From the NCBI GenBank assembly GCA_021825585.1, contig JAKAGT010000002.1, forward strand, positions 62,001 to 126,000: 64,000 nucleotides of DNA, written 5' to 3'. Shown here piece after piece: positions 1 through 64,000 of the stretch (position 1 is the first letter of the stretch; every line of letters begins with the position of its first letter). Origin of the DNA: Bacteroidota bacterium (GTDB lineage Bacteria; Bacteroidota; Ignavibacteria; Kryptoniales; JAKASW01). The notes beneath the pieces were generated by a model. The model was given only the letters and a program-made list of their open reading frames with translations, was not told where the DNA came from and made no database searches. The translations under genes were made by a program, and so were the position numbers.

Positions 1-457
1 GTGTAAAATATTGTCCCGCCCCACTCTTGACATCCTCTGCATTTTTCTGCAGGAGACCTTCGTATATCTCACCCTTTATGTCTACGTCCAGCCCCATCCA
101 GGTTTCATCGTTTATCAGTTCGACAAGTCTCTTGAGCTTTGCGGGATCCTGAATCTTGTTTTGGGATTTCCTGAATATGACTCCAAGCATTCCGGATTCT
201 TTTCCAAGCGAATCCAGTATGTGTCTATAATGAACTTCGAGATCGTCACCGTCTTTCCTGGTGAGACTTTGCCAGTCCAGACCTTCCGGAATTGCGGATG
301 GTTTGCTGAATGGCGGTTTAGACTGTTCATCCGCCATCTTGAGGAAAAGCAAATACGTAAGCTGCTCAACATAATCGCCGTAGCTAACGCCATCGTCACG
401 AAGAACGTTGCAGTAGTTCCAGAGGCGCTGGACTATCGTGGATGATTCTGATGACAT
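1..457 (-). CDS. hsdM: Type I restriction-modification DNA methyltransferase subunit HsdM, N-terminal 152 residues (cut by window edge)
   Basis: The frame opens with ATG at 457-455, preceded by an AAAGGA ribosome binding site, and stays open to base 1. The protein starts MSSESSTIVQRLWNYCNVLR and continues through YGDYVEQLTYLLFLKMADE to GLLQKNAEDVKSGAGQYFTP-like residues at the edge. This is the HsdM_N helical domain followed by the lead-in to the SAM-binding methylase domain (GQYFTPR is the family signature just before it). HsdM transfers a methyl group from SAM to adenine in the site chosen by HsdS. It is the last visible gene of the operon hsdR - HATPase - TIR-APAZ - pAgo - hsdS/fic - hsdM, 74 bases downstream of hsdS/fic. 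The catalytic NPPF/Y motif lies outside the window, so activity cannot be judged. Confidence 0.93.
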   Translation of the reverse strand, partial: MSSESSTIVQRLWNYCNVLRDDGVSYGDYVEQLTYLLFLKMADEQSKPPFSKPSAIPEGLDWQSLTRKDGDDLEVHYRHILDSLGKESGMLGVIFRKSQNKIQDPAKLKRLVELINDETWMGLDVDIKGEIYEGLLQKNAEDVKSGAGQYFT

Positions 458-492
458 TCAAAATTCCTTTAATGCATAATTCGTCTGCATAG

Positions 493-532
493 TTACCCAA
501 TATATTGCCCAATTAGCCATTTATTACCCAAT
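493..532. repeat. Three short direct repeats in the hsdS/fic-hsdM spacer
   Basis: On the plus strand the 9-mer TTACCCAAT occurs at 493-501, as TTGCCCAAT at 505-513, and again exactly at 524-532, where the last copy overlaps the stop codon of hsdS/fic. The 74-base spacer is AT-rich. It may reflect a short tandem expansion or a recombination scar; no function is evident. Confidence 0.5.
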
Positions 533-3168
533 TAAAACCTCTTGGTCCGCTCCCATTCCGCATATTTTCCTTTTCCCAAACACTTGACCTTCCCGTGACT
601 CCGCAAATCCTTCAATACTCGGCGAATCATATCGACACCAACGCCGGGTACTTTCTTCTGGAGGTCGACCACGCGGAAGGGTTTATCCAGATTTGCGAGA
701 ACGGAAAGGACTCTCTGTGTCTTTGCGCCACGGGGCTCAGCGACTCTGGAAAGCTGCTCCTCGAATTCTTTATAGGCGAGCTTCATCATCGAAAGAATAA
801 AATTAGTATAAGGCCAGGGATTGTGCTTTCCTTCATGCCATCCTTTTGAGCTCTCTTCGAGGGTCTCGTAGTAACGTCCTTTGTTCTCCTCGATTATTCG
901 CTCTATGCTGATGTATCGTCCGACTTCAAAGCCAAGATGATACAGTCCGAGAAGCAGCAACAGGCGGGAGACCCGACCGTTTCCATCACGAAAAGGATGT
1001 ATACAAAGGAAGTCTAAATTGAAGCCGGCGACGAGAATCAGCGGATGAACCCATCTTTCCTTCATCCCGTCAGACCACATCTTCACGAGATCTTGCATTG
1101 CTCCAGGAGTGCGGGCACTTGATACCGGATGGAATCGTACTCGTTCTCTTCCGTCCGGAAACTTCTCGATGATGTCTCCATCCTTCTCCTTGTATTCACC
1201 GGCGTCCCAGACATCTCCACGACTCATTTTGTGGAGTCGAAGTATGGACTCTTCTGAAACCGGTAGTGAAGCAGCCCTGGAATGAACAAGATCAAGAGCC
1301 TTCCTGTACCCCCTTACCTCTTCCTCGTTGCGATCCGTGAGAAGTTTCTTCCCAAATACGACCGTGCCCGCTCTTTTCGAATCCAATTCCACGCCTTCAA
1401 TTCTGTTCGAAGACACTGCACTTTCGATCAGTGCATGCTCCCTAAGACTCTTCAATTTCTGCGGAGCCTGATTTTTGAATAGCTCCTGTTTTCCTCGCGC
1501 TTCGCCCAAATCGGCTAAGTACCATGAAGTCGATGCCGGAATGCTTTCGATTCCTTTGGCGTATTGTCTCAGAGTCATCATCGTCTTTTCTCTTTCTTGA
1601 TTCTTGATTCTTGCTTCTGATGTCCGACCTCTATTCTTCGCACCTTCCGAACTTCTGGACTTCTTATCTTCTTCCCTCGAGCTTCTGATTCGTTCCAGGA
1701 GGACCGACGCCGGTTCATCACTCGGATCCTGCGGCACCAGCTTCCCTTCAAACGCCATCTTCAAAATGCTCTGCCTCAATCGCTCAGCTTGTTTGAGGCT
1801 CGCCTCCACGTTTCTCTCAACCTCGTCCGCCGCAGAAAGCCGATGCTCTACTTCGAAGACAATTTGCTGCTGTTCGGCAATGCCACAAAGTGCGAACGGT
1901 GATGTACGAACCCTTTCTAGGACAATACGTTTGATGGCTGTGCCCGTCATCTGACCAGCGATCATCTTCTGACCAAGAGGACTATCTATAAACACTTTGA
2001 TATACTTGCCAATCACGAAATCCTTTCTGGGCTTCAGCAAGGCGATACTTGACAACACGCTAAACTCTTCATCCAATGTATTGACGGCGGTGTCCCCGGT
2101 ATTCACGCCGTCTTTTGTCAGCAATACATCGCCTTTTTCCGGATTGCACCGTTTAAAGATATTTCTGTGAAAGGCCTCATCGATATAGGCGATGTCTGAT
2201 AGGTCAAGGCCACTTTGCCTAATATTCTTAGCGGTAATATAGAGGAATCTTCCAGGACCAGATTCTGGATATTGGACTTTAGGAGAAAAGTGCGTCCCGT
2301 CTTGAACCTTTTCACAGGCACTCTCCATGCTCGTCCACTCCCATCCTTCGGGCAACTTTGGCAACTCGGACGTATCGATTGGCGACAGTTTTTTTTCCTT
2401 GCCATTCTTTGCCCGTTCTGCCCGTATTCGTTCGAGAAGATCCGCCACTGATCCTTCACCCTGTCTCCCGGTCCCCGCGTCCCCCCGTCCCCCCGTCTCC
2501 GAGTCCCCCCGTCCCCCCGTCTCCGAGTCCCCCCGTCCCCTCCTCCATTCCTCGGTCAGCTTTCCTTCCACCGCCGCCTTGAGCACCGCCTGCCTGTACC
2601 TCTTCAATTCCGCTTTGACTTTCTTCAGCGCTTCGACACCGGCATCCAGGTCTGAGAAGAGTTCTTCTATCTTCTCAACGATGCGGTGCTGCTCGGGAAG
2701 TGGAGGAAGAGGAAAGTCAAAGGTTCTCAACTTCGATTTCGAGATTTCCTTGAAGGTGGTTCCTGTAGCTTTATCGTTGAGTATCTGTCTGATAGAAAGC
2801 AGCCAATAGGCAAGATATAAATTGAATAGTCCGGGGGGACAAACAATGGATGCAAAGCCTTGATTGGTAGCTAATTCTTTTCCTGCAATCGCAATATTAC
2901 CGATGGTTGCCCGAGAAGTCAGCAAAACGGACCCAGGTGGGACAAGCCTAGCGGAGCTTTTTCTCAATCCAAGTTCGGTTATTTTTTCTTTGGAAGATAT
3001 GATCGTGGCAATCCTGGCTCTCGGAATTTCAGTCGGAGTGAGCCACGTTATTTCGCCACCGAAATATTGAGGAACGTCGCGTGATGGTGTACCACCGCCG
3101 ACCACTTCTTCAACCACATCGCTAATCGTTGCCCACAACCAACTTTTCGGCAATCCGTCTTTAATCAT
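532..3168 (-). CDS. hsdS: HsdS specificity subunit fused in frame to a complete Fic AMP-transferase
   Basis: This 878-residue protein has two parts. Residues 1-515 are a normal two-domain HsdS: target-recognition domain 1 (about 8-155), a conserved coiled coil (LPPLPEQHRIVEKIEELFSD onwards), a Gly/Arg/Asp repeat linker (211-234), target-recognition domain 2 (about 275-440) and a second coiled coil ending near FEGKLVPQDPSDEPAS. Residues 530-878 are a full-length Fic protein: inhibitory helix motif SNRIEG (587-592), Fic motif HPFRDGNGRVSR starting at His724, and a C-terminal winged helix. HsdS selects the DNA site for HsdM and HsdR. Fic enzymes AMPylate proteins using ATP, and the S-x-x-x-E-G helix normally keeps them off. 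An internal ATG-ATG at 1581-1576 with a weak AAAGAGAAA upstream could also give a free 349-residue Fic protein. The ATG start at 3168 overlaps the pAgo stop (ATGA). Confidence 0.9.
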   Translation of the reverse strand: MIKDGLPKSWLWATISDVVEEVVGGGTPSRDVPQYFGGEITWLTPTEIPRARIATIISSKEKITELGLRKSSARLVPPGSVLLTSRATIGNIAIAGKELATNQGFASIVCPPGLFNLYLAYWLLSIRQILNDKATGTTFKEISKSKLRTFDFPLPPLPEQHRIVEKIEELFSDLDAGVEALKKVKAELKRYRQAVLKAAVEGKLTEEWRRGRGDSETGGRGDSETGGRGDAGTGRQGEGSVADLLERIRAERAKNGKEKKLSPIDTSELPKLPEGWEWTSMESACEKVQDGTHFSPKVQYPESGPGRFLYITAKNIRQSGLDLSDIAYIDEAFHRNIFKRCNPEKGDVLLTKDGVNTGDTAVNTLDEEFSVLSSIALLKPRKDFVIGKYIKVFIDSPLGQKMIAGQMTGTAIKRIVLERVRTSPFALCGIAEQQQIVFEVEHRLSAADEVERNVEASLKQAERLRQSILKMAFEGKLVPQDPSDEPASVLLERIRSSREEDKKSRSSEGAKNRGRTSEARIKNQEREKTMMTLRQYAKGIESIPASTSWYLADLGEARGKQELFKNQAPQKLKSLREHALIESAVSSNRIEGVELDSKRAGTVVFGKKLLTDRNEEEVRGYRKALDLVHSRAASLPVSEESILRLHKMSRGDVWDAGEYKEKDGDIIEKFPDGRERVRFHPVSSARTPGAMQDLVKMWSDGMKERWVHPLILVAGFNLDFLCIHPFRDGNGRVSRLLLLLGLYHLGFEVGRYISIERIIEENKGRYYETLEESSKGWHEGKHNPWPYTNFILSMMKLAYKEFEEQLSRVAEPRGAKTQRVLSVLANLDKPFRVVDLQKKVPGVGVDMIRRVLKDLRSHGKVKCLGKGKYAEWERTKRF
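2467..2538. repeat. 24-bp in-frame tandem repeat in the HsdS inter-domain linker
   Basis: Three consecutive 24-bp units encode GRGDSETG, GRGDSETG and GRGDAGTG (HsdS residues 211-234). The first two are almost identical in DNA; the third is degenerate. The repeat lies between the coiled coil after recognition domain 1 and domain 2. In the EcoR124 family, a change in a short repeat at this place (TAEL twice or three times) changes the spacer of the recognised bipartite site. Copy number here could vary by slippage without breaking the frame. Confidence 0.8.
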
Positions 3169-4676
3169 ATGTAATATCTGAAAGCCAAAGGTGGAGGCGA
3201 TTCGATAGGACCAGCGGTGAGTATCTCTCCAACCGCATCAGCAAAACGGAGAGTGACAGGTAAACCATCTCCGAAAATGCACGCGTTATAGTTCAATTTT
3301 GTCAAAGCAAGTATGTCTTTCATCACAGTTTTGATGTTTGCCGTCCCTCTTGATACTTCAACGTAAAGTGGGTTTGGAACTTCTAAAGACAATGATGTCT
3401 GAAGGCGAGGGACAAAACCTTTCGTCCAAAGATATGCGGATCTGTCATCCTGAATATAAGCAGTACCCCTAAGAACCGGATAATTCCCATCTCTATAGAG
3501 TTTGAGTGTGTTCACAGGTTTAATTGTGACTCCTACTAGGGCAGTCTCATCTGGCACGGCTTCAGAAAAACCCTCCCATTCTTCGGTATTGAACTTCGAT
3601 CTTGCGTGAATGAAGAACTCCAAAGGTGGTCTCCCATGTTGCCTCCTATATGTCTCAATCGCCAACGTCAGCAGCTCTCGAGCAGGTTGCCTTTTCAAGT
3701 GAAATTCGCCCTTCTTGGCGTTATACCACGGTCCGACAGCACCCTTGAATACGATTCCATCTCCTGAATCAAGAAACATCTGAGCGGCACAACAAGCGTT
3801 TCGTGACTCCCTTGATTTCAAGTCGACTTTATAAGCCAATCCCACGTAGCATACACCCTCGCGGACGCTGAATAACTTCCACGGCCGACCGCCAACCTTG
3901 TAGAAAGTTGCAGTCGAGAGGTTCCAAGCCACTTCAGCCTTCAATTTCCCTATCTGCCTGATCGGCCGATTGAAATTATTAAGATAATCTTCAGGTTTTA
4001 GCGTACTCTCCCTTACGATTTGAGTCGGTACGGTATAAGGCAACAGCTTAGCCTTAAGTTGATTTCTGAAATCGACATCATATCTGTAAGGCGCGACCTC
4101 ATCCTCTATTTCCTTGAACAATGACGGAGCATTTACAAACTCTTTGGCGCTTGACTGACTTGTTCTCCTACTTGAAGACACGCGACCAATCGGTAGTGAT
4201 GACTTCGGTCTGCAATATACGTAAACCTCGTCCGGTATGATGACGAACCAAATATCACATTTCACGTCTTCGTTCTTTATTGTATCAATGATCTCCCACG
4301 CAAATACATCAACGGTTCCAAAGACTCTGTAATGACTATCTTCATGGAACAAATGGACATTAAGTACCTGCGGGTCAATTGTTCTTTTCACCAATCGAGA
4401 AGGTAGCCACTTTAGTCCAAATACATTTTCAAAACCTGGGAATGAAGGTCTCGAGGTTTCGCTCTTCTCGTTACGAGTTATACTTTGAATCTCCTCTAGC
4501 CACTGCTCAAATTTGCGGATACCAACTGCGGTGCCTACTACCCCGCAGGTTATTCCGTAAGGTTTTAGTTCATCCAAAGGTCCAAATAATGTGAGCCCAT
4601 CGCGTGGGTCCCAGGTCTCCTGGTTGTGTCCGAAAACTATCTGAGGTTCATCTATGTGAATGAGCCTTAGATTCAT
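3165..4676 (-). CDS. Short prokaryotic Argonaute (MID-PIWI), SPARTA guide-binding subunit
   Basis: The 503-residue protein has no PAZ domain and is the usual size for a short pAgo. Signatures are AWNLSTATFYKVGGRPWKL (MID-PIWI boundary, about residue 255), YVGLAYK (first PIWI strand), FFIHARSKFNTEEWEGF (PIWI core) and the C-terminus PPLAFRYYI, whose terminal carboxylate helps hold the guide 5' phosphate in this family. The catalytic DEDX tetrad is not present (the first Asp position reads GLAYK), so it should bind but not cut. In known SPARTA systems this subunit loads a small RNA guide and, on pairing with DNA, makes the partner TIR domain oligomerise. The ATG start lies 2 bases after the TIR-APAZ stop and the stop overlaps the hsdS/fic start, so the three are translationally linked. 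Confidence 0.93.
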   Translation of the reverse strand: MNLRLIHIDEPQIVFGHNQETWDPRDGLTLFGPLDELKPYGITCGVVGTAVGIRKFEQWLEEIQSITRNEKSETSRPSFPGFENVFGLKWLPSRLVKRTIDPQVLNVHLFHEDSHYRVFGTVDVFAWEIIDTIKNEDVKCDIWFVIIPDEVYVYCRPKSSLPIGRVSSSRRTSQSSAKEFVNAPSLFKEIEDEVAPYRYDVDFRNQLKAKLLPYTVPTQIVRESTLKPEDYLNNFNRPIRQIGKLKAEVAWNLSTATFYKVGGRPWKLFSVREGVCYVGLAYKVDLKSRESRNACCAAQMFLDSGDGIVFKGAVGPWYNAKKGEFHLKRQPARELLTLAIETYRRQHGRPPLEFFIHARSKFNTEEWEGFSEAVPDETALVGVTIKPVNTLKLYRDGNYPVLRGTAYIQDDRSAYLWTKGFVPRLQTSLSLEVPNPLYVEVSRGTANIKTVMKDILALTKLNYNACIFGDGLPVTLRFADAVGEILTAGPIESPPPLAFRYYI

Positions 4677-4678
4677 TT

Positions 4679-6031
4679 CTAATCTTGATCTCCTACTTCA
4701 GCTTCCTCAGTGCCCTCATTCAGATCTTCGGACTCCTCGTCAGAGCTGATAATATTCCGGTCTTCCTTGCGAGGTTCGGAATAAGAAAGATAGCTGAGGC
4801 AAGAAATCGGTTCTGTGGCGATTTCGCAAGATTCTTCCGATCCAAGAGGTAGAACAACTTTGTTGGCTTCCCCCCCAACCAGCTTCATGAGCCTGAGCAG
4901 TCTCTCCCTCCAGTCAGAATTCCACCACCCCTTACCTTGTTTTCGTCTGGCTTTATGCTGAATGGAACTAGACTTGATGATTTCCTGGCCGTCTGAAGTA
5001 AAGACAATGTGCGATCTGACCGATATGGCAGGTTGCGGATAGAGTTTTGTGGAACCACTCACTGCAAAGTGCCAATACCTCTCGCCAAGTGTGCCGACCA
5101 GTTTTATCCGCCCAACTCTGTCTGTCTTGTTGAAGCCATGCTGCAACCAGTAAGCAGTTTTTCCATTGGCCATTGAATACAACCGCAGACCCAGCAAGGG
5201 CATGGTCTTGTCGAACGATCTATTTATCAACTCTATAATGACTCTTCGTGCTTCCCAGGCAGGAATTAGATCGTCGGTGAGTCTCTCGTTGATAATGTCT
5301 TCGACTAAAAGCGATATTGTCTTATTCGGATTGTATGTGGTCGTCTTAGGTAGTTCCTCCAAAAAGTCGTAGCACCAAGCAAAGGTCACCAAATAGTCGC
5401 CATATTCCCTTGCTGGATATTTCAATGTATCAAAAGGTATCCTATCATACCGAATTTGTTTCTTAAACATGTGGAAGTTTAGCTTGTCGGGCATTTTCAA
5501 AATTGGGAACCAGTTCGTCAAGAGAATTTCTTCCTTTTGAATCAGCCCGATATTCGCGGGGTGTTTAGAGTGCCACCATTCCTTTACTTGCGCTGGACCT
5601 TCTGAAACTGGTTTGTTGACTTTATCATCATCCAATTTGTCTACAAGTTGTCCCAGACCGTGAGACCACCCTTGGACGAACGGGATAGAGTTGAGACGCA
5701 TTAGGTCAATATTGACATCGTCGTGGGACAGAGTCTTGTCGACATGCAGCGGGATTATGAAATCCTTGAAGCCCTTTGCCACTTTTTGAGCTAAAGCGAG
5801 TTCTTTCAGAGTCCCGCTCTTATGGTTTGACGCCTTTGAAAGGACGTACAGGTACTTTATTGTGTCGTTTCGTAAAACTGGTTCAATTACTTCCCAAAAA
5901 TCTTCGCCCCCTTTTAAGTTCATTATGTCACACCACACTACGTAACCCAACCCCATCATTTTAAGAGACAGCCATTGAGCGAATTCATTATCCTCAGGAT
6001 TGGCGTGACTGATGAAAATCGTGTCTCTCAC
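4679..6031 (-). CDS. TIR-APAZ protein, SPARTA NADase effector
   Basis: The N-terminus (MRDTIFISHANPEDNEFAQW) is a TIR domain. The catalytic glutamate is in SGTLKELALAQ and falls on residue 77, the same number as in the characterised Maribacter protein. The rest, from about 150 to 415, is an APAZ region (YGDYLVTFAWCYDFLEELP, TAYWLQHGF, GERYWHFAVSGSTKLYPQP). The last 30 or so residues form a very acidic tail (SSDEESEDLNEGTEEAEVGDQD); tails of this kind have been reported to occupy the nucleic-acid channel in related complexes. Length (450) matches the family. Known SPARTA TIR domains degrade NAD(P)+ after guide-target pairing and stop or kill the cell. The start is GTG at 6031-6029; an in-frame stop lies five codons upstream, and the GTG overlaps the stop of an hsdR relic as GTGA. 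Confidence 0.93.
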   Translation of the reverse strand: MRDTIFISHANPEDNEFAQWLSLKMMGLGYVVWCDIMNLKGGEDFWEVIEPVLRNDTIKYLYVLSKASNHKSGTLKELALAQKVAKGFKDFIIPLHVDKTLSHDDVNIDLMRLNSIPFVQGWSHGLGQLVDKLDDDKVNKPVSEGPAQVKEWWHSKHPANIGLIQKEEILLTNWFPILKMPDKLNFHMFKKQIRYDRIPFDTLKYPAREYGDYLVTFAWCYDFLEELPKTTTYNPNKTISLLVEDIINERLTDDLIPAWEARRVIIELINRSFDKTMPLLGLRLYSMANGKTAYWLQHGFNKTDRVGRIKLVGTLGERYWHFAVSGSTKLYPQPAISVRSHIVFTSDGQEIIKSSSIQHKARRKQGKGWWNSDWRERLLRLMKLVGGEANKVVLPLGSEESCEIATEPISCLSYLSYSEPRKEDRNIISSDEESEDLNEGTEEAEVGDQD

Positions 6032-6093
6032 ACCACAAATTCCCTATTCATTTCGGCCATGATCGGTTCCAACTTCTCGCCGAAAACCTGATT
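6028..6093 (-). pseudogene. Relic of a second hsdR 3' end
   Basis: The 21 codons before the TGA at 6030-6028 read NQVFGEKLEPIMAEMNREFVV. The end of the intact hsdR (about 7062-6997) reads AYQLFGERLEPVMADLNMELVR. The two align residue by residue without gaps but differ at the DNA level, so this is a diverged homologue and not a recent copy. The relic stop overlaps the TIR-APAZ start as GTGA, the same geometry by which the intact hsdR stop overlaps the HATPase gene start. It appears to be what remains of an hsdR gene that once directly preceded the SPARTA pair. Confidence 0.8.
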
Positions 6094-6124
6094 AGTGTTG
6101 GGGCACAATTCACGGCTGATGATT

Positions 6125-7000
6125 TCACCTTTTTGTTGTCCCTTTTCTAATCGCTCCTTTTGCTTTAGCCGTGAGTGAATAATAGCCTTTGCGCAATGAC
6201 CCTGTGAATTCTACCAGCCCGCCACCCCTGAGCAGTGCAACATCACGCTTTGCCGTGCGGGTCGACACATGAAGCATTTCCTGAATTCCACCCAACTTCA
6301 TCTCTTTTCCCTGAAACAACGCAATAATTAAAATGACGAGTCTCTGAAGAATGGGGTCATCAATGGTGCCACCAACGGTGACATGAATGGTGTCACGAAC
6401 ACTCTCAGCAACAGCATCCTCAACGGCATCAAGAACACCCTCACGAACAGCATCATGAACGGCATCCAGAACAATATCGCCGATGGGAATGGGAACTCTC
6501 TTGACGGGTCTCCTGAAAGTAACCGTAAAGAACGAATTGAACTCGAACTCAGGGGGAGGGAGCTTGGCTTGCTTGAGAATTTCTCTCATTCTGCTCACAC
6601 CAGTCCCCATCTTCTCCACATAACCGCTGCGGTGCAGTAAAGATGCAATATTTGGGTTCCTCAAAACGCTTCTCTTGCCGAAATTCTCGGGTGTCAAGCC
6701 CTTCACCAATCCACCGGGGTTGGATATCTCGACACGATCATCAAATATCTCCACCATTACATTAGCACCGCGCTCAAAGTAGTCGCGATGCGCAACGGCA
6801 TTGACCACTGCTTCTCTAAGGGCAGCCTCAGGTACCTGAAGGATTTCTCTTCGGCGTGAACGGCCAGTAATCTCATAACGAAGGGGGAGATTCCGCCTAA
6901 GGAATTTCAGAGTAGCCTCGATGTTAGCTAGCCTTTCTTTGAATTCTATCCGGTATCCTTCAAGTTCCTGCAATATGACTCTTAGCTCCTTGTCCGTCAC
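6125..7000 (-). CDS. AlbA/HATPase-type putative transcriptional regulator with internal deletion
   Basis: This 291-residue protein belongs to the predicted regulators with an N-terminal AlbA/Schlafen-like domain and a GHKL ATPase-like domain (COG2865-type). It begins like the family (ELRVILQELEGYRIEFKERLA). It then jumps at about residue 26 to NIEATLKFLRRNLPLRYEITG, which normally lies more than 150 residues later, so most of the AlbA domain seems deleted in frame. The GHKL N-box is present (REAVVNAVAHRDYFERG, 62-78) with DDRVEISNPGGLV and MGTGVSRMREIL. Residues 175-205 are an imperfect repeat (VLDAVHDAV, VLDAVEDAVAESVRDTI), and a winged helix follows. The GTG start overlaps the hsdR stop as GTGA. 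Such genes often accompany type I RM operons; the exact role is unknown. Confidence 0.8.
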   Translation of the reverse strand: MTDKELRVILQELEGYRIEFKERLANIEATLKFLRRNLPLRYEITGRSRRREILQVPEAALREAVVNAVAHRDYFERGANVMVEIFDDRVEISNPGGLVKGLTPENFGKRSVLRNPNIASLLHRSGYVEKMGTGVSRMREILKQAKLPPPEFEFNSFFTVTFRRPVKRVPIPIGDIVLDAVHDAVREGVLDAVEDAVAESVRDTIHVTVGGTIDDPILQRLVILIIALFQGKEMKLGGIQEMLHVSTRTAKRDVALLRGGGLVEFTGSLRKGYYSLTAKAKGAIRKGTTKR

Positions 7001-9750
7001 CGAACCAACTCCATATTCAAATCCGCCATGACCGGCTCCAACCTCTCACCGAATAGCTGATACGCCTTCACCCTTCCTCCCTTGTCAAAGAACGGTGAAT
7101 TGTCAAAGTCGTCCATACTGATCACCGCCGATGTTGCAATGTGGTCTTTTATCATCTTAAGCCATGTCATCTCTTCAGGTTTGAACTCGCGCCCCTGCTC
7201 TTCCTGTTTTGATATCCAGGACTTGAACCTCTCTTCGACGATTTCAGGGAATGGTACCAGTACGTCACTCATGCCGACCGCATAACGGACAAGTGCAATC
7301 ATGTCCGTCATGAGCCTTGCAGGTCCGGCTCCACGGACTTTCGATTTCTCAAGTTGTTCGTAAGCGTTCCAGATCCCCTCTTCTGTAAGCCGGTATGGCG
7401 GCTTCTTTATGGCAGACGCGAGCTCCTCGATCATCTCGTAAGTAAGCTGCCTCTGTCCATACGGCTTCCCATAGATTACCCGTAGCGCGTCTATTTCATT
7501 TTTGTTTTCTTCGATGAACTTCCGGAACGTATCAACTGTGTTTTTCGCCTTCTCTTTTGCCTTTTCATCAAATCCAGTGAACACCACTTTGTCTTCGCTC
7601 ACTTTGTCGATGACCTGCTCGTTCCGCTTCTTAATATCGACGATAACTTCACGGAGCGCCGGATCATCGAACGGCATACAGGCTTGGGCAGCAAGGTCAT
7701 TCTTTGATGTTTTCAACTGTGCCTCAGATGGGCTGCCGGTCCTGAATTTGTCCTGTGCGTATTTAAGCTGTCGGTCCGGGTCGATCGAGTCGAGAAGTGA
7801 ATTCACAATCTGGCTAATGCTCCTCCCCCCCGACACCCTTTCTATCTGCTTTCTTTCCGCCTCGATTATTTCCCTATCCATCCTGGCAAGTCTTCCCGCA
7901 AGTGACGAAAGGGTGTCTTCGTCTCGTATACCAATAGCCACGGATTGTATCAACTTCTCGAAGGGGACCGTTCGCTTTCTTTCCAGCGGGCGGGTGTCTG
8001 TTTTGTCGGATTCACACACGCCAACCGCATCCACGATTATGAAGCCCGTCTTGTTCTTCGCGTCTGACGTTACCGCTTGAAAATCGTTTTCGTCGATGAC
8101 ACGCGATCCCCGCCCCTTCATCTGGTCAAAATACAGGAGAGATTTCACGTCTCTCATGAAGATCAGGCATTCCAGCGGGCGGATGTCCGTTCCAGTCGCT
8201 ATCATGTCCACCGTTACGGCAATACGAGGATAAAATGAATTGCGAAAGCTCTGTATCAGATCCTCCGGCTTTTCACCTGTCGTGCGATAAGTGATCTTTT
8301 TGCAAAAGTCGTTCCCCTTTCCAAATTCTTCTCTTACGATGTGAACGATGTCTTCCGCATGAGAATCGTCTTTCGCGAAAATCAACGTCTTTGGAACCTC
8401 TGTTCGTCCAGGAAAAATCTCCGTGAATAGGCGTTCTTTGAATGTCTTAATGACAGTCCTGATTTGGTCGGGAACTACAACGGCTCGATCAAGTTGGTTA
8501 GGGCTATATAAGAGATCGTTGTCAAGCTGCTCCCATCGGGTCTCACGCGTCTGTCTATCGCGCTTGTCGATGAAAAACCCTGCCTTTACCTTACCCCCTT
8601 TTTTGGTAATGTCAGTCTCGATCCGGTACACATCATATCCGACATTCACGCCATCGGCAACGGCACGCTCGTGGTTGTATTCCATCACGAGATTCTTGTC
8701 GAAGAAACCTATCGTCTGCTTGGACGGCGTAGCTGTAAGACCAATTAAGAAGCTGTCGAAATACTCAAGCACCTGTCGCCACAGATTATATATCGAGCGG
8801 TGGCATTCGTCCGTAATTATGAAATCAAATGTCTCAATGGGGATATCGGGATTATACTCTACTTCTTTCGGCTCGCCGTTCGAAATGGGCAGATCGAAAA
8901 GTGATGTTTCCTCGGCATCTTCGCTAAATTCCTTCTCTCCTTTCAACATCGAAAACAGACGCTGGATCGTCGTTATGCAGACACGACTCACCGGGTCAAT
9001 TGCATTTGTAGTGAGGTGCTGGATGTTGTAGAGTTCAGTGAATTTCCTCCCGTCATCCGGTGCGATATACTGTTCGAATTCCCGCTTAGTCTGCTTCCCC
9101 AGGTTGTTGCGATCTACAAGGAAAAGAATCCGCTTAGCATTTGCGAACTTGATAAGCCGGTATACAAAGCTCACGGCTGTATAAGTCTTTCCACTGCCCG
9201 ACGCCATCTGTATCAAAGCGCGTGGTCTGGCTTCTGCGAAGGACTGTTCGAGATTAGTAATCGCTTCGTACTGGCAATCCCGAAGACGGTCCTTAACAAG
9301 CTCCGGCATACTTCTCAGCCTTCCTCGAAGTGTGTCATTGTCCGCCAGGTAGTCAGCGAGAGTTTCAGGTTTGTGGAAGGCAAAAACCCGTCGCGAGCGG
9401 GCGTCCGGATCTCTCACATCCCGAAAGAAAGTCTCCTTGCCGGTGCTTTCATAACCGAAAGGTAAAGGAAGCTGCACGTGGGGGACGCTTTTGGCGAGGT
9501 CCTCCATATATCCTTGTGACTGTTCAGCTACGCCGCTAAGGGTGATTCCAACCGGCTTAGCCTCGATGACACCAACCGCTTTCCTGTCTACAAAGAGCAA
9601 ATAGTCTGCTGGTCCGCTATTCGTGGGAAATTCACGAACGGCCACGCCAATCGATGCTCCAAGGTTCAGCCTGCCGTAGTCCTGAACATTCCACCCCGCT
9701 TTCGCGAGTAAATCGTCGATTATTATCCGAGCTTGTTCTTCAGGCTTCAA
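6997..9750 (-). CDS. hsdR: Type I restriction endonuclease subunit HsdR (DEAD-box translocase/nuclease)
   Basis: The 917-residue protein has a PD-(D/E)xK nuclease domain at the N-terminus (GPADY with Asp49, then VIEAK with Glu63 and Lys65). A superfamily 2 helicase motor follows: Walker A ASGSGKT (183-189), DECH (314-317), GLTATPSKQT, and motif VI QMKGRGSRV. The C-terminal helical domain ends AYQLFGERLEPVMADLN. This is the EcoEI-type R subunit, which pumps DNA after HsdS-HsdM bind an unmethylated site and cuts at a distance. No key residue appears to be missing. The annotated start is TTG at 9750 with no clear ribosome binding site, and no in-frame ATG is seen just upstream, so the start is uncertain. 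It is the first gene of the defence operon. Confidence 0.95.
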   Translation of the reverse strand: MKPEEQARIIIDDLLAKAGWNVQDYGRLNLGASIGVAVREFPTNSGPADYLLFVDRKAVGVIEAKPVGITLSGVAEQSQGYMEDLAKSVPHVQLPLPFGYESTGKETFFRDVRDPDARSRRVFAFHKPETLADYLADNDTLRGRLRSMPELVKDRLRDCQYEAITNLEQSFAEARPRALIQMASGSGKTYTAVSFVYRLIKFANAKRILFLVDRNNLGKQTKREFEQYIAPDDGRKFTELYNIQHLTTNAIDPVSRVCITTIQRLFSMLKGEKEFSEDAEETSLFDLPISNGEPKEVEYNPDIPIETFDFIITDECHRSIYNLWRQVLEYFDSFLIGLTATPSKQTIGFFDKNLVMEYNHERAVADGVNVGYDVYRIETDITKKGGKVKAGFFIDKRDRQTRETRWEQLDNDLLYSPNQLDRAVVVPDQIRTVIKTFKERLFTEIFPGRTEVPKTLIFAKDDSHAEDIVHIVREEFGKGNDFCKKITYRTTGEKPEDLIQSFRNSFYPRIAVTVDMIATGTDIRPLECLIFMRDVKSLLYFDQMKGRGSRVIDENDFQAVTSDAKNKTGFIIVDAVGVCESDKTDTRPLERKRTVPFEKLIQSVAIGIRDEDTLSSLAGRLARMDREIIEAERKQIERVSGGRSISQIVNSLLDSIDPDRQLKYAQDKFRTGSPSEAQLKTSKNDLAAQACMPFDDPALREVIVDIKKRNEQVIDKVSEDKVVFTGFDEKAKEKAKNTVDTFRKFIEENKNEIDALRVIYGKPYGQRQLTYEMIEELASAIKKPPYRLTEEGIWNAYEQLEKSKVRGAGPARLMTDMIALVRYAVGMSDVLVPFPEIVEERFKSWISKQEEQGREFKPEEMTWLKMIKDHIATSAVISMDDFDNSPFFDKGGRVKAYQLFGERLEPVMADLNMELVR

Positions 9751-9877
9751 TATGCACGACAGAGGTTGTGGATGTTCCGTCTGTAGAGACTGCGGTCCAA
9801 GTTCCTTTGTTCCTCTACTTAGATTTATTCAAATTTGCCCACTGCAGAAGAAGAATGCAAGCTGTGGGGCAGTTCCT

Positions 9878-10333
9878 CTATTGAATTTTAGCCGTGTAAT
9901 CGTGCGAATTAAATGTATCTGCATCAAAGAATTGCTGAAGAAAAGGAATTACCTGGACCGTTGAATACAAGTTCTTCCAAAGGAAACGCTGACATTACCC
10001 ACCAATGCCGTAGGCACTAATCTTACCTGGATACTTTTTATCGGAAGATCCATATGTACCTAAGGGTTCATAATATGTCCACGTGATAGCTTCGACAATA
10101 ATGACATCTTTCCGCGTAAACTGATACCTGTAGTTCAATAGAAAAAAATATGGAGGATCTCCTGGCGCCAGATTGCCCAGTAGGAGAAGCGAGCTTCCAA
10201 TGGAGTGTCAATTATTAAGCTCCTGCTTTTCCATTTGAGCCGACACAGAATCCGTTTGGGCAAGAACTTGACTAAATACAGATGTAATAGAAAATATAAA
10301 AATTAATACTGATAAAGTTCTTTCCAATATCAT
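9878..10333 (-). pseudogene. Decayed outer-envelope protein gene with three in-frame stops
   Basis: An ATG at 10333 with an AAGGAG site 8 bases upstream opens MILERTLSVLIFIFSITSVFS, a good signal peptide, but TGA at 10210-10208 stops it after 41 codons. The same frame continues with natural-looking protein (HSIGSSLLLLGNLAPGDPPY, then YQFTRKDVIIVEAITWTYYE and YPGKISAYGIGG) to TAA at 9997, and resumes as CQRFLWKNLYSTVQVIPFLQ to TAG at 9880. Because one frame holds all the sense, the damage is by point mutation (for example CGA to TGA), not by frameshift. The protein looks like a small secreted or beta-barrel protein of unknown function. The remaining bases to 9751 (the hsdR leader) show nothing else. 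Confidence 0.72.
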
Positions 10334-10370
10334 TACACTTTCTCCTTCATTAGTTTAACTAATAATTTAC

Positions 10371-11372
10371 CTAGTAAGAGTTGAGAGTTGTTACTGCGCC
10401 ATTGCCATATGCCTTCAGCTCGCCTGAATATATGTTCTTGTTTTCGCTTACCATTTCGTACTTGGCGACGCCGCCCGGCACTTGAGGAGTACGGAATAAC
10501 CTCAAAGTCATCCCGGGGGATACTCCGAACTCGAGTTGGTCGCAGACGAAAGAGCCGGCCGGGACGGTCACGCTTACGCCCTTCTTCACGACAGAGCCTT
10601 CTATTGACTCAGGCGTCAACTTCATGGGTGAGGTGTACCAGCCTTCGGTGACGGGGACTTCATGCGGAGCTTCGTTGCCGAACCTCTGCCTCATTCGCCT
10701 CACAGACTCAAGCTTCCCGCTGAACAGTACCTCCATCAACATCGAGTCCTTCTCGGAAGACGCGAAGCTCACCTGCCACCACTCCGACCCGTTTGCGAGA
10801 CTGGTGAGAAATGCTTTTCTCGTCTCATATTGCTTCTCGCCGTCTGAGTTTATTTGCCACTCGGTATATTGCCCCGGAGTGTACGAAGCGAGATCGATGC
10901 TGTAACCGTACGCGTTGAACACATACTGAAAGAGTATGGGATAGAGTCTCGCTCCCATCATGGCAAATGCGTTGGAACCGCCGGAGACCGTGGCTCCTCC
11001 GCCACTCGACGCCGCTGGCGGGGCGTAATTTGCAGTGAGAGTCTTGCCGCCGTCGGATGGCATGGAGACGTTGTACGAAGCGATGATGTTATCCTGATAT
11101 CTGACGGTGATATAATATGGCCCTACGTCAGAGAAATTCAGCGATGCGATCCCCGACGAATCGACCGTGACCGTCTCACCGCTGCTGCATCTCACGACTG
11201 CTCCCACAAGAGGAGCTTTACTCGCCCCCCGCACTTCGACCTTTAACGAGAAGAGGTGAACACCAAGCTGGTTGTAGCCGAAGCAGCCTCCGACAACGAC
11301 TGATAACGTTGCTATGAGCAGCAACTCCCTGGTAAACCCGGTGCGGTGATGAGCATCCATAAACTTAAACAT
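10371..11372 (-). CDS. Lipoprotein with carboxypeptidase-regulatory-like N-terminal domain
   Basis: The start at 11372 is backed by a strong AAGGAGGAA site 7 bases upstream. The signal peptide ends in a lipobox (VVVGGC, Cys30), so the protein should be lipid-anchored in the envelope. Residues 40-115 resemble an Ig-like/carboxypeptidase regulatory fold (APLVGAVVRCSSGETVTVDS, GIASLNFSDVGPYYITVRY). A Gly/Ser-rich linker follows (120-135), then a domain of about 190 residues with no recognised family. It is transcribed with the beta-barrel gene just upstream (gap 18 bases). Function unknown. Confidence 0.75.
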   Translation of the reverse strand: MFKFMDAHHRTGFTRELLLIATLSVVVGGCFGYNQLGVHLFSLKVEVRGASKAPLVGAVVRCSSGETVTVDSSGIASLNFSDVGPYYITVRYQDNIIASYNVSMPSDGGKTLTANYAPPAASSGGGATVSGGSNAFAMMGARLYPILFQYVFNAYGYSIDLASYTPGQYTEWQINSDGEKQYETRKAFLTSLANGSEWWQVSFASSEKDSMLMEVLFSGKLESVRRMRQRFGNEAPHEVPVTEGWYTSPMKLTPESIEGSVVKKGVSVTVPAGSFVCDQLEFGVSPGMTLRLFRTPQVPGGVAKYEMVSENKNIYSGELKAYGNGAVTTLNSY

Positions 11373-11390
11373 CTCAATTTCCTCCTTGGA

Positions 11391-11933
11391 TTAAAACTTA
11401 TAATCCACGCCGACAGCCAGGATATAGAACCCGAATCCGACTCGCGCCTGGGCGGCCCAGTTATCGTTGAAGAAATACCTGACACCCGCGCTCCCGCCAA
11501 GTGTAAAGCCGCCTGCGCTCGGACTGTAAGCCCCGAGATAGGCATGATTCCATTTCCAACTCGCCACTTCGTATCCGAGTACCAGGCCGGCAAACGGATC
11601 CCACTTCTTGTCGCTGAGCACAAAGTGGTACATTCCGGATACACCAAAATCAATGTAGGTCCATGACCCTGCATCTGCGAAATAATCTTCGCTGTAAGAA
11701 AAGTAATCGAACAATCCGCCGATGCCGATAATGCCTGGGCCGACTTCTCCTACTTTTGTTATGCCGCGCTCATAATCGAGTCCAAGTGTTAGTGCACTTC
11801 CGACACCGCTCAGGCCGATGTGCGCGCCTGCGTAGTTCCTGCCGTAGTCAAATTGCGCGGCCGCCGGGCGGGCAGCGAATGTGACCGCGAAAAGCGAAGC
11901 CGCGAGAAACGTGACAAATAGTTTCCTTCCCAT
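11391..11933 (-). CDS. Small outer-membrane beta-barrel protein
   Basis: The start at 11933 is chosen over the longer open frame because AAAGGAGAAAGATC directly precedes it and the product then begins with a clean signal peptide (MGRKLFVTFLAASLFAVTFA, cut near AAAQ). The mature part of about 155 residues alternates hydrophobic and polar residues in strands (GAHIGLSGVGSALTLGLDYE, GVSGMYHFVLSDKKWDPFAG, AGVRYFFNDNWAAQARVGFG) and ends VGVDYKF with a C-terminal aromatic. This is the pattern of an 8-stranded OmpA/OmpX-like barrel. No enzymatic motif is visible. Confidence 0.8.
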   Translation of the reverse strand: MGRKLFVTFLAASLFAVTFAARPAAAQFDYGRNYAGAHIGLSGVGSALTLGLDYERGITKVGEVGPGIIGIGGLFDYFSYSEDYFADAGSWTYIDFGVSGMYHFVLSDKKWDPFAGLVLGYEVASWKWNHAYLGAYSPSAGGFTLGGSAGVRYFFNDNWAAQARVGFGFYILAVGVDYKF

Positions 11934-11973
11934 GATCTTTCTCCTTTTTTTGTTTCTGCAAATGGTTTCTAAT

Positions 11974-12207
11974 TCAGTTCCCGAATATGACGTTGATGTT
12001 GTCGATTTCCATCGGTATATAGTCGCAATAGTAATCCCATGTGCCACCATAATCGCCGTAGGTGGTAACATACACATGCAGCTGACCCTGTCCCGCGTTG
12101 ACCGAGTTCATGTGCAGGAGATGAGAATAAGGATTCAGGCTGTTTATGTCCCCGCCGTCGTACCAATCATGAACTCCTGCTCCGGTCTTCGGATCGCAAT
12201 AAGTACA
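11974..12207 (-). pseudogene. Orphan 3' end of a secreted protein gene
   Basis: An open frame of 77 sense codons runs from just after a stop at 12210-12208 to TGA at 11976-11974. It reads like real protein: YCDPKTGAGVHDWYDGGDIN, then HLLHMNSVNAGQGQLHVYV and IPMEIDNINVIFGN. No start codon or ribosome binding site precedes the coherent part. It looks like the remnant of a gene whose 5' part has been deleted. Family not recognised. Confidence 0.5.
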
Positions 12208-12227
12208 TTATTCTGATTATTCACGGC

Positions 12228-14030
12228 TCACTCCGTTATTGGTGTAAATGTCCAGGTGGCGGTGCCGCCATATGCAGGCATGAGGCAGTCCATATTGAAT
12301 GTCCCGTCAAGCGTGAACAGATCGGGGATCGGCACGTCGTAAGGTGTATAGGGTGACAAATGGGCTAATGTTTCATAATTGACCGGGATGGCCCATTTCG
12401 AACCGTTGGCGGCGGAGAAAGTCCACACCTCGGAATATCCCCAGCGGACTGCCGGGCTCGGGATTTTCAGGACTTTAAACCCATACTCTTCATTTACTGC
12501 CTTTGATGGGGAATCATCGGAAAGCGTGTAGACGCTTCCGCCGAAGTTGAAGGATGTCGGCGAAATCGTAGCGGTCCCGGTCAGGGTATAGTTCGTTTCA
12601 TCCGCACCATCATCTTTCATGTCGAGGTGCGCGTCATCGATAGTGATGGTGAACGGCCCCAATCCTCCGAATGTCCAGGTGATCTTGATCTTCCCCTGGA
12701 ACTTGTTTGAATATTTGTAGTAGCCGACGTTTCCGTCACACTTCGCCCGAACGGGGGACCAGTGATTTTTTTCCAGAATATCTTTTTCCCATTTTGCCCT
12801 GCCTTCAAGCTTATTACGGGTACTAAATGAATACGTGCCGTTCTCAAAAGAGATGTGCGATATTTCAAATCCTCGTGCTTCAAATAGTGATTGTGCTGAT
12901 CTGCCCAATTTCAAATCCGCAGTGAAATGCAGTTCTTTTTCACCAGCAATAGGCTTATCAGGATCGCTATACGGATCATCAAGTACAGACCCGTCCGGTG
13001 CATGAACGCCGTCATCGGATTTGAGTCCATAGGCATAAAGGACTGGAAGTCCATCCTTTGAGTAGAGTATCAGATTTAGGTAAAACTTATTTGCTGCATT
13101 CGAACCTACTTTTAGCTTTGTCGTTTTTCCACTCGCATCCTGCGTCCGTTCAACCCAGTACTGTGAATTATCATTTGGGTTGTTGCCTGTAACACAGGTT
13201 GCCGTGGAAGAAAATCCCAGATCCGCAAGTAATTCGTGAGTGCTTGGTTCACCGATAGAAACCTGCCCGACAAAAAGCGGTCCCCCGATAGTAACAGACC
13301 CGATGGTATAGGTTGTGTCCGGGATATTTGAATACGTTTGCCAATATACTCCTGGGGGAAAGGATGACTCATCAGACTTTATAGGCGGCAAATATGACCC
13401 CTGGAAATTACCGGTTCCATCCGGCGAGACCGTAGCGGAATTACCTTCACCGCCCACTCTTTTGCCTAATGATTTTTCGGGAACGTCCAGCACAACAGAA
13501 CCGATAAGACTTTTCGCGCCGGATGCCAGGATTTTATAGAAGCTGACCTTCGCTCCTCTTGTAATTGTGGAATTCGATAACACAATTCTTAGAGCAGCCC
13601 CGCTATTCGGCATCGCGGACTGAGTATCCCCCGTTTTCCTCTGGAATACAAGATCCGAATTGACTCCATCGATTTTTCCTGTAATAGAGAATGCAGCCAC
13701 AAGGAGCGAATCCGCCGCATGCTGCGCTGCAGATATCTTCTGAACGTTCAGAGTGATCTCGACTTTACTCCCCGGGGAAATTGGAGAATATGCGCCACTC
13801 TCATCTTTCAGTATTGTTGTACCAGCTTCTATGGAGAGGGTATCCCCCGAGCCGCTCGCGACGAAAAAAGGCGACGCAACCCGGCTGTTGGTATCCAAAG
13901 CGATAACCGCCATCTGGCTGGCCTGTTGGCCGGTATCTCTGTTGACGTTGGTTGGAGAGCTGCAATTGCCCATCAGCATCGCGACAAGAATAGTCGCCCA
14001 AACCGAAAGGTATCGTGACTTTGGTTTCAT
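12228..14030 (-). CDS. Large putative lipoprotein of unknown function
   Basis: The start at 14030 has CAGGAG upstream and gives a lipoprotein signal (MKPKSRYLSVWATILVAMLM, lipobox MGNC), so this start is preferred over the frame's first codon at 14192. The mature protein of about 575 residues is rich in Thr, Ser and Gly. It has a first domain with an Ig-like look (SGDTLSIEAGTTILKDESGA, VEITLNVQKISAAQH) and a C-terminal half with short repeated beta motifs (FTITIDDAHLDMKDDG, TNYTLTGTATISPTSFNFGG). No catalytic motif is seen. It lies downstream of the T9SS beta-propeller gene and upstream of the small barrel, and all are probably envelope components. Confidence 0.7.
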   Translation of the reverse strand: MKPKSRYLSVWATILVAMLMGNCSSPTNVNRDTGQQASQMAVIALDTNSRVASPFFVASGSGDTLSIEAGTTILKDESGAYSPISPGSKVEITLNVQKISAAQHAADSLLVAAFSITGKIDGVNSDLVFQRKTGDTQSAMPNSGAALRIVLSNSTITRGAKVSFYKILASGAKSLIGSVVLDVPEKSLGKRVGGEGNSATVSPDGTGNFQGSYLPPIKSDESSFPPGVYWQTYSNIPDTTYTIGSVTIGGPLFVGQVSIGEPSTHELLADLGFSSTATCVTGNNPNDNSQYWVERTQDASGKTTKLKVGSNAANKFYLNLILYSKDGLPVLYAYGLKSDDGVHAPDGSVLDDPYSDPDKPIAGEKELHFTADLKLGRSAQSLFEARGFEISHISFENGTYSFSTRNKLEGRAKWEKDILEKNHWSPVRAKCDGNVGYYKYSNKFQGKIKITWTFGGLGPFTITIDDAHLDMKDDGADETNYTLTGTATISPTSFNFGGSVYTLSDDSPSKAVNEEYGFKVLKIPSPAVRWGYSEVWTFSAANGSKWAIPVNYETLAHLSPYTPYDVPIPDLFTLDGTFNMDCLMPAYGGTATWTFTPITE

Positions 14031-14197
14031 AAACGCGCTCCTGTGTCCAGTATTCCTTCTCTTTAGTTGCCAGATGAAATGTCGCTTCCACTGTTGTTCC
14101 ATCGGTATTTTGGTTCCACGTTTCCCGTTCATTTCCGGTGGAGCCTTGCGAGGGCAGACGGTCTGGGATGCGTCACCCTCGCAAGTCTGCATCGGTG

Positions 14198-16288
14198 TTA
14201 CTTCATCAGAACCAGTTTCCTCGTTATCGAATAGTGACCCGCCGTGAGACGGTAGAAATACACTCCGCTCGAAAGGCCGCTGCCGTCAAATCGCACGCTG
14301 TGTGTGCCGGCGCTCTGACGCTCGTTCACAAGTGTCTTCACTTCCCTCCCAAGAACATCGTAAATCTTCAATGTCACGTGACTGTTCATTGGTAATTGAT
14401 AATTGATCATTGTTGCCGGGTTGAACGGATTCGGATAATTCTGCGAAAGCACGAATGCTGTCGGTACATTGTCGGTCCTGTTATTCGTGCCCGTCAGAAT
14501 GTCGGATATCGGCCTCTCCCAGACAGTGTTGAACATTGTTGCCGCAAACAGTTTACCGTTACTCGCGGCAAAAGAAGTGACGTAATTCCCCGGTAGCCCT
14601 GTTGACCTCCAGCTTGAATCGCTGTTTGCAAGTACATAGGTCTCGTCACCCCACGTGCCCGCAAAAACGTTTGTGTCAACAACACAGAGTGAGGTAATAT
14701 TCTTAACAAGTTTCGTGTGTGTCCAACTCGCCCCGTTATCACTGGATCGGAATACACCTTGATCATATAATCCCGCAAACAGTTCCGTACGCCTGGCGGC
14801 GAGCGCGTAAACCAATTGTCCTGTCAAGCCGTTGCTGACTCTTGTCCAGCTCGTGCCGTTATTGCTCGACATGTACACTCCATGTCCTGTTCCAGCGAAA
14901 AGGTTCGAGCCGACAACGGCAAGTGAAGTGACATAAGTATTTGTGTCTGCAACAGTCGGCAACCCAGCGCTCACACGTGTCCAGCTTGCACCATTGTCTT
15001 TTGATAGATAAACACCGCCGGCAACTCCAGCTAAGTTGGGCTGTGTTGCTGCAAAGACGTATGTGCTGATAAATGCAAACGAGGAAATCCTTGCCCCCTG
15101 TTCGATTTGTACCCCCGAAGTCCAACCATTGCCTCCATCCGACGAAACGTAAGCGTAGCCGTTGACGTCCCCTGCAAATGCATACGTGCTGCTTCTGTAA
15201 GCCACGGTATTCAAATCGGCCCATTCATAGGCACCTACTCGCCTCCGGGTCCAATTCGCTCCATCATCCGTCGAACGAAACATTCCGCCGCTTCCCGCTG
15301 CGAGCAAGTTTCCACCTGCCGCTGCAACGCCGTTCATGCAGTAATTTGAAAGACCCCACGTCACGTGTGTCCACTTCGCACCGCCGTCGGGCGAAACATA
15401 GATGCCGCTGTCACGAGTCCCAGCGACAAGGTTAGGGCCTATCATCGCCAATGCGTTGACGTGGTATGGGCAGTCATCACCTGAAAGCTCGGTCCAGTTT
15501 GCGCCCGCATCCGAGGTGACGTATATCCAGGTTGTCCCAGCATAGACCTTCGATCCGCTGAACACCCAATCACGTATATACGAGGGGTACCCGGTCCCCT
15601 TGCCGCCAAATTGAAGCCATCCATCACCGTTGTTGGGTGAGGTATATCCAGGATTTCCCCAGAGTCCGGCAAAGAGGTCAGTGCCGTTGGATGCCAGTGA
15701 AATTACTTCGGTGCTGGGGAGTCCGGCACTGACTTTAGTCCAGTTGCTTCCATTGTCGGTGCTCATGAAAACTCCGCTCCCCGTTCCGGCGAAAATATTT
15801 GATCCGATTGCAGTAATGGCATCGACGTGGTGATCTGTCAACCCGTTATTCACCTGTGTCCAGGTAGCGCCATTATCAGTTGAAAGAAATACCCCATGAT
15901 AGTAACTCCCGACGAAAACGTTGTTTCCAACAACCGTGATGCAATTTAAGTAAATGTCGTTCGCCGATGTTTTTTCCCAGATAAGCCCGTTAACGTCTCG
16001 TGAGTAAAGCGTATCGTTCCGCGAGGCAGCGAAGACCTTACTGCCATTAGCCGCCACAGCTCTAACATCGCCCTTCATGAACCCCCAGTTTGAGTGGGTC
16101 CAGTTGAATCCGAAATCTGTCGATACAAAGACTCCACCATATGCCGCCGCATAGAGTGTGTTCCCGCTGACCGCCAAGTCGGTGACTGTGGCTCCTCTCG
16201 GACCGATCTGCGCCCACTGCGCATTCGCGTTGTGGCAGCTCAGGGCAAACGACAGGCCCATTATCAGCAAAGTCGATACCCTCTTCAT
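14198..16288 (-). CDS. Secreted beta-propeller protein with T9SS C-terminal sorting domain
   Basis: The start at 16288 is preceded by AAAAGGAGCC and gives MKRVSTLLIMGLSFALSCHN with a cleavage site near NANAQ. From residue 25 to about 600 there are about 12 BNR/sortilin-like blades with the repeated pattern Gly-x-Phe/Val-x-Ser-x-Asp-x-Gly-x-x-Trp-Thr (for example GVFLSTDNGATWTQVNNGL). The last 90 residues are a type A sorting domain (FVLSQNYPNPFNPATMINYQ, then DVLGREVKTLVNE and GVYFYRLTAGHYSITRKLVL), so the protein should be exported by the type IX system and placed on the cell surface. The ligand is unknown. Confidence 0.88.
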   Translation of the reverse strand: MKRVSTLLIMGLSFALSCHNANAQWAQIGPRGATVTDLAVSGNTLYAAAYGGVFVSTDFGFNWTHSNWGFMKGDVRAVAANGSKVFAASRNDTLYSRDVNGLIWEKTSANDIYLNCITVVGNNVFVGSYYHGVFLSTDNGATWTQVNNGLTDHHVDAITAIGSNIFAGTGSGVFMSTDNGSNWTKVSAGLPSTEVISLASNGTDLFAGLWGNPGYTSPNNGDGWLQFGGKGTGYPSYIRDWVFSGSKVYAGTTWIYVTSDAGANWTELSGDDCPYHVNALAMIGPNLVAGTRDSGIYVSPDGGAKWTHVTWGLSNYCMNGVAAAGGNLLAAGSGGMFRSTDDGANWTRRRVGAYEWADLNTVAYRSSTYAFAGDVNGYAYVSSDGGNGWTSGVQIEQGARISSFAFISTYVFAATQPNLAGVAGGVYLSKDNGASWTRVSAGLPTVADTNTYVTSLAVVGSNLFAGTGHGVYMSSNNGTSWTRVSNGLTGQLVYALAARRTELFAGLYDQGVFRSSDNGASWTHTKLVKNITSLCVVDTNVFAGTWGDETYVLANSDSSWRSTGLPGNYVTSFAASNGKLFAATMFNTVWERPISDILTGTNNRTDNVPTAFVLSQNYPNPFNPATMINYQLPMNSHVTLKIYDVLGREVKTLVNERQSAGTHSVRFDGSGLSSGVYFYRLTAGHYSITRKLVLMK

Positions 16289-16337
16289 TTTTGGCTCCTT
16301 TTCATTTGTTTGTTTTTTATTTTTCCCGCATAAGATT

Positions 16338-16784
16338 TCACTCTGGGTTGCGTTTCGCCTTGCCGGTTTTCTCATTCCTTGTCTGTATCCCTTTTACCGT
16401 ATTCCAGCTCATCCCAAGTCTTGAAGCGACAGCTGCAACCGAGATTGTTTCCAGTAAATCGTCCATATACTCTTCCAGAAAGTGCGTGTAACTCTTCTTC
16501 GGGTCGGCGTACCCAATATGCTCCTGCCGGATCAGGCCGCAGTCTCTGCACTCGAGCCGCTGTATTTGAGCAATCAAGTGCACGGTTTTTGAACCGATCG
16601 GCGCAGTAAGGAAACAGCGTTCGGTATATCCTTTCTTAAGGACGTTCTTGCTTCCGCATTCCGCACAAGTCAAATATTGAGCTTTAGTTCGTATATGAAC
16701 GTCAATTCTCTGCTTGCCGTACTCTGCTGTCATAATTTCCTGGCATTTCAGACCTAAGGCATGTTGCAGCAAAGTCTCACTCAT
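16338..16784 (-). mobile_element. Truncated ISL3-family transposase (N-terminal part only)
   Basis: The 148-residue product has the ISL3 zinc finger (CAECGSKNVLKKGYTER with the second pair CRDC) and the following helix-turn-helix (SVAAVASRLGMSWNTVKGIQ). It stops where the DDE catalytic domain should begin; intact ISL3 transposases are about 400 residues. The last 15 residues (TRNEKTGKAKRNPE) look out of frame with the family. No terminal inverted repeats were identified, so this is a dead remnant. Confidence 0.82.
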
Positions 16785-17201
16785 CAGCGCCCTCCCGACT
16801 GAAAGAAGATTTGATGAAGAAAATGTCCGACCACCAAAAGTACTCGTTTATGCGAGGCACTTTCCGTATCAAAGATATGCATACTTTTTCAGGTTGTATT
16901 GGAAAAAGGGGCCACTGGGGGATCAAGACGGTATTTGAAGAGGCCGGTCGAGACAGGTCACTAGTTTAGAGCGGAAAGGTCAGGGAGAGAAACACCAAGT
17001 AACAAACACAAAATTCCAAACGAGGTGCGGTATCCAAATATGCAAACTCGTAAGACGACGACGCCATTGTATGGGATTTCGGAACTGGAACCTGAAATTT
17101 ATTTGTCCGACCCTAAGGGTCCCTTCGGGAAGGACTTTGAACGGAATAACTTTGGAGGAGCTTGAGTTTTGGTGATTGAGGCTTACCCTGACTGTACCCC
17201 G
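16785..17201. other. Intergenic region, no convincing gene
   Basis: The 417 bases between the transposase fragment and the AraC gene hold one 51-codon plus-strand frame (16814-16969, MKKMSDHQKYSFMRGTFRIK...) without a good ribosome binding site or recognisable family. They also hold overlapping small palindromes around 17105-17135 (CCCTAAGGG and TCCCTTCGGGA) near the 3' end of the AraC gene. The palindromes could form a weak hairpin but have no T-run. Confidence 0.4.
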
Positions 17202-18206
17202 TTAGATAAGTTTTCTCACCTTCTCGTCATTCTGTATTGTTTCCCTCATGAGCTCCCTATATGAGGAAGGCATATCGTCTATTGGTCTCGTGAGCATTGT
17301 AATAAACAAGCCTGTTCTGAACCGTACTATCGATCGTCCGCTGTGCTTGACGAAAGAATCGGGTGGAATGCTCGTCGCAGTTTTGAATTCATCTATGAGA
17401 TGCGCTTGATCGTAATAGCCGTGTGTCTCTGCAAGCCCACACCAATCCGGGTTATTCGTTCCCAAGATGCTATTCATGACATCCTTGAATCTTACCACTC
17501 TCGAGAATTCTTTCGGCGTAAGTCCAAGCCAACTGATGAATTGGCGATCCAATGTCCTTTTCGCAACGTGCAGTTGTCGCATTACTTCCCTTATCCTTTT
17601 CCTTCCCCCTGCTTCGACGATTACACTTGTGGCTGCAAGAACATTTTCCATCGATGCTTCATATGATTTGTATTTGATCTTCCGAGAAAAATAGTTATCA
17701 AGGATCAGTATTCTCTCTGCAGTCGACGCACAATCATTGAGCCGATTTTCTATGCTCCTGATTTCGTTTCCAATGACGGCGGGAAGCTCATAGAATGTGT
17801 TTCTGATTTCGCTCTCCGGTATCCTGAAAAGTCTGAAAAAGCCCCCGGGCCGGAACTTTATGTGGATTACTTTGCAAACCTTCTTGAAGTCACTGACAAC
17901 GAAAGGAGTCTGTAGATTATGTGGTCCCGTAACGGAACTTCCGATTGCAACTCTCTTATTGTTGTCTTTAAACGTGAAAGTCGTATCGTGGTAGCAAAAA
18001 TGCATTCCCACGCCTGGCGACGGAAGCTCGACGACCTGGTGCGGCATGTACTCGCCCGAGTAGTCCGAAAGAACCGCCTCTTCACCGTAGTAGTATTCAA
18101 TAAACTCACTAAGGTGCCGCGGCGGCGGCTGCATGAATGTCGTAAGCGAAAGCCCGTTGTACTCAACGGACAAATCCGTCACTTTCCCACGCACTGAAAC
18201 GCCCAT
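17202..18206 (-). CDS. AraC-family transcriptional regulator
   Basis: The ATG at 18206 has a perfect AGGAGG site upstream. The 334-residue protein has an N-terminal sensory region of about 190 residues (YMPHQVVELPSPGVGMHFCY, FKKVCKVIHIKFRPGGFFRL, the layout of the DUF6597-type sensor of many AraC regulators). The C-terminal pair of AraC helix-turn-helices follows (IREVMRQLHVAKRTLDRQFI, then GLTPKEFSRVVRF and HGYYDQAHLIDEFKTATSIP). A roughly 45-residue tail follows the DNA-binding domain. It stands alone, and its targets cannot be read from the sequence. Confidence 0.88.
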   Translation of the reverse strand: MGVSVRGKVTDLSVEYNGLSLTTFMQPPPRHLSEFIEYYYGEEAVLSDYSGEYMPHQVVELPSPGVGMHFCYHDTTFTFKDNNKRVAIGSSVTGPHNLQTPFVVSDFKKVCKVIHIKFRPGGFFRLFRIPESEIRNTFYELPAVIGNEIRSIENRLNDCASTAERILILDNYFSRKIKYKSYEASMENVLAATSVIVEAGGRKRIREVMRQLHVAKRTLDRQFISWLGLTPKEFSRVVRFKDVMNSILGTNNPDWCGLAETHGYYDQAHLIDEFKTATSIPPDSFVKHSGRSIVRFRTGLFITMLTRPIDDMPSSYRELMRETIQNDEKVRKLI

Positions 18207-18620
18207 GCGAATTAGCCTCCTAAAAATGCTGCCTTAAATGCATTCCAGAATATTCGGGCCATCTCTGCAATCAGAAAACTCCCCGAGCACGCGCACCTCC
18301 GGGGGAATTTTCCAGAACCGTCATTAACACCCGCCTGACAATCGGTTTAAAGTTAACAATATTCGCCTTAGCGTGGAAAGGGCTTTCGTCACACCGCATT
18401 GAATCATAAAAAAGGTAACTTTGGCGGAGTCGGGAGAAGGTCGTTGCATCATAATTTAGGTAACCGAAATGGGACTAAAATCCACGATTCCAGCTTCTAT
18501 TAGGGGAAAGTGATAAATGTGAGGGTAGTGACACCCGCATTTCCCTGGAAGCGATCATCTTCGCACTTATCGACGAATGTTGCCGGAGCATCGAGGTCTC
18601 CGTTCGCAGGCGGGAGGCAC
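18207..18620. other. Intergenic region between electron-transfer operon end and AraC gene
   Basis: About 410 bases with no open frame of note. They should contain the promoter of the AraC gene and the end of the cytochrome operon transcript. The only structures seen are the hairpin listed at 18281-18304 and a small inverted repeat GGGT-AGTGAC-ACCC near 18523-18536. Confidence 0.5.
18281..18304 (-). terminator. Possible intrinsic terminator of the cytochrome operon
   Basis: On the minus strand a GC-rich stem (CCCCG with CGGGG, extended by GAG/CTC after a one-base bulge) is followed by AGTTTTC. It lies about 315 bases after the cupredoxin stop, so it is rather distant. The stem is short and the T-run weak. 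Confidence 0.35.
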
Positions 18621-19331
18621 CTACTGCCTAAGTTGAAAATCCACGTTGACAGTACCATTCTGAGACACTACTGTCTTTACTGACTCGCTTTTGTAGTAAC
18701 CGAACCAAGCCCGGAGAATGTACGTCCCGGCGGGTATTCCCCTTATCTCGTAGTTACCTTCATGATCGGTCACGGCAAAATACGGATTCTGCAAAACCAC
18801 TATCCACGCCTGCATCTCAGGATGAATGTCGCAGAGAATGAGAGAAAAGCAGCCTGGCCTCTTAAACACGTGGGTCTTGCTTTCCCCCGGCGGGAACGAT
18901 CCCAGGTCGAAACTCCCTGCGCATTGAGAAGGCGTAAAGACATCATGGAGCACGTCGTCGTTGTTGAGAAATTTCACGGTCGTCCCGGCAAGAATCGGAA
19001 GGACTTCAGGCATGTATGCAAGATGTTTCTGATCCATGATGGCGTCCGTGTCCGGCGGAGCAAATACACTGTCCACATTCTCCACATATATAACTGCGTT
19101 TGCATTGCTCGACCCGTTCACAATAACCACCTTCCCCTTGACATCACCGGCACGGGCAATGACTGGAGCTAACAAGAAGGAAAGCATACAAATCACAGCC
19201 ATGAGGAACAAACGGGAACCCGGGAATCCGCTTCTCCGACAGTCCCCGGTATCAATACAGCGGGCGATTCGCGCGGCTCCGTCGGTCAGGTATATTGTTC
19301 CGGCTTCACTTTCCTGCTTCTGTCTTCGCAT
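18621..19331 (-). CDS. Cupredoxin-like secreted protein with C-terminal carboxypeptidase-regulatory domain
   Basis: Residues 55-165 form a plastocyanin-like domain: AGTTVKFLNNDDVLHDVF supplies one His ligand, and FSLILCDIHPEMQAW supplies Cys, His and Met in the spacing of a type 1 copper site. Residues 170-236 form a carboxypeptidase regulatory-like fold (YFAVTDHEGNYEIRGIPAGT). The long start at 19331 overlaps the upstream cytochrome gene by 26 bases. A start at 19202 (MAVICMLSFLLAPVIARAG) would give a standard signal peptide; neither has a clear ribosome binding site. As the last gene of the cytochrome operon it may be a periplasmic one-electron carrier. Proteins of this layout are often annotated as methylamine-utilisation-like. 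Confidence 0.8.
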   Translation of the reverse strand: MRRQKQESEAGTIYLTDGAARIARCIDTGDCRRSGFPGSRLFLMAVICMLSFLLAPVIARAGDVKGKVVIVNGSSNANAVIYVENVDSVFAPPDTDAIMDQKHLAYMPEVLPILAGTTVKFLNNDDVLHDVFTPSQCAGSFDLGSFPPGESKTHVFKRPGCFSLILCDIHPEMQAWIVVLQNPYFAVTDHEGNYEIRGIPAGTYILRAWFGYYKSESVKTVVSQNGTVNVDFQLRQ

Positions 19332-20463
19332 CTATGAAAAGATACAAAGATTTGACTTCATTTGGCAAAAGTATCGGGAGTTGTTTCCCTCTTGCGACCA
19401 GAAGCTCTTCCATTCGAGGGGCATGGTTCCACAGAGCCGCGAGGAAGTCATATTTATCGTGGAACGGCCCGAACTTCCCAATCGTTGGCGCGCCGAAATG
19501 GTTGCCGGCTTGGTGGCAGCTCTCACAACCTTTCTCTTTGAACAGCCGCGCGCCGAGCTCTGCCGATCCGGCAGTCTTCGGCGTGCCTTCGAAGTAAAGA
19601 TATGAAATCACGTCCGCCATCTGGTCTCCTGAAAATGACGGGAAAGGCCGTTTCAATGTCTTCATCGCCTCTGCCATTTTCCCCGAATGATTCCACATGA
19701 TACCTGCAATCTCGGTAACACTCTGGTCGGTGTAGATGCGGTCAATCTTCGGGCCGATCGGCTTTTCTGCGTGGCAATAATAGCATCCCTTCTCTTTGAA
19801 CAGCTGTTCGCCGCGAACGGGATTCCCCGGATACGAATATATCTCTTCATCCGACTTAAGTGAGCTTGCAGAGCGGATGTAAGCGGTAAGATCCGCAAAC
19901 TGGTCGTCTGAAAAAGTCGGGATCCTCACTCCCTTGGCAGCTCCCCGTCTGTGCATGAGTATCGAATGGTTCCACATTGCCTGTGCAAGCCTGACAGGGG
20001 ACACGTAAATCTTCATGCTGTCGAGCGCAATTTTTCCCCGAACGGGCTTGCCTATCGAATGGCAGCGTATGCAACCTTTGCTCACAAAGAGCCTTCTGCC
20101 GGTCGGTGCATTTCCGGGTTGTCCGAGATAGCGAATGAAGTATAGGAAGTCGCCGAGCCGACGGAAATCCCGGCCTGTAAAATGCGGCCTCTCAGTCTTC
20201 GTCCGCGCCATCACGAGAAGCATATTCCGGGAGTGGTTCCACATCTTAGAAAGGAGGTCGTAAGCGTTCCCGGGGAACACCTGTTTTCCAAAATCGGGCC
20301 CGATTTTACCGCCGGCTCCGTTCACGGCATGGCAGTTCAGGCAGCCTTCCTTCTCGAACACTTCCCTTCCGGCAAGTGGATTCTCCGGCAGCTGCTGCGC
20401 AGCCAGACCTGAAACAAGGAGTAGTAATATGAACGCGGTTCTTAGTGTAAAATTCTTCGCCAT
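19306..20463 (-). CDS. Tetrahaem cytochrome c made of four tandem mono-haem domains
   Basis: After a signal peptide (MAKNFTLRTAFILLLLVSGL, cut near LAAQ) the 385-residue protein has four repeats of about 90 residues. Each carries one haem site (CLNCH, CIRCH, CYYCH, CESCH) and then the motif M/L-W-N-H-S/A (KMWNHS, AMWNHS, IMWNHS, ALWNHA) with a Met a few residues on. Repeat starts are alike (GREVFEKEGC, GRRLFVSKGC, GEQLFKEKGC, GARLFKEKGC), so the gene grew by internal duplication. It should be a periplasmic electron-carrying wire. It follows the NrfD and small membrane subunits by 10 bases and is part of that operon. Confidence 0.9.
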   Translation of the reverse strand: MAKNFTLRTAFILLLLVSGLAAQQLPENPLAGREVFEKEGCLNCHAVNGAGGKIGPDFGKQVFPGNAYDLLSKMWNHSRNMLLVMARTKTERPHFTGRDFRRLGDFLYFIRYLGQPGNAPTGRRLFVSKGCIRCHSIGKPVRGKIALDSMKIYVSPVRLAQAMWNHSILMHRRGAAKGVRIPTFSDDQFADLTAYIRSASSLKSDEEIYSYPGNPVRGEQLFKEKGCYYCHAEKPIGPKIDRIYTDQSVTEIAGIMWNHSGKMAEAMKTLKRPFPSFSGDQMADVISYLYFEGTPKTAGSAELGARLFKEKGCESCHQAGNHFGAPTIGKFGPFHDKYDFLAALWNHAPRMEELLVARGKQLPILLPNEVKSLYLFIDAKTEAGK

Positions 20464-20473
20464 ACAGTTATCC

Positions 20474-20710
20474 TCATTTCACTTCATCAGCATATTTGTG
20501 GAGGCTGAAGAACACGTAAGACAGCACGCCGGCGAGTATCCAGAAGATGGTGATCGCCAATATGCTGATCCACAGCGAGGCCGTCTGCGTGTCCTTCACC
20601 TGATTGGCAACAACAACCAGGTTGATAAACCACAATGTCACACTTATTGCGAGTATCCAGTTGAATGAAAGAGTCATAAGCTGGATTAAGTAGATTGTTC
20701 TGTCTTTCAT
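20474..20710 (-). CDS. Small two-helix membrane protein of the electron-transfer operon
   Basis: The start at 20710 (MKDRTIYLIQLMTLSFNWIL) is preferred over the TTG at 20752 because GGGA lies upstream and the product then opens directly into a membrane segment. The 78-residue protein has two hydrophobic helices (about 12-35 and 46-68). Its position between the NrfD-like subunit and the tetrahaem cytochrome suggests an accessory subunit of the membrane complex, like the small subunits of alternative complex III. The sequence itself is not diagnostic. Confidence 0.7.
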   Translation of the reverse strand: MKDRTIYLIQLMTLSFNWILAISVTLWFINLVVVANQVKDTQTASLWISILAITIFWILAGVLSYVFFSLHKYADEVK

Positions 20711-20783
20711 ATTTACGATTCCCTTCGTCGTTCTAACAAGGAGTTGCTGCAAACAGCCGAGAACAATTCAACGCGGCCAAGCA

Positions 20784-22148
20784 TCATATCTCCGCCTTCA
20801 CCGATGCTTCGACACGGCTTTCCTCGGTCTTCCCCGGCAGATATTCCTTCAGGCGCATCGAGACCTCATGAACGCTGTGCTCCCTGCCTTCTTTTGTCTC
20901 CCAAATTGAAATGAGCGGGAACAATTTCGAAAAGCCCATGAAACCCAGCACGAACGCGGAAGTTGCCGCGGCGGCGATTCCTATTTCCGTAATGGATGGC
21001 GTGTACATTCCGGTCGGGTAAGGCAGTCTCGGGTTCGCGAGTGTGGGTATTATTATGATTAACCTCTCGAGCCACATTCCCACGACGACTCCTATCGAAG
21101 CGACCAGGATGCCTTTGATCGTCTTCGTCTTCTTATTGCTGAGAACGATAACCGGCATAAGGAAATTACAGAGGACCATTAGCCAGAAAAACGGCGCATA
21201 CGGCCCTACAAATTTATAAAGGAAGACTCTCATCTCTGCCGGTTCATGACCGTAGAAAGTCGTGAGGAATTCCGCAAAAGTGAAGTATGTCCAGAGCAAT
21301 GAGACGACAAGAAGCAGCGTCCCCAGATACTTGAAGTGAATCTCCTTCAGATAGTCTTCAAAGTGGTACACCTTTCTGAAGACGATCATGACAATCACGA
21401 GAGCTGCAATTCCGGAATAGATTGCACCGACCACGAAATACGGCCCGAATATCGTGCTGTGCCATCCGGGCTGCAGTGTCATTCCGAATATCCATGCGAT
21501 GATCGTGTGTACGGAGATCGCTATCGGAATCACCATGACCATGAGAATGTTTATTGCTCTTTCGAGCGCATGTTTCTGCTTCGGCGTTCCTTTGTATCCC
21601 CATGCCAGTATCTTGTAAAAGTTGTGCAGCTTACCGCCGCGATCACGAAGGAGAGCGATATCGGGGATCATCGGTATATAAAGGTAAATCGTGGATGCGG
21701 TGAAATACGCGGTCACGCTCGTGAGGTCCCAGAGCAGAGGCGACTGAAGCCGTCCCCTCTCGAAAAGGTGGAGAATCCTGTCGGGTCTTCCCAGGTCGAT
21801 TACAGGGTGGAGACCGCCGATCGCGAGGACTATTCCGGTGATGACTTCCGCCATCCTGGTGATCGGACGGCGCCATTCGGCTTTCGACAAGCGCAATATC
21901 GCGGAGATAAGGGTTCCTGCATGCGATATGCCGATGAAGAACACGAAGTCTATAATGTAGAACGCCCACGAGACGGGTTCATCCATGCCTGTGGCGCCGA
22001 GTCCGTAAAACAACTGGCGTATGTAGCAGCCCAATCCGAAGAGAAAAACCGCCGTCAGGACAATGACGATGATGTAGAAACTCCTGCTGCTTTCGTAGAT
22101 CGGCCTGAACAGTACCTCGTCTTCGTCGTGGAGATCTTGATAGCTCAT
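20784..22148 (-). CDS. NrfD/PsrC/ActC-type quinone-interacting membrane subunit
   Basis: The 454-residue protein has about ten membrane helices and the family features of QrcD, ActC and PsrC: WAFYIIDFVFFIGISHAGTL in helix 2, then HPVIDLGRPDRI, GWHSTIFGPYFVVGAIYSG and VGMWLERLIIIIPTL. This subunit holds the quinone site of CISM-type complexes and contacts the ferredoxin-like subunit. Gene order (pentahaem cytochrome, molybdopterin-like protein, FeS protein, NrfD) is that of qrcABCD. It would either reduce menaquinone with electrons from cytochromes or run the reverse; the sequence does not fix the direction. Confidence 0.9.
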   Translation of the reverse strand: MSYQDLHDEDEVLFRPIYESSRSFYIIVIVLTAVFLFGLGCYIRQLFYGLGATGMDEPVSWAFYIIDFVFFIGISHAGTLISAILRLSKAEWRRPITRMAEVITGIVLAIGGLHPVIDLGRPDRILHLFERGRLQSPLLWDLTSVTAYFTASTIYLYIPMIPDIALLRDRGGKLHNFYKILAWGYKGTPKQKHALERAINILMVMVIPIAISVHTIIAWIFGMTLQPGWHSTIFGPYFVVGAIYSGIAALVIVMIVFRKVYHFEDYLKEIHFKYLGTLLLVVSLLWTYFTFAEFLTTFYGHEPAEMRVFLYKFVGPYAPFFWLMVLCNFLMPVIVLSNKKTKTIKGILVASIGVVVGMWLERLIIIIPTLANPRLPYPTGMYTPSITEIGIAAAATSAFVLGFMGFSKLFPLISIWETKEGREHSVHEVSMRLKEYLPGKTEESRVEASVKAEI

Positions 22149-22164
22149 AATTGAATATCCTTCC

Positions 22165-22851
22165 TCATTCGATAGCGTTCAGGTAGCGGACTTTGGGGAC
22201 GGTGCCGAGTTCATCGAGGAGCGCGAACGAGCGGTAGTCCCGTGACTCTTTCGACACCTCGCTCTTCTTGTCGTCGAGATCTCCGAAAGAAATAGCATCC
22301 ACCGGGCAGGTCTCCACGCACGCCGGGACGTAATCGCCCGGCTCCATGTCGCGGTGTTCCGCCTTCGCCTTCTCCGATGCGATCTGGAGCCTGTGGATAC
22401 AGAACGTACACTTCTCGACAACGCCCTTCGGACGGACCGACACGTCAGGGTCGTAGCACTTCTCGACTTCCTTCGGCTGTTCGTTCCTGTCCCAGTTGAA
22501 CACCTTCACGGTGTACGGGCAGTTTGCCATGCAGTACCTGCAGCCTATGCACTGAGGATAAATCTGTGCCACAATGCCGACTTCATTCTTGTAAGTCGCT
22601 CTGACAGGACACACCTTGATGCACGACGGCTCGTCGCACTGCATGCAATTTCGCGGGAGCGTCTTCGGCCTGATGTTCGGGTAGTCGCCTTCGAACTCCA
22701 TCGTGAGCATCTTCATCCAGAACATAGCCCTGCCATGCTGAGCATCGTACTCGGACACGATCTGCACGTTGTTCTCAATCTTGCACGCCGTGACGCACGC
22801 CTGGCATGAGCTGCACTTGTTAAGATCTATTACCATTCCATACTTTGGCAT
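22165..22851 (-). CDS. Four-cluster ferredoxin-type subunit (QrcC/PsrB/NrfC-like)
   Basis: The 228-residue protein has four cysteine groups: CSSCQACVTAC, CMQCDEPSCIKVCP, CIGCRYCMANCP and CTFC with a distant CVETCP. This is the arrangement that binds up to four iron-sulfur clusters in CISM complexes. It should link the molybdopterin-like subunit to the NrfD membrane subunit. There is no export signal of its own, so it would travel with the Tat substrate encoded just upstream. It is 16 bases upstream of the NrfD gene. Confidence 0.92.
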   Translation of the reverse strand: MPKYGMVIDLNKCSSCQACVTACKIENNVQIVSEYDAQHGRAMFWMKMLTMEFEGDYPNIRPKTLPRNCMQCDEPSCIKVCPVRATYKNEVGIVAQIYPQCIGCRYCMANCPYTVKVFNWDRNEQPKEVEKCYDPDVSVRPKGVVEKCTFCIHRLQIASEKAKAEHRDMEPGDYVPACVETCPVDAISFGDLDDKKSEVSKESRDYRSFALLDELGTVPKVRYLNAIE

Positions 22852-22940
22852 CGGAGTTCCTCTCTAATGTGAACCTTTCTTACTGTATACACCTGACAAA
22901 AGCATGACGAGCTTCATAAGTTTCGGCAAGCATACGTGGT

Positions 22941-25100
22941 CTAAACAATCTTCACCTCAGTCTCCGACAATGACGGTTTTCCCGTCTCCTCATCGAACAC
23001 AGCATCAGAATATTGCATAGGATTAACTCCGTACACTTTTTTTGAAGCGGTGTGGCCCAGACCGAACGGAACATCTATATTCGCGGGCACAACGGCAGGA
23101 TTGTATATTACAAATGCCTCGAACGCGCCCTTGCCGGTCTTGACTTTGACTTTAGTTCTGTCTCCAACTGACAATCTCTTCGCGGTCGCCGGATTTATCT
23201 CAATCCATGTCTCATAGTAGACATCTTTATCCATGCCGAACTGCTCGGTCAACACAGGATTTCGCAGCATGTTACCTCTGTAGTCGAAATTCCTGTGGAA
23301 TATGTTCAGCTTCAGCGAATTTCCCCGGGCATTCTTGCCTGGCTGATCACCCCGCCCGTTGGCCGTCAGGTGATCCACTGTTAGCGAAACGGCGGGTTTG
23401 TATTTTGAAGTCTGCGGAAAAGGATCCCACCATCCGCCGTGCTTCAGCATTTGCTGCCAGAATTCGTCAAAGCTGGAATAAGACGCCATCTGCCATCCCG
23501 CCTGGTGCAGGCTCTTCTCAAGACCGGTCGGTTTCTGCTGGTTCATCAGCATTCCCTTCCCATGCTTGTACACAGGTTTCAGGTAGCTCTGTAGATAATC
23601 CTCGTATTTCTTGCAGGACCAGTTCTTGGACAATTTGAGATCGGCGATCAAAGAGACGATCACGTCGCCGGTGTGGACCGTCGAATAGAACGGCTTGACG
23701 ACCGGCTGTTGCGTGCTGATAACAGGGGCGCCGGTAACCGTGGAACTGAACGCGTCCAGTTTTTCGAGATCGTCGTGATCCGGAATGATGAGGTCGGCCA
23801 GCTCACTTGTCTCGTCGATGAACGGAGAGAAGCTGATCACCATCGGAATGTCCGAAATGGCTTTACGGAGATCATCCTGGCCGGGCGAGTTAAACACGAA
23901 GTTACTCCTGTAGATCATCAGTATTTTGATGTCTTTGTCTCCGATGAGCATGCGGCTGTTCCATGATGACTGAGGCGACTCGTTCTCCTTTTTATTCTCA
24001 AAATCAGGGAGCTCACGATCTTTCAGTTTTCCGTATCCGGCAAATCCCTTGAGGGCGTTCAGCGCGACAACTGCATACGCGTTCCTCATTCCGCTGGACG
24101 AATACAATATCGACTCGTCGAAATACGCGACCGGGGCCGAGGCGTTCGCGAACTTGCGCGCGGTCTCGATAAGATATTTGGAAGCGACACCGGTTCGGCT
24201 CTCGACCGCCGCCGGGCTGTAGTTCTCCATGACAAGCTTCTTGAAACCGTCGAAATCCTTGAATTCATTCCCGACAAACGTCTTGTCGTACGTGCCATCG
24301 GTCAGGATAACGTAAGCGAGGCCGAGTGCCACATCCACGTAAAATTCCGGCGAAACAGGAACCCATCGGTTTGCCTTGTAAGCGTCTGGCGTGAGCTTCG
24401 GTGAGAACGTCGAGAATTCATTTCTCTTCGCTCTGAAGTCGTTCATCGAGCGCGAGAAATAAAGGGGGCTTTCGGAAATCTCCGTAAGCTGTGAACCGAA
24501 GTTCACGATGTAATCGCACGATTCAAAATCTATGAAGTCGGGATGGTCTGCCGCGGCGCGGTCGAACGGCATCGACGATGATGAAGCGAAATTGTCGACG
24601 ACGACTTTCTCCGATTCGAGACCTGCCATCAACTGCTTGATCAAACCGCCCATGAAAGCTGAATCGGTCTGAGCCACGAAAGCCGCCTTCCCTTTGCCGT
24701 TGCTCGACAGGGCGTTTGTCAGAATCCCGTAGGCTTCCGCATACGATATTTCCTGAAACCTGCCGTTCACTTTCTTCATCGGAGAAGTAAGCCGGTCAGG
24801 ATGATAGAGATTCTCGACAGAGGTCAGTCCCATCGGACAAATTCCCCCCTTGTTCATAGGCGAGAGGGGATTTCCGAAAGCCTGGACCGGAAATTTGTCG
24901 ATCATACGAACGCGGAGCCCGCACTTGCCGGGACACTTGGCACAGGTAGTCACTTTCCAGGTTTCGACGTGCGGTCCGCTATAAAGAAGCGGGACGACCA
25001 TACCGGGAATCTTGAGGAGGGCATCCCCGGCTCCACCAACCGCGAATCCGATCAACGACCCGCCCAGAAGTTTTGCAAAGTCTCGTCTATTCATTTCCAT
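22941..25100 (-). CDS. Tat-exported molybdopterin-oxidoreductase-family subunit (QrcB/ActB-like)
   Basis: The start at 25100 is preferred because GAGGAA lies 7 bases upstream and the product then opens with a twin-arginine signal (MEMNRRDFAKLLGGSLIGFA). The 719-residue protein has one [4Fe-4S] motif (CAKCPGKC, Cys53, 56, 60, and Cys88 in GGICPMG) and the fold markers of the family (SYAEAYGILTNAL, YIVNFGSQLTE, NGRGDQPGKNA near the C-terminal domain). The usual Mo ligand region reads DNFASSSSMPFDRA with no Cys or Sec, so the protein may lack a metal at the pterin site, as QrcB and ActB do. It would then act as a structural and electron-transfer subunit. Confidence 0.87.
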   Translation of the reverse strand: MEMNRRDFAKLLGGSLIGFAVGGAGDALLKIPGMVVPLLYSGPHVETWKVTTCAKCPGKCGLRVRMIDKFPVQAFGNPLSPMNKGGICPMGLTSVENLYHPDRLTSPMKKVNGRFQEISYAEAYGILTNALSSNGKGKAAFVAQTDSAFMGGLIKQLMAGLESEKVVVDNFASSSSMPFDRAAADHPDFIDFESCDYIVNFGSQLTEISESPLYFSRSMNDFRAKRNEFSTFSPKLTPDAYKANRWVPVSPEFYVDVALGLAYVILTDGTYDKTFVGNEFKDFDGFKKLVMENYSPAAVESRTGVASKYLIETARKFANASAPVAYFDESILYSSSGMRNAYAVVALNALKGFAGYGKLKDRELPDFENKKENESPQSSWNSRMLIGDKDIKILMIYRSNFVFNSPGQDDLRKAISDIPMVISFSPFIDETSELADLIIPDHDDLEKLDAFSSTVTGAPVISTQQPVVKPFYSTVHTGDVIVSLIADLKLSKNWSCKKYEDYLQSYLKPVYKHGKGMLMNQQKPTGLEKSLHQAGWQMASYSSFDEFWQQMLKHGGWWDPFPQTSKYKPAVSLTVDHLTANGRGDQPGKNARGNSLKLNIFHRNFDYRGNMLRNPVLTEQFGMDKDVYYETWIEINPATAKRLSVGDRTKVKVKTGKGAFEAFVIYNPAVVPANIDVPFGLGHTASKKVYGVNPMQYSDAVFDEETGKPSLSETEVKIV

Positions 25101-25110
25101 TTTAAATTCC

Positions 25111-25620
25111 TCATCTGTGGCAATGCGAACAGTCTGTGGTGACATGATGCTTCTCGTGGCAGTTCCAGCAGTTCTGCATTTTGATCTGGAGGAACTGTGT
25201 CTTTGGCGGCGAGTCGAGTGCCGCCATGTCTCCGTGACAAAGCTTGCAATTGAGTTTGCCTATCGCGACATGCCTGCGATGCGAAAAATAAACGTAGTCA
25301 GGAACATGATAAATATTATACCACGGTATCTGCTTGTGCTCGCTGACGTATTTATACACGAGCAGTTCCTGAGGCGTCTTCTGCATCGGCGTCGAGTGGC
25401 ACGCTCCACATACTTCGATATTAGGAATGCTCGCACGCGCACCGAGCATGACGTTCTGGTGACAGGCCATGCAGGGGATTCTGAATTTCCCTGCATGAAT
25501 AGCGTGGCTGAAAACTATCGGCTGGGTGAACTTCTCTTCTCTATCCACCGCCGTGTTCACCACGACAACTCCCGCCGAAAAGCCTATCACAATCGCGAGT
25601 AGTACCAGTTTATTTTTCAT
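25111..25620 (-). CDS. Pentahaem cytochrome c subunit (QrcA/ActA-like)
   Basis: The 169-residue protein starts with an uncleaved-looking membrane anchor (MKNKLVLLAIVIGFSAGVVV) and carries five haem sites: CMACH, CGACH, CKLCH, CWNCH, CSHCH. Extra His residues (FSHAIHAGKF, FSHRRHVAIG) can serve as distal ligands, the cytochrome c7/c3 pattern. ActA of alternative complex III has five haems and QrcA six, so by haem number this one is closer to ActA. It is the first subunit of the complex and lies 10 bases upstream of the molybdopterin-like gene. Confidence 0.92.
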   Translation of the reverse strand: MKNKLVLLAIVIGFSAGVVVVNTAVDREEKFTQPIVFSHAIHAGKFRIPCMACHQNVMLGARASIPNIEVCGACHSTPMQKTPQELLVYKYVSEHKQIPWYNIYHVPDYVYFSHRRHVAIGKLNCKLCHGDMAALDSPPKTQFLQIKMQNCWNCHEKHHVTTDCSHCHR

Positions 25621-25645
25621 GATGCGTCACTAATCTGTGGACCAC

Positions 25646-25666
25646 GCGAAGGCTCCGGACCTTCGC
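25646..25666 (-). other. Intra-operon hairpin
   Basis: A perfect 7-bp stem (GCGAAGG and CCTTCGC) with a 7-base loop lies in the 67-base spacer between the mono-haem and pentahaem cytochrome genes. It has no T-run. It could protect or process the transcript and so set different amounts of the upstream Cyc2-like and downstream complex subunits. Confidence 0.5.
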
Positions 25667-25687
25667 ATGGTTATTGTGAAAGATTTA

Positions 25688-26104
25688 TTATTCAATGGTT
25701 CTGAGGAATTCCAACACCGCGCGTGCCTGATCCTTCGTAAGCTGCTGGTCGGGCATCTTGGGAACGTTTGAAAATTGCTCCATCAGCGCCTTGATGGTCG
25801 GATCTTTCGCCTGCATCTCCGCAGTATTGAGCAGGTAGTTCATGATGAAGACAGGAGTCTGTTTCTTTGCCACTCCGTGGAGAGGCGGTGCAAGTTTTGT
25901 CTGGTTTATGCTGTGGCAAAGGTAGCACTTCGAATAGAAAATCGAGCTTCCTTCACTCACGAGACTCTGGTCTATTTTCCCTAATGTCACCGACTTGATC
26001 GGTCCGATGCCGTTGTCGACGCCGCCCTTCCTGGCCATTGCGAATCCCATGAGGGCAGAGACGAGCACCGACACTAAAATTGACGAGAATATTTTCGCTT
26101 TCAT
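25688..26104 (-). CDS. Mono-haem class I cytochrome c
   Basis: The 138-residue protein has a signal peptide (MKAKIFSSILVSVLVSALMG), one haem site (SKCYLCHSI), LAPPLHG after it, and a Met ligand candidate in VPKMPDQQLTKDQARAVLEF near the C-terminus, the usual class I layout. It lies between the Cyc2-like porin cytochrome (14 bases upstream) and the pentahaem subunit. This is where a periplasmic shuttle between outer and inner membrane would be expected. Confidence 0.9.
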   Translation of the reverse strand: MKAKIFSSILVSVLVSALMGFAMARKGGVDNGIGPIKSVTLGKIDQSLVSEGSSIFYSKCYLCHSINQTKLAPPLHGVAKKQTPVFIMNYLLNTAEMQAKDPTIKALMEQFSNVPKMPDQQLTKDQARAVLEFLRTIE

Positions 26105-26118
26105 TTTTGCACTCCTTT

Positions 26119-27486
26119 CTAAAACGCGAACCAGGTTAACAAATACAATGTATTGTTATCGGAAGCGTTTCTACCGAAACCATCATAGTTGGTAGATCCG
26201 CCGTTGAACTTTGAATAAGCGACATATTGCAGCGATATCTGTGTGTTGAGCCAGGGGATGTAAGAGACCTGCGCAGTAATCCCGCTGCTGTTCGGAGAGC
26301 CGTTTGCGCTGCCGGTTACCGACGCTGGCGAATAGAAGACGGCGTCGCTCGTTCCGGTCGTCGTGAAGTATCCCAGTGCGACCTGGAACGGCGCCGGGAA
26401 GTTGTAGTTGGCGTCAATCTTAAATGTGTTGAGAGTCAGACTGTTTGAAGATGATCCGCCAGCCGCAAATGTTGCATCAAGATTTTGCTTTTCGGTTATG
26501 TAGCCAGCATGCGCGATAAGTTCGCCGCCGCCGAGCGCCTTCTCGTACTGCGCGTCGAAGCCGATGTCCGTGTACGTGTCGTACGGGCCGGAAATCCCCA
26601 CGGGGAACAAGCTCGACGACAGTCCGAAAGTCCCGACCTCGAGATACTGGTTACCCCAACTGTGCTGCATCGCGATACGCCAGTAGGGAGATACGCCTTT
26701 TATGTTGTCCGTCCAGGTTGAATCGGCCGGATAGGAAAGCCCCTGAATGGCAGAGTGATAAGCACTCACTCCGACATATAGGAGATTATCGTAAAGCCCG
26801 TATACACCGAGCCCGAGCACGTTGCCGGACATCGCATTGTCGAGGATAGGCGACCATGACGGCGTCGGAGCCGACGCTGATGACGCGTATGGAAATCCCC
26901 AAGCAGGCGTCGTGTTCCACACGTCCTCCATGGATGGGTTGTTGTTGAGCGTTATTCCGTAAAGCAGGTCGTTGCCGGCAAGCATCGTGTGATCCGCATA
27001 CCTGAACTCTGCCATGTCCATACCGATCGTGCCTGCCGATGGATCGTAAGTAAGCTGGATGTACGAGCCAAGCTTCGGGGTAAGTTCACCCGACAGGAAG
27101 AAGCTCAGCTGCTGAGGGAACTCCGTTGCGCTTGCCTCTGCCCCGGGTGTCGCCTTGCTGACCTGACTGAATGACGTCATCACCATCGCAGACAACGGGA
27201 AGCTGCTGAGTATCTGCAGATCGTTAGTCTGGTTGTGAGCAGCGACCAAAGTCGGGCTTCCGACCATGGTGTATCCGTTCAGCTTGAACAGTCTGCCGAA
27301 CGGAGTGAGCTGCGGGAAGTTGTAATGACAGGCGCTGCAGGCCATTCCGGTTTGTCGGGCATAGCTCGGTATGCAATAAGCATTCGAGCTCGAGAAAATC
27401 ACGATAGCCCCCACCAGAGCCGCCACAAGCGAGAGTGTCCTGCCGCTCTTCCCTAATGTCTTTCCTGCGTGTAACAATGACTGCAT
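26119..27486 (-). CDS. Cyc2-like fused cytochrome-porin (outer membrane)
   Basis: The start at 27486 is fixed by GGAGG upstream. After a signal sequence (to about residue 37) comes PSYARQTGMACSACHYNFPQ, then LTPFGRLFKLNGYTM. That is the short N-terminal mono-haem segment (CSACH, 50-54) typical of Cyc2-like proteins. The remaining roughly 380 residues are an outer-membrane beta-barrel rich in alternating strands and ending TLYLLTWFAF with a C-terminal aromatic. Cyc2 of iron-oxidising bacteria takes electrons from Fe(II) through the barrel to periplasmic cytochromes. Many Cyc2-like proteins are uncharacterised, so the donor here is an inference. At 455 residues it is in the family range. It is the second gene of the sigma-54-preceded operon. 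Confidence 0.82.
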   Translation of the reverse strand: MQSLLHAGKTLGKSGRTLSLVAALVGAIVIFSSSNAYCIPSYARQTGMACSACHYNFPQLTPFGRLFKLNGYTMVGSPTLVAAHNQTNDLQILSSFPLSAMVMTSFSQVSKATPGAEASATEFPQQLSFFLSGELTPKLGSYIQLTYDPSAGTIGMDMAEFRYADHTMLAGNDLLYGITLNNNPSMEDVWNTTPAWGFPYASSASAPTPSWSPILDNAMSGNVLGLGVYGLYDNLLYVGVSAYHSAIQGLSYPADSTWTDNIKGVSPYWRIAMQHSWGNQYLEVGTFGLSSSLFPVGISGPYDTYTDIGFDAQYEKALGGGELIAHAGYITEKQNLDATFAAGGSSSNSLTLNTFKIDANYNFPAPFQVALGYFTTTGTSDAVFYSPASVTGSANGSPNSSGITAQVSYIPWLNTQISLQYVAYSKFNGGSTNYDGFGRNASDNNTLYLLTWFAF

Positions 27487-27535
27487 ATTTGCCTCCACAG
27501 TATTTCTTATGAGTCTCATTTGAAGCATCAACTCT

Positions 27536-27919
27536 TCAGTTCGTGCGCCGCCTGTTTTGCAGGCAGCTTCGCACGGCATGCTGCAGCTCCTTCAGTTCCA
27601 GCGGTTTCAAAAGGAGATAGCTGGCTCCGTATAACTTCAGCTCGGACTCGCTCACCGTATCTGGATACCCGGTTATTGCGATGATGGGAATCTTCGGTTG
27701 AAGTCTCTTGGCATTGATCACGAAAGCGACTCCCGTTTCGAGGTTCAGCCTGAGGTCGGTTATCAGGAGATCGAATTTTTCTTCCTGCATTCTGCGAAGC
27801 GCTTCTTCCGGAGCCGGGGCCGCTGCCATCAGACACCCCTCACGTTTCAGGAAATCCTGAAATGCGAGAAGGATGTTTGTGTCATCATCGAAAACCAAAA
27901 CTTTAGGTCTGTGTGTCAT
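27536..27919 (-). CDS. Single-domain response regulator
   Basis: This 127-residue CheY-like receiver has the acidic pair in VLVFDDDTN, phosphoacceptor Asp55 (LLITDLRL), Thr83 (AITGYP) and Lys105 (LLLKPLE). It has no output domain. It is the first gene behind the sigma-54 promoter and is followed by the Cyc2-like gene after 49 bases. It may be a phosphate sink or partner for the nearby kinase. No clear ribosome binding site precedes the ATG, and the predicted leader is only about 16 bases. Confidence 0.9.
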   Translation of the reverse strand: MTHRPKVLVFDDDTNILLAFQDFLKREGCLMAAAPAPEEALRRMQEEKFDLLITDLRLNLETGVAFVINAKRLQPKIPIIAITGYPDTVSESELKLYGASYLLLKPLELKELQHAVRSCLQNRRRTN

Positions 27920-27946
27920 GATGCTACAGCATTCGGGACTAGAGCG

Positions 27947-27961
27947 GCAAAGGGTGTGCCA
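27947..27961 (-). promoter_or_regulatory. Sigma-54 promoter of the Cyc2/cytochrome operon
   Basis: The minus strand reads TGGCAC-ACCCT-TTGC. It matches the consensus TGGCAC-N5-TTGC at every position, with GG and GC 12 bases apart as required. The predicted transcription start is near 27935, 16 bases before the response regulator ATG. The NtrC-type activator and its kinase are encoded directly upstream. Confidence 0.85.
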
Positions 27962-28033
27962 CCAACTTCGTTTTGGAAATACGTCTAATCCGTAAGATTA
28001 TGGAAGGATGTGAAGCTGGAATCCGCTAGGAGT

Positions 28034-28050
28034 GACAAGCGGCGCTTGTC
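28034..28050. promoter_or_regulatory. 17-bp palindrome, candidate enhancer site for the NtrC-type regulator
   Basis: GACAAGC-GGC-GCTTGTC is a dyad with perfect 7-bp arms. Its centre lies about 107 bases upstream of the predicted sigma-54 start site, where bacterial enhancer-binding proteins normally bind. It is not followed by a T-run on either strand, so a terminator is less likely. Confidence 0.6.
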
Positions 28051-28090
28051 GCGTGTAAAATAAAAATGTCAGGCTCTAGGTTTAACCTTT

Positions 28091-28111
28091 CGAAGGTCTC
28101 GAGAACCTTCG
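28091..28111 (-). terminator. Hairpin after the sensor kinase gene
   Basis: Perfect 7-bp arms CGAAGGT/ACCTTCG with loop CTCGAGA start 18 bases after the kinase stop. There is no run of T after it on the minus strand, so termination is possible but unproven. It could also be a second regulator site. Confidence 0.4.
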
Positions 28112-28128
28112 CAAGGTCATGGCTGAAA

Positions 28129-30618
28129 CTACGCCACTCCGGCGGCAAGCGTCGGGTGCACGAGCGGCAGGATTATCCTGAACTTAGTACCGGCGCCGGT
28201 ACTGCTCTCGACCATGATGATTCCCCCGTGTCCATTGACGACGCGTTTCGCCATGGAGAGACCCAGGCCGGTGCCGTTCAGCTTCGTCGTGAAGAACGGG
28301 TCAAATATCTTCGACAGATTCCCCTTCTCGATTCCCGGGCCGGTATCGCTTATTTCTATCTGCACGCACCCGGTTCCCTTTTTCAGCACAATTTCCTCCA
28401 GATCCGGATTCTGATCCGTCAAAGGTTCCGCCAGTTCAACGTACATGAAATCTCTCAACGATTTACCGAGCCTTGTGGTCTTCGTGGAAATAGAAATCGT
28501 TGAAGCTTGCTGCCCGATATGCTCCCTTTGCTGCAATGAAAAGTCACGGTTTTCTATCGCCTGAACCGCGTTGAGTATAATATTCACAAGTGCTTCTCTG
28601 AGATGAACGACGTCCAGCGACAAATCAGGCAACGCCGCCTGCAAATTTGTATCAATGCTTACCGCGGCTTTGTCAGCCCTCACCTTGACAAATGCTGCGC
28701 TTTCTTCGATGACTTTGTTGACGGAAGCCGTCTTGAAGTCCATCTTCGTCGGTCTTGCAAATCCAAGAAGCTCCGACACCGTCGTCTCCATCCTGTAGGC
28801 GGAATTCAAAGCCACGGTCAGCGATTCCTTTTTGGATTCGTCAAGGTCCTGCGACTCACTTATCAGCTGCAGTATCATTTTAATGGAAGTCAGTGAATTC
28901 CTGAACTCGTGGGCGATGAACGCAGCAAGCTCGCCCATCGTCGCGAGTTTCTCCGTCTTTACAAGATGCTGTTCGAGCCGTTTCCTGCTTGTCACATCGG
29001 TGACGATCTCCAGGATTGCGTCTATCTCTCCGTCCTTTTCCATCGGCACGGCGAAGTGTTCGATGTACCTGTCGGTGCCGTCTGAATTCAACACCTGGTC
29101 CAGGTGCACCTCGACTTTCCCAGTTTGAATTACGCTTTGGCTCATGCAAGTCTGGCAGAAGCCCGCAGCACAGAAGAAATCCCCGCAATTCTTTCCGATA
29201 ACCTGCTCGGGTTGGTATCCGGTGACTCTCGCGAAAGCCGCACTGACTGTCTGTATCCTCAGTTTCTTGTCGAGAACGAGGAGCGCGCTCGGCACATTAT
29301 CGAGTATCGTTTGCAGCTTCGATTTCTCATCCGAAAGCTCCTTCGTCCGTTCGGCCACCGTTCTCTCAAGACTTGCCCTGTGGTTTTGGAGCTCCTTATC
29401 ACGGACCATAAGCGACTCTGCCATCGTGTTTAATTGGTCCGCGAGCTTCTCTATCTCGTCGCGTGTCTCGATCTTGAGCCGATGCTTATAGTTTCCGCTT
29501 GATATGATCTCTGCCCCTCTCCTCATTTCCCCGATCGGTTTTGTGAATTGTCGTGTCGCAAGAAGGCTGAGCGTCACGGACAAAATCAGGAAACCGACAA
29601 TCGCTCCACCGAACGCGAAGGTCGCAGAGTAGACGGGTCCCATCAGAACTTCCTTCGGCATCGCCTCGACGACGAACAAAGGCATGGAGAAAGCCGCTTC
29701 GATGTCCTGTCCACCGGCTGTGTGGACATTCGGGAAAAGCGGTGCGTATGAGACCACTTGCTTTATACCGCTGGATATGATTCCGCTTTTGCCGGAGAGG
29801 AGTTGAGCGGAGACCGGAGCGGGGTATTCGGTCTTGATGTCGGCCCTGGCCAATAAGAAGAGTTTGTTCCAATCCCGCTTCCGCTGCGAATCGTAGAGGA
29901 AGTGCCCGTCCCCACTGACCAGGAATAATCTTCTGTCATATTTGTGAGAGGAGTCGGATTGCATCGTTTGGAAGAATCTCGACGCGAAAACATCTGCTAC
30001 TAAAATTCCTGCTCTCTTGCTGCCGATATAGAGAGGCGTTGCGAAGCTGATTACTGCCACGGGTCTGCCGTTCTCACCGAGGACCTCTCCCGGCGAAAAG
30101 ACCGTTCGGTCCTTCTTCAAAGAATCGGTGAGAAAGACATAATAGTATTCAGGGTTCCGGCTGAGGTCCTTCTGCGGTGACACGGCGAACCCGCCGGAAC
30201 CGAATTTGCCCGAAGTGGCACCCACCCGGACGATCTCCTCTCCTGACCTGTCGAGGATCGCAATCCTGTAGTAGACATTCTTCGTCTTGATAAAATCGAG
30301 AAGCTCCGATTGAAGCGGGCGCAGCGTTGTCAGTACTTCATTGTCCGCAAGCTGCGCATCAACGGGTCGGAACGGGGAGGAGTCCGACAGGAATTTCAAA
30401 TCCGTTTGGATACCCCCAAGAAAATCTCCGGCGCGCTGCCGGACCATCTGCATGTCGTTGTCGAGATTCCGCGTCGCCGTGTCCACAAGATTGCCCGCCG
30501 TGGCCCAGACCGCAAAGACTCCGACGATCGCTATCGGAATTATAGACAGGCCGGTGAATGCAATGATCAGTTTTGTGCGTATCGACAGCCAGGGGAAAAG
30601 GCGATTGATGTTGATCAA
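28129..30618 (-). CDS. Membrane sensor histidine kinase (dCache-HAMP-PAS-HisKA-HATPase)
   Basis: The 829-residue protein has a first membrane helix (14-42), an extracytoplasmic dCache-like sensor domain (about 50-310), a second helix (325-350, AFGGAIVGFLILSVTLSLLA), HAMP (350-405), a coiled coil, a PAS domain (about 435-540), the phosphorylation helix AAFIAHEFRNSLTSIKMILQ, and a GHKL ATPase (N-box ALVNIILNAVQAIEN, then DTGPGIE and NGTGLGLSMAKRVVNGHGG). The PAS domain holds a cysteine group (CGDFFCAAGFCQTCMSQ) seen in a subset of NtrB-like kinases, possibly redox- or metal-linked. It lies 10 bases after the NtrC-type regulator gene, and the two should form a pair. Confidence 0.93.
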   Translation of the reverse strand: MININRLFPWLSIRTKLIIAFTGLSIIPIAIVGVFAVWATAGNLVDTATRNLDNDMQMVRQRAGDFLGGIQTDLKFLSDSSPFRPVDAQLADNEVLTTLRPLQSELLDFIKTKNVYYRIAILDRSGEEIVRVGATSGKFGSGGFAVSPQKDLSRNPEYYYVFLTDSLKKDRTVFSPGEVLGENGRPVAVISFATPLYIGSKRAGILVADVFASRFFQTMQSDSSHKYDRRLFLVSGDGHFLYDSQRKRDWNKLFLLARADIKTEYPAPVSAQLLSGKSGIISSGIKQVVSYAPLFPNVHTAGGQDIEAAFSMPLFVVEAMPKEVLMGPVYSATFAFGGAIVGFLILSVTLSLLATRQFTKPIGEMRRGAEIISSGNYKHRLKIETRDEIEKLADQLNTMAESLMVRDKELQNHRASLERTVAERTKELSDEKSKLQTILDNVPSALLVLDKKLRIQTVSAAFARVTGYQPEQVIGKNCGDFFCAAGFCQTCMSQSVIQTGKVEVHLDQVLNSDGTDRYIEHFAVPMEKDGEIDAILEIVTDVTSRKRLEQHLVKTEKLATMGELAAFIAHEFRNSLTSIKMILQLISESQDLDESKKESLTVALNSAYRMETTVSELLGFARPTKMDFKTASVNKVIEESAAFVKVRADKAAVSIDTNLQAALPDLSLDVVHLREALVNIILNAVQAIENRDFSLQQREHIGQQASTISISTKTTRLGKSLRDFMYVELAEPLTDQNPDLEEIVLKKGTGCVQIEISDTGPGIEKGNLSKIFDPFFTTKLNGTGLGLSMAKRVVNGHGGIIMVESSTGAGTKFRIILPLVHPTLAAGVA

Positions 30619-30627
30619 TGCCGTGGC

Positions 30628-32046
30628 CTATTGCCTTTTCCGGAAATCGTCTGCGTCGATGCCGTGTTTGGAGACCAGCCGCTGGAAATTCTGCCTTGTC
30701 ATGCCGGACGAACGGGCCGCCGCCACGATGCTTCCCTGACACTTTTTCAATATCTCAACTACAAACGACTTCTCAAACCTGTCGATAGCCCGCTTTCTTG
30801 CATCGGCAAAATTGCCGCCGTCGCATCCGTATTCTCCGTTCGACTGCATGCCCGCCAGGTCTCCAAGTCCGCGTGATGTAATAACATCCTGCTTTGCCAT
30901 GACAGCTGCCCGCTCGACAATATTCTCAAGCTCGCGGACGTTACCCGGATATTGCAGATGGACGAGAACCTCCAATGCATCCCCGGAAAAACCCGCTATC
31001 TTTTTCCTGAACCGCTCCGAGTACTTTGCAAGAAAATAGTCCGCGAGGACGGGTATATCCTCCCGCCGTTCACGCAGCGGGGGTAGACTGATGACGATGA
31101 CGTTCAGCCGGTAGAAGAGATCCTTCCTGAAGCTTCCTTTACTGACCTCTGCTTCAATGTCCCTGTTAGTCGCCGCAATGAACCTCGCACCCACTTCTAT
31201 GGTCTCGTTCGAGCCGAGCCGCTCGAATTGTCGTTCCTGGAGCACCCTAAGAAGTTTTTGCTGGAGCATCGGCGAGAGATCGCCTATCTCATCAAGGAAA
31301 ATCGTACCATGTTTTGCTATTTCAAACTTTCCGGGCTTTCTCTCGTTAGCGCCGGTGAAGGCCCCTTTTTCGTACCCGAAGAGTTCCGATTCAAGCAGCG
31401 TCTCCGGCACTGCAGTGCAATTAACCGCGATGAACGGCTGCCCCGAGTCTGCTCCATAGCTGTGGACGGCCCTTGCAACAAGCTCCTTTCCGGTTCCGCT
31501 TTCGCCCAACAAAAGCACCGGAGTAAGATTAGGCGTAGTGGAGATGGATCCGATCAGTTTGTATATGTATTGCATCTGCGGACTCTTGCCGACCAGTTCA
31601 TACTTGTCGGCAAATTCCGCCTTGAGCGGGTCCGCAGGGCCGTGCGACTTCTCAATTCCCTCCAGCCGCGCTATCGCCTCTCCCGTTACCTTCCGCACCT
31701 GCTGGATGTCAAGTGGCTTCGTCAGGTAATCGAATGCGCCAAACTGCATCGCGCGCACAGCCGTCTCGACTGTGCCGTATCCCGTAACCATTATGACGGG
31801 CAGCGTCGGATTTCTCTTCTTCATTTCCTTGAGCGTATCCAATCCGTTCATGCCCGGCATATTTATGTCCATGAAAACGAGTCTCAGGTTCTCATCGGGT
31901 AGGATTTCCAGACCTTTCAGCGCATCGCCCGCAGTTACAACGGCGTAACCGTCATTCAGGAATAACTGCTTGAGTGCGTAGACGATTCCCTCGTCATCGT
32001 CTATTACAAGAATTTTGTGCTTCTCGTTCTCCATCATTTTCGACAT
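30628..32046 (-). CDS. NtrC-family sigma-54-dependent response regulator
   Basis: The 472-residue protein has three domains. The receiver has phosphoacceptor Asp60 (FMDINMPG). The AAA+ domain has Walker A GESGTGKE (181-188), the sigma-54 contact loop GAFTGA (228-233) and GTIFLDEIGDLS. The C-terminal Fis-type helix-turn-helix is GSIVAAARSSGMTRQNFQRL. All residues needed to drive sigma-54 open-complex formation are present. With the kinase downstream it forms a two-component system whose most obvious target is the sigma-54 promoter 2.7 kb further on, in front of the Cyc2 operon. Confidence 0.95.
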   Translation of the reverse strand: MSKMMENEKHKILVIDDDEGIVYALKQLFLNDGYAVVTAGDALKGLEILPDENLRLVFMDINMPGMNGLDTLKEMKKRNPTLPVIMVTGYGTVETAVRAMQFGAFDYLTKPLDIQQVRKVTGEAIARLEGIEKSHGPADPLKAEFADKYELVGKSPQMQYIYKLIGSISTTPNLTPVLLLGESGTGKELVARAVHSYGADSGQPFIAVNCTAVPETLLESELFGYEKGAFTGANERKPGKFEIAKHGTIFLDEIGDLSPMLQQKLLRVLQERQFERLGSNETIEVGARFIAATNRDIEAEVSKGSFRKDLFYRLNVIVISLPPLRERREDIPVLADYFLAKYSERFRKKIAGFSGDALEVLVHLQYPGNVRELENIVERAAVMAKQDVITSRGLGDLAGMQSNGEYGCDGGNFADARKRAIDRFEKSFVVEILKKCQGSIVAAARSSGMTRQNFQRLVSKHGIDADDFRKRQ

Positions 32047-32686
32047 TTCGCTAAGCTCTGGTGAACCTGCCCTTCCTCCTCATCCTCGACAAGAAAATAG
32101 CAGCAAAGCGAGAATGAGTCAAGAAAATGGCAGCGGCTCATTTCAAGCCTGAGCCCAACCCGACGATAATCCGTCAGTGATACGACTTAGGCTGAAAAAG
32201 GACAAGGACGAGGCGACTCCGAATGAGCTCGGCAGTGTATGCTTGATTGCCTTTTCCCAGGAACCATTTACCGGCCGAAGCAAATTCTGAGAGCCTGTCG
32301 ACCTTCCCGAAGCCCCTCTTCTCATAAAGGTCCCCAAACAGCTTGCTTGGTTGAACACCATGGCATAAATTCATTCAAGATAGAATCAGGTGGCTTAAAG
32401 GATGAACGGATGTCGTGCGCTGTTCCAGCCAAAATGCTTGCGCGCAATTGCGAAAGCACTTGCCCACTTTCTCGAACTGTGTGGATCAACCCCGAAGAAC
32501 GCCGCTTTCACAATCTTGCCTACAGACAGAACATTGGATTACTGCAGCGGCAGAGGCTTCCAACCACATCACCGCGACAGATCCCCGGAGTGATCTAAAG
32601 CTCCCCCGTTTCTCCCGGCACACTCTGAGGGCTATCCGCAACGAAACAACAGGGTTCGTTCCTCAATAATATGCGAGGGCTGAATA
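32047..32686. other. Intergenic region with possible decayed minus-strand gene
   Basis: About 640 bases between divergent genes. On the minus strand two stretches look protein-like: GKIVKAAFFGVDPHSSRKWA...FAIARKHFGWNSARHPFIL (about 32523-32402) and, in another frame, HGVQPSKLFGDLYEKRGFGK...VDRLSEFASAGKWFLGKGNQ (32374-32174). They may be pieces of one broken gene of unknown family. The promoters of both flanking genes should lie here but no clear elements were identified. Confidence 0.3.
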
Positions 32687-34435
32687 ATGAACATCAAATC
32701 TGTTTATGGAAAACTCAAAGTCTATGCTCCCTTCAGGCTGGCCGACTCTTTCTTCAGCAAGTCCGATCAAAAGCTGTCCGCCTTGAAATTTCCCCTCCCT
32801 CCTCTACTCAGAAAATCGAGAGTGATTGCAGGCTCTTTCATACTCGTTCTCCTGATCCTGTTTTTCTCGGTCCATTCCTTTTCTTCGTCTCTGTCGAACG
32901 TGCCGACATACCGGGTGAAGAATGATAATTTCGTCGTGTCGATAACGGAGAGCGGGGAGATAAGGGCGAAGAACGCTACATCGATTGTCACTCCCGGCGT
33001 GAGGGGGAACATGAAGATTGTCTACCTTATTCCGGAGGGAACGTACGTGCATGCGGGCGACGTTGCAGTCAGGTTCGATCCGACCGAGGCCATGACAAAC
33101 CTTAAGGACGCGCAATCGAGGCTCGAGATCGCAATCTCAGACAAGGCGAAGCTTGCCGCGGACCAGAAGTCGCAGCTGACCAACCTCGAATCGGCGCTCA
33201 AAGAAGCCCGGCTTTCTTTCGAGCTCTCGAAGCTGAACCTCGAACAGATGAAGTTCGAAGCCGAGATAAAGCAGCAGCAGTCCAAGCTCGAGCTCGAGAG
33301 AAACCAGCTTAACCTGACGAAGGCACAGCAGGAACTCGAATCTCAGAAGATTATTCAGAGGTCCGAGATGGGCAAAACCGATATCCAGGTCGAGCAGGCA
33401 AAAGCCACGCTCGACAAAGCGAAGAGAGATCTCGATGCGCTCACGCTGAAGGCTCCGAAGGAGGGGCTGGTCGTCTATGAGACGAACTGGAGCACCGGCA
33501 GAAAGATCATGATCGGCGACACCCCATGGCCCGGCATGCCGCTCGTCAGTCTTCCCGATCTCTCGGCAATGCAAAGCATGACATACGTGAACGAAGTCGA
33601 CGTCAGCAGAGTCAGCGCGGGACAGAAAGTCCTGGTGAAGCTGGATGCGTTTCAGGACAGCACATTCACAGGCGTAATCTCATCCGTTGCATCGCTGGGA
33701 AGAACCAAGGACAGGACTTCGACCATAAAGGTCTTCGAAGTCGACGTCGATGTCCTGTCGCAATCGCCCATACTGAAACCCGGGATGACCACGATGCTGT
33801 ACAAAATGGAGCCTTCGCCGCCGAACACGTCCGGCGTGACTTACTATTTCCCCGGGATGCAGCAGCCGGCCAATGTAATCGACAGGAATTCTGTCGATGA
33901 GCTGACCGCCAAGGTAAGCAACTCCGACCATGTAAACGTAGACGCGTATCTCGTCGCCAAAATCCTCGAAAGAAAGCATTACGGCATAATAGATTACGAG
34001 TTAATCCTGCCCGAGGCGCTGCTGGCACAGAAGCAGAAAACCCAGAGGATATTCAACATAGTCATGGGTGCAATCGCCGGGATATCCCTCCTCGTCGGGG
34101 GAATCGGGATAATGAACATCATGCTGGCCAGCATACTGGAGCGGACGAGAGAAATAGGCCTGCGGAGGGCTGTGGGCGCTACAAAGAACGATGTGCTCAG
34201 CCAATTCATTTACGAAGCGTTGACAATAAGCGTCGCGGGCGGGTTGACCGGAATCGTCGTCGGCTTCATCCTGACTTCCCTGATTTCGACTTACGCCGAT
34301 TGGAAGACGATCATTTCCCTGTATTCCATCCTGCTCGCCTTCGTCATTTCGGTTACAACCGGCTTGATCTTCGGAATCTATCCCGCCAAGCAGGCGGCAG
34401 ACAAGAATCCGATCGACTCTCTAAGGTATGAATGA
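32687..34435 (+). CDS. Chimeric efflux protein: periplasmic adaptor fused to the C-terminal half of a MacB-type permease
   Basis: The 582-residue frame joins two normally separate proteins. Residues 1 to about 385 are a HlyD/MacA-type adaptor: membrane anchor (45-65), beta-barrel start (YRVKNDNFVVSITESGEIRA), a long coiled coil (120-245) and the LKAPKEGLVVYETNWSTGRK lipoyl region. From about residue 395 (VDELTAKVSNSDHVNVDAYL) it becomes the end of a MacB/FtsX permease with three membrane helices (FNIVMGAIAGISLLVGGIGI, MNIMLASILERTREIGLRRA, and FGIYPAKQAADKNPIDSLRY at the end). The adaptor C-terminus, the whole ATPase and the permease N-terminal half are missing. An in-frame deletion in an adaptor-MacB-TolC operon explains this; transport activity is unlikely. 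Confidence 0.85.
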   Translation: MNIKSVYGKLKVYAPFRLADSFFSKSDQKLSALKFPLPPLLRKSRVIAGSFILVLLILFFSVHSFSSSLSNVPTYRVKNDNFVVSITESGEIRAKNATSIVTPGVRGNMKIVYLIPEGTYVHAGDVAVRFDPTEAMTNLKDAQSRLEIAISDKAKLAADQKSQLTNLESALKEARLSFELSKLNLEQMKFEAEIKQQQSKLELERNQLNLTKAQQELESQKIIQRSEMGKTDIQVEQAKATLDKAKRDLDALTLKAPKEGLVVYETNWSTGRKIMIGDTPWPGMPLVSLPDLSAMQSMTYVNEVDVSRVSAGQKVLVKLDAFQDSTFTGVISSVASLGRTKDRTSTIKVFEVDVDVLSQSPILKPGMTTMLYKMEPSPPNTSGVTYYFPGMQQPANVIDRNSVDELTAKVSNSDHVNVDAYLVAKILERKHYGIIDYELILPEALLAQKQKTQRIFNIVMGAIAGISLLVGGIGIMNIMLASILERTREIGLRRAVGATKNDVLSQFIYEALTISVAGGLTGIVVGFILTSLISTYADWKTIISLYSILLAFVISVTTGLIFGIYPAKQAADKNPIDSLRYE

Positions 34436-34463
34436 AAAACATTAGCTGGGAGCGGGGAGAAAA

Positions 34464-35611
34464 ATGAAATTCATCACTAAGATATTCCTATCGTGTCTTG
34501 CTTTGGCGAATCTTGCTTTCGCGCAGCGAGTGCTGACCCTGAAGGAGGCTATCTCGATCGCGCTCGAGAAGAGTTACAGCGTGAAATCCGCGGATCTTGC
34601 TCTCCTTAGCTACAGGAAGAGCCTGGAAGCGGCGAAGCTCGGCCTGATGACCTCCGTCAATATGGTGTTCAACGTCCCAAGCTATTCCAGGACCCTGTCG
34701 AATCAGTTCAATCCGCTCACGGGAACGGAGCAGTTCTTCAATTACGGGTTCACTACTTACGAAGGTCAGCTCTATTTCACGCAGCCGATAATCTTCACGA
34801 ACGGGGCGTTCACCCTCACGGGCGACCTCTGGAAGAGATCCCAGTTCAGCAGCGAGCAACAGATTCCCACGGACTACTATTCAAATTTAAGCCTGAGCTT
34901 TGAACAGCCGCTCTTCGCGTTCAACACACTCAAGGCAAATCTCACGCGTGCAGAGATAAACCTGGAGAAGGCCGAAAGGAACTATTTAATCGCGTCCAAC
35001 GACATCGTATATAACGTCACCGCCGGGTTCTATCAGCTTTACCGGGCAAAGGAAAACGTCGAGATCGCGCGGGAGAGGGTGAAGCAGACATCGAGCTGAG
35101 CAAACTGTCCGTGGATGAAATTAGCTCACAAGGGAACGTGACCGCGGCAATTTCCGCCAACTACGGGCTGAACAAGGATGCCAACCTGTTCGAGGAAATC
35201 TATCATAACTTCGCCGGGAGCAGGAGCGTTACGTTTACCGTAAAGGTCCCGGTCCTCGACTGGGGGGAGAACCGCCGGCAGGTAGAATCGGCGGAAGCAT
35301 CTCTTCAGCAGTATGAGCTCACCTATGAAAACGACAAGCAGCAGATAGAGAAGGAAACGATTGAAATTGTGAACCGTATCAACTTCGCCAGGGCGAGAGT
35401 TGAGGCGCTGAGCAAGAGCGTGGCCGTGGCACAGAAAAGCTATGATATAAGTATTCAGAGGTTCCGGGCAGGCACCATCACGAGTTCCGATCTTCAGCAG
35501 ATGCAGCTCCGGCTGACAGACGCCAAGACGAGCAGTCTCAACGCGCTTATCGATTACGAACTTGCATTAGCCGACCTGAAGCGGAAGACACTCCACGATT
35601 TCGAGGAGTAA
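34464..35611 (+). pseudogene. TolC-family outer-membrane efflux protein, split by deletion and frameshift
   Basis: The first frame (34464-35099) gives a signal peptide (MKFITKIFLSCLALANLAFA) and the first TolC half up to YRAKENVEIARERVKQT, then TGA. The second half resumes in another frame at about 35084 (ADIELSKLSVDEISSQGNVT) and runs to the stop at 35611 through VPVLDWGENRRQVESAEASL and TITSSDLQQMQLRLTDAKTS. Compared with the family about 100 residues between the halves are gone, so this is a deletion with a shift, not a simple frameshift. It lies 28 bases after the adaptor/MacB chimera; the whole tripartite pump is therefore dead. Confidence 0.85.
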
Positions 35612-35640
35612 CGGCCTTTCGGAGACACCAGTGAGTTCGA

Positions 35641-37089
35641 CTAGTTTTGAGGCGCCGGCGCCACCTGGTATTGTTCCAATTTCCCGTCGGGCATCTGGTA
35701 CGTCCACACCCGAAGCGTGCGGGTCTTGAATACGACACGGAACGCGCGCTCGAGCATCCCGCCCCGCTCCGACTGCCCTGTCTGAACAAAAGTTTCAGGC
35801 TCGCCCAGCGGGCCGAGGCTCGATTGAAAATCTTTCAGCGCCTGATCACTGAAATAGAAATTCGCGTCCGGCGTGAACAGCGAACGGTCGATCGTTCCCT
35901 TCTGCAGGCCGGCAAAGATCTTGCGCGCCTGCTCCGTCCGCGTCTCGGTCTGCGCATCCTGTGTCTTGAATAGGAGATGTGCAATCCTGTTCCCGATGGC
36001 GCCGGCCGCGGACGACGCGTCCTGGTTCGTCAGTACGACTACCGCCGCGCTGTCGTCCGGGAAAACCGCGTTGTAGGCCGTGAAGCCCGATACCTCGCCG
36101 CTGTGGGATATCATTCGATGGCCGTCCATCATCCCTACTTCCACGCCAAGCCCGTAATGCGTCCCTACTCCATTCTTGAGCAGCACTTCTGTCTCGAGCT
36201 GCCTGTAGGACTCCCTGCTGAGTACGCTCTCTTCTATCATCGAAATATCCCATCCGGCAAGATCGCCCGCGGTCATTGCCAGCTCTCCTGCACCTGCCAT
36301 CCAGCCCGGGCCCTCGTCAGGAGCGATGCGAAGCGGCCCCAGGCCGTACTCCGTATATCCTGCCGGATCTTCGGCTGTCATCTTTCCCTTGTCGAAGTCG
36401 ACGGCGCTGCTGAGCCCGAGCGGCTTGAGGATGTTCTCGTGCAGGAACTTGAAGAAGGGTTCGCGGGTAATCTTCTCGACAATTTGCGCCGCAATGACGA
36501 AGTTCGTGTTGCTGTACTGCCACCTCGTGCCCGGCTGGAAATCGAGCGGCTTCTTCGCCCACCGGTCGAGGATTTCCTGGGGCGGCATCGGCTTCAACAT
36601 CATCGGCGGTACATAGTCCTGCGGCCAGAAGTCCTGGTAACCGGAGGTATGCGAGAGTATCTCCCTAACCGTGACCTTGTTCGCCTCCGTCAAATCAGGC
36701 AGCCACATGGAAATCGGGTCGTTCAGCGAGAGCTTTCCTTCCTGTTCCAGCAGAAGTATGCAGGCGGCCGTGAATTGCTTGCTTATCGAGCCGATTGCAT
36801 AACGCATGTCCGGTTTCGCAGGCATCGGCGGGTCGAGTCTCGCATAGCCATAAGCCTCGGCATACTCGATCCGCCCGTGCAGGACGACCGCAATGGAAGC
36901 GCTTGGTGTTCCGGTTCTCCTGAGTACCTGAGCTGCCACGGTGTCCACTTTTGCTTGAAGTGAGTTCGGCGAAGACATGTCCTGGCCTGATGCAGCCTGA
37001 GAACATGAAACAATCAGCGTAAGCCCAAGCAGGATTAGGGACTTCGCGCTCATCTTGACCGATGCAGAATGCGTCATTCTATAACTCAT
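35641..37089 (-). CDS. Serine hydrolase of the beta-lactamase/penicillin-binding protein fold (class C-like)
   Basis: The start at 37089 is supported by GGAGG 7 bases upstream. The signal sequence ends in a lipobox-like LIVSC, so it may be lipid-anchored. Catalytic motifs of the class C/DD-peptidase/esterase group are SISK (Ser101, Lys104), YSNTN (Tyr-x-Asn) and HSGEVSG (in place of KTG). The catalytic domain ends near residue 380, and about 100 residues follow with a small C-terminal domain. Substrates in this large family range from peptidoglycan peptides to esters and D-peptides and cannot be told here. It is convergent with the broken efflux operon and stands alone. Confidence 0.88.
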   Translation of the reverse strand: MSYRMTHSASVKMSAKSLILLGLTLIVSCSQAASGQDMSSPNSLQAKVDTVAAQVLRRTGTPSASIAVVLHGRIEYAEAYGYARLDPPMPAKPDMRYAIGSISKQFTAACILLLEQEGKLSLNDPISMWLPDLTEANKVTVREILSHTSGYQDFWPQDYVPPMMLKPMPPQEILDRWAKKPLDFQPGTRWQYSNTNFVIAAQIVEKITREPFFKFLHENILKPLGLSSAVDFDKGKMTAEDPAGYTEYGLGPLRIAPDEGPGWMAGAGELAMTAGDLAGWDISMIEESVLSRESYRQLETEVLLKNGVGTHYGLGVEVGMMDGHRMISHSGEVSGFTAYNAVFPDDSAAVVVLTNQDASSAAGAIGNRIAHLLFKTQDAQTETRTEQARKIFAGLQKGTIDRSLFTPDANFYFSDQALKDFQSSLGPLGEPETFVQTGQSERGGMLERAFRVVFKTRTLRVWTYQMPDGKLEQYQVAPAPQN

Positions 37090-37593
37090 TGTTAACCTCC
37101 TCATTATTAAGTGTGCCCCCATGTACGTACGTCAGAAGGTAAAGAGTATAACGGTTCATTGCAGCTCCGGATTTTCCTAACGTTACCCCATTCTCACTGA
37201 ATTTGCAACAGGATAAGATGCGGAAGATGGCACTAAGACGGCATACAGGTGCGAATGAAAATCGAAGACGGAGTTTACGACGGGCGCGGATGCAGGTACT
37301 TCCGTGGCGCAGATTCGCTTGTGACGGATGGAAATACTTCGTGCCATTTCGTTTCTTGCGTCTGCCCGGCTCTTATCAGAACAACCTGTCTCCGATGGTT
37401 AACTCTTCCAGTATTTGTTCTTGTGCGTGTTTGCAGTTGGGGCATGACCGACGTCTGTCATTGCAAAGCATCCGGTCGCCGGAGTCGTGCCGGCCTTCGA
37501 TTCACAAATGCCCCTCCTGAATTCCCGGCGTCGACGCTTGCCGGTACTCCACCCTGTTCTCGCGCCCAGGTTCGGACCAAAGACAATCTCTCG
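37090..37593. other. Intergenic region without recognisable gene
   Basis: About 500 bases upstream of the hydrolase gene. Only short frames without coding character or ribosome binding sites are present. The first 40 bases hold the hydrolase gene's ribosome binding site and probably its promoter. Confidence 0.5.
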
Positions 37594-37776
37594 GACTAGA
37601 TTTTCCCGGAATCCAGATTCACGGTTACCGCAACCACGCCGTTTGCCAATGTGAACTTCTGCGGCTCGCGCGCGCGCGGCTTGACCGCTGACGGCAAATA
37701 CCGCGGCGACAAGCACAGCCTCCAACAGAAGAGCAACCATCGAGCCTCGGTTAGTCATTCTCGAAACACCCGTCAT
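37594..37776 (-). pseudogene. 5' remnant of a secreted protein gene (frameshifted)
   Basis: The frame beginning at 37776 or 37758 encodes a signal peptide (MTNRGSMVALLLEAVLVAAV, then FAVSGQAARARA). After the signal the sense passes to a second frame, AEPQKFTLANGVVAVTVNLD then SGKI and TAG at 37596-37594. This reads like the mature N-terminus of a secreted enzyme or binding protein. The body of the gene is missing. Confidence 0.5.
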
Positions 37777-38035
37777 GATATTCCTCTTGGTTGTGTCTTC
37801 GATAACTTGTACCCGAACGGGAAAAGCGGTTTGATGTTATGCTTGCCGAACCGCCTGTAGCCGACAAGCTGTCCTGGTGTTTGTAGGAACCGTAAGCGGA
37901 ACAGTCCTGCCATTTTACCGGAAACGTGAGAGGAAGTCTCCCTGAGGGGTTATGATTTCCGAGGAGCACGTCTGCAATCGCAGCAAGTGCCAGCCCTGCC
38001 AAGCCCGAAATAAAACGCGTAAGTCTAGTTTTCAT
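37773..38035 (-). pseudogene. GH3 beta-glucosidase relic: signal peptide joined to a C-terminal fragment
   Basis: ATG at 38035 with GGGAG upstream starts MKTRLTRFISGLAGLALAA, then jumps straight to IADVLLGNHNPSGRLPLTFP and VKWQDCSAYGSYKHQDS, the C-terminal domain of family 3 glycosidases. The catalytic domain of some 500 residues is absent. After KHQDS the sense moves to another frame: LVGYRRFGKHNIKPLFPFGY then KLS, the conserved FPFGYGLSY element. One large deletion and one frameshift explain it. An active version would have been a beta-glucosidase. Confidence 0.8.
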
Positions 38036-38172
38036 TATCGCTCCCTTCTCCTCGTTCTGTGGACTAGGTGAGACCCCAATACGTTTCCAACATTTCAATA
38101 AAGTGACATGTTCTCCCGACAAAGTCAATTTTGAGGGAGAACCGATTGGGAAATGATGGGAAGGGCTTCGAA

Positions 38173-38523
38173 CTACTGATTGAAGTCGCCGTTTGGGTCT
38201 GTCTTTATAACGCCCGACCCCCCTGCAATAAGAAATCCACCATCGGAACAAGCCACAATCACATCTCCCGGAAACGGAGCATTGATAAGCTTCTGCGATC
38301 TGAGTGTCCCGGCGCCGTCAAACTCCTGGAAAACGATTGAACCTCCACCATCCCCGCACGAAACCCAATCTCCGTCAGGTAAGACCTGGATCCATGATGC
38401 GCTCGAACCATTAGGAAGGTCGCTGGTACCCTGAGCACTCGCAATGTTATTACTCCATTGAGCCGAGCCGTCGACGTTCAATTTCGTCACGTCGTAAAAC
38501 CAGTTACGATGAAACCAATGCAA
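38173..38523 (-). pseudogene. Fragment of a secreted beta-propeller-like protein
   Basis: The 116-codon frame reads VTKLNVDGSAQWSNNIASAQ, ASWIQVLPDGDWVSCGDGGG and VIVACSDGGFLIAGGSGVIK, then TDPNGDF. These are repeats of the kind found in PQQ-like or delta-60-type propellers, where each blade holds Asp-Gly-x-Trp and Gly-Gly. There is no signal peptide at the start (MHWFHRNWFYD), and the protein-like sense extends a few codons upstream (GIDGNFF). It is probably a remnant of a longer gene. Confidence 0.5.
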
Positions 38524-38882
38524 GAAAAAGTTACCATCTATACCCTGTTTTCATCCACTACAACGCTCCGAAGTTCGGCAAAGGTTCTCAACTTCTCTCG
38601 AAAAACGCCGAATAAGAATGTACACGCTGTTCCCGGCGCGGTCAATTCAGGATCCGCCCTATGTGCCTTGAATTGGCAAGCCGGAGGCAATTAGAACAAG
38701 CTCTACCAAGGCAAAATTTCCTGTGGACTGTAAGAATGACTATCCTGGAGTAGGACAGCGGTCTTTCATTTCACGCTCTGTTCGCGATTCGCGCAGATTT
38801 GTTTCGGGTTTGCATCTGTTGGCCGTTGATTGCCGCGCCTATTCCCGGCATATCACTTGTTTTCTCTCTGACGGAGGTGTGG
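38524..38882. other. Intergenic region between relics and the M23 peptidase gene
   Basis: About 360 bases. Apart from the ribosome binding site (GGAGG at 38874-38878) and presumably the promoter of the downstream peptidase gene, nothing stands out. Confidence 0.45.
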
Positions 38883-39821
38883 ATGAGAAGACTCTACTAT
38901 TTTTCAAGTTCGCATTTAAGTTATCAGCCGCTCGACTGGCGGAAGCTGAGTGCTGCGTTAGCGGGCATTATGATGATCGTGCCCGTCGTCACAGCCTTGC
39001 TCGGCTTTTTCGGCGTCGACCTCTTTGGGGTGAGAGAGTTAAGCGCGGCAAGCGTTGCCAATGAGAATTCCGTTTTGAGGGCGCAGCTCGCGTCGCTAAA
39101 CCTTCAGCTCGATCGCTTCGGCCGATCGATGAAAGCTCTCAGAACGAGTGATGATGAGCTGAGACTGGAGGTAGATATGAAGCCGATCCCGGGCGACATC
39201 AGGAAGGTAGCCGTCGGCGGAGTCGAGATAAACGGGGACTACGGGGTATCGTCGAGCGCCAACAAGCTCATCACAGATGTAAAAAATAACCTGCAGGTTC
39301 TCAGCAGAGAATCCGCGCTGCAGCAGCAGAGCTATGCCGAGATACTTAAGAGATATAAGAAGAACCAGGTGTTGTTCCGCCACATTCCGGCCATCTCTCC
39401 CGTCAGGAACGCGAGGGAGACCGACGGATTCGGGATGAGGATGCATCCGATACTTCACATGATGCTTATGCACGAGGGAATAGATCTCGCCTGCGACGTG
39501 GGTACTCACGTGCATGCAACCGGTAACGGTGTCGTGACCTATGTCGGGCCGCGCGGCGGATACGGCAACGCGGTCGTGATTGACAACGGATTCGGTTACT
39601 CGACGCTCTTCGCACACCTTTCGAAACCGGTGGTCCATGCGGGACAGAAGGTAAAACGTGGCCAGGTCATCGCACTCAGCGGAGATACCGGACTGTCGAC
39701 CGGGCCGCATCTCCACTACGAAGTGAGGAAGGACGGCGTACACCTCGACCCGAATCTTTTCTTTTTCAACGGGCCCCAATTTCATACGTCGGTATTTTAC
39801 GCGACGGTCGTAAACAATTAG
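38883..39821 (+). CDS. Membrane-anchored M23 (LytM) metallopeptidase
   Basis: The start at 38883 has GGAGG 5 bases upstream and is preferred over the long frame start at 38799. The 312-residue protein has one membrane helix (24-45), a coiled-coil region (about 58-80) and a C-terminal M23 domain. The zinc ligands are visible: His in MRMHPILHMM, HEGIDLACD (His-x3-Asp) and GPHLHYEV (His-x-His). Such enzymes cut peptidoglycan cross-bridges, or act as regulators when a ligand is lost; here all ligands are present. No partner gene is adjacent. Confidence 0.9.
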   Translation: MRRLYYFSSSHLSYQPLDWRKLSAALAGIMMIVPVVTALLGFFGVDLFGVRELSAASVANENSVLRAQLASLNLQLDRFGRSMKALRTSDDELRLEVDMKPIPGDIRKVAVGGVEINGDYGVSSSANKLITDVKNNLQVLSRESALQQQSYAEILKRYKKNQVLFRHIPAISPVRNARETDGFGMRMHPILHMMLMHEGIDLACDVGTHVHATGNGVVTYVGPRGGYGNAVVIDNGFGYSTLFAHLSKPVVHAGQKVKRGQVIALSGDTGLSTGPHLHYEVRKDGVHLDPNLFFFNGPQFHTSVFYATVVNN

Positions 39822-39911
39822 TCTGCTCGATGGATAGTCGGAATTCCGGGGGGACCTGCCGCCATCTAGAATTTGCTGCCAAAGCGGCGCATCTTCGTAC
39901 ACCGGTCCGCG

Positions 39912-41033
39912 CTACCTGACCGAGACGTAACCGCCGGACATCCCGTTCTTCGACAGCACAATCTGCCAGAGCTGATTGCTCCGCGCCCGGAAGGCGCCTG
40001 CGTTCGACAGCAGGAAGTACTTCCACATTCTGAAAAACCGTTCTCCGTACTTTTCGCGCAATGAATCCCAGCGCACCATGAAGTTGTCGAACCATGCCAT
40101 CAGCGTATTGTCGTAATAAGCCCCGAAATTGTGCCAGTCTTCCATTACGAAGAGTCCCTCGATCGCCTTCCCCAGCTGCGAGACCGAAGGGAGCATGCCG
40201 TTTGGGAAAATGTATTTGTGAGACCAGGCGTCCCCGCTTTTCGCGGAGACCGGATTACCTATTGTATGCAGCAAAAAAATTCCGTCATCCTTCAGGGATC
40301 TTTCTGCCACGGCGAAGTATTCACGGTAATTCCTGTATCCCACATGCTCGATCATCCCGACCGATACTATCCTGTCGAACTTCCCGGCGACCTCCCTGTA
40401 ATCCTGCAGCCTGAACTCGACAGGCAGCCCCCTGCAGAGTTCCCTGCCGAGCGCAACCTGCTCTTTCGAGACGGTCAAACCGACAGTCTCGGCGCCATGC
40501 TTCTCTGCAGCGTATTTTCCGAACGCTCCCCATCCACACCCGATATCGAGGACTTTCATGCCTGGCTTGAGGTACAGTTTTCTGCAAATGAGTTCGAGCT
40601 TGTTTTCCTGCGCCTCGTCAAGATTCTTCGCGTCTTTCCAGTAGCCGCAGCTGTAATTCATTCGTTTATCGAGCATGTTCCGGAAGAGGTCGTTTCCCAG
40701 GTCGTAATGCCGCTCGCCGACGATGAATGCCCTTCGCTTTGCCTGCATGTTTATCAGGAAAAATCCTGCAAGCTTAAGCATGATCCGGTAATTGTGATTC
40801 ACCTCTTTTCGCAGGTCTGTTCTTAATATTCTGTTTATCATCTCGTCAAGCTTCCCGGCGTCCCACCACCCGTCCATGTAGGATTCGCCGAGGCCAAGCT
40901 CGACCTCCGTGGCTACGCGTTTATAGAACCCTCTGTCGTGTACCTGGATATCCCATGGATTGCTCCCCCCGATTTCTATTCCGGCCACAGATAACAGACT
41001 TGTGACCAGCGATTCATATCTATCAGATCCCAT
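39912..41033 (-). CDS. cfa: Cyclopropane-fatty-acyl-phospholipid synthase
   Basis: The start at 41033 has GGAGG 7 bases upstream. The 373-residue protein matches Cfa throughout: the N-terminal region (VELGLGESYMDGWWDAGKLD), YDLGNDLFRNMLDKRMNYSC, the SAM motif KVLDIGCGWGAFGKYAAEKH, RIVSVGMIEHVGYRNY, and the C-terminal WHNFGAYYDNTLMAWFDNF. It transfers a methylene group from SAM to cis double bonds of membrane phospholipids, usually in stationary phase or acid stress. It appears intact and monocistronic. Confidence 0.95.
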   Translation of the reverse strand: MGSDRYESLVTSLLSVAGIEIGGSNPWDIQVHDRGFYKRVATEVELGLGESYMDGWWDAGKLDEMINRILRTDLRKEVNHNYRIMLKLAGFFLINMQAKRRAFIVGERHYDLGNDLFRNMLDKRMNYSCGYWKDAKNLDEAQENKLELICRKLYLKPGMKVLDIGCGWGAFGKYAAEKHGAETVGLTVSKEQVALGRELCRGLPVEFRLQDYREVAGKFDRIVSVGMIEHVGYRNYREYFAVAERSLKDDGIFLLHTIGNPVSAKSGDAWSHKYIFPNGMLPSVSQLGKAIEGLFVMEDWHNFGAYYDNTLMAWFDNFMVRWDSLREKYGERFFRMWKYFLLSNAGAFRARSNQLWQIVLSKNGMSGGYVSVR

Positions 41034-41111
41034 AGTCACACCTCCGGATCTTCTAAACGATTTTCCTGCAATCACTCGTATGGACCGCCATCAAGTGAAA
41101 TTATCCCTCAG

Positions 41112-41258
41112 TCACCGGAAGTGCAACTTCTCGAAGCATGTAAACAGACCGATATGCTTCCCGTCGGCTGTCCAGTACGAACCATGAGATGCCGTCGCCT
41201 GGGCACAAAGTTCATGACCTGCCCATTTCTCCGAAGGGAACCCCTGGAGTTTCCCGGC
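41112..41258 (-). pseudogene. Orphan 3' end of an enzyme gene
   Basis: Directly after the acyltransferase stop the minus strand stays open and reads GKLQGFPSEKWAGHELCAQA then SHGSYWTADGKHIGLFTCFE and KLHFR before TGA at 41114-41112. This has the character of the C-terminal strand region of a glycoside hydrolase-type protein. No start or ribosome binding site is present. It is probably a deletion remnant. Confidence 0.35.
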
Positions 41259-42416
41259 TCAAATTTTCACGAATATCTTTCTTTTGTACATCCAGAGCAG
41301 GATGAGGAACCAGAAGAATATATAAGCAATCGCGAAGAAGAGAGAGCCATTCATGTCGCCTGCCCACGAAGCGAATGCCGCCTGGTAAATGAAAGCTTTC
41401 AGGTTGACAGCGCCGCTGCCCTGCCCGACCTGCAGCAGCATGATTATGCGTCCGACCAGCCCCGATAGGAAGAACAGCGCGAGCGCATTCATGCCGAACA
41501 CCACGAACGGCTTGCCGGCTTTCTTGAAATTCTTTATGTCGATCAGGAAATAGCAAGCAGCGAGAAACACAAGGGCCATCCCGCTGGTAAACACGACGTA
41601 CGACGGCGACCACAGATTCTTGTTTATCGGGAACCACATGTCGAAGATTGTGCCCAGCACCATCGCGGCCAAGCCCGTGACGAACATCCATGACACCTTC
41701 TCATAGTCGGATTTTCTTGACTTCAGAAATTCTCCGGTCAATACGCCGGTGAGAGCGGTTGCAATTGCAGGCAATGTCGAAAGAAGTCCCTCAGGATCCC
41801 AGAACTTCGACCCCGACCAGATATGGACGGATAGAATAGCCCTGTCGATATAAGCGGACAGATTTCCTGTGTTCGTAAGCACGCCCGCCCCGTAACCCGG
41901 GACCGGCACAAGCATCATCAGCAGCCAATAAAGGATCAGGAGTCCGGAGAGAAAAACGGCCTGACCTTTCACCTTAAAATTCAAGAAGATCACCGAGGCA
42001 AAGAAATATGCCACCGCAATTCGCTGCAGCACTCCCATTATACGTATCGTCGACAGGTCATAACCGGGGAACCCGTTCAATATCAGTCCGAGAAGGAAGA
42101 GCACCAGAGTCCGCCTGAGGATTTTCAGGTATATTTTCCCTTTTGACTGCCCCATCTCAAACCGCTTCGCGAATGCGTAAGCGATCGCGACCCCGACGAT
42201 GAAAATGAAGAACGGGAAGATCAGGTCCGTCGGCGTCCAGCCGTTCCATTTGGCATGTCCAAGAGCCGGATAAACAAAGCTCCAGTTTCCTGGATTGTTC
42301 ACTAGGATCATCCCCGCGATTGTGATTCCTCTGAATACGTCGAGCGATACGAGACGCTGCGACTTGACAACAGGTACTTCAGCTTCCGCAGTACGCCGTG
42401 AAGTTTCGGTAATCAT
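41259..42416 (-). CDS. NagX/HGSNAT-like membrane acyltransferase (DUF5009)
   Basis: The start at 42416 has CAGGAGG 6 bases upstream. The 385-residue protein has about ten membrane helices and the family signature RLVSLDVFRGITIAGMILVN followed by NPGNWSFVYPALGHAKWNGW and TPTDLIFPFFIFIVG. It is related to the lysosomal heparan-alpha-glucosaminide N-acetyltransferase. Bacterial NagX-type members are found with amino-sugar and glycan catabolism genes and are thought to acetylate or transport glucosamine-type sugars. The partner of this copy is not evident from its neighbours. Confidence 0.88.
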   Translation of the reverse strand: MITETSRRTAEAEVPVVKSQRLVSLDVFRGITIAGMILVNNPGNWSFVYPALGHAKWNGWTPTDLIFPFFIFIVGVAIAYAFAKRFEMGQSKGKIYLKILRRTLVLFLLGLILNGFPGYDLSTIRIMGVLQRIAVAYFFASVIFLNFKVKGQAVFLSGLLILYWLLMMLVPVPGYGAGVLTNTGNLSAYIDRAILSVHIWSGSKFWDPEGLLSTLPAIATALTGVLTGEFLKSRKSDYEKVSWMFVTGLAAMVLGTIFDMWFPINKNLWSPSYVVFTSGMALVFLAACYFLIDIKNFKKAGKPFVVFGMNALALFFLSGLVGRIIMLLQVGQGSGAVNLKAFIYQAAFASWAGDMNGSLFFAIAYIFFWFLILLWMYKRKIFVKI

Positions 42417-42693
42417 AAGCCCTCCTGACATAAAGAAGATCGCAAACTTACGAACGGCATGCAAGAATCAGGGACAATCGGGAAGCGAAAACGCGGTCGA
42501 CCTGTTTGAATCCTGATTTCGAAGAGGCGGGCTATCACGAAATCTCTTCCCTGTGTACCCCGATGATGTCGTTTCTGCCATTGCGAAGAGATGTGGGGCG
42601 CGAAGGGTCTACGCTACTGCTAATGCCGTGGTTCACGTCGGACATGGCGAAATCCGAAGGCCGGCGTGTCGGGCATCTTCTGCTGCGTCTTTC

Positions 42694-43173
42694 TTAGCTT
42701 CTCATACGAATTTTCGCCGCGGTGGGTCGAAGTAGCGCGAGCCTCTCGGCGTCTTCAAGTATGCCGATAATGTCGTATTCGTCGATGTACAGCCCCTTGT
42801 CCTCAAGTCCCTTCAACACGTGATGGACTCCCTCCCTGAGGATCCTGGAGTCACCCCGCTCCTCCAGTGCCAACATTAACGAGGCTATGGATTCTTTTCC
42901 TATCTCAATCAGACCATCGGCGGCAAGCCATCGAACATCGGAGTTGGTGTTTTCCAGGGCATTAACGAGAATCGGGATCGAATCCGGATCGGCTATCTGG
43001 CTCAGCGTCTTCATCGCTTCCCATCTCACGTGCTGATCGGGAAGGTACTGAAGTCCGATCAGGAGGGTAATCACCGGTTTGCCTATTTTCACAAGCTTGT
43101 AACGCGCTTTTTGTCTGACTATGCCGTCTTCGCTGAATAAACATTTAACAAGCTCTGCTATTTCCTGTCCCAT
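42694..43173 (-). CDS. HEAT-repeat protein
   Basis: The 159-residue protein is built of four to five HEAT/PBS-lyase-type repeats: DGIVRQKARYKLVKIGKPVI, DQHVRWEAMKTLSQIADPDS, NSDVRWLAADGLIEIGKESI, DSRILREGVHHVLKGLEDKG. It has no signal peptide, so it is a cytoplasmic adaptor-like protein. The start at 43173 (MGQEIAELVKCLFSEDG) fits the repeat start better than the upstream codon at 43209. Function unknown. Confidence 0.8.
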   Translation of the reverse strand: MGQEIAELVKCLFSEDGIVRQKARYKLVKIGKPVITLLIGLQYLPDQHVRWEAMKTLSQIADPDSIPILVNALENTNSDVRWLAADGLIEIGKESIASLMLALEERGDSRILREGVHHVLKGLEDKGLYIDEYDIIGILEDAERLALLRPTAAKIRMRS

Positions 43174-43271
43174 CGTAAGCTTCTTTCTGTATCGGTGCGT
43201 TTGCTTCAATCTGCTGTAGCTGCAGAAGGGAATCCAGCCACGTTTGAATCACGGGTGGCACGAAATCGGTC

Positions 43272-43800
43272 TCACATTGTCATTGCCTTCTCATCGCGCG
43301 TCTGCATCCTTCGATCAGCTGCTCCGCAAGTTCCAACGAATGATCCGGTTTTTTCGAAACAAGTGATGTCGTAATAAGGATCGGCATAAAGGACAATTGG
43401 GGATCTGCCGGTAATTCTGCATCTTCCGCAAGATGATATTGATTTCCTGCTGCTCCCGGATCCGGGCTTGCACGGTCATCATTGCCGATTGTCTGCCAAA
43501 TGTCGTCACTTTGTCCCGATACTGTTTCGACATCCGGCTCAGGGTATCGCTCCAATCCTGAACCAGAGTGTCGAGCTTAGCCTGTGCGGCCCGGGCAGCA
43601 GGCAGCAGTCCCAAAATAGTCGACGAGTCGATGCACCCAATCCGTACTTCGGAGTCTCTCGGGGACTCGGCAAACATGAACCCGAGTGTAGAGAGTACGA
43701 CGAGCGCAGAGAGAATGACGGGAAGGATATTCCGATCCTCCACTCTTTCGGTGCCTGATAGTCCTGGTACACGTCGGTGGTTCAAATGGTCGGTTTGCAT
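43272..43800 (-). pseudogene. Skp/OmpH-like periplasmic chaperone gene, frameshifted
   Basis: The first frame gives a membrane anchor (PVILSALVVLSTLGFMF), the Skp-type start IGCIDSSTILGLLPAARAAQ, and a long helix (KLDTLVQDWSDTLSRMSKQY to EQQEINIILRKMQ). The true end of the family is found in another frame as ITGRSPIVLYADPYYDIT. Part of the second helix is missing at the junction, so deletion plus frameshift broke it. In the open frame the protein would end in unrelated residues (LCRSLLRHHLFRKNRII). Confidence 0.6.
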
Positions 43801-44003
43801 CGTGCTTCGAATTGTCTCGTTCCACAGGTTGCAAGTAAGTAATTCGCGTTCTGTCTTTAATGGAACATGCGGGCAACCTCACGTGTTCCCGACCGCAAGC
43901 AGAGCGCAGCAGCCGCCGGTTGCCGCTTGCGTTAGAAGCGGGAGTTCACCCCTCTTGGCTTCTCCGCGGTTGTCCGCATTTCCGCGTAATTATTTCAAGA
44001 CCG

Positions 44004-46049
44004 CTATTTGCCCATCATCTGTATGAAAATTCCTCCAAGTACACTTCTCGCCTGGAATTGGACCTGATCAGCAGTCTTCGTGTCGTACAAGTCGCTGAAA
44101 GGGACTCTATTCGGTGTGTCGTTCAAATAATCGACCATCGTGTGCATATACATTTCAAAGTCTTTCTTGTCCGGATACATCGTGGCGACCCAGGTCATCC
44201 ACTCGGGTTTCGTGAAACTCGCCCGCGAGTCGAGCGGAAGGCCATATTTGTTAAGCTTCGTAGTGTAAAAACTCAGTTCCCGCTTGTACACTTCCGGTGA
44301 GAAAAGATTCAAACCGAAGATCTTGTCCCACACCATGTTGTACTTCTCACTCCATGTACCCGGTTTGTCAAAAGCAAGCTTGTAGTGGTCTCCGTCGAGG
44401 TCCATCACCGCCCACTTCTTAGCATATTCTTTTGCCAGCTTACCGAACTCCACGGCCTCATCGGCTTTTCCCGCCATTTCGCAGATCTTTGAAAAGCATC
44501 CGAGAGCTACGATGGCTTTGACTGAAAGGTTCGCGTTGTGTGCAAGATGGCCGGTGAAGTCGTCTGTGCACAGCTGGTTGGCGGGGTCAAGTCCTTCTTT
44601 TTTCAGATAATCAGCCCATTTCCGGAGACTTGCCCAATACTTTTCGGCGAAACTCGCGTTATGGTTCTCCCTGCAGACTGCATAAGTAAGTATGATCATG
44701 TTTCCCGATTCCTCGACCGGCATTTGATCGACTTCGCTTGTCTCTCCGCCGCCGTAAACCTGACCGTTCGCTCTCGGGTAAGTGCCCAGGTCGTGAGGAG
44801 CGAATGGAAATTTCCATCTCGGCATCTCCGAATATTCGAAGACAGGCACGAGCATCGCTTTCAATAGCTTCACATTCAGGTACATGAAGAAAGGCGCTGT
44901 AGGATAAATAACATCCACGGTGCTGATGCAGCCGTTGCTGGAGTTTTCCTTCGGAAAGAGCATCGGCGTTCCGTCAGCATCGGCTGCTAATTTGGTGGCG
45001 GCGAACACCTGGCGGTAGGCGAGCGAGCATATGGATGCATAATCCTTTCCGCCTTTTTCGGCGATACTCGACACGAGCTTCCCGTCGAACTCCTGACAGG
45101 CCTTCATCAGATTTCCGTAATCGTTCACCCGTCCCGTTATCAGGTCGCTTATCGAGGCGCCGTTTCTCTTCCAGTAAGCGGTAAGTTCACGGTGGAAATA
45201 ATCTATCGAATAGATCTCATCGTAAGCTACGAGCACGAATCTCTCTTCGACCTGCGGTCCGACCTCGCCGAGATCGAAGACGTACGCGGCAACCGGCCAA
45301 TCACTGTCCCCGCGCGACGGCGTATTAAAATCGTCGGCCGTCGGAAGCGAGCTTCTCTCGATGAAGGCTTCGCGAGCTGCGTCCGCAGGAGCCAGGACAC
45401 TCTCCGGTTTCTGATCCTTCGGAGAACAAAAGTACACATACCCCCATCCAATCTTAACCCTGTCGCCCTTCTCTTCGAGAACCGGCTGTCTTTGCGATCC
45501 CATCTTCATTACGTCCAAGCCGGGCAGCTGCAAACGCCCCCATGCAACACGCTGACCGGGATTGCTCAGACAAAACTCCGCGTCGCCGTCGAAGTACAGA
45601 TACACATGGTGCCTGGCTCCGTCCACCGACCGCACCTTCCACGTTATGTAGGAAGCATCTTCCGAGATCAGATCGAGCGAGTCCGGAAGGAGCGGCGCCG
45701 TAAATATCAGTCTCAGCTCGATCCCCGCCTCGTCAAATGTATATATTGTTTGAGTCGGCGCCACAATCGTCTGCTTCAGGTTGAGCGCCGGGAGGGAGCG
45801 TTCATTCTTTCCGACGACCCTGTACGACTTGCCGTCGATTTTTATCATGAGACATATTCCCATTGTGCTCCCGGTCCAATGGCGCGTATAACCCTGCGCC
45901 GGATTGTCGGTAAACGACCAGACGCTGAAGTAAGGGTCCGCAGTCATCAAAGGAATTGCCGGCGGCCTTGAGATCGTTCCTTGCGCAGAGACGTTTTCCA
46001 TCGACAGACCAAAGACGAGGAGTAAGCTGAACAGAAAATGAATTCTCAT
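44004..46049 (-). CDS. Secreted DUF4965/DUF1793 glutaminase A-like protein
   Basis: After a signal peptide (MRIHFLFSLLLVFGLSMENV, cut near SAQ) the 681-residue protein carries the DUF4964, DUF5127, DUF4965 and DUF1793 series: TADPYFSVWSFTDNPAQGYT, HWTGSTMGICLMIKIDGKSY, YASICSLAYRQVFAATKLAA, CISTVDVIYPTAPFFMYLNV, LGTYPRANGQVYGGGETSEV, then DQMPVEESGNMII and ARSVLGGIFIQMMGK. The C-terminal half is an alpha/alpha six-hairpin barrel like that of glycosidases. Fungal relatives are called glutaminase A, but bacterial members may act on glycans or glycopeptides. It is complete and stands between relics. Confidence 0.88.
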   Translation of the reverse strand: MRIHFLFSLLLVFGLSMENVSAQGTISRPPAIPLMTADPYFSVWSFTDNPAQGYTRHWTGSTMGICLMIKIDGKSYRVVGKNERSLPALNLKQTIVAPTQTIYTFDEAGIELRLIFTAPLLPDSLDLISEDASYITWKVRSVDGARHHVYLYFDGDAEFCLSNPGQRVAWGRLQLPGLDVMKMGSQRQPVLEEKGDRVKIGWGYVYFCSPKDQKPESVLAPADAAREAFIERSSLPTADDFNTPSRGDSDWPVAAYVFDLGEVGPQVEERFVLVAYDEIYSIDYFHRELTAYWKRNGASISDLITGRVNDYGNLMKACQEFDGKLVSSIAEKGGKDYASICSLAYRQVFAATKLAADADGTPMLFPKENSSNGCISTVDVIYPTAPFFMYLNVKLLKAMLVPVFEYSEMPRWKFPFAPHDLGTYPRANGQVYGGGETSEVDQMPVEESGNMIILTYAVCRENHNASFAEKYWASLRKWADYLKKEGLDPANQLCTDDFTGHLAHNANLSVKAIVALGCFSKICEMAGKADEAVEFGKLAKEYAKKWAVMDLDGDHYKLAFDKPGTWSEKYNMVWDKIFGLNLFSPEVYKRELSFYTTKLNKYGLPLDSRASFTKPEWMTWVATMYPDKKDFEMYMHTMVDYLNDTPNRVPFSDLYDTKTADQVQFQARSVLGGIFIQMMGK

Positions 46050-46063
46050 GTTGGGAGCGCAAC

Positions 46064-46327
46064 TTCGCCGAATGGTACTGGGGAATTGTCTCTTTGGCGC
46101 AGATCAGGGATGGTCAGGAAGTTTCCTACCGTAGTCTTGAGATGCGAGACACCTCATGGACCGATTTCACTTTGGAAGATACACTTACGATGCAGCCTTC
46201 AGATACTTTGGCGATTGAACTCGCGGTGCCAAGTCTTGCAGTTGTACCTGAATATGGTTCGAGCCCTGTAGACACAGCCTCCGGCGGAGCGTGTTTCAAC
46301 CAAATGAGCTTGCGGAAGATCGAATAG
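46064..46327 (+). pseudogene. Orphan 3' end of a plus-strand secreted protein gene
   Basis: The frame reads FAEWYWGIVSLAQIRDGQEV, RDTSWTDFTLEDTLTMQPSD, TLAIELAVPSLAVVPEYGSS, and ends GGACFNQMSLRKIE with TAG at 46325. This is the style of a C-terminal carbohydrate-binding jelly-roll. It starts against the divergent DUF4965 gene with no signal peptide or good start, so the 5' part has been lost. Confidence 0.45.
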
Positions 46328-46370
46328 CCGCAGCCGGACTCCGGCGCAGCTCGCCTATATAGTATCGTGC

Positions 46371-48251
46371 CTACGGTATAATTATTTCCCTCATCGGCGC
46401 CGCTTTTGTCCAGTCCTCGCAGACTGCAAGTCCAGGCACGGCGTTGATCGTCCCTCCGAACCCGATCTTTCGCACGGTGAACATCTGCATGGGCTCAACC
46501 TCCACCTTCCCCAGGGCCTTCAGGAATATTCTAACGTCAGACTTTGCGGCAAGCGAAGCAACGTAGTGGTACAAGACACTGTCCCGCTTCGCGCTCAGCG
46601 CTATCATCTTCGTAGTATCCACGGCAAGTGTAAGCGCGGTGTCGGAAATCGAGCTCTGCTTCGAAAGCAGGCGAAATAAGGTATAGCCACTTTTGTTCTG
46701 CACGGGTCCGTAAATGTGTCCCGGCGAAAGGCGCGCAAACAATGATCCTATCGAGCCGAGCATGAAGGCATTTGCAGTTACCGTGTCTATGTCCATGTGT
46801 CTCATGATCGCGAACCTCAGCGCCTCGTTCATCGTGTCCAACGCGCTGACCGAGTTGTACAGGCTCACGGCCTGACCTACTGTCGTCGCGTTGAATTCCT
46901 GGAACGTCAGTCTGATATTCTTCAGACCGCTCGCATTGTATTCATGCATAAAATTTTCAAGGTCCGACCGGCTGAGGTGGACAGTATCCAGGAGATCCTC
47001 TTTCATCTTAGAGGCGAAATATGCACGCATGATCAGTCCTACGTTCTTCCGTACCTCGGGCGAATTCTCCAGCCCCAGTTTGTCCGCCTGACCTGCGAGA
47101 AGACTGTACTCTATCACGCGGCGAAGCGTGTTCCGCAGGCCTGTGGCCACGTCCGTCACAGAGGTACTCTTCGCCAGGAATTCGGCCGGGAGGAGGCTGT
47201 TTATCACTTCACCGAGCGACATCGATATGTCTTTCCGTGAATTGTCAGTCCAGTGAATCAATACCACGGGCAGGTCGCTTTGATCCCTAAATTTCTTCAG
47301 CAGGTCGCCGATCTCGCCTGGGGTAAGATTGTAATAAAGTGGAAAACTCGACGGCTCCTGTCCTCTCAATTCAGAAGCTATGCTGTCGGCAAGCATTGTC
47401 ACCAAATTGGGAGTCGCCCTGGCAATGGCGCTGCCGAGGAAGCTCATCACGTATTTCTCCGTTGCAGATATTTCATCCCTCATCCGGATGATTTTTCTTA
47501 TCTTCTCTTCCTTCTCCTGCAAAGACAGCATTGAGAATTCGGTATCAATTTGCCTGGACAGAACCTGAATCAGTACAACTGGGCCCTGCCCACGGACTGG
47601 CCCCGTAAGATAGCCCGTGTGCTTTCCCCAGAATGCGTCCTCCTGCGTCCGGACCAGTTCGCCAAAGACGACATGCCCCGTGTCAGCGGGCACATGCCTT
47701 GCCGCGGCCAAGCTGTCGATCTTCGACGGATCGGCGTGGGAACATTCCTCATGGAATGCACGGGCGCGGGAACTGTCCGGGAAGTAGTAAACCCGAATGA
47801 AGTAGCGATAGGCGGCATTCTTTATCCCATCCATAACCTGCTTGTCCGTCACGATCACCCTGCTCAAGATTTCTTTCCTGTAGAGAGCATCGCGGAGATA
47901 GGTTTGGGTCGCCTCCAGTCTCAATTGATTCTCCTCGGGACTCATGAATTTCCCGGACTTCATTCCCTCGTCTGCAAGCAGGCGCTCGGCTATCAGGGAA
48001 AACAGGAATCGCTCTTTTTCAGCCTGTACGCCGCTCCTGATTTCCTTATGCGGATAGACTGTAAGTTCAAATCTCTCCTTGAATTCGGAAGATGTGATTG
48101 GTTTACCGTTAATGAGAGCAACCGTGTCGTCGCCGGCACTCTTTACGGATTGAGCAAATGCTCCACTTCCCTGGAAGGCAAGGGATGGTAGAGACAGCAA
48201 CATGAGAACGGCCATCATGGCCGCCAGCGTCATTTTCTTGAAAACAACCAT
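46371..48251 (-). CDS. SurA-like periplasmic foldase (degenerate parvulin)
   Basis: The 626-residue protein has a signal peptide (MTLAAMMAVLMLLSLPSLAF from the second Met). The SurA N-terminal region follows: VALINGKPITSSEFKERFEL then KERFLFSLIAERLLADEGMK. A parvulin-like segment comes next (RYFIRVYYFPDSSRARAFHE, KIDSLAAARHVPADTGHVVF then GELV, VRGQGPVVLIQVLS), and a second copy is in the C-terminal half (PGHIYGPVQNKSGYTLFRLL). The enzyme motifs are weak, so it may be only a chaperone for outer-membrane or secreted proteins. It lies 27 bases after the GH2 gene and may be the last gene of the glycan operon. Confidence 0.75.
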   Translation of the reverse strand: MVVFKKMTLAAMMAVLMLLSLPSLAFQGSGAFAQSVKSAGDDTVALINGKPITSSEFKERFELTVYPHKEIRSGVQAEKERFLFSLIAERLLADEGMKSGKFMSPEENQLRLEATQTYLRDALYRKEILSRVIVTDKQVMDGIKNAAYRYFIRVYYFPDSSRARAFHEECSHADPSKIDSLAAARHVPADTGHVVFGELVRTQEDAFWGKHTGYLTGPVRGQGPVVLIQVLSRQIDTEFSMLSLQEKEEKIRKIIRMRDEISATEKYVMSFLGSAIARATPNLVTMLADSIASELRGQEPSSFPLYYNLTPGEIGDLLKKFRDQSDLPVVLIHWTDNSRKDISMSLGEVINSLLPAEFLAKSTSVTDVATGLRNTLRRVIEYSLLAGQADKLGLENSPEVRKNVGLIMRAYFASKMKEDLLDTVHLSRSDLENFMHEYNASGLKNIRLTFQEFNATTVGQAVSLYNSVSALDTMNEALRFAIMRHMDIDTVTANAFMLGSIGSLFARLSPGHIYGPVQNKSGYTLFRLLSKQSSISDTALTLAVDTTKMIALSAKRDSVLYHYVASLAAKSDVRIFLKALGKVEVEPMQMFTVRKIGFGGTINAVPGLAVCEDWTKAAPMREIIIP

Positions 48252-48278
48252 TACGTCACCGGACTCGAAGAATTTTGG

Positions 48279-50975
48279 TTAATACTCATTGCAGCGGCCG
48301 GACAAAGAGGCTTTCCCCTTCCCCGCCGAATAAAAAGCAATCAGGTTGAGCAGGTATGTCTGGACGACGGGGTCAGGTCTCAACGCGTAAAGAGTGTCGT
48401 AACAGCCCTCCCGGGCGACGAGTCTGCCTCCAACCTCCACACTGGTTACGACTACGACACCGTTGCCAGCCCTTACTTCGAGCGCGGCGGGTCTCGATAA
48501 GTTAAGGCCCGACCTTGCCAGTACTTCATGCTCACCGTCGATTTTCAGATTGTATTGCGGGACCACTTCTCCGCCGTAACCTCCATTGAACATTTGAAGA
48601 TCTATCTTTCTGATCCCGCGCCAAACAGGGTGTATAACGTCTGCAGGAATAAGGTACGAATCGTATCCACCCTCGGCAGGATCTTCCCTTCGTTCGACAT
48701 CGAGACGAACGCCTCCCGGTAATGTCATCGTCACGTGATCCGTGACATCTGCTTCCGGTTCAACCAGAATGAGGACATGACCGTCTTCAACCCATTGCGA
48801 GACCCTTCCGCTTACGGCTTCATAGGCAAGGCGTGAGCCGGAGCCGCCGGCAACCACGAGCAGGTCCAATGAGGCGTCAAATTCACCCTCGACGTCAATC
48901 GCATTGAAGCCGGGGGACGAAAGGAAATCCGTGATCTCACCGTCGCCGTCAATCACGCCTACACGTATCGGGCTCCCCCGGTCTGGAATCTGAGGCTCAT
49001 CGTAAACGTGGGTAGTCTTGGTGCTGACCGCCTTGAGCCCTGTCGTGGAATTGACCAGCTCGGCAACCATATTATAGTCGCCCGCCCGGTCCGGGAATCG
49101 GAACACGAGGTGTAACACCTTATGCGTCGATCCGTCGACCGCTGCGTCAATCTCTTTCGAAGTGAGCCAATCGCCTTTCGAATTCTTCATACCATATGTC
49201 AGACGCCCCGTCACACTACCAGGATAGTCGTTAAACAGATAAACAGCAATATTCCGTTTCTCACTTCGAAAGAAATGCCTGTCCCATAGCTCGATGCTCA
49301 CCCCGAACGGCTCGAAGGCATTCTTAAGCGCCGCCATTACCGGTTTCGTACGGAGGCCGGCTGGATCGCCGACGAACCAATGCGAAGTCGGTCCCTCATT
49401 CGCGCTGAGATAGACAAACGGCTGGATGCATTTCACTCTCAACCTGCGGAAGAGCTCAGTGAGCTCAGACGCGAGAAACGATTGGTGTTCAATGAGTTCA
49501 TCCGTGGAATAGTCTTCCCCGAGCCAGCGGCTCACGACCTTCTTCGTAAGCCCGCTTGGCCTGAACTCTTTGTCGAGCCACCACCACAAGTACTCGTTCA
49601 CCTGGGACGGGCGACGCGAGTCTTCTATTTCATCCAGAGATCTGGTATACCCAAACTTGCGGTTGACGAGAACCGGGCCCAGTGAATAGATATAGGGATG
49701 GTCTTCGGAGAAATCGTGCGACTCCCAGGGTCGGGTCGGATCGAGCTTCTTCATCCCGGGAATGATTTCATGCTGAACGACATCGTCGGACGACTCATTC
49801 AACGCATCCCAGATTACTATGCTCGGGTGATTCCAGTTGTCTTCCAGCCAATCTGTGAATTCTCTTGTAATCTGCTCCTTCGTGCCGGTCGTTCCCCAGA
49901 ACTGCCACTCGTCCTGCAGCATGATTCCTCCCTCGTCGGCAATATCGTACCATCTGTTGTACATGTGGCCGAGGTGAGCCCGGAAGAAATTGAAGTTGTG
50001 TTCTTTCGGAATATCTACCAGGAGTCTTCTTACCCAGTCCCTGTTCCAGGGAAGCATGTGCCTATCGCTGTCTGAAAGGAAACGGTGGAAGGCGATGTTG
50101 CTCCCCTTCAGAAATATTTTCTTTCCGTTGAGGAGAAAATCGGGACCTTCGATTGAGAATTCCCTCATACCGAAGACGACCCGCTCTTCATCGATCAACG
50201 CGCCGTCGGGCTCGTTCAGAGTCGCGCTGAATACATACAGAAACGGTGAGTCGGGTGACCAAAGCTTAACATTTCGCATGGGAATGCGAAGCGACGCCTT
50301 TGACTCAGAGGCGGGAGCCAAACCCAATCTTGTGGACGCGTCCTCCGGGGAGATGTCGCCGGTGACCTTCTCGCTTACCTGTCCGGACAAGACGACCTCC
50401 TGAAAGTCGCTCGCGAGGTTCTCAACCCATATGTTCACATCCAGACATGACTCCCTGAGGTTCGGCAGAGTTTGTACGAGTTTCACACGGACCCTCCCGG
50501 TGTACACCAGCTTCACATCGCCCCATATCCCGGGAATGAACGAGATACTCTCCTGATCCCTGCCGACCGCGCTCTCATGCGGAAGATTCTTCCTCTGTCC
50601 GACTTTAACCACCACCTCGTTTGTGCTGCCGTACCTGAGCAGTCCATCCACTCTGTATTCCTGGGAAGTATAGCATGAGATCGATCCGCCTGCGAAGTTT
50701 CCATTTACCCAAACTTCACTTCCGTACATGCTTTGTTCTAACCTGAGGAACGCCGGACTCCCTTTCCAATTATCCTCTGCAAAAAAGGTCCTGCGATACC
50801 AATGATAGTCGTACATCTCCCAGTCGTAGGACGGTTCCGCGCAATCGACAAGCGAAGGCACTTCGATATGATGAGTGAATTTTACCGGCGGAAGGTCCTT
50901 CACTCCCGGTTCAATCTCCCAGCTTCCATTCAGATTTACAACGAACCTGCCGTCGATTTTCATCTTGGAATTCAT
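48279..50975 (-). CDS. Glycoside hydrolase family 2 enzyme
   Basis: The ATG at 50975 overlaps the stop of the permease gene (ATGA) and gives an 898-residue protein without a signal peptide. It has the GH2 jelly-roll (NLNGSWEIEPG, DYHWYRRTFFAEDNWKG, SEVWVNGNFAGG), the immunoglobulin-like domain (about 185-290) and the TIM barrel. The acid/base residue is Glu of the Asn-Glu pair in WDALNESSDD, and the likely nucleophile is Glu in QVNEYLWWWL. A further 350 residues form C-terminal beta domains. The enzyme would act in the cytoplasm on an imported oligosaccharide. Specificity (beta-galactosidase, -mannosidase or -glucuronidase type) cannot be assigned from motifs. Confidence 0.88.
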   Translation of the reverse strand: MNSKMKIDGRFVVNLNGSWEIEPGVKDLPPVKFTHHIEVPSLVDCAEPSYDWEMYDYHWYRRTFFAEDNWKGSPAFLRLEQSMYGSEVWVNGNFAGGSISCYTSQEYRVDGLLRYGSTNEVVVKVGQRKNLPHESAVGRDQESISFIPGIWGDVKLVYTGRVRVKLVQTLPNLRESCLDVNIWVENLASDFQEVVLSGQVSEKVTGDISPEDASTRLGLAPASESKASLRIPMRNVKLWSPDSPFLYVFSATLNEPDGALIDEERVVFGMREFSIEGPDFLLNGKKIFLKGSNIAFHRFLSDSDRHMLPWNRDWVRRLLVDIPKEHNFNFFRAHLGHMYNRWYDIADEGGIMLQDEWQFWGTTGTKEQITREFTDWLEDNWNHPSIVIWDALNESSDDVVQHEIIPGMKKLDPTRPWESHDFSEDHPYIYSLGPVLVNRKFGYTRSLDEIEDSRRPSQVNEYLWWWLDKEFRPSGLTKKVVSRWLGEDYSTDELIEHQSFLASELTELFRRLRVKCIQPFVYLSANEGPTSHWFVGDPAGLRTKPVMAALKNAFEPFGVSIELWDRHFFRSEKRNIAVYLFNDYPGSVTGRLTYGMKNSKGDWLTSKEIDAAVDGSTHKVLHLVFRFPDRAGDYNMVAELVNSTTGLKAVSTKTTHVYDEPQIPDRGSPIRVGVIDGDGEITDFLSSPGFNAIDVEGEFDASLDLLVVAGGSGSRLAYEAVSGRVSQWVEDGHVLILVEPEADVTDHVTMTLPGGVRLDVERREDPAEGGYDSYLIPADVIHPVWRGIRKIDLQMFNGGYGGEVVPQYNLKIDGEHEVLARSGLNLSRPAALEVRAGNGVVVVTSVEVGGRLVAREGCYDTLYALRPDPVVQTYLLNLIAFYSAGKGKASLSGRCNEY

Positions 50976-51796
50976 TCCTTCAAGCTTCCAGCGATGAGTC
51001 CGCTCATATAGCTCTTCTGCAGCGCGAGGAAGAGTATCATTATCGGGATTACGGTAACAACTGAGCCGGCCATCATGAGCTCGGTGTCGGGGGCGTGTTC
51101 GCCCATGAGGTTCGCAAGTGCAACCGGTAGCGTGTACATCGTATCTCTGTTCAGGACGATCAGAGGCCACATGAAGTCGTTCCATGTGCCGAGAAAAGTG
51201 AAGATGCCGAGTGTGACGAGGGCCGGCCTGGCAAGCGGCAGCATTATCTGCCAGTAAATCCTGAAGTCACCGCACCCGTCGATCCTGGCCGAATCTATCA
51301 GATCGGTGGGAATCGTCGACATATACTGCCTGAAGAAGAATATGCTGAAGGCGCTGACCGCACCGGGCAATATTAGTCCCCAGTAGGTGTTCAGCATCCC
51401 CAGCTGCCTGAGGATCAGGAAGACCGGGAGCATGCCCACCTGCGCCGGGATAACCATCGTGGCAAGGAACGATGTGAAGATGAATTTCCTCCCTTTGAAG
51501 GTGTATTTTGCAAACGCAAATCCGGCGAGTGAATTGATGAAGAGGCTGCAAATCGTCATAAGGCTCGCGACGGCGAAACTGTTCAGGAAGTCTCTCAGGA
51601 AATGGAGTCTCTTGAAGAGAATTGTGTACTGCTCGAGAGTGAACCTCTTCGGCCAGAATACCGGCGGATACGCGAACGACTCCCCGCTCTTCATGAACGA
51701 AGTCGTAATCATCCAGAAAAACGGTATGAGTACGACCAATGCCACGACCGCAAGAGCGGCGGTCAACGTAAAAGACTTTATTCCTCTCCTCTTCAT
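50972..51796 (-). CDS. Sugar ABC transporter permease (MalG/AraQ type)
   Basis: The 274-residue protein has six membrane helices and the family coupling-helix motif DSARIDGCGDFRIYWQIMLP (EAA-type loop), with the typical C-terminal MAGSVVTVIPIMILFLALQK. Its start overlaps the MalF-type permease stop (ATGA) and its stop overlaps the GH2 start. It forms the importer core with the next two genes. No ATPase gene is present in the operon. Confidence 0.94.
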   Translation of the reverse strand: MKRRGIKSFTLTAALAVVALVVLIPFFWMITTSFMKSGESFAYPPVFWPKRFTLEQYTILFKRLHFLRDFLNSFAVASLMTICSLFINSLAGFAFAKYTFKGRKFIFTSFLATMVIPAQVGMLPVFLILRQLGMLNTYWGLILPGAVSAFSIFFFRQYMSTIPTDLIDSARIDGCGDFRIYWQIMLPLARPALVTLGIFTFLGTWNDFMWPLIVLNRDTMYTLPVALANLMGEHAPDTELMMAGSVVTVIPIMILFLALQKSYMSGLIAGSLKE

Positions 51797-52719
51797 GCCG
51801 CCCTGGCCTCCCCCTGAATTTTCATTTCGATCATCGTCAGTATGAAAATCACCGCCGCGAGAACGAAGGCGATCGACGCGGCATATCCCATCTGCCAGTA
51901 GCGGAATCCCTGCCGGTACATCATGAGTACGATGGACAGGGTGGAATCGACCGGGCCGCCGCCGGTCATTATGTAAGGTTCCGCGAAGAGCTGCAGATAT
52001 CCTATCAGGGTTACCACGGTGACAAAAAGCGTCGTCGGCGCCAGCATCGGCACCGTAATCTTCCAGAATCTCTGGAAAGGCCCCGCGCCGTCAATTTCCG
52101 CAGCCTCATAAAGAGCTTCGGGGATCGTCTGCAAACCTGCGAGAAAGATCATCATCGTGTAACCGAAATTCTTCCACACGGCGAAGAGTATGATTGCAGG
52201 CATCGCCCAGAACGGATTGCTGAGCCAATCATGCGGTGAGACTCCGATGAAACTGAGCACGTAATTCAGAAGACCGAAATGCGGATCGTAGATGTACTTC
52301 CACACAACAGACACTGCCACTAACGTCGCGACAACCGGGGCGAAATATCCGACACGGAGGACCGACTTGAAACGTACGAGCTTTGAGTTAAGGAGTACCG
52401 CCGCGGTGAGCGCGACCAGGATGGTAAGCGGCGCCCCGACAACCAGGAAGTAAAAAGTGTTGAACATCGCCTTCCAGAAGAGCGGATCCGAATAGAGATT
52501 TGCGTAATTCCGGAATCCAACAAAGCGGGCGAAGCTGAGATTCGCCAGCGAATAGATGTCAAAGTCGGTGAAGCTCATCAGGAATGCAATGACGACAGGA
52601 ATGGCAAAGAAAATCGTCAACAGGACCAGCGAAGGCGCAATGAACAGGTAAGGAACCGCTGTCCTCGCCGACAGCCTCTTTCCTCCGACTGCCGAACCCG
52701 CGCTCTTTCTCCTGTCCAT
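51793..52719 (-). CDS. Sugar ABC transporter permease (MalF/UgpA type)
   Basis: The 308-residue protein has six to seven membrane helices. It begins RTAVPYLFIAPSLVLLTIFF and carries the coupling motif LYEAAEIDGAGPFQRFWKIT, followed by VTLIGYLQLFAEPYIMTGGG and PVDSTLSIVLMMYRQGFRYW. It lies 3 bases after the binding-protein gene. It partners with the MalG-type permease to form the membrane channel. Confidence 0.94.
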   Translation of the reverse strand: MDRRKSAGSAVGGKRLSARTAVPYLFIAPSLVLLTIFFAIPVVIAFLMSFTDFDIYSLANLSFARFVGFRNYANLYSDPLFWKAMFNTFYFLVVGAPLTILVALTAAVLLNSKLVRFKSVLRVGYFAPVVATLVAVSVVWKYIYDPHFGLLNYVLSFIGVSPHDWLSNPFWAMPAIILFAVWKNFGYTMMIFLAGLQTIPEALYEAAEIDGAGPFQRFWKITVPMLAPTTLFVTVVTLIGYLQLFAEPYIMTGGGPVDSTLSIVLMMYRQGFRYWQMGYAASIAFVLAAVIFILTMIEMKIQGEARAA

Positions 52720-52722
52720 TTG

Positions 52723-54000
52723 CTATTCGAACATCCTGCCGGTTCTCCTGAGCCAGCGTCTTTTTTCAAGTATCCTGTTTATGTCGGAGTCCATGCCCCT
52801 GATCGCCTGTGAGAGCGTGTTCCTTTCCCAGACAACCGTCTCGATCCATTCTCCCATTTTCCCTGTGACCTGCTCCCACTCCGGTATGCGCGGGAAAGGC
52901 CTCGCGGCTTCAAGCTGCTCGTAGAAGGCCGCCACCATCGGGTTCCCGAGAAGCGTGGAGTCTTTCCATGTGCTCTTCACGGCGGGGAGGTCGTAGGTGG
53001 TCTTGTAGAATTGGAGCTGGTTCTTGGGACGCGACAGGAACTCGATGAGCTTCCACGCCTCCTTCTTCACCTTTGAATCGCGGAATATAACGAGGCTGCT
53101 TCCGCCAGCGTTTGCTGCCCGGTTCTTGTTCATGGGCAGCGGCGCCACTGCCCACCTGCCGTTCAAGTACGGGACCCTGTTCCGCAGCTGGTCTATGTTC
53201 CACGGTCCGCTGATGAACATACAGACGAACCCCGAGGCAAACGCCTGGTAAAGGTTCGTAGTCGCGTTGGATTCGGTCGGTGCGTAACCGCGCTTGAAGA
53301 AGTTCAGGTAGTAATCGAACGCCGCGCTGTCGTTCGAGGAGGTCACGTTCGAATAGCAATCGTCGTCTTTGAGTATGGTGCCGTCATTTTGCCATGCAAA
53401 AAATATCTCGTCGAATTCGAAACTCGGATTGACAGGAAGGTAAATGCCGTAACACTTCCGGTTATTCAACTTCGTCGAATAGTCAGTCAAGAGCTTAGCA
53501 GCCTCGAGGAGCTGGTTCCAGTTCTCCGGAGGGTGGTGCATCCCGACCGCGTTCAGCATGTCCTTCCTGTAAAAAAGCACCCTCGTGTCGACGTACCAGG
53601 GAATTCCGTAGGTCCTGTTCCCGATTCTGTTGGTTTCCCATATGCCGCTGAAATATTCGTCAGGATTCACGCCATTGGAGGAATCGATGAGCGAATCAAG
53701 CGGTTGAAGTGCATTGACGGCGTGAAGCTCCGGGATCCACGTATTCCCAAGCTGGCACATATCGGGTAGTGCGTTTCCGGCGAACGCGGTGAGAAGCTTG
53801 TCATGTGCTGAAGTCCACGGAATCACCTGAAGATCGACGTGGATGCCGGGATTCTGACGCTCGAACTGCCGCACGAGCGGACCGACTTCTTCCCCTTCAA
53901 ATCCCATTGCCCAGAACCTGACAATCTTCTTCGCACCTGGAGATGCGGAGCATGAGACGATGAGAAATGCGAGAAGAAGGAGAGAAAAAATTCTGATCAT
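52723..54000 (-). CDS. Sugar-binding lipoprotein of the ABC importer
   Basis: The 425-residue protein has a lipoprotein signal (MIRIFSLLLLAFLIVSCSAS). Its solute-binding fold matches family 1: KIVRFWAMGFEGEEVGPLVR, FERQNPGIHVDLQVIPWTSA, LLTAFAGNALPDMCQLGNTW and YGIPWYVDTRVLFYRKDMLN. It should deliver an oligosaccharide to the two downstream permeases. The start shares one base with the stop of the large hydrolase gene (TGATG). Given the neighbouring GH144 and GH94 enzymes, a beta-linked gluco-oligosaccharide is the likely ligand. Confidence 0.93.
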   Translation of the reverse strand: MIRIFSLLLLAFLIVSCSASPGAKKIVRFWAMGFEGEEVGPLVRQFERQNPGIHVDLQVIPWTSAHDKLLTAFAGNALPDMCQLGNTWIPELHAVNALQPLDSLIDSSNGVNPDEYFSGIWETNRIGNRTYGIPWYVDTRVLFYRKDMLNAVGMHHPPENWNQLLEAAKLLTDYSTKLNNRKCYGIYLPVNPSFEFDEIFFAWQNDGTILKDDDCYSNVTSSNDSAAFDYYLNFFKRGYAPTESNATTNLYQAFASGFVCMFISGPWNIDQLRNRVPYLNGRWAVAPLPMNKNRAANAGGSSLVIFRDSKVKKEAWKLIEFLSRPKNQLQFYKTTYDLPAVKSTWKDSTLLGNPMVAAFYEQLEAARPFPRIPEWEQVTGKMGEWIETVVWERNTLSQAIRGMDSDINRILEKRRWLRRTGRMFE

Positions 54001-57000
54001 CAGTACTTCATCTCCAATCTAGCAGGTAATTTCCTCACTTCCACACTCCGCCCGTCATTGACAGGGACGGGAACACCGTCTATCAAACCCTTCTTTATCG
54101 GTTTATCCAATGGAGACTCGACTACGAGATGACACTGTCGGAAATCGATATCTCCGGATAATGAATATACGACGACACCCTTCCGAGTACCGACGGCGTA
54201 ATTCAGTTTTCCCCAATACGTCGGCAGGCCTGTAACGGAAACCCTGTTCGTGTCGCTCACCCAATCTTCCGGTATTCCGGCGCCTACGACAAGCGCCGAA
54301 TCGTCCTCACGCTCGTATGCAAACATGGCACGTACCGAACGGACGAAGTCCGAGCCTACCCACGCGTGAGGCATATCGCCGATGAACTTAGGCGTGTCGC
54401 GGTCTCTCCAAATAACTTCGGGCCATTCGTTCCAGTTCAGCGGCCGCCTGTCATCCATGAAGAAATTCGTCAGTTCGAGCGCTCTCCGCTTTTCGCCGAG
54501 ATAAACAAAAGTTCCGATTATTCTCGTCTCGTACGGCGTGTAAGCGTCCCAATCAGCAAGGTCGTCCTTACGAGCCTCGAAATACTTATAATACTTCTCG
54601 AATGTATTTCTGAGCTGCGGCTCGGGGATGCTGTCAAGTTCGCCGACAGGATCGATGCCGATCGTAGTTGAAGTTGCGTCGAAATCACCGAGCTCGACGC
54701 AGCCGGGGATGTAATCGATGTGCATACCCTTCATCGCGAGACGCATGGATGAATAGAGACATTTCCTGAAGTCGTCTCGCTGTGAGGCGAATTCCTTCTC
54801 AAGCGTCTTCTCTCCGAGAATGCGCGCCATTGTCGTGGCGTCTTTCAGGCCAAGCAACACGAAAAAATCGTCCCAGTACGAATGCTCAGGATGATTGGAA
54901 TAACCTTCGTGGCTTATCGAGGCGGGTACCAGCCCGTAACACGCGCGCTGCTCCGGAGTGCCGGTGCGATATTTGCCGGTCATTTCCTGGCGGCGGAGCG
55001 ACTCGATGTAACGGACAACTTTCATCACCGACTTGAACTTCTCCCGCAGCCACGTCGTGTCCCGGGTGAAGTCAAAATACTGCATCACGGCATAAATGTA
55101 CTCTCCATGACTGTCATTCTCGGGCACCGGATCCGCACCGTGGGAATCCACCACGCAAGGAACTTTCCCCGAAGGGGAGATATGCTGCGAGTACCAATCG
55201 ATATATTCGCGGACGGCTTTGGAATCCCCGAACCTGAGAAGGGCTGCCGACATCATAGAGCCGTCGCGTATCCAGGAACGGTCGTAGGAACGAGTGCCCG
55301 GCTGAAGGGCGGAACCGTCGCGATTGATGAAAATGTAGGCGAGGTTGGACTTCACCGTGTTGACGATTTCCTGAGCTTTCCCCGGGAGTTCAATGCTGAC
55401 CTTATCGAGCTTCGATTCCCAGAACCGTTCGGCTGCGCCGAGTTTGCCGGTCACAAAATCCGCCGGCGAACGCATATTTGCCGCGCATCCGCCTGCATCG
55501 CCATGAAACGGTACTGCTACATAGAATTCTTCAGAGCTGTCTTGAGCCAGATCAAAGCTGTACGCGAGCGCCGCAGACGCGTGAGAAAAGTGATCGTGAA
55601 CGGAATCGGAAGGCGGCAACACTCCCCGCGAAATATACTCGGTGATATCCCCGGAGTCGAACACAGTCGCGCCAAAACCGGCAGGCTTGCTCAGCGGGAT
55701 CACCTTTCTTCCGTCGACATCCACCGACTGACCGTGATAAGAGATGTCCGAAATTGTGGTCACTCCCCCGAGACTGTTCAGGAACTGCCATGGCGGGTCG
55801 ACCTGGAACGGACGGATCGCGACGAGGAATTTCCCCTTAAGCCGGTGTTGGCCCGTGTTAGTGAGCCTGTATCTTACGATCAGAACCGACCTACCTGCAT
55901 CTCCGGAGGCGAAGGCGGTTACTGCGAGACGCAGGTTTTTTGCTTCCCACTCAACCGAGGGAACAGGCAGGTACTTCTTAGCAAGCGACTGGCTCGTCGT
56001 GACACTGTGCCATGTTGTTAGGGAATCGCCCGCATAGATGAACGGTTCAAGCGAGAAACCGGACTTTGCGACTTCGACCTGTCCCTGCTCATTCATCAGC
56101 GCACTCTTCGAATCTCCGTCTGCACCGACAACGGTCCAGTATGATTGTCTATTCGTGAAATACCGCGGGTAGCATCCGGCGGGCGCTTGCTGTGCAACGG
56201 AGTCGAAGAAATCATTGAGGGAGCTTCCGAAGGCGATACTTCTGATCTTTATATTTGAAATCGCATAGTCATTGCCTGAGTCGCTCTTCAATAGATCAAG
56301 CCGGATATATCTTGCATCCGCTTCGGACAAATAGATATTGTCGACCCCGCCGTTTCCCCTCTCGACCCGGTATGCGGTTTCCCAAACCTTACTATCGTCC
56401 GATAATTTCACATCATATTTAGTGGCAAACGCTCTCCCCTTCCAATTTATCGTGAGACCACCCAGATCGCGCAACTGCAAGCGGTCGATCAAAAGCCATT
56501 CCTTCCCCGACTTCCCGGAGCTTTCCCAGTAAGTTAAATCGTCATTGTCGATCGCGAGCCCGGGGGGGTGGCCCTCTTTGTACGACGACGCGGAAATCAT
56601 CGGATTGGGGAACGGCGTGGAGTCCGGAACCATCGCTTCTATCCTGAAGTCGTCGATGTATATCGTCCCTTCCCCGCCAGTACCGGCCGATACAACGAAC
56701 TGGATACTGTCGACTTTGTGAATCTCGCCGCCGCCGGAGGGTCCCCACGCGAACGTTATGTCCCTCTTTCTGATCGACTTCCTGGTCCAGCGATCCGGGT
56801 AATGGATGTTCAACTGTTTGATCCAGAAGACATTCCCGAGCGAATCCAGCAGCTTAAACTCGAAATTGTTAACCGGCGTATCGCCTCTGTAGTAAAATGT
56901 GAACATGTAATTCGGCGGGAGCTCGATCGGAAATTTCTTCTCGGCTATTGCATAACCCGAACCGCCGTGAAAATTGAAGTGAATAGCCATCGACTTGTCG

Positions 57001-57158
57001 GAATAGCCGGGCGCACTCTTGATCGACATTGTCACCCCGTCGGAAGTGATCGGTCTCCATCCATGAACCGTATCGAAGTTGTCCAGGAGAGTGTCCTGGG
57101 CAAGACTCGGTGCAGACTGGCAAAGAATCAAGCCGAGGAGAATGACTACCTGTTTCAC
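54000..57158 (-). CDS. Large secreted glycoside hydrolase: two carbohydrate-binding domains plus six-hairpin catalytic domain
   Basis: The preferred start is GTG at 57158. It overlaps the upstream stop as GTGA and gives a compact signal peptide (MKQVVILLGLILCQSAPSLA). ATG at 57173 is the alternative. The mature protein has a CBM11-like beta-sandwich (about 25-185), an F5/8 type C (discoidin/CBM32-like) domain (about 190-315, ISASSYKEGHPPGLAIDNDD), a beta-supersandwich, and an alpha/alpha six-hairpin barrel (about 620-1000; RSYDRSWIRDGSMMSAALLR, FKSVMKVVRYIESLRRQEMT, YWDDFFVLLGLKDATTMARI, DMPHAWVGSDFVRSVRAMFA). The fold is that of GH15/GH94-type clans, but no exact family was identified. Position in the operon points to extracellular or periplasmic glucan processing. 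Confidence 0.82.
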   Translation of the reverse strand: MKQVVILLGLILCQSAPSLAQDTLLDNFDTVHGWRPITSDGVTMSIKSAPGYSDKSMAIHFNFHGGSGYAIAEKKFPIELPPNYMFTFYYRGDTPVNNFEFKLLDSLGNVFWIKQLNIHYPDRWTRKSIRKRDITFAWGPSGGGEIHKVDSIQFVVSAGTGGEGTIYIDDFRIEAMVPDSTPFPNPMISASSYKEGHPPGLAIDNDDLTYWESSGKSGKEWLLIDRLQLRDLGGLTINWKGRAFATKYDVKLSDDSKVWETAYRVERGNGGVDNIYLSEADARYIRLDLLKSDSGNDYAISNIKIRSIAFGSSLNDFFDSVAQQAPAGCYPRYFTNRQSYWTVVGADGDSKSALMNEQGQVEVAKSGFSLEPFIYAGDSLTTWHSVTTSQSLAKKYLPVPSVEWEAKNLRLAVTAFASGDAGRSVLIVRYRLTNTGQHRLKGKFLVAIRPFQVDPPWQFLNSLGGVTTISDISYHGQSVDVDGRKVIPLSKPAGFGATVFDSGDITEYISRGVLPPSDSVHDHFSHASAALAYSFDLAQDSSEEFYVAVPFHGDAGGCAANMRSPADFVTGKLGAAERFWESKLDKVSIELPGKAQEIVNTVKSNLAYIFINRDGSALQPGTRSYDRSWIRDGSMMSAALLRFGDSKAVREYIDWYSQHISPSGKVPCVVDSHGADPVPENDSHGEYIYAVMQYFDFTRDTTWLREKFKSVMKVVRYIESLRRQEMTGKYRTGTPEQRACYGLVPASISHEGYSNHPEHSYWDDFFVLLGLKDATTMARILGEKTLEKEFASQRDDFRKCLYSSMRLAMKGMHIDYIPGCVELGDFDATSTTIGIDPVGELDSIPEPQLRNTFEKYYKYFEARKDDLADWDAYTPYETRIIGTFVYLGEKRRALELTNFFMDDRRPLNWNEWPEVIWRDRDTPKFIGDMPHAWVGSDFVRSVRAMFAYEREDDSALVVGAGIPEDWVSDTNRVSVTGLPTYWGKLNYAVGTRKGVVVYSLSGDIDFRQCHLVVESPLDKPIKKGLIDGVPVPVNDGRSVEVRKLPARLEMKY

Positions 57159-58627
57159 TTCGTTCCCAGCCATCCTCCGGTGAACCCCGCCCTTCGGAGG
57201 CCATCGACTATGTACTTGTTCTCCCTCATGATTTTCCAAACGAAACCGGTGCGGTAGTTTTCAAGCATGATGAGTACCGGTCCCTGATCTATGCCGAGAT
57301 AATCCTGATCGAACCATCCCTTGCCGTCGTTTGCGGGATAAGTTGGATTGAACGCGTCGACGAAGCCATACTTTCGCCAGACCAGATTACCGTACTTCTT
57401 TTTCATCGCGAGAAGTGCCTGGATACAAATCTTCGGAGCAAACGGCATCGAACCGCCCGCAGCTGCCGGGGTAATCGTGCCGTCGTCGTTCACCCAATCG
57501 AAGGAGACTCCGTGGGCAGTATACCCCTGGAATCTTCTTTTTACGCCGTCTATGACAATTGTCGTGTCGCCCGGACCGTCGGATGCCGTGAATCCCCAGA
57601 TTGAATCGCTGTACCCCTTGTAATGCAGCGGGTTTTCTATCGCGTAGTCTCGTTGCGATATAGTTGCTCTCCGCGAATTCTCGAAGTAGTCGATGCCTTT
57701 CTTACGCATGTACTCATCCTTGATTCCCCGAAAATCAATCCAGCACTGCGAATATTGATGGCCGAAAAGCGGTCCGAAGCTGATGAAGTTCATTCCGTAG
57801 TATGTCGCCCAGATGTATGTCTTTGTCCATACCGTCCACGCCGTTGGCGGCACAGCGTATGTCGGAGAACCGAGTGCGAGCACATAGAGGAGCATCGCTT
57901 CGTCCAGCCCTTTCCAGCTCAGCGGCGCATAGCCCTTCTCCGGTGTCCACCCCATGTTGATGAGCGGTTTGTCACGCTCGAAGAAATGCCAGTTCATCCT
58001 TAAGTACAGTGAGTCTGCGATTGACCGGATTTCCTCCTCCTCAGCCGTGTTCCTGTCGAAGTAAGTCTGACAAAACAGGACGCCGTACATCAAGATTGCA
58101 GAGTCAATTGTGGATAGTTCCACCCTGTCGAAGCGTGTGCCAGTGTCCAAATCGAGGAAGTGATAATAGAAACCTTTGTATCCCGTGACACCTGTCTCGT
58201 CGGGGCCCATTCTCGCGTCACGGAAAAATCTCAGCGTCGTCAATACGCGAGCGATGGCCTGCTCCCTTGTAATGTAGCCGCGCTCGACGCCGATTGGATA
58301 CGACGTCAGGGCGAACCCCACGGCGGCGATAGATGAGAATGTCCTTGTCGGATAACGGTCAGGGGCGAGACCGTTTTTCGGATTGGTTGTTTCCCAGAAG
58401 TAATCGAACGTTCTGTGCTCAAGCGAGTCGAGGAACGCCGCGTCGCCTGCAGTTAAGCCAAGCTGTTCCTGATGAGACGTTTTATCTTGTTGACACACGG
58501 CACGGGACGCTGTGGGGGGAGTGAGCGCGATAGCCAATAAAGCAAGAGCAAGAATTACCGTCAGCTTCGACACGGGCTTCCCTGAGCCGCACTGGATTGA
58601 TGTCATTGCCGCCATGCCATTTGACAC
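57155..58627 (-). CDS. GH144-type endo-beta-1,2-glucanase (glucoamylase-like domain), periplasmic or lipid-free secreted
   Basis: The 490-residue protein has a signal peptide (ILALALLAIALTPPTASRAV) and the glucoamylase-like domain Pfam groups as PF10091, which includes GH144: HRTFDYFWETTNPKNGLAPD then SSIAAVGFALTSYPIGVERG, TGYKGFYYHFLDLDTGTRFD, RVELSTIDSAILMYGVLFCQ, GHQYSQCWIDFRGIKDEYMR, ENSRRATISQRDYAIENPLH, DQGPVLIMLENYRTGFVWKI. GH144 enzymes cut beta-1,2-glucan to sophoro-oligosaccharides. The GTG at 58627 shares one base with the upstream stop (TAGTG); ATG at 58615 is possible. Unlike its upstream paralogue it has no sorting domain, so it should stay in the periplasm. Confidence 0.87.
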   Translation of the reverse strand: MSNGMAAMTSIQCGSGKPVSKLTVILALALLAIALTPPTASRAVCQQDKTSHQEQLGLTAGDAAFLDSLEHRTFDYFWETTNPKNGLAPDRYPTRTFSSIAAVGFALTSYPIGVERGYITREQAIARVLTTLRFFRDARMGPDETGVTGYKGFYYHFLDLDTGTRFDRVELSTIDSAILMYGVLFCQTYFDRNTAEEEEIRSIADSLYLRMNWHFFERDKPLINMGWTPEKGYAPLSWKGLDEAMLLYVLALGSPTYAVPPTAWTVWTKTYIWATYYGMNFISFGPLFGHQYSQCWIDFRGIKDEYMRKKGIDYFENSRRATISQRDYAIENPLHYKGYSDSIWGFTASDGPGDTTIVIDGVKRRFQGYTAHGVSFDWVNDDGTITPAAAGGSMPFAPKICIQALLAMKKKYGNLVWRKYGFVDAFNPTYPANDGKGWFDQDYLGIDQGPVLIMLENYRTGFVWKIMRENKYIVDGLRRAGFTGGWLGTK

Positions 58628-60513
58628 TACTTTATTATAATCATTTTTCTCGTAAGCTTGCGCCCTTCGGCGACCAACTGATATATGTACACGCCGCTCA
58701 CAAGCCGCGAACCGTCAGCTTCAACGGTGTGCGTTCCCGGTCCCTCCCTGCCGTCGACCAGTGTTTCAACTACCCTTCCGATAACATCGTATACTTTAAG
58801 CGTGACATGACTGAAGGCAGTGAGACGATAGCTGATCGCTGTAGCAGGGTTGAACGGATTCGGATAGTTCTGCTCCAGTTGAGTCTTCGACGGGACGTTG
58901 CCGCCAGGCTCATTTACCGCTGTCACAGGAGAAAAATAGAGAGCAGAGAGCCCAGTCTGGATATCTTTGTCCTGCATGAACCGGTCCCACACATTCTGGT
59001 TACGATAGTTTTCGATCATGATGGCAATCGGTCCCTGGTCGATACCGATGTTCTGCTGGTCGAACCATCCCTTGCTTACGTTGAATGCGTCTCCGAGCCC
59101 GTACGGCGTTACGAGTTGAGTACGGTAAGTGTCGTACATTGCTCTTAATGCCGCGATGGATTCCGTCGGCGTGAATACTATCGATCCTCCCGCCGCAGTG
59201 GGTGCAATTGTACCATTATCGTTCTGCGCAGGCGGCGCGCCATGCGCAAGATAACCGCCGGGATCGTCCGAGGCGGTCAATCCCCATATCGAGTCGCTGT
59301 ATGCCGCAAATCCTCCTGGATTCGCCGCACAGTAAGCGCGGTCAGCAAGTGTCGCACGCCTGGAATTTTCAAAGTACGTTATCCCTTTTAGTTTCGTATA
59401 AGAATCCTGGATACTCCTGTAGTCTATCCAGCACTCGGAATATTGATGGCCGAAGAGCGGTGGAAAAACAATGAAGCTGTAGCCATATTGGGTTTGCCAC
59501 GAGTAGCCGCTCGTCCAGCTTATATAGAGGTTTCTCCCATTTGCGGGGTGCGTCGGTGAGCCGGCCGCGAGCGTGTTCATAATCATGGCCTCACAGTATC
59601 CGATCCATGGTCCAACTCCGCTGAACTGATTTTCCGGTGTCCACTGCATATAAATGCCGCTGTCGTACGCCTGCATCCACCTCCAGTCGACGCGATTGTA
59701 AATCGAGTCGGCGAGCTCACGTATTTGAGTGTCGACCGAATCCGACGAAGTGAAATAATTCCTGCAATAAAGTATTCCCGCCAAAAGGAGTGCGGTGTCG
59801 ATCGATGACAGCTCACAATCGCCGGATCTCAAGCCCGTCTGCATGTTCAGGAAGTGATAGAAGAACCCTTTGTATCCGGCATACCCTTGTGAACCGTCTC
59901 CCTGCGGCAGGGTCCAGAAGGTCTTCAGCGTAGTCAGCACCCTGTCCCTTCCGGCAGCGGCCGGTATCCACCCATGATCGATGCCGATGCAGATTGCCGT
60001 CAGGCCAAAACCCACCGACGCGATGCTGCAATCCGAGCCCTGCGTGCTTCGGTCCTTGATCAATCCGTTCGAGGGATTGGCTTCATACCAGAAGAAGTCA
60101 ATTGCGGATTCCTGGATGAAATCCAAAAACTGGTCATCGGTTAGCGTGTGGGGGACGGCAGTGACGTGGGATGAAGAGTCGCTGACCTGGTTGGAGCTGT
60201 TGACTGCTTTCACGTAATATGAATAAGTCGTGTCGTTCTTCACCGATTTATCCGCGAAGCCGGTCATCCATGTCGGCTGGCCGACCAACTGAACGTATCC
60301 TCCCGTCCCGTCGGCTTGTCTGAATACGTAGTAACCTGCAACATTCTGGTTCTCGACCGGATTCCAATGAAGGATCACACATCTGTCGCCGACTACGGTA
60401 ATAACTCCCTGAGGGGTCTGAGGCGCAGAGGCTGCGCAAGACTCAAGCGCAACCAGTGAAACGGCAATTGTCATGAGAATTCTTCGGACGATCACCATCT
60501 TGCATCTGATCAT
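58627..60513 (-). CDS. Fibronectin III - GH144-type beta-1,2-glucanase - T9SS sorting domain, cell-surface enzyme
   Basis: The 628-residue protein has a signal peptide (MVIVRRILMTIAVSLVALES from the second Met) and a fibronectin type III domain (about 32-120, VILHWNPVENQNVAGYYVFR). A GH144-like catalytic domain follows (about 125-535, ESAIDFFWYEANPSNGLIKD, AGYKGFFYHFLNMQTGLRSG, GHQYSECWIDYRSIQDSYTK, ENSRRATLADRAYC, DQGPIAIMIENYRNQNVWDR), then a type A sorting domain (LEQNYPNPFNPATAISYRLT, SGVYIYQLVAEGRKLTRKMI). It is homologous to the next gene through the catalytic domain. Being T9SS-sorted it should act on polymeric glucan at the cell surface. Its start overlaps the GH94 stop (ATGA). Confidence 0.9.
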   Translation of the reverse strand: MIRCKMVIVRRILMTIAVSLVALESCAASAPQTPQGVITVVGDRCVILHWNPVENQNVAGYYVFRQADGTGGYVQLVGQPTWMTGFADKSVKNDTTYSYYVKAVNSSNQVSDSSSHVTAVPHTLTDDQFLDFIQESAIDFFWYEANPSNGLIKDRSTQGSDCSIASVGFGLTAICIGIDHGWIPAAAGRDRVLTTLKTFWTLPQGDGSQGYAGYKGFFYHFLNMQTGLRSGDCELSSIDTALLLAGILYCRNYFTSSDSVDTQIRELADSIYNRVDWRWMQAYDSGIYMQWTPENQFSGVGPWIGYCEAMIMNTLAAGSPTHPANGRNLYISWTSGYSWQTQYGYSFIVFPPLFGHQYSECWIDYRSIQDSYTKLKGITYFENSRRATLADRAYCAANPGGFAAYSDSIWGLTASDDPGGYLAHGAPPAQNDNGTIAPTAAGGSIVFTPTESIAALRAMYDTYRTQLVTPYGLGDAFNVSKGWFDQQNIGIDQGPIAIMIENYRNQNVWDRFMQDKDIQTGLSALYFSPVTAVNEPGGNVPSKTQLEQNYPNPFNPATAISYRLTAFSHVTLKVYDVIGRVVETLVDGREGPGTHTVEADGSRLVSGVYIYQLVAEGRKLTRKMIIIK

Positions 60514-62936
60514 TTAGACAACATCTCCTCCTCACGAATCGTCGGCCCGAGGGAAACAACGACCGAATGCTTCGTGTTCTTTTTGAACGGCGGGATCAAT
60601 ACTCCTTTTCCACTTGACTTCAGCCTCGAAGCCAGCTTCCCATCAATAATCACCGTTTGCACTCCGCAATTTACGTGTTGCTCATTGACAACTTGAACCT
60701 CATATATCGCTCCGCGAAATCTTCTTGTGACGGAGAAACTGCCCCAGGCCGCCGGTATGCACGGATCGATTACAAGACCGTCGAAAGCAGCGCGAACGCC
60801 GAGTATGTACTCGAGACCTGCCTTAAAAAGCCACGATGCGCTGCCCGTGTACCATGTCCATCCTCCCCTGCCGTAGGACGGCGACTCCGGTCCGTCTATA
60901 TTTCCCGGCGTAACGTAGGGTTCGGCACCGTACTCATCCGGATTCATACTTCGATTTATAGGATTTATTTTTGAAAATATTCTGAACGCATCCCCACCGC
61001 GCCCCAGCATCGCTTCCGCAACGACAGCCCACGTTGCGGCGTGGGTATAGACACCGCCGTTTTCCCTCATACCCGCTGCGTATCGCGTCAGATAGCCGAT
61101 CTTTTCGTCCGGCCTCTTGTAAGCCGGATAAAGCAACAGCGGCCCGACTTTCTTCTCGAGGTGTTTTTCCACCGCGTCCATCACCTGATTGGAGCGGCGC
61201 GAGTCTGCGACACCTGAGATCACCGACCAGGTCTGCGAGTTGAGATGGATACTTCCCTCCTTGTTTGAACGAGAACCGATCTTCTCGCCAGAGTCTTTAC
61301 TTGCGCTCCAATACCATTCACCATCCCAGCCATATTTGTTTACGGCCTTTTGGAGATCCACGGCCTTTCTTCTGTAGAGCTTCGCGCGCCTTTTGTCCAG
61401 GTTTTCGATAACCGAAGCGTAATCATTGAGCACTTTGAACAGAAAATGCCCGAGCCAGACCGATTCACCCTTCCATTTCAACCCCACTGCGCTCAGCCCG
61501 TCATTCCAGTCGCCGGCTCCGATGAGCGGCAGTCCGCGTTTGCTGCGACGTTTCAACACACGATCAATCGCCCGGCCGCAGTGCTCGTGAATCGTCGCCG
61601 GTTTGTTCTCGTCGATGAAGGCCACTTTCTTATTGAGGATCCGGCGATCGCCGGTCTCCTGTATGTAGCTGTTGACGAGGAAAGGAAGCCAGAGGAGATC
61701 GTCGGACATATCGGTTTTCAGCCCGACTTCTGTAAGTGGATGCCACCAGTGTTGGACCGTTCCATCAGCGTATTGATGGCGGGCGTGCAGCAGAATTTGC
61801 TTCGCAGTCAGATGCGGGTCGATCGGCAGGAATATCTGGCTGTCCTGGAGCTGGTCGCGGAAGCCGAAAGCCCCGCCCGTCTGGTAATACGCGGTGCGCC
61901 CCCACAACCTTCCTGATATTGTCTGATACTTCAGCCATGTGTTCAGCATAATATTCATCGACTCATCGGGAGTCGAGACTTCCGTTGTTGACATAAGCCG
62001 GTCCCACTTCTCTCTGAGACCTGCGAATGCCTTGTCTACATTTTCCACCGAACCATAATTATCGATCAGTCGCCTTGCCTCGTCGCGTCTCCCCGCTGCC
62101 CCCACTGTATAACAAATCACCTTCTCCTCGCCCGGGACAAGCTCGATATCGACTTGAAGGGCGGCAATCGGGTCGGCCCATCTCCCTGTGATTCCACCGA
62201 GCTTCCCGGCCTGGACCGATGCGGGGTTCCTGATGCTGCCATACATCCCGAGGAAGGACTCCTTGTCTCCATCATACCCGGCGGCCGTAACGCTCGAAGA
62301 GTGAAAGGCAACGTAGGGCCAATCGGTATTCCAATGCCCATTTTCGGTAGGTACTTCCCAGAGGCGCTTCTCAGCAAGAATCGCATTCAACTGAGGCACA
62401 AATTCGGTCGACGTGAAACATTTGTGAAATTCCCGGTGCCAGTCCGGCGCCGCACCCAGCCCCCATTCCATGTAAGTGAACAGGCTGAGCCGCCGGGGTG
62501 ATGAGTCCAAATTCCTTAACGTGAGTTTCCATACCTCCAGCGGTTCATCGTTAGGCACGAACATCAGCAGCGAGCTTTCGATCCTCTCGTTGATAGATTC
62601 AATTACTGAATACCCGATCCCATGCCTGCAGCGATAAGACTCCGGTTCGGCACAAACGGGCTTCCACCCTGCCGACCAGATTTTTCCGCCCGCCGCATCC
62701 CGGATGTATATATATTTCCCCCACTCGTCTTTGATGATATCCTGTTCCCATCTGGTAATCCGGTTGAGTCCTGCATGTGTACGCCAGCTGTAGCCGCTAC
62801 CTCCCTGCGAGATCACAAATCCGTAATCGCCGTTGCTTATTACGTTAATCCATGGGCGCGGGGTCTTAGGTGTTTTGATAATATATTCTTTGCCATCGTC
62901 TGAAAAATAGCCGAACTCAGTTTCAAATCGTCCCAA
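60510..62936 (-). CDS. GH94 glycoside phosphorylase
   Basis: The 808-residue protein opens with the GH94 signature (GYFSDDGKEYIIKTPKTPRP, then WINVISNGDYGFVISQGGSG and YSWRTHAGLNRITRWEQD). It carries the catalytic Asp region GAGDWNDGLSAVG (DWND at 476-479), RDQLQDSQIFLPIDP and HQYADGTVQHWWHP. It has no signal peptide, so it works in the cytoplasm and splits a beta-glucoside with phosphate to give a sugar 1-phosphate. The WNDG form and the neighbouring GH144 genes favour sophorose or beta-1,2-oligoglucan. Cellobiose, cellobionate or laminaribiose phosphorylases have the same fold and cannot be excluded. The start is TTG at 62936 with AGGGG upstream. Confidence 0.9.
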   Translation of the reverse strand: MGRFETEFGYFSDDGKEYIIKTPKTPRPWINVISNGDYGFVISQGGSGYSWRTHAGLNRITRWEQDIIKDEWGKYIYIRDAAGGKIWSAGWKPVCAEPESYRCRHGIGYSVIESINERIESSLLMFVPNDEPLEVWKLTLRNLDSSPRRLSLFTYMEWGLGAAPDWHREFHKCFTSTEFVPQLNAILAEKRLWEVPTENGHWNTDWPYVAFHSSSVTAAGYDGDKESFLGMYGSIRNPASVQAGKLGGITGRWADPIAALQVDIELVPGEEKVICYTVGAAGRRDEARRLIDNYGSVENVDKAFAGLREKWDRLMSTTEVSTPDESMNIMLNTWLKYQTISGRLWGRTAYYQTGGAFGFRDQLQDSQIFLPIDPHLTAKQILLHARHQYADGTVQHWWHPLTEVGLKTDMSDDLLWLPFLVNSYIQETGDRRILNKKVAFIDENKPATIHEHCGRAIDRVLKRRSKRGLPLIGAGDWNDGLSAVGLKWKGESVWLGHFLFKVLNDYASVIENLDKRRAKLYRRKAVDLQKAVNKYGWDGEWYWSASKDSGEKIGSRSNKEGSIHLNSQTWSVISGVADSRRSNQVMDAVEKHLEKKVGPLLLYPAYKRPDEKIGYLTRYAAGMRENGGVYTHAATWAVVAEAMLGRGGDAFRIFSKINPINRSMNPDEYGAEPYVTPGNIDGPESPSYGRGGWTWYTGSASWLFKAGLEYILGVRAAFDGLVIDPCIPAAWGSFSVTRRFRGAIYEVQVVNEQHVNCGVQTVIIDGKLASRLKSSGKGVLIPPFKKNTKHSVVVSLGPTIREEEMLSK

Positions 62937-63027
62937 TGAATTCCCCTTCTGTACGCATCACTGTCGTCATGAATCCTTTCCGTATTATTCCAGCTTGTAA
63001 AAAACAATTGTCCATCATGATACTAAC

Positions 63028-64000
63028 TTACTTGTATAGGTCTGAGAGCGCAATCGCGTAAGCTCCCGCGCCGAACCCAACCATCGGTACCGCACCGTCG
63101 TAGTAAGATGTTTTCGCGTTGTAAAGTTCGGGAATCAAATTGAAGTTAAAGGCTGCCTGATCTGTCACCCAGTTAATCAACCTAAGGGCGCCTTTGCGAT
63201 CGCCGTACCTGCACATGGCAGAAGCGACACGCAAATCAAGAAGAATCCATTCGGACGTTTCGTACCAGTCGCCTTGATTGATCCGCGAGAATCCATGTAT
63301 TCCACCTGCTACACCTAACATCCGGCTGTATTCCTGCAGCTGCGACTGGAAAAGAGCCGTATCAGGAAAAAGTCCAAAACCAAACGCCTCAAAGGTTCCG
63401 CCGTCAAAGTAGTCGTGTTTGTTTGAATCAACCGCGGCCACATCTCCCTTGATGAATTTATCATCGACAACCAGGTTCGTCCGAACGCCGTCGAGAAGTC
63501 TCTCAAAACCTCTGCGGTATTTCTCCGGATCACCAATACCCAACCGCGAAGACAGTTTGGCGAAATCCCGTAGGCCGGCAGCGCAGGCGATCGAAGTGTA
63601 TGCGAACTGTTTCCCCGGAAGGTGCCTCTCCCATGGTCCAGAATCCCTGCGTATGACATTGTTTGTGTCGATACAGTGCATAACGACATCCGCGACCTTC
63701 GTCGCAAGCTCATCATAATATTTCTTGAAGAACGCGGTATCGCCGCTGCGCTGTACGTAATCGCACAATGCTATTAAAGAAAGTCCGAAACCGTCCAGCT
63801 CAATGTTTGGACCATCTTGGTTATAATCGGACTCTTCCGTCCCTTTTCCAAAGTATCGGCACACGGAAATCTGGTACGGCATACCGACACCATAATCTTT
63901 GCCGTCAGTATACACGTAGTGGACGTAATGGCTGGACTCCGCATTGAGCATGAATGAAAGTGCATGCCGTGCTTCGTCAAACAGACCCAATCTGTTCAAT
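63028..64000 (-). CDS. Alpha/alpha-barrel glycoside hydrolase, C-terminal part (cut by window edge)
   Basis: The frame is open to the window edge, so the visible 324 residues are the C-terminal part. They show the helix pairs of a GH15-like six-hairpin barrel: DEARHALSFMLNAES, PNIELDGFGLSLIALCDYVQ, RDSGPWERHLPGKQFAYTSI, GDWYETSEWILLDLRVASAM and the end MVGFGAGAYAIALSDLYK. The acidic residues in GPWE and WYETSEW are in positions used for catalysis in related barrels. The gene precedes GH94 by 91 bases in the same direction and is probably part of the same operon. The exact family is not recognised. Confidence 0.75.
   Translation of the reverse strand, partial: LNRLGLFDEARHALSFMLNAESSHYVHYVYTDGKDYGVGMPYQISVCRYFGKGTEESDYNQDGPNIELDGFGLSLIALCDYVQRSGDTAFFKKYYDELATKVADVVMHCIDTNNVIRRDSGPWERHLPGKQFAYTSIACAAGLRDFAKLSSRLGIGDPEKYRRGFERLLDGVRTNLVVDDKFIKGDVAAVDSNKHDYFDGGTFEAFGFGLFPDTALFQSQLQEYSRMLGVAGGIHGFSRINQGDWYETSEWILLDLRVASAMCRYGDRKGALRLINWVTDQAAFNFNLIPELYNAKTSYYDGAVPMVGFGAGAYAIALSDLYK

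What the first reader, a model, noticed from the sequence alone, without database searches (positions are those of the whole stretch)
532..9750. A complete SPARTA (TIR-APAZ plus short Argonaute) system embedded inside a type I restriction-modification operon
The minus strand reads hsdR - HATPase regulator - TIR-APAZ - short pAgo - hsdS/fic - hsdM. All junctions from hsdR to hsdS are overlaps or nearly so (GTGA, GTGA with the relic, 2-base gap, ATGA), so the two defence systems are one transcriptional and translational unit. Seen: TIR catalytic Glu77, APAZ, MID-PIWI with a dead catalytic site. Known: SPARTA depletes NAD(P)+ after RNA-guided DNA recognition. Inferred: RM acts first and SPARTA backs it up by abortive response, or HsdR-made DNA ends or fragments feed pAgo. 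I do not know of SPARTA described as an internal part of an RM operon.
Basis: partly seen in the sequence, partly recalled or inferred. Interest (0 to 1): 0.88.

Follow-up and report, generated by a model that had tools for sequence, protein, structure and literature searches.

The report
RNA-guided suicide defence inside restriction operon
A known bacterial alarm that destroys the cell's NAD when it detects foreign DNA is here carried as an exchangeable passenger inside the gene cluster of a restriction enzyme, and related Argonaute alarms sit inside unrelated restriction clusters elsewhere.

Summary
On the minus strand hsdR, a truncated HATPase/HTH gene, TIR-APAZ, short pAgo, an hsdS-fic fusion and hsdM follow one another; hsdM runs off the window but is complete (485 aa) in the contig. 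TIR-APAZ and pAgo are ordinary, apparently intact SPARTA proteins (pAgo 53% identical to a homologue with a solved structure).

Added here: (1) The RM genes are a conserved scaffold, hsdR-[slot 1]-hsdS-[slot 2]-hsdM. None of 15 related loci carries SPARTA; 14 carry other cargo, often toxin- or defence-like. (2) A 66-bp relic before TIR-APAZ is an hsdR 3' end, slightly closer to a sibling allele's than to the window's own, so SPARTA probably came by allele recombination. (3) hsd genes flank SPARTA on both sides in 2 of 90 other distinct SPARTA loci, and SIR2-type short pAgo systems in 2 of 16 other pAgo loci of the phylum sample, in mutually unrelated RM families (HsdM identity 22-30%).

Effectors embedded in type I RM operons are a known kind (PrrC, DarTG2). 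Short pAgo systems as such cargo are a new variant, not found in my literature searches. Functional coupling is untested; shared expression with layered, independent action is the likeliest reading.

The parts
6997..9750 (-). hsdR, type I restriction subunit, EcoEI-like, 917 aa
   Evidence: Pfam HSDR_N, ResIII, EcoEI_R_C; 83% identical to HsdR of same-genus G430
6125..7000 (-). HATPase_c_4 + HTH gene, 291 aa, truncated: lacks the AlbA_2/Schlafen core present in same-genus L154 (499 aa) by an in-frame deletion of about 621 nt
6028..6093 (-). relic of an hsdR 3' end, its TGA overlapping the TIR-APAZ start; 55/66 nt identical to the hsdR end of L154, 50/67 to the window's own hsdR end, 46/66 to that of L140
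   Evidence: (blastn E 5e-14 against nine loci)
4679..6031 (-). TIR-APAZ subunit of SPARTA, 450 aa, Glu77 present
3165..4676 (-). short prokaryotic Argonaute of SPARTA, 503 aa
1582..3168 (-). hsdS part of the HsdS-Fic fusion (24-bp repeat in its central linker)
532..1581 (-). Fic part of the fusion, from the position that corresponds to the fic start in L154; HPFRDGNGR present
   Evidence: that HPFxxGNGR is the Fic active-site motif is recalled
1594..1618 (-). heptanucleotide tandem repeat at the hsdS/fic joint; one more unit (+7 nt) than L154, which puts the two frames together
2459..2540 (-). 24-bp tandem repeat (3.4 copies) in the HsdS linker
1..457 (-). hsdM 5' part; gene complete in L026 13001-14458 (485 aa)

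Best explanation
This is a complete SPARTA system (RNA-guided, DNA-triggered NAD(P)ase) riding as cargo in a type I restriction-modification operon. The RM genes hsdR, hsdS and hsdM form a conserved scaffold with two variable slots, one between hsdR and hsdS, one between hsdS and hsdM, which take different genes in different genomes. In this genome slot 1 holds a degenerate HATPase gene and SPARTA, and slot 2 holds fic, fused to hsdS. SPARTA probably came in by recombination between two alleles of the operon, bringing along the last 66 bp of a sibling hsdR (the relic is seen; the event is inferred). Most likely working: the passengers are transcribed with the RM genes and inherited with them. 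RM cuts unmodified incoming DNA. If DNA escapes and is transcribed and replicated, SPARTA binds it with a small RNA guide, oligomerises and destroys NAD(P)+, stopping the infected cell (established for the family, inferred here). No physical or signalling link between the two systems is shown.
For: SPARTA identity and intactness: PADLOC Aga_TIR and pAgo_I; near full-length PDB matches E 1e-119 and 2e-180; Glu77 in register. Scaffold with slots: the hsdR family is present at E<=1e-100 in 24 of 245 class genomes, the window's included; I fetched loci from 18 of the other 23. In 15 of 18 both hsdR and hsdS are visible, always hsdR before hsdS on one strand, and in 12 of the 15 hsdM follows; none has a TIR-APAZ or pAgo hit; 14 have other genes in at least one slot, one (L150) none recognised; L143 and L156 have an empty slot 1 with hsdR overlapping hsdS. 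Named cargo includes AlbA_2/HATPase, HEPN_Swt1, GmrSD_N, PD-(D/E)XK, OLD-like ATPase-TOPRIM, RhuM-Fic, Fic, PIN, DUF488, DUF5131. Origin: the relic is 84% identical over 69 nt to the hsdR end of same-genus G453, 55/66 against 50/67 for the window's own hsdR end. G+C of TIR-APAZ and pAgo is 45% against 49-50% for hsdR, hsdS and hsdM. Recurrence: hsd genes on both sides in 2 of 90 other distinct SPARTA loci (L033, L102) and on one side in 5 (L046, L061, L080, L095, L107); SIR2-type pAgo systems embedded in 2 of 16 further pAgo loci of the phylum sample (L199, L202). HsdM proteins of the five embedded cases share 22-30% identity in local alignments.
Against: No transcript, guide-RNA or phage data. 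83 of 90 SPARTA loci were not counted as RM neighbours, the T. thermophilum (L039) and M. polysiphoniae (L042) loci among them, and four plasmid loci have no annotated hsd gene nearby (that gene table is incomplete), so the RM context is not needed. Only 58 of the 90 have 3 kb or more on both sides of pAgo, the upstream side including TIR-APAZ, so the embedded fraction is rough. The relic is short and its parentage rests on about five positions; L140's hsdR end is less like it (46/66) than the window's own. Joints upstream of TIR-APAZ are loose: 93 nt in the window, about 270 nt in L033, 62 nt in L102. hsdR is interrupted by stops or split in 3 of the 15 loci (L151, L156, L157), so the scaffold is not always active. 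Not all cargo genes were put through Pfam.
Confidence: 0.7

Rival explanations
1. Functional coupling: the RM complex senses, restrains or feeds SPARTA. Either RM holds SPARTA silent and phage inhibition of RM releases it (as with PrrC), or HsdR translocation and cutting produce the DNA ends or single strands that SPARTA detects.
For: PrrC is a precedent for coupling inside a type I operon (passages of PMC3874165, and PMC3506569). In the three SPARTA cases flanked on both sides, pAgo lies directly upstream of hsdS: 4-nt overlap in the window and in L033, 9-nt gap in L102.
Against: None of 15 loci with the related scaffold carries SPARTA, and 83 of 90 SPARTA loci were not counted as RM neighbours. 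SPARTA has its own sensor (guide RNA plus target DNA). RM families around embedded pAgos are unrelated, which fits poorly with a specific protein contact.
Confidence: 0.15
2. Plain defence-island clustering: SPARTA landed near RM genes because defence genes accumulate together, and the operon-like layout has no further meaning.
For: pAgos are enriched near RM and other defence genes (passages of PMC2743648 and PMC6299218). In L061 and L080 SPARTA lies after a complete hsd set and before an AAA_15/DUF3696 ATPase gene; in L095 after an hsdS end.
Against: In the window, L033, L102, L199 and L202 the pAgo genes lie between hsd genes on the same strand, with overlaps or gaps under 12 nt at the pAgo/hsdS or hsdS/SIR2 joints. 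The relic points to exchange at the hsdR boundary. Empty slots exist in relatives.
Confidence: 0.2
3. Dying locus: truncated HATPase, hsdR relic and hsdS-fic fusion mean that the operon, SPARTA included, is decaying.
For: HATPase lost its AlbA_2 core, hsdS and fic are fused, and the relic is debris. Broken hsdR genes occur in related loci.
Against: The window's hsdR, TIR-APAZ, pAgo, hsdS-fic and hsdM are open and of full length; TIR Glu77 and HPFRDGNGR are present; the HATPase deletion is in frame.
Confidence: 0.08

Closest known systems
SPARTA (short pAgo + TIR-APAZ)
   Same: Both proteins full length, same gene order, pAgo 53% identical to the Thermoflavifilum thermophilum homogue L039, whose sequence agrees with PDB 8ifk_B as printed; TIR Glu77
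   Different: Here inside a type I RM operon; L039 and the Maribacter polysiphoniae locus L042 show no hsd hit in the roughly 10 kb held on each side
EcoprrI/PrrC (anticodon nuclease embedded in a type IC RM operon)
   Same: Cell-stopping effector encoded inside an hsd operon (PMC3874165, passages)
   Different: PrrC is held and released by the RM enzyme; SPARTA has its own RNA-guided sensor, and no link to RM is shown
RRDM island of enteropathogenic E. coli (DarTG2 between hsdS and hsdR)
   Same: A complete second defence system inside a type I RM operon; the authors suggest a recombination hotspot (PMC12255303, passages and Discussion)
   Different: Other cargo and other slot (hsdS-hsdR there; hsdR-hsdS here); no RptR was looked for here
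'Guilt-by-embedding' defence candidates (Payne et al. 2024 preprint; not held, seen only as a citation in PMC12255303)
   Same: General idea that defence genes lie inside other defence operons
   Different: I could not check whether that work lists pAgo systems inside type I RM

Membership tests
SPARTA | short pAgo, full length, homologous to solved SPARTA pAgo | tested here: met
   PDB 8ifk_B E 2e-180 over 4-503; PADLOC pAgo_I E 7e-200
SPARTA | adjacent TIR-APAZ protein, full length | tested here: met
   PDB 8ifk_A E 1e-119 over 1-439; PADLOC Aga_TIR E 3e-126
SPARTA | TIR catalytic glutamate | tested here: met
   Glu77 aligned with L039, L042, L033, L102; that it is the catalytic residue is recalled
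SPARTA | inactive PIWI catalytic site | not tested
   expected from close homology only; no comparison with an active PIWI was made
SPARTA | guide-RNA/target-DNA activated NAD(P) hydrolysis | not testable with these tools
   biochemistry needed
Type I restriction-modification (EcoEI-like) | hsdR, hsdM and hsdS all present with family domains | tested here: met
   Pfam and PADLOC (for hsdM the first 152 residues); hsdM complete in L026
Type I restriction-modification (EcoEI-like) | active restriction and methylation | not testable with these tools
   needs methylome and restriction assay
Effector embedded in a type I RM operon (PrrC, DarTG2 kind) | effector genes between hsd genes, same strand, tight spacing | tested here: met
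   spacings -4, 93 (with relic), 2, -4, 74 nt
Effector embedded in a type I RM operon (PrrC, DarTG2 kind) | co-transcription with hsd genes | not testable with these tools
   promoter/terminator scan uninformative
PrrC-type coupled toxin | effector held silent by the RM complex | not testable with these tools
   no data; variable cargo in relatives argues against it

The most novel reading that the evidence does not exclude
Type I RM operons serve as a modular carrier in which RNA-guided Argonaute alarms are repeatedly installed because the two work together: restriction removes most invaders, and what it leaves (escaped, transcribed DNA, or single strands and ends made by HsdR) is what the pAgo system detects, so that the pair behaves as one two-stage system. 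SPARTA and SIR2-pAgo systems in unrelated RM families would be convergent examples.
Probability: 0.15. Interest if true: 0.82.

Novelty: new variant of a known kind. Interest (0 to 1): 0.55.

Why it matters
It gives a concrete case, with sequence evidence of how it may have arisen, of an RNA-guided abortive system carried as exchangeable cargo of a DNA-restriction system, and shows Argonaute systems in such positions in five mutually unrelated RM operons. That makes testable whether embedded defence genes merely travel and are expressed with RM or depend on it, and it gives a place to look (the slots beside hsdS) for further effectors.

Tried and rejected
Scan for other hidden hsdR/M/S remnants in 1.2 kb on either side of 92 SPARTA loci (some duplicates left in): the known neighbours L033, L046, L080, L095, L102, plus weaker hits in L085 and L049 upstream and L086 and L091 downstream. 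A remnant as short as the window relic would be missed: the window's own relic, put in as a control, was not reported.

Plasmid SPARTA loci: 102 plasmid records have a pAgo match; I looked at the annotated surroundings of 4 and none lists an hsd gene (the PLSDB gene table is incomplete). Viral contigs: one relative, L113, no hsd hit there.

Promoter/terminator scan: not above shuffles, so no claim about promoters.

pAgo tree: quick search, SH-aLRT only, 84 rows. One row (L162) was translated badly and sits on an absurd branch; it was left in. Embedded cases need at least two changes and RM neighbourhood as then labelled (7 rows, L107 not yet among them) five; clustering of the labels is no stronger than in shuffles. 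The order around the window and L033 is unresolved, so independence rests mainly on the unrelated RM families.

Considered less likely: that the relic derives from the window's own hsdR (50/67 against 55/66 for the sibling; a small difference). Rejected: that HATPase belongs to SPARTA (it occurs in the same slot without pAgo in L141 and L154).

Counting rules: the genome-contig scan kept 80 of 148 relatives. Rows before duplicate removal: L033-L113 (81), L029, and 12 loci fetched; 4 duplicates removed. The thirteenth locus (L192, 32% identical) was left out; it has an hsdM-like gene about 3.6 kb downstream of pAgo. Not counted as neighbours: L104 (hsdM about 8 kb downstream, other genes between), L056 (hsdM about 7 kb upstream on the other strand), and single-gene hits L038, L049, L085 (and weaker ones with E above 1e-10). 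Among the 16 further pAgo loci, weaker single-gene hits in L194, L196, L200, L203, L207 were not counted either. The 15 scaffold loci come from 18 fetched of 23 genomes besides the window's. Shared cargo exists: L140 and L145 both have a HEPN_Swt1 gene in slot 1, with different slot 2 contents.

Full report
Observation. hsdR (9750-6997) has the type I N-terminal, helicase and EcoEI C-terminal domains; the hsdS part of the fusion matches type I specificity subunits (PADLOC E 5e-107, residues 4-516); hsdM begins at 457 and is complete, 485 aa, in the contig left of the window (L026). TIR-APAZ and the short pAgo match chains of solved structures over nearly their whole length (E 1e-119 and 2e-180). 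Glu77 of the TIR domain aligns with the same residue in the T. thermophilum (L039) and M. polysiphoniae (L042) homologues. By sequence these are SPARTA proteins; that they work is inferred.

Junctions. hsdR/HATPase and pAgo/hsdS overlap by 4 nt, TIR-APAZ/pAgo are 2 nt apart, HATPase/TIR-APAZ are 93 nt apart with the relic between, and hsdS-fic/hsdM are 74 nt apart. One transcript is likely from spacing but not shown; the promoter and terminator scan is at chance level.

Scaffold and slots. With the window's HsdR as query, 24 of 245 genomes of the class, the window's included, have a match at E<=1e-100. I fetched surroundings from 18 of the other 23; three stretches end within or soon after hsdR. 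In the other 15, hsdS follows hsdR on the same strand, and in 12 of the 15 hsdM is seen further on. In three of the 15 hsdR itself is interrupted or split (G361, G442, G031). Between hsdR and hsdS (slot 1) and between hsdS and hsdM (slot 2) lie varied genes. Slot 1: AlbA_2/HATPase in G520 and G453; HEPN_Swt1 in G430 and G124; an OLD-like ATPase-TOPRIM in G055; DUF488 in G224; DUF5131 in G361; a PD-(D/E)XK gene in G031; nothing in G236 and G442, where hsdR overlaps hsdS. Slot 2: Fic in G430, G236, G453, G361 and G031, RhuM-Fic in G148, GmrSD_N and PDDEXK_4 in G124, PIN in G520. In G502 no cargo was recognised. No TIR-APAZ or pAgo hit occurs in any of the 15: SPARTA is this genome's slot 1 cargo. 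All 13 genomes held for the genus were searched for HsdM: 3 have it at E<=1e-100, the window's, G453 (96% identical) and G430 (92%), each with different slot 1 contents.

Origin of SPARTA here. Between HATPase and TIR-APAZ lie 66 bp that read as an hsdR C-terminus, ending in a TGA that overlaps the TIR-APAZ start codon just as hsdR's own TGA overlaps the HATPase start. The relic matches the hsdR 3' end of G453 at 84% over 69 nt (E 5e-14 against nine loci): 55 of 66 positions, against 50 of 67 for the window's own hsdR end and 46 of 66 for G430's. The simplest reading is recombination between two alleles of the operon, one hsdR-HATPase and one hsdR-TIR-APAZ-pAgo, leaving the tail of the second hsdR as a scar. 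The donor allele has not been seen, and the difference in match is only about five positions, so a diverged duplicate of the window's own hsdR end is not excluded. TIR-APAZ and pAgo have lower G+C (45%) than hsdR, hsdS and hsdM (49-50%). The HATPase gene has lost its AlbA_2 core in frame relative to G453, and hsdS and fic, separate and overlapping in G453, are fused by one 7-nt repeat unit.

How general. 80 SPARTA loci kept from the genome scan (of 148 relatives found), one viral contig, one further locus of the phylum sample (G301/L029) and twelve from searches of other phyla (fetched) make 94; 4 duplicates removed leaves 90, of which 58 have 3 kb or more on both sides of pAgo. Two are flanked on both sides by hsd genes: L033 (WOR-3; hsdR-hsdM-DUF3800-TIR-APAZ-pAgo-hsdS-HNH) and L102 (RUG14463; hsdM-RhuM-TIR-APAZ-pAgo-hsdS-ORF-hsdR-YgjP-like). 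Five have hsd genes on one side: L061 and L080 (hsdR, hsdM, hsdS upstream), L046 (hsdM end upstream), L095 (hsdS end upstream), L107 (hsdM-like start downstream at the contig end). In the phylum sample (19 of 395 genomes with a pAgo match, 20 loci; all 20 surroundings fetched) three loci are embedded: the window, G217/L199 (hsdM-hsdS-SIR2-APAZ-pAgo-deaminase/HATPase-hsdR) and G011/L202 (hsdM-hsdS-SIR2-APAZ-pAgo in one 1062-aa protein-ORF-hsdR). HsdM proteins of the five embedded cases are 22-30% identical to each other, so they are different RM families and the embedding probably happened several times. The pAgo tree does not contradict this but is weakly resolved near the window, and the labels are no more clustered than shuffled ones.

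Against a special bond: 83 of the 90 distinct SPARTA loci were not counted as RM neighbours (partly limited by contig ends, and five of them have a distant or weak single-gene hit, listed under Tried and rejected), the T. thermophilum and M. polysiphoniae loci among them; four plasmid loci list no hsd gene.

Mechanism. SPARTA is activated by invading DNA and then hydrolyses NAD(P)+ through its TIR domain (start of the abstract of PMC11156904 in the listing; details such as guide RNA loading recalled). Restriction acts on unmodified DNA at entry; SPARTA would act on DNA that has survived and is being expressed. Being in one operon, the two are inherited and probably expressed together. I therefore favour layered but independent action (confidence in the whole statement 0.70). 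A PrrC-like or substrate-feeding link stays possible at about 0.15.

Known or new. PrrC inside EcoprrI (PMC3874165, passages), toxin-like domains in many type I and III RM loci (PMC3506569, passages), DarTG2 between hsdS and hsdR with the suggestion of a hotspot (PMC12255303, passages and Discussion), RM genes among the defence genes associated with pAgos (PMC2743648, abstract and passages) and HsdS among proteins enriched near pAgos (PMC6299218, passages) are in print. In the listings of my searches and the passages I read I saw no description of SPARTA or another short pAgo system inside an hsd operon. I did not read every listed paper, the library holds open-licence PMC papers only, and the Payne et al. 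2024 preprint on embedded defences could not be read. Hence: new variant of a known kind.

Noticed in passing
window 1594-1618: Heptanucleotide repeat at the hsdS/fic joint with one more unit than same-genus L154; copy number decides whether hsdS and fic are one or two proteins, a possible slippage switch.
   Followed up: partly
window 2459-2540: 24-bp tandem repeat in the HsdS central linker; L140 has a shorter version and L154 none. In type IC enzymes a linker repeat sets the gap in the recognition site (PMC3874165 passage).
   Followed up: partly
window 6350-6473: 12/24/36-bp repeats in the HATPase gene between the HATPase and HTH parts, coding a DAVxDAV-like stretch.
   Followed up: no
L140 12179-12766, L148 6889-7422 and 12280-12741: IS200-like Y1 transposase genes sit in the cargo slots of the hsd scaffold (Pfam); L144 6754, L154 2305 and L202 10249 look similar by eye but have no Pfam hit. 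They could help cargo exchange; enrichment over the genome background was not tested.
   Followed up: partly
L027 9094-11942 (G000:C9): The same genome has a second short pAgo with a DUF4365 partner (SPARDA-like), with no hsd hit in the 18 kb fetched.
   Followed up: partly
L199 10372-11859: A dCMP-deaminase plus HATPase_c_4 protein lies between a SIR2-APAZ/pAgo pair and hsdR.
   Followed up: no
L061 7568-8524; L080 5211-5891: KwaB-like gene between hsdS and TIR-APAZ in L061; uracil-DNA glycosylase family gene between hsdR and hsdM in L080.
   Followed up: no
L038 5731-8637: A 968-aa gene with an HsdM-profile hit (E 3e-18) ends at the base where the TIR-APAZ reading frame starts (Allomuricauda), so SPARTA may also follow single-chain methyltransferase genes.
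   Followed up: no

Follow-up and report, generated by a model that had tools for sequence, protein, structure and literature searches.

Described systems closest to the operon

The Cyc2 proteins assayed to date are Fe(II) oxidases, and function within the family is least certain at a distance from the tested members (PMC8406198). The combination of Cyc2 with an alternative complex III (ACIII) that has split actB1/actB2 genes and the motif CX2CX3CX27C is a set common to neutrophilic iron oxidisers (PMC4643136, PMC5566968). A Cyc2-ACIII pathway in iron oxidisers is an earlier proposal, not a new one, and its basis has been co-presence and protein expression. The operon described here shares with the Mariprofundus/Gallionellaceae model (PMC5566968, PMC4643136) a Cyc2-type porin-cytochrome, the split B1 and B2, the order A-B1-B2-C and the cysteine motif of B1. 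However, it contains neither ActD nor ActF, and His139 of ActC is replaced by Asp. In addition, the cyc2 and act locus tags lie far apart in Ferriphaselus genomes, whereas they are joined here in a single operon with a sigma-54-type promoter-like site of its own. Our literature search found no published report of Cyc2 and ACIII in one operon, and no paper treating both Cyc2 and QrcABCD.

The Fe(II) chain of Acidithiobacillus ferrooxidans (Cyc2, rusticyanin, cytochromes, bc1 and aa3) likewise combines a Cyc2-type protein with c-type carriers and a complex III, and is paralleled by a possible cupredoxin in our operon and by the bc-type complex of a second locus (L042) in the same genome. The operon differs from this chain in having no oxidase genes, in replacing bc1 with an ACIII-like complex and in the expected use of menaquinone instead of ubiquinone. 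QrcABCD of sulfate reducers also has separate B and C subunits, a multihaem A and one NrfD protein. Nevertheless, the NrfD protein of the operon is about 35% identical to ActC and only about 22% to QrcD, and most residues of the QrcD proton path are absent from it. Canonical ACIII plus caa3, encoded in the same genome on contigs C3 and C84, resembles the operon in its ActC-type quinone module and pentahaem A. However, ActB on C3 is fused, and both loci include a second NrfD and an adjoining oxidase, neither of which is present in the operon.

Operon organization and conservation

The window comprises the whole 64,000-nucleotide stretch of DNA that was analysed. The genes that the earlier note had listed are all present on the - strand at 18621-27919, with intergenic gaps of -44 to +89 bp, and Pfam and NCBIfam confirmed the molybdopterin-like, four-cluster ferredoxin, NrfD, c-type cytochrome and receiver proteins (Table 1). 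The gene order is NtrC, histidine kinase, response regulator, Cyc2-like porin-cytochrome, monohaem c, pentahaem A, B1, B2, NrfD, small membrane protein, four-haem c and cupredoxin-like protein; the four cytochromes carry 1, 1, 5 and 4 haems in this order. The earlier list had omitted the small membrane protein, which has no family match in Pfam or NCBIfam, and the regulator genes that stretch as far as 32046. What had been called a tetrahaem wire does hold four haems, arranged in four tandem monohaem domains with a WNH-type motif after each haem site. The cupredoxin-like protein shows only a ligand-like H..C..H..M pattern and gives no Pfam cupredoxin match; the L042 paralogue of this protein gives a weak Copper-bind match.

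Table 1. Genes and putative regulatory elements of the Cyc2-like operon
Feature	Position	Strand	Evidence
Cupredoxin-like domain + CarboxypepD_reg domain	18621..19331	-	Pfam CarboxypepD_reg 1.5e-10; LHDVF..CDIHPEM
Four tandem monohaem c domains	19306..20463	-	Haems at residues 41, 131, 227, 313
Small protein, two hydrophobic stretches	20474..20752	-	Orthologue in all operon copies extending that far
ActC-type NrfD membrane subunit	20784..22148	-	6btm_C, E 1e-71
ActB2/QrcC-like four-cluster Fe-S subunit	22165..22851	-	QrcC 258 bits, cut-off 400
ActB1/QrcB-like molybdopterin-family subunit	22941..25145	-	QrcB 244 bits, cut-off 440; alignment
Pentahaem cytochrome, ActA/QrcA-like	25111..25620	-	NCBIfam QrcA 94 bits, cut-off 180; five CXXCH
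Class I monohaem cytochrome c	25688..26104	-	Pfam Cytochrom_C 6e-8; recurrent Cyc2 neighbour
Cyc2-like fused cytochrome-porin	26119..27579	-	CIPSYARQT..CSACH..FPQL; 16 barrel strands in model
Stand-alone receiver domain, first gene of operon	27536..27919	-	Pfam Response_reg 3e-19
Sigma-54-type -24/-12 site TGGCACACCCTTTGCC	27946..27961	-	GGCA + TTG conserved
Palindrome GACAAGCGGCGCTTGTC	28034..28050		Core largely retained across aligned orthologous upstream regions
Membrane histidine kinase: dCache sensor, HAMP, PAS	28129..30618	-	Pfam; conserved neighbour
NtrC-family sigma-54-dependent response regulator	30628..32046	-	Pfam Sigma54_activat 4.8e-67 + receiver domain

The operon is a genuine unit, and its order is common to seven species in the genus, two of them truncated at contig ends. 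The search of other genomes, which the earlier note had suggested, revealed an identical order from the regulators through the cupredoxin gene in G002, G005, G008 and G010, whose proteins are 52–92% identical; G001 and G006 share this order up to their contig ends. Three further loci (L070-L072) also carry the downstream portion, and the porin gene heads the cluster in every copy.

The NtrC-type regulator occupies the equivalent position in orthologous loci extending that far. Two promoter-like elements, a sigma-54-type site and a palindrome, are situated upstream of the operon. The GGCA and TTG elements of the sigma-54-type site recur at the matching position in six orthologues and in the L042 paralogue; the assignment rests on this conservation, since such sites are not rare and their count within the window is not significant. 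The palindrome occurs once in the window (0.25 expected) and only once genome-wide at ≤2 mismatches, and is probably a binding site for the NtrC-type regulator.

Quinone module and Cyc2-like protein

A pentahaem ActA-like subunit and the ActB domains B1 and B2 are encoded in the operon, with B1 and B2 as separate proteins, as in iron oxidisers (PMC4643136). The pentahaem subunit is 34% identical to the genome's own ActA, B1 starts with a Tat-like RRDF sequence and contains CX2CX3CX27C, and B2 matches the C-terminus of ACIII ActB (6f0k_B, E 9e-53). The phylogenetic tree groups the NrfD subunit, which probably holds the quinone site, with ActC (94/95 support). Based on the half-channel residues listed for ActC (PMC5928083), it retains 14/14 cytoplasmic and 5/6 periplasmic positions, in comparison with 1–2/14 cytoplasmic positions in QrcD. 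At the quinol site, all copies retain Asp169 and show replacement of His139 by Asp and of Asp253 by Ile; all three residues are retained in L118. Within the operon, neither an ActD family match nor a second NrfD (ActF) was found, although such subunits may be encoded elsewhere. These two replacements and the absence of both subunits from the operon imply that quinol oxidation and pumping may differ from those of ACIII.

The Cyc2-like protein (486 aa, against a minimum of at least 365 for the family) contains a single CXXCH, in CSACHYNFPQL, with PXL four residues on. The family motif AXPXFAR[QK][TY] ahead of CXXCH (PMC8406198) reads CIPSYARQT in the window, where the A->C and F->Y changes are both conservative, and SIPSFARQT in relatives such as L076. 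The real start of the gene may lie downstream of the annotated one, beyond the point where the receiver gene ends. An AlphaFold2 model (mean pLDDT 75.8) predicts 16 barrel strands, with the haem region poorly modelled; the best fold matches of the barrel are general porins, and no relative was found in the PDB. The haem site, PXL and modelled 16-strand barrel suggest that the porin shares most of the features used to recognize Cyc2. Homologues with 29–39% identity reside on plasmids of Burkholderiaceae, Acidithiobacillus and Acidiphilium; the Cyc2 phylogeny covered homologues only.

The same genome encodes at L042 a 58%-identical Cyc2-like protein paired with Rieske and cytochrome b proteins. 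The Cyc2 pair also adjoins a Rieske/cytochrome b type gene in G003, G004, G007 and G009, followed in G004 by caa3 genes. These relatives carry a Rieske/cytochrome b complex in place of the ACIII-like module. Among the 80 nearest Cyc2 loci, core genes of complex III or ACIII lie near Cyc2 in 29; they account for 11.5% of the genes found up to 4 kb away and 0.5% at 6–11 kb (p = 5e-13, a value that overstates the enrichment because the loci are related). The union of porin, carriers and quinone complex in one unit with its own promoter-like site, together with the replacement of the quinone module by a bc-type complex in closely related genomes, lends physical support to a functional link. A dedicated route linking the quinone pool with the Cyc2-like protein of the outer membrane, as the earlier note had envisaged, is well supported.

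Proposed electron flow through the operon products

The operon probably exchanges electrons with dissolved iron. We propose that its products form a single conduit linking the menaquinone pool with the cell exterior, in which electrons would pass from the ActC-type site through B2 to pentahaem A, and then through monohaem, four-haem or cupredoxin-like periplasmic carriers to the haem that the Cyc2-like porin carries, where contact with dissolved iron would take place within the barrel; the class I monohaem cytochrome is a probable periplasmic partner. Menaquinol oxidation would drive Fe(III) reduction while the ActC-type module translocates protons, although the conduit should be reversible. 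The sequence leaves the direction of flow unsettled and lends itself to two readings, of which uptake from Fe(II), as first suggested, is one. We lean slightly to Fe(III) reduction, since neither RuBisCO nor acetyl-CoA synthase was found in the 13 genus genomes searched for them and no caa3-type oxidase was seen in G005, a single draft genome (98% complete) that carries the operon; autotrophy through rTCA may nevertheless occur. NCBIfam assigns no name to the COX1 relative of G005, which, judging from its sequence, we take to be a quinol NO reductase.

A conduit running inward, in line with the Barco and Kato model, would have Fe(II) reduce the Cyc2-like haem and the monohaem cytochrome feed the ACIII-like complex, which would reduce menaquinone at the expense of the pmf; other electrons would go to caa3. 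The verified activity of Cyc2 proteins, the layout shared with neutrophilic iron oxidisers and the Rieske/cytochrome b and caa3 neighbours in relatives favour this direction, and aerobic Fe(II) oxidation is possible because 12/13 genus genomes have caa3-type COX1. However, the operon itself contains no oxidase, G005 shows no caa3, and the menaquinone branch would serve chiefly CO2 fixation, for which the two markers above were not found. Furthermore, transfer from Fe(II) to menaquinone is a steep climb by established potentials. Inward flow appears only slightly less likely than outward flow. A role of the Cyc2-like protein with a different metal, with a redox-active small molecule or in redox stress would suit the many homologues in organisms that are not known iron oxidisers, soil bacteria among them, and the uncertainty of function far from the tested proteins, but is unlikely given the iron-rich habitat of the nearest relatives and the repeated pairing of Cyc2 with quinone complexes.

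The earlier note had likened the quinone step to Qrc. A Qrc-type enzyme that reduces menaquinone with low-potential electrons from the periplasm, beside which the porin would be a mere neighbour, would agree with the best scores of subunits A, B and C on Qrc models and with the DsrK, AprAB and sulfate adenylyltransferase encoded in the genome. All four NCBIfam Qrc equivalog scores, however, fall below their cut-offs (Table 1; QrcD, 40 of 570 bits), and a true ACIII ActB is picked up by the QrcB and QrcC models as well. Of the residues that form the proton path and quinone site in QrcD, the NrfD protein retains D120, S138, Y150 and R358, with Y88 unaligned, but lacks D70, N100, Y110, E157, E164 and H199, of which D70 and Y110 are essential (PMC13059093). 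The small cytochromes of the operon are class I and not c3-type, and the fixed place of the porin gene at the cluster head does not suit a mere neighbour. The residue test thus mostly refutes a Qrc-type enzyme, which appears very improbable and is ruled out as the main reading by residues, tree and cut-offs. The cysteine motif of B1 was dropped from this comparison, since genuine QrcB proteins also keep such cysteines.

The reading that we tentatively prefer is the conduit between menaquinone and the outside that favours menaquinol oxidation and Fe(III) reduction at acidic pH and low oxygen. It fits a heterotroph of iron-rich acid sediment, and the nearest relatives were found at sites of acid mine drainage (site codes DBS, WY and MAS; PMC12153355). 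More speculatively, a Cyc2-type protein might be the terminal reductase for Fe(III) and receive its electrons from a dedicated, reduced ACIII-like complex that has Asp at the quinol site; the two would represent genetically fixed Fe(III) respiration in acid-sediment Bacteroidota/Ignavibacteria. The operon offers a compact unit for expression and makes it testable whether Cyc2 can be reversed as an Fe(III) reductase and whether the presence of Cyc2 denotes iron oxidation. A published model for At. ferrooxidans already runs Fe(III) reduction from quinone through bc1, cytochrome and rusticyanin to Cyc2, and Acidiphilium cryptum JF-5 is an Fe(III) reducer (PMC8790237); the latter strain carries a Cyc2-like homologue.

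Operon structure and control

Ten genes in a tight cluster, with intergenic gaps of -44 to +89 bases, are predicted to encode a conduit from Cyc2 to a quinone complex resembling alternative complex III (ACIII), confirming the proposal of the earlier note that the porin and the quinone complex share one operon. They are transcribed in the order receiver protein, Cyc2-like porin, monohaem cytochrome, pentahaem cytochrome, molybdopterin-family protein, four-cluster ferredoxin, NrfD protein, small membrane protein, four-haem protein and cupredoxin-like protein. Genes further upstream encode a histidine kinase with a dCache sensor and an activator of the NtrC type. The search for the same operon elsewhere, proposed in that note, revealed the whole gene order, including the upstream regulators, in four genomes of the genus (G002, G005, G008 and G010; protein identity 52-92%) and the same order up to the contig ends in two others (G001 and G006). 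The downstream part is also present at three further loci (L070-L072), with lower identity and with homologous regulators wherever the locus extends to them. This conservation is far beyond the chance level.

Aligned upstream regions of the orthologues contain a conserved sigma-54-type site and a mostly retained palindrome, GACAAGC-N3-GCTTGTC; its -24/-12 elements are also present before the paralogue in the second Cyc2-like locus of the window genome (L042). No second match to the palindrome was found in the 4.97 Mb genome with up to two mismatches allowed. This uniqueness, together with the conserved upstream sites, implies that a dedicated two-component switch is likely, with a regulon of one operon and a regulator that would bind the palindrome.

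Coordinates of features in the window and of one locus elsewhere in the genome
Feature	Position	Strand	Content
Restriction-modification locus	532-9750		Specificity and Fic domains in a single protein; EcoEI-type R subunit
Operon	18621-27919	-	Ten genes
Four-haem protein	19306-20463	-	Four tandem domains, WNH(S/A)..M-type motif after each haem site
Sigma-54-type site	27946-27961
Palindrome	28034-28050
Glycan-degradation cluster	44004-62936		GH2, GH94, two glucoamylase-like, rhamnosidase-like and glutaminase A-like proteins
L151	C33, 50000-69000		DsrK and neighbouring Dsr-like genes, sulfate adenylyltransferase, AprA, AprB, HdrA-like (Qmo-like) proteins

The porin and the quinone complex

The haem region of the porin is CIPSYARQTGMACSACHYNFPQLTPFGRLFKLNGY. 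Compared with the Cyc2 consensus of AXPXFAR[QK][TY], haem site and PXL (PMC8406198), the haem site and PXL are present with correct spacing, and AXPXFAR[QK][TY] carries two conservative changes that are absent from relatives. An AlphaFold2 model based on 36 homologues has 16 barrel strands and matches general porins in Foldseek; its haem region is poor (pLDDT about 33 to 52). In a tree drawn from homologues alone (112 sequences), one clade unites the operon-type proteins found in the genus with those of L070-L072, and its closest relative is a bc-linked paralogue of the window genome (L008; SH-aLRT 92). Homologues encoded on plasmids of Burkholderiaceae, Acidithiobacillus ferrooxidans and Acidiphilium share 29-39% identity with it; in most of the cases inspected, a gene for a c-type cytochrome lies shortly downstream. 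Besides the window gene and L008, the genome harbors more Cyc2-family genes (L009-L014); those on contigs C65 and C28 are near copies that branch far away from the window type. Upstream of Cyc2, loci L075 and L076 encode a protein of ~680 aa resembling a secreted M13-type peptidase, and L073, L077 and L126 have ORFs of similar length there.

The quinone complex had been likened to Qrc (QrcABCD of sulfate reducers) or ACIII; the Qrc side of that comparison is corrected here to ACIII-like. None of its subunits reached the Qrc equivalog cut-offs. In the window genome, the fused ActB of canonical ACIII (L155) also matches the QrcB and QrcC models, so such matches do not separate ACIII from Qrc; NrfD is the discriminating subunit. 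It shares 34-36% identity with ActC and about 20-25% with genuine QrcD (from genomes above the NCBIfam cut-off; numbering checked via residue spacing), clusters with ActC in the tree (support 94/95), and lacks the QrcD residues D70, N100, Y110, E157, E164 and H199, of which D70 and Y110 are indispensable to QrcABCD (PMC13059093). It retains all 14 cytoplasmic and 5 of 6 periplasmic half-channel positions of ActC (residues listed in PMC5928083); QrcD has 1-2 of the 14 cytoplasmic ones. Within the ActC quinol site, Asp169 is retained, His139 is replaced by Asp and Asp253 by Ile. The ActB1/QrcB-like (B1) and ActB2/QrcC-like (B2) subunits are separate proteins and B1 carries CX2CX3CX27C, as in ACIII of neutrophilic iron oxidisers (PMC4643136); unlike canonical ACIII, the operon contains neither ActD nor ActF. 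Given these mixed features, the complex is best labelled ACIII-like and is assigned to neither ACIII nor Qrc. Canonical ACIII genes adjoining caa3 oxidase genes are located separately, at L154 (C84) and L155 (C3).

Interchangeable quinone modules

The shared theme is Cyc2 with a quinone:cytochrome c oxidoreductase, the kind of oxidoreductase being interchangeable. L042 comprises genes for a kinase, NtrC, receiver, Cyc2-like protein, monohaem protein, Rieske protein, a cytochrome b fused to cytochrome c, and a cupredoxin-like protein. In G003, G004, G007 and G009 the Cyc2-monohaem pair adjoins a gene of the cytochrome b type that encodes two haem c sites; in G004, whose whole locus was inspected, this is a Rieske/cytochrome b pair, after which caa3 genes follow. 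In many Acidobacteria, Rieske and cytochrome b genes come directly after Cyc2, and one acidobacterial locus (L118) encodes Cyc2, a cupredoxin-like protein, pentahaem A, B1, B2, an ActC that has His139, ActD and a monohaem protein. Within 4 kb of Cyc2, 46 of 401 genes are complex III/ACIII core genes; at 6-11 kb they number 2 of 421.

Direction of electron flow

In Fe(II)-oxidation models of the Cyc2 plus ACIII type, the quinone branch leads to reducing power for CO2 fixation. Neither RuBisCO nor acetyl-CoA synthase was found in the 13 genus genomes searched, which argues weakly against uptake of electrons from Fe(II) via the porin into the quinone pool; moreover, G005 (98% complete) has the operon, yet its COX1 search shows only a distant relative, presumably an NO reductase. 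In favour of uptake are the caa3-type COX1 of 12 genus genomes and the fact that Cyc2 with ACIII has already been put forward for Fe(II) oxidation (PMC5566968, PMC4643136). Many glycoside hydrolases are encoded within the window. Because a heterotroph would need an acceptor more than uphill electrons, we lean cautiously towards electron export and consider uptake somewhat less probable. For export, a published hypothesis for At. ferrooxidans has electrons pass from quinol to Cyc2, acting as Fe(III) reductase, by way of bc1, cytochrome and rusticyanin; Fe(III) reduction is also described for heterotrophic Acidobacterium and Acidiphilium (PMC8790237). The nearest named relatives are MAGs coded DBS, WY and MAS, codes that match acid mine drainage areas (PMC12153355).

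Elsewhere in this partly aerobic, glycan-degrading genome, the genes of L151 are predicted to serve dissimilatory sulfur metabolism.

Follow-up and report, generated by a model that had tools for sequence, protein, structure and literature searches.

A predicted sigma-54 control cassette in front of a Cyc2-type electron-conduit operon and in its relatives across one bacterial class

Little is known of how bacteria control the building of outer-membrane electron conduits. In the case of cyc2, the available text of PMC5506826 describes control through sigma-70 promoters and RegA in one acidophile. The stretch of DNA considered here, 64,000 nucleotides long and called the window throughout, raises the question of whether an operon encoding a Cyc2-like protein might be governed in another way, by the regulatory genes that lie beside it. 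The relevant features are these, in the order in which they would be transcribed:

30628..32046, minus strand: NtrC-type activator, with receiver, AAA+ domain carrying GAFTGA, and Fis-type HTH
28129..30618, minus strand: histidine kinase, with dCache, HAMP, PAS, HisKA and HATPase
28053..28071, minus strand: distal block resembling an operator, TGACATTTTTATTTTACAC, 20 bp further upstream than the proximal one, 9 of 17 columns invariant
28033..28051, minus strand: putative proximal operator, 19-mer CGACAAGCGCCGCTTGTCA, with the palindrome at 28034-28050 as its core
27947..27961, minus strand: predicted sigma-54 (-24/-12) promoter, TGGCAC-N5-TTGC, predicted start near 27935, kept in seven of seven orthologues
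27536..27919, minus strand: receiver-only protein, 127 aa, phospho-acceptor Asp present, first gene behind the promoter
26119..27486, minus strand: Cyc2-like cytochrome-porin, one CXXCH, CIPSYARQT before it and PQL after it
25688..26104, minus strand: monohaem cytochrome c
25111..25620, minus strand: multihaem cytochrome, QrcA-like (below the NCBIfam cut-off)
22941..25145, minus strand: molybdopterin-type oxidoreductase subunit, QrcB-like (below cut-off)
22165..22851, minus strand: 4Fe-4S subunit
20784..22148, minus strand: NrfD-type membrane subunit
19306..20463, minus strand: cytochrome c, several haem sites, conserved at the cluster end

The activator and the kinase are, as a preliminary description of this DNA had proposed, the next genes upstream, and they share the minus strand with the operon. 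Like AtoC, ZraR, and NtrC, the activator has a receiver (with its Asp), an AAA+ domain with GAFTGA, and a C-terminal Fis-type HTH, the last read from the sequence, as no model matched it. Unlike the proteins of those three equivalogs, it scores below their NCBIfam curated cut-offs (the best, AtoC, at 438 of 714 bits). The promoter had been described as serving a Cyc2 operon. The operon does lie behind it, but the first gene, separated from the kinase gene by a gap of 209 bp, encodes the receiver-only protein rather than Cyc2.

The Cyc2-like protein has a single CXXCH, a PXL after the haem site, and a length over 365, which are criteria taken from the available text of PMC8406198. Its CIPSYARQT deviates from the motif AXPXFAR[QK][TY] at two positions (A to C and F to Y); the cassettes of other families, described below, have AIPAFARKY-type motifs before the haem site. 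No Pfam or NCBIfam model matched the protein, and a structure predicted from seven sequences was discarded (mean pLDDT 25.7), leaving the porin as a prediction. The genes behind Cyc2 (20784-25620) find their best matches in QrcA and QrcB of the Qrc menaquinone reductase of sulfate reducers, all below the NCBIfam cut-offs (QrcA 94 of 180, QrcB 244 of 440, QrcD 40 of 570 bits). That likeness suggests a path by which electrons could pass between the outer membrane and menaquinone, leading inward. Electron uptake is the favoured direction for the operon, export being the alternative, because Cyc2 homologues oxidise Fe(II), according to the text available of PMC8406198, and because of the resemblance of the downstream genes to Qrc, below cut-offs though it is. 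Elsewhere in the window (32687-34435), a 582-aa frame appears, by eye, to join an HlyD-like adaptor to the C-terminus of a MacB/FtsX-like permease and is followed by a TolC-like gene; the frame is either a fusion or a collapsed assembly.

The exact match to the -24/-12 consensus that had been claimed for the coding strand, TGGCAC-ACCCT-TTGC, is indeed there: TGGCACACCCTTTGC, at 27961-27947 on the minus (coding) strand, is the sole exact match in a scan of the 64-kb window, and its GG (-24) and GC (-12) stand ten bases apart, as in sigma-54 promoters. The genome has one copy of rpoN and encodes about 19 strong sigma-54 activator domains. With one mismatch allowed, the same scan gives 4 matches where 3.6 are expected, so window-wide the motif alone is weak evidence for a promoter, and the argument must turn to what surrounds it.

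NtrC-family activators are associated with enhancer-like dyads upstream of -24/-12. A candidate for such a dyad is GACAAGC-GGC-GCTTGTC at 28034-28050, the sole exact copy in the 4.97-Mb genome. Its centre (28042) lies 107 bp from the start placed at 27935, just as first described, and so within the range of about 80-150 bp upstream where such sites are looked for. It had been taken for a single 17-bp palindrome. The palindrome is present, but the element is better read as a tandem site: the palindrome is the core of a putative 19-bp operator, TGNCAA-N7-TTGNCA, which has a degenerate copy 20 bp upstream. In this distal block the left half is conserved and the right half degenerate, and its position fits the tandem sites of the other cassettes. 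Separate operator types for the window and for its paralogue, which have the same recognition helix, were considered and dropped; the conflict disappears once both are read with this one consensus and one spacing.

The preliminary description had named beforehand an outcome that would have spoken against it, namely that the elements are not conserved before orthologous operons. They are. A search of 41 genomes for the Cyc2-like protein found the same cluster in six others of the genus, with Cyc2 81-86% identical; these close relatives are draft genomes from metagenomes. CAAGY-N3-GCTTGTC and YGGCAY-N5-TTG both occur in the gap of all seven orthologous clusters. From the -12 element to the start codon the distance is 31 bp in every one of them, and the centre of the palindrome precedes -24 by 79-83 bp. 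The base after TTG is A rather than C in two of them (L036 and L038). The gaps themselves are only 40-68% identical in pairwise comparison, save one near-identical pair at 93%, and that the elements are kept in gaps so diverged points to constraint, not to shared ancestry alone. In the alignment of the seven sequences, invariant columns make up 11 of 17 in the palindrome, 7 of 15 in the promoter, and 9 of 17 in the block that precedes the palindrome by 20 bp (TGMCA...TTTMC, well kept in the genus), and 8 of 145 in the rest. When each of the seven gaps was shuffled 4000 times with dinucleotides preserved, YGGCAYN5TTG appeared in 0.15-0.55% of shuffles and the palindrome pattern in none, both patterns having been written after the alignment was seen. 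A scan of 13 genus genomes for CAAGYN3GCTTGTC gave 24 rows at 22 places. Only at the seven orthologous places is the match outside any long frame, with a sigma-54 site downstream of it; the remaining 15 matches fall within open frames of 163-913 aa, and none has such a site.

It might still be that the operon is transcribed mainly from a promoter upstream of the kinase and activator genes, or from a sigma-70-type promoter that was not recognised, with sigma-54 playing a minor part. All the genes are on one strand with no terminator seen in the gap, and the sigma-70 consensus used for scanning may be unlike the promoters of this phylum. The fixed spacing with which -24/-12 is kept in diverged gaps argues the other way, however, and makes this very improbable.

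Four further genomes of the genus (L043-L046) have a Cyc2 that is 50-54% identical and has no such regulatory genes next to it. Upstream of it there is nevertheless a sigma-54-like site when the sequences are aligned: TGGCACAGCTATTGA in L043 and L044, TGGCATGGCTATTGA in L045, and CGGCATGCTTGTTGC in L046. L043 and L044 also have an inverted repeat there, GGGGCAA...TTGCCCC.

The same arrangement of dyads and promoter turns up in cassettes that are not orthologous to that of the window. For these comparisons a composite was defined as tandem dyads plus a sigma-54 site at 75-100 bp. It is carried by L042, a paralogous cassette on contig 73 of the window's own genome, with two tandem 19-bp sites, amid genes in the order kinase, activator, receiver, 61% identical Cyc2, cytochrome, Rieske, cytochrome b. 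Another paralogous cassette (L097, genome G004, contig 258) carries the composite too. Behind the receiver of L097 there is no Cyc2; a cytochrome c and a Rieske-like gene stand there instead. The search outside the genus took in 296 genomes of the phylum, and a profile of the kinase was run on 391 genomes of the class, of which 44 matched. Forty kinase loci outside the genus were retrieved (41 rows, since G503 was split in two); G563 was left out of the scripted analysis, and G422 ends inside the kinase gene.

In 21 of the 40 loci, from 18 genomes of families f4, f13, f17, f19, and f20, kinase and activator come first, then the tandem sites with the sigma-54 site, then the receiver. All 21 have 19-bp dyads in tandem, 21-23 bp apart (20-23 bp when L042 is counted in), and all have a -24/-12 site 83-95 bp beyond the centre of the proximal dyad. 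The lone receiver is the first gene wherever the contig reaches it, although in G535 about 2 kb separates it from the activator; in G497 (L150), the contig ends before any recognisable receiver. In shuffled gaps the tandem score was reached in 0 of 200 shuffles for all 20 loci of one test (G535 left out) and, in a second (G497 left out), in 0 of 200 for 19 of 20 and 5 of 200 for G544. The strict sigma-54 pattern fell within its 26-position slot in 11 of 8400 shuffles. A 22nd locus (G343, L158) has the promoter, and was missed by the 19-bp rule because its proximal dyad reads one base shorter. At L145 and L146, the top-scoring sigma-54-like site lay inside the operator, where TTGGCA resembles a -24 element; it was rejected, and the actual sites are at 93-94 bp. 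As for the loci other than these 22, three have an activator and a Cyc2 with neither receiver nor composite, three have an activator with no conduit beside it, G015 is without receiver or conduit in the stretch of contig left, and G422, G489, and G563 end at a contig edge. Of the remaining eight, all weak matches that involve mainly the kinase core, four have an activator and a receiver without the composite, and four have no activator beside them.

These cassettes bear also on the idea that the palindrome serves as a terminator or RNA hairpin for the kinase gene, whose stop codon lies 79 bp before it on the same strand. Outside the genus of the window, the tandem sites come after the activator gene rather than the kinase gene, and their distances to the promoter are fixed all the same. 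Since, in addition, no terminator-like site was found where 1.2 would be expected, such a role can be given hardly any credence.

What follows the switch is not always the same. Behind the receiver, 16 of the 21 cassettes encode a one-haem protein with a Cyc2-type motif and three (in G605, G400, and G599) a multihaem protein of MtrA type, while in two (the second copy in G520, and G497) the contig ends before the conduit. G605 and G400 have genes above the curated cut-offs of the models for DmsE-type decahaem cytochromes and for MtrB/PioB (at L147 and L149, TIGR03508 257 and 258 of 192 bits and TIGR03509 287 and 327 of 240); in G599, where the contig ends, the cytochrome alone was read, by eye. 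The stretches with MtrA/DmsE-type multihaem genes are L147:4755-8206, L149:4711-8000, and L159 after 3221; in L147 and L149 a gene for an MtrB/PioB porin follows the multihaem genes. Both types of cassette, Cyc2 and MtrA, occur once each in G605 and in G599. With genes of either type behind the same cassette, the control part would be constant and the conduit interchangeable.

Is the composite particular to such cassettes? Within the window, scanned on both strands, it occurs once, at the promoter and operator site (27947-28071). It is absent from all 17 regions around the genome's other strong activator genes, from the three loci with kinase, activator, and Cyc2 that lack a receiver (G494, G447, and G580), and from beside the three activators with no adjoining conduit; at the four loci with kinase, activator, and receiver and no conduit, neither the composite nor a sigma-54 site was found. 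L042, L097, L104, and L105 are not independent tests, because the rule for the dyads was derived from these four. The six other orthologues of the genus were left out of the composite scan. Three of them (L039, L040, and L041) would score below the threshold, because the left half of the proximal site has lost its outer bases; in L041, the top-scoring 19-mer is a different inverted repeat, the inner palindrome being intact. The weakened distal site and the swapped order of activator and kinase genes suggest that the genus of the window has a derived form of a design found across the class.

Which protein would bind the dyads? The cassettes outside the genus fall into two classes: 17 of 21 have left half-sites YGNMAA and an activator whose recognition helix reads M[TS]RQN[FL]QR, and 4 of 21 have left half-sites YGTCAC and a helix RQSL[YH]R, a helix of the second class being found also in the 22nd locus. 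Position 6 of the left half-site is A in 17 of 17 cassettes with the first helix and C in 4 of 4 with the second. This is a fair test, because that position lies outside the core score by which the sites were found. In the window the helix is TRQNFQR, and the proximal half-sites end in CAA on both sides in all seven clusters of the genus, so by these sequences the window cassette belongs to the first class. The covariation of helix and half-site links the palindrome with the NtrC-type protein encoded beside it, and it is the best sequence evidence for the adjoining activator as the predicted binder. One might otherwise suppose that the sigma-54 promoter is real and that some other regulator, perhaps a repressor or redox regulator, binds the palindrome, the adjacent activator acting elsewhere; after all, the palindrome is short, and by itself it would probably not be unusual in a gap of 209 bp. 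Another regulator's site would hardly be expected to change with the recognition helix of the activator from cassette to cassette, and in the sequences examined the site recurs solely beside this type of activator. The supposition is therefore unlikely.

The class with TGTCAC sites is distinct in another respect. In all five rows of its receivers (L105, L139, L144, L158, and L162), Glu replaces the phospho-acceptor Asp, which is kept in 27 of the 27 aligned receiver rows outside the class; the position in the alignment is the one expected for the phospho-acceptor of receivers. At L105, L139, and L144, the matching kinase is without similarity to the dCache sensor half.

The promoter and operator elements, the distances between them, the fact that all seven orthologues keep them, and the pairing of half-site with helix support the earlier proposal that the operon is wired to the neighbouring NtrC-type system, and it is very probable that a phosphorylation-controlled sigma-54 switch, worked by the adjoining activator, governs the receiver and conduit operon. 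Against it count the degenerate right half of the distal site in the genus of the window, the outer bases lost from the proximal site in L039, L040, and L041, the loci described above that lack the composite or a sigma-54 site, and the four genus genomes whose Cyc2 stands apart from such regulators. According to the model, the dCache/PAS kinase would sense a signal from the envelope or a redox signal and phosphorylate the activator. Activator dimers would then occupy the tandem sites, two helical turns apart and some 107 and 127 bp upstream of the start, and the DNA would loop to bring them to the sigma-54 polymerase held at the promoter, which would open. Transcription would yield the receiver-only protein first, then the outer-membrane electron conduit together with the proteins that partner it in the periplasm and the membrane. 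The same kinase probably passes phosphate to the receiver too, so that the receiver competes with the activator and damps the switch.

Control of this kind is not in itself new. In Acidithiobacillus ferrooxidans, to judge from the available text of PMC5506826, sigma-54 promoters serve the tet and cyd operons, which have activator genes next to them, so sigma-54 control of energy operons by an adjacent activator is of a known kind. The resemblance to tet is close, as there too a sigma-54 promoter serves an operon of energy metabolism and a kinase and an NtrC-type activator lie just upstream. The targets there, however, are sulfur oxidation and cyd, here an outer-membrane conduit, and the same text makes no mention, for tet or cyd, of a receiver-only first gene or of a tandem operator. 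The rus operon of that organism, which contains cyc2, is likewise under a two-component system, RegB/RegA, but it differs in having sigma-70 promoters and a global redox regulator rather than one of NtrC type, with no common binding motif reported (PMC5506826, in the text available). In Geobacter sulfurreducens, RpoN touches cytochromes of extracellular electron transfer, with the consensus TTGGCACGGTTTTTGCT, and extracellular electron transfer is also among the functions whose changed genes showed no RpoN element; what the available text of PMC2725144 describes is a global regulon, with no dedicated cassette of the sort seen here. Searches of the open-licence PMC literature turned up no description of a class-wide pairing with conduits, of a lone receiver as first gene, or of helix and operator classes. 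BccR is a sigma-54 regulator beside a Geobacter cytochrome operon; a search for it in the same literature was without match.

Because the same switch precedes different genes for outer-membrane electron wires in relatives of the organism, it looks like a control cassette dedicated to the exchange of electrons with the outside. A broader proposal, more tentative and on balance doubtful, is that the cassette serves outer-membrane conduits throughout the class, that conduits of the Cyc2 or the MtrA/MtrB type may be plugged into it, that paralogues within a genome are insulated from each other by their pairs of operator and helix, and that the receiver acts as a phosphate sink adapting the switch, with a Glu-type receiver in one branch. 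In any case, a compact cassette running from sensor to promoter recurs, within one class, in six families or more, and precedes conduits of two unrelated types. It opens the signal for external electron exchange to testing, its sequence can serve as a signature by which to find conduit genes, and the cassettes together make a natural data set on how NtrC-type regulators choose their operators.
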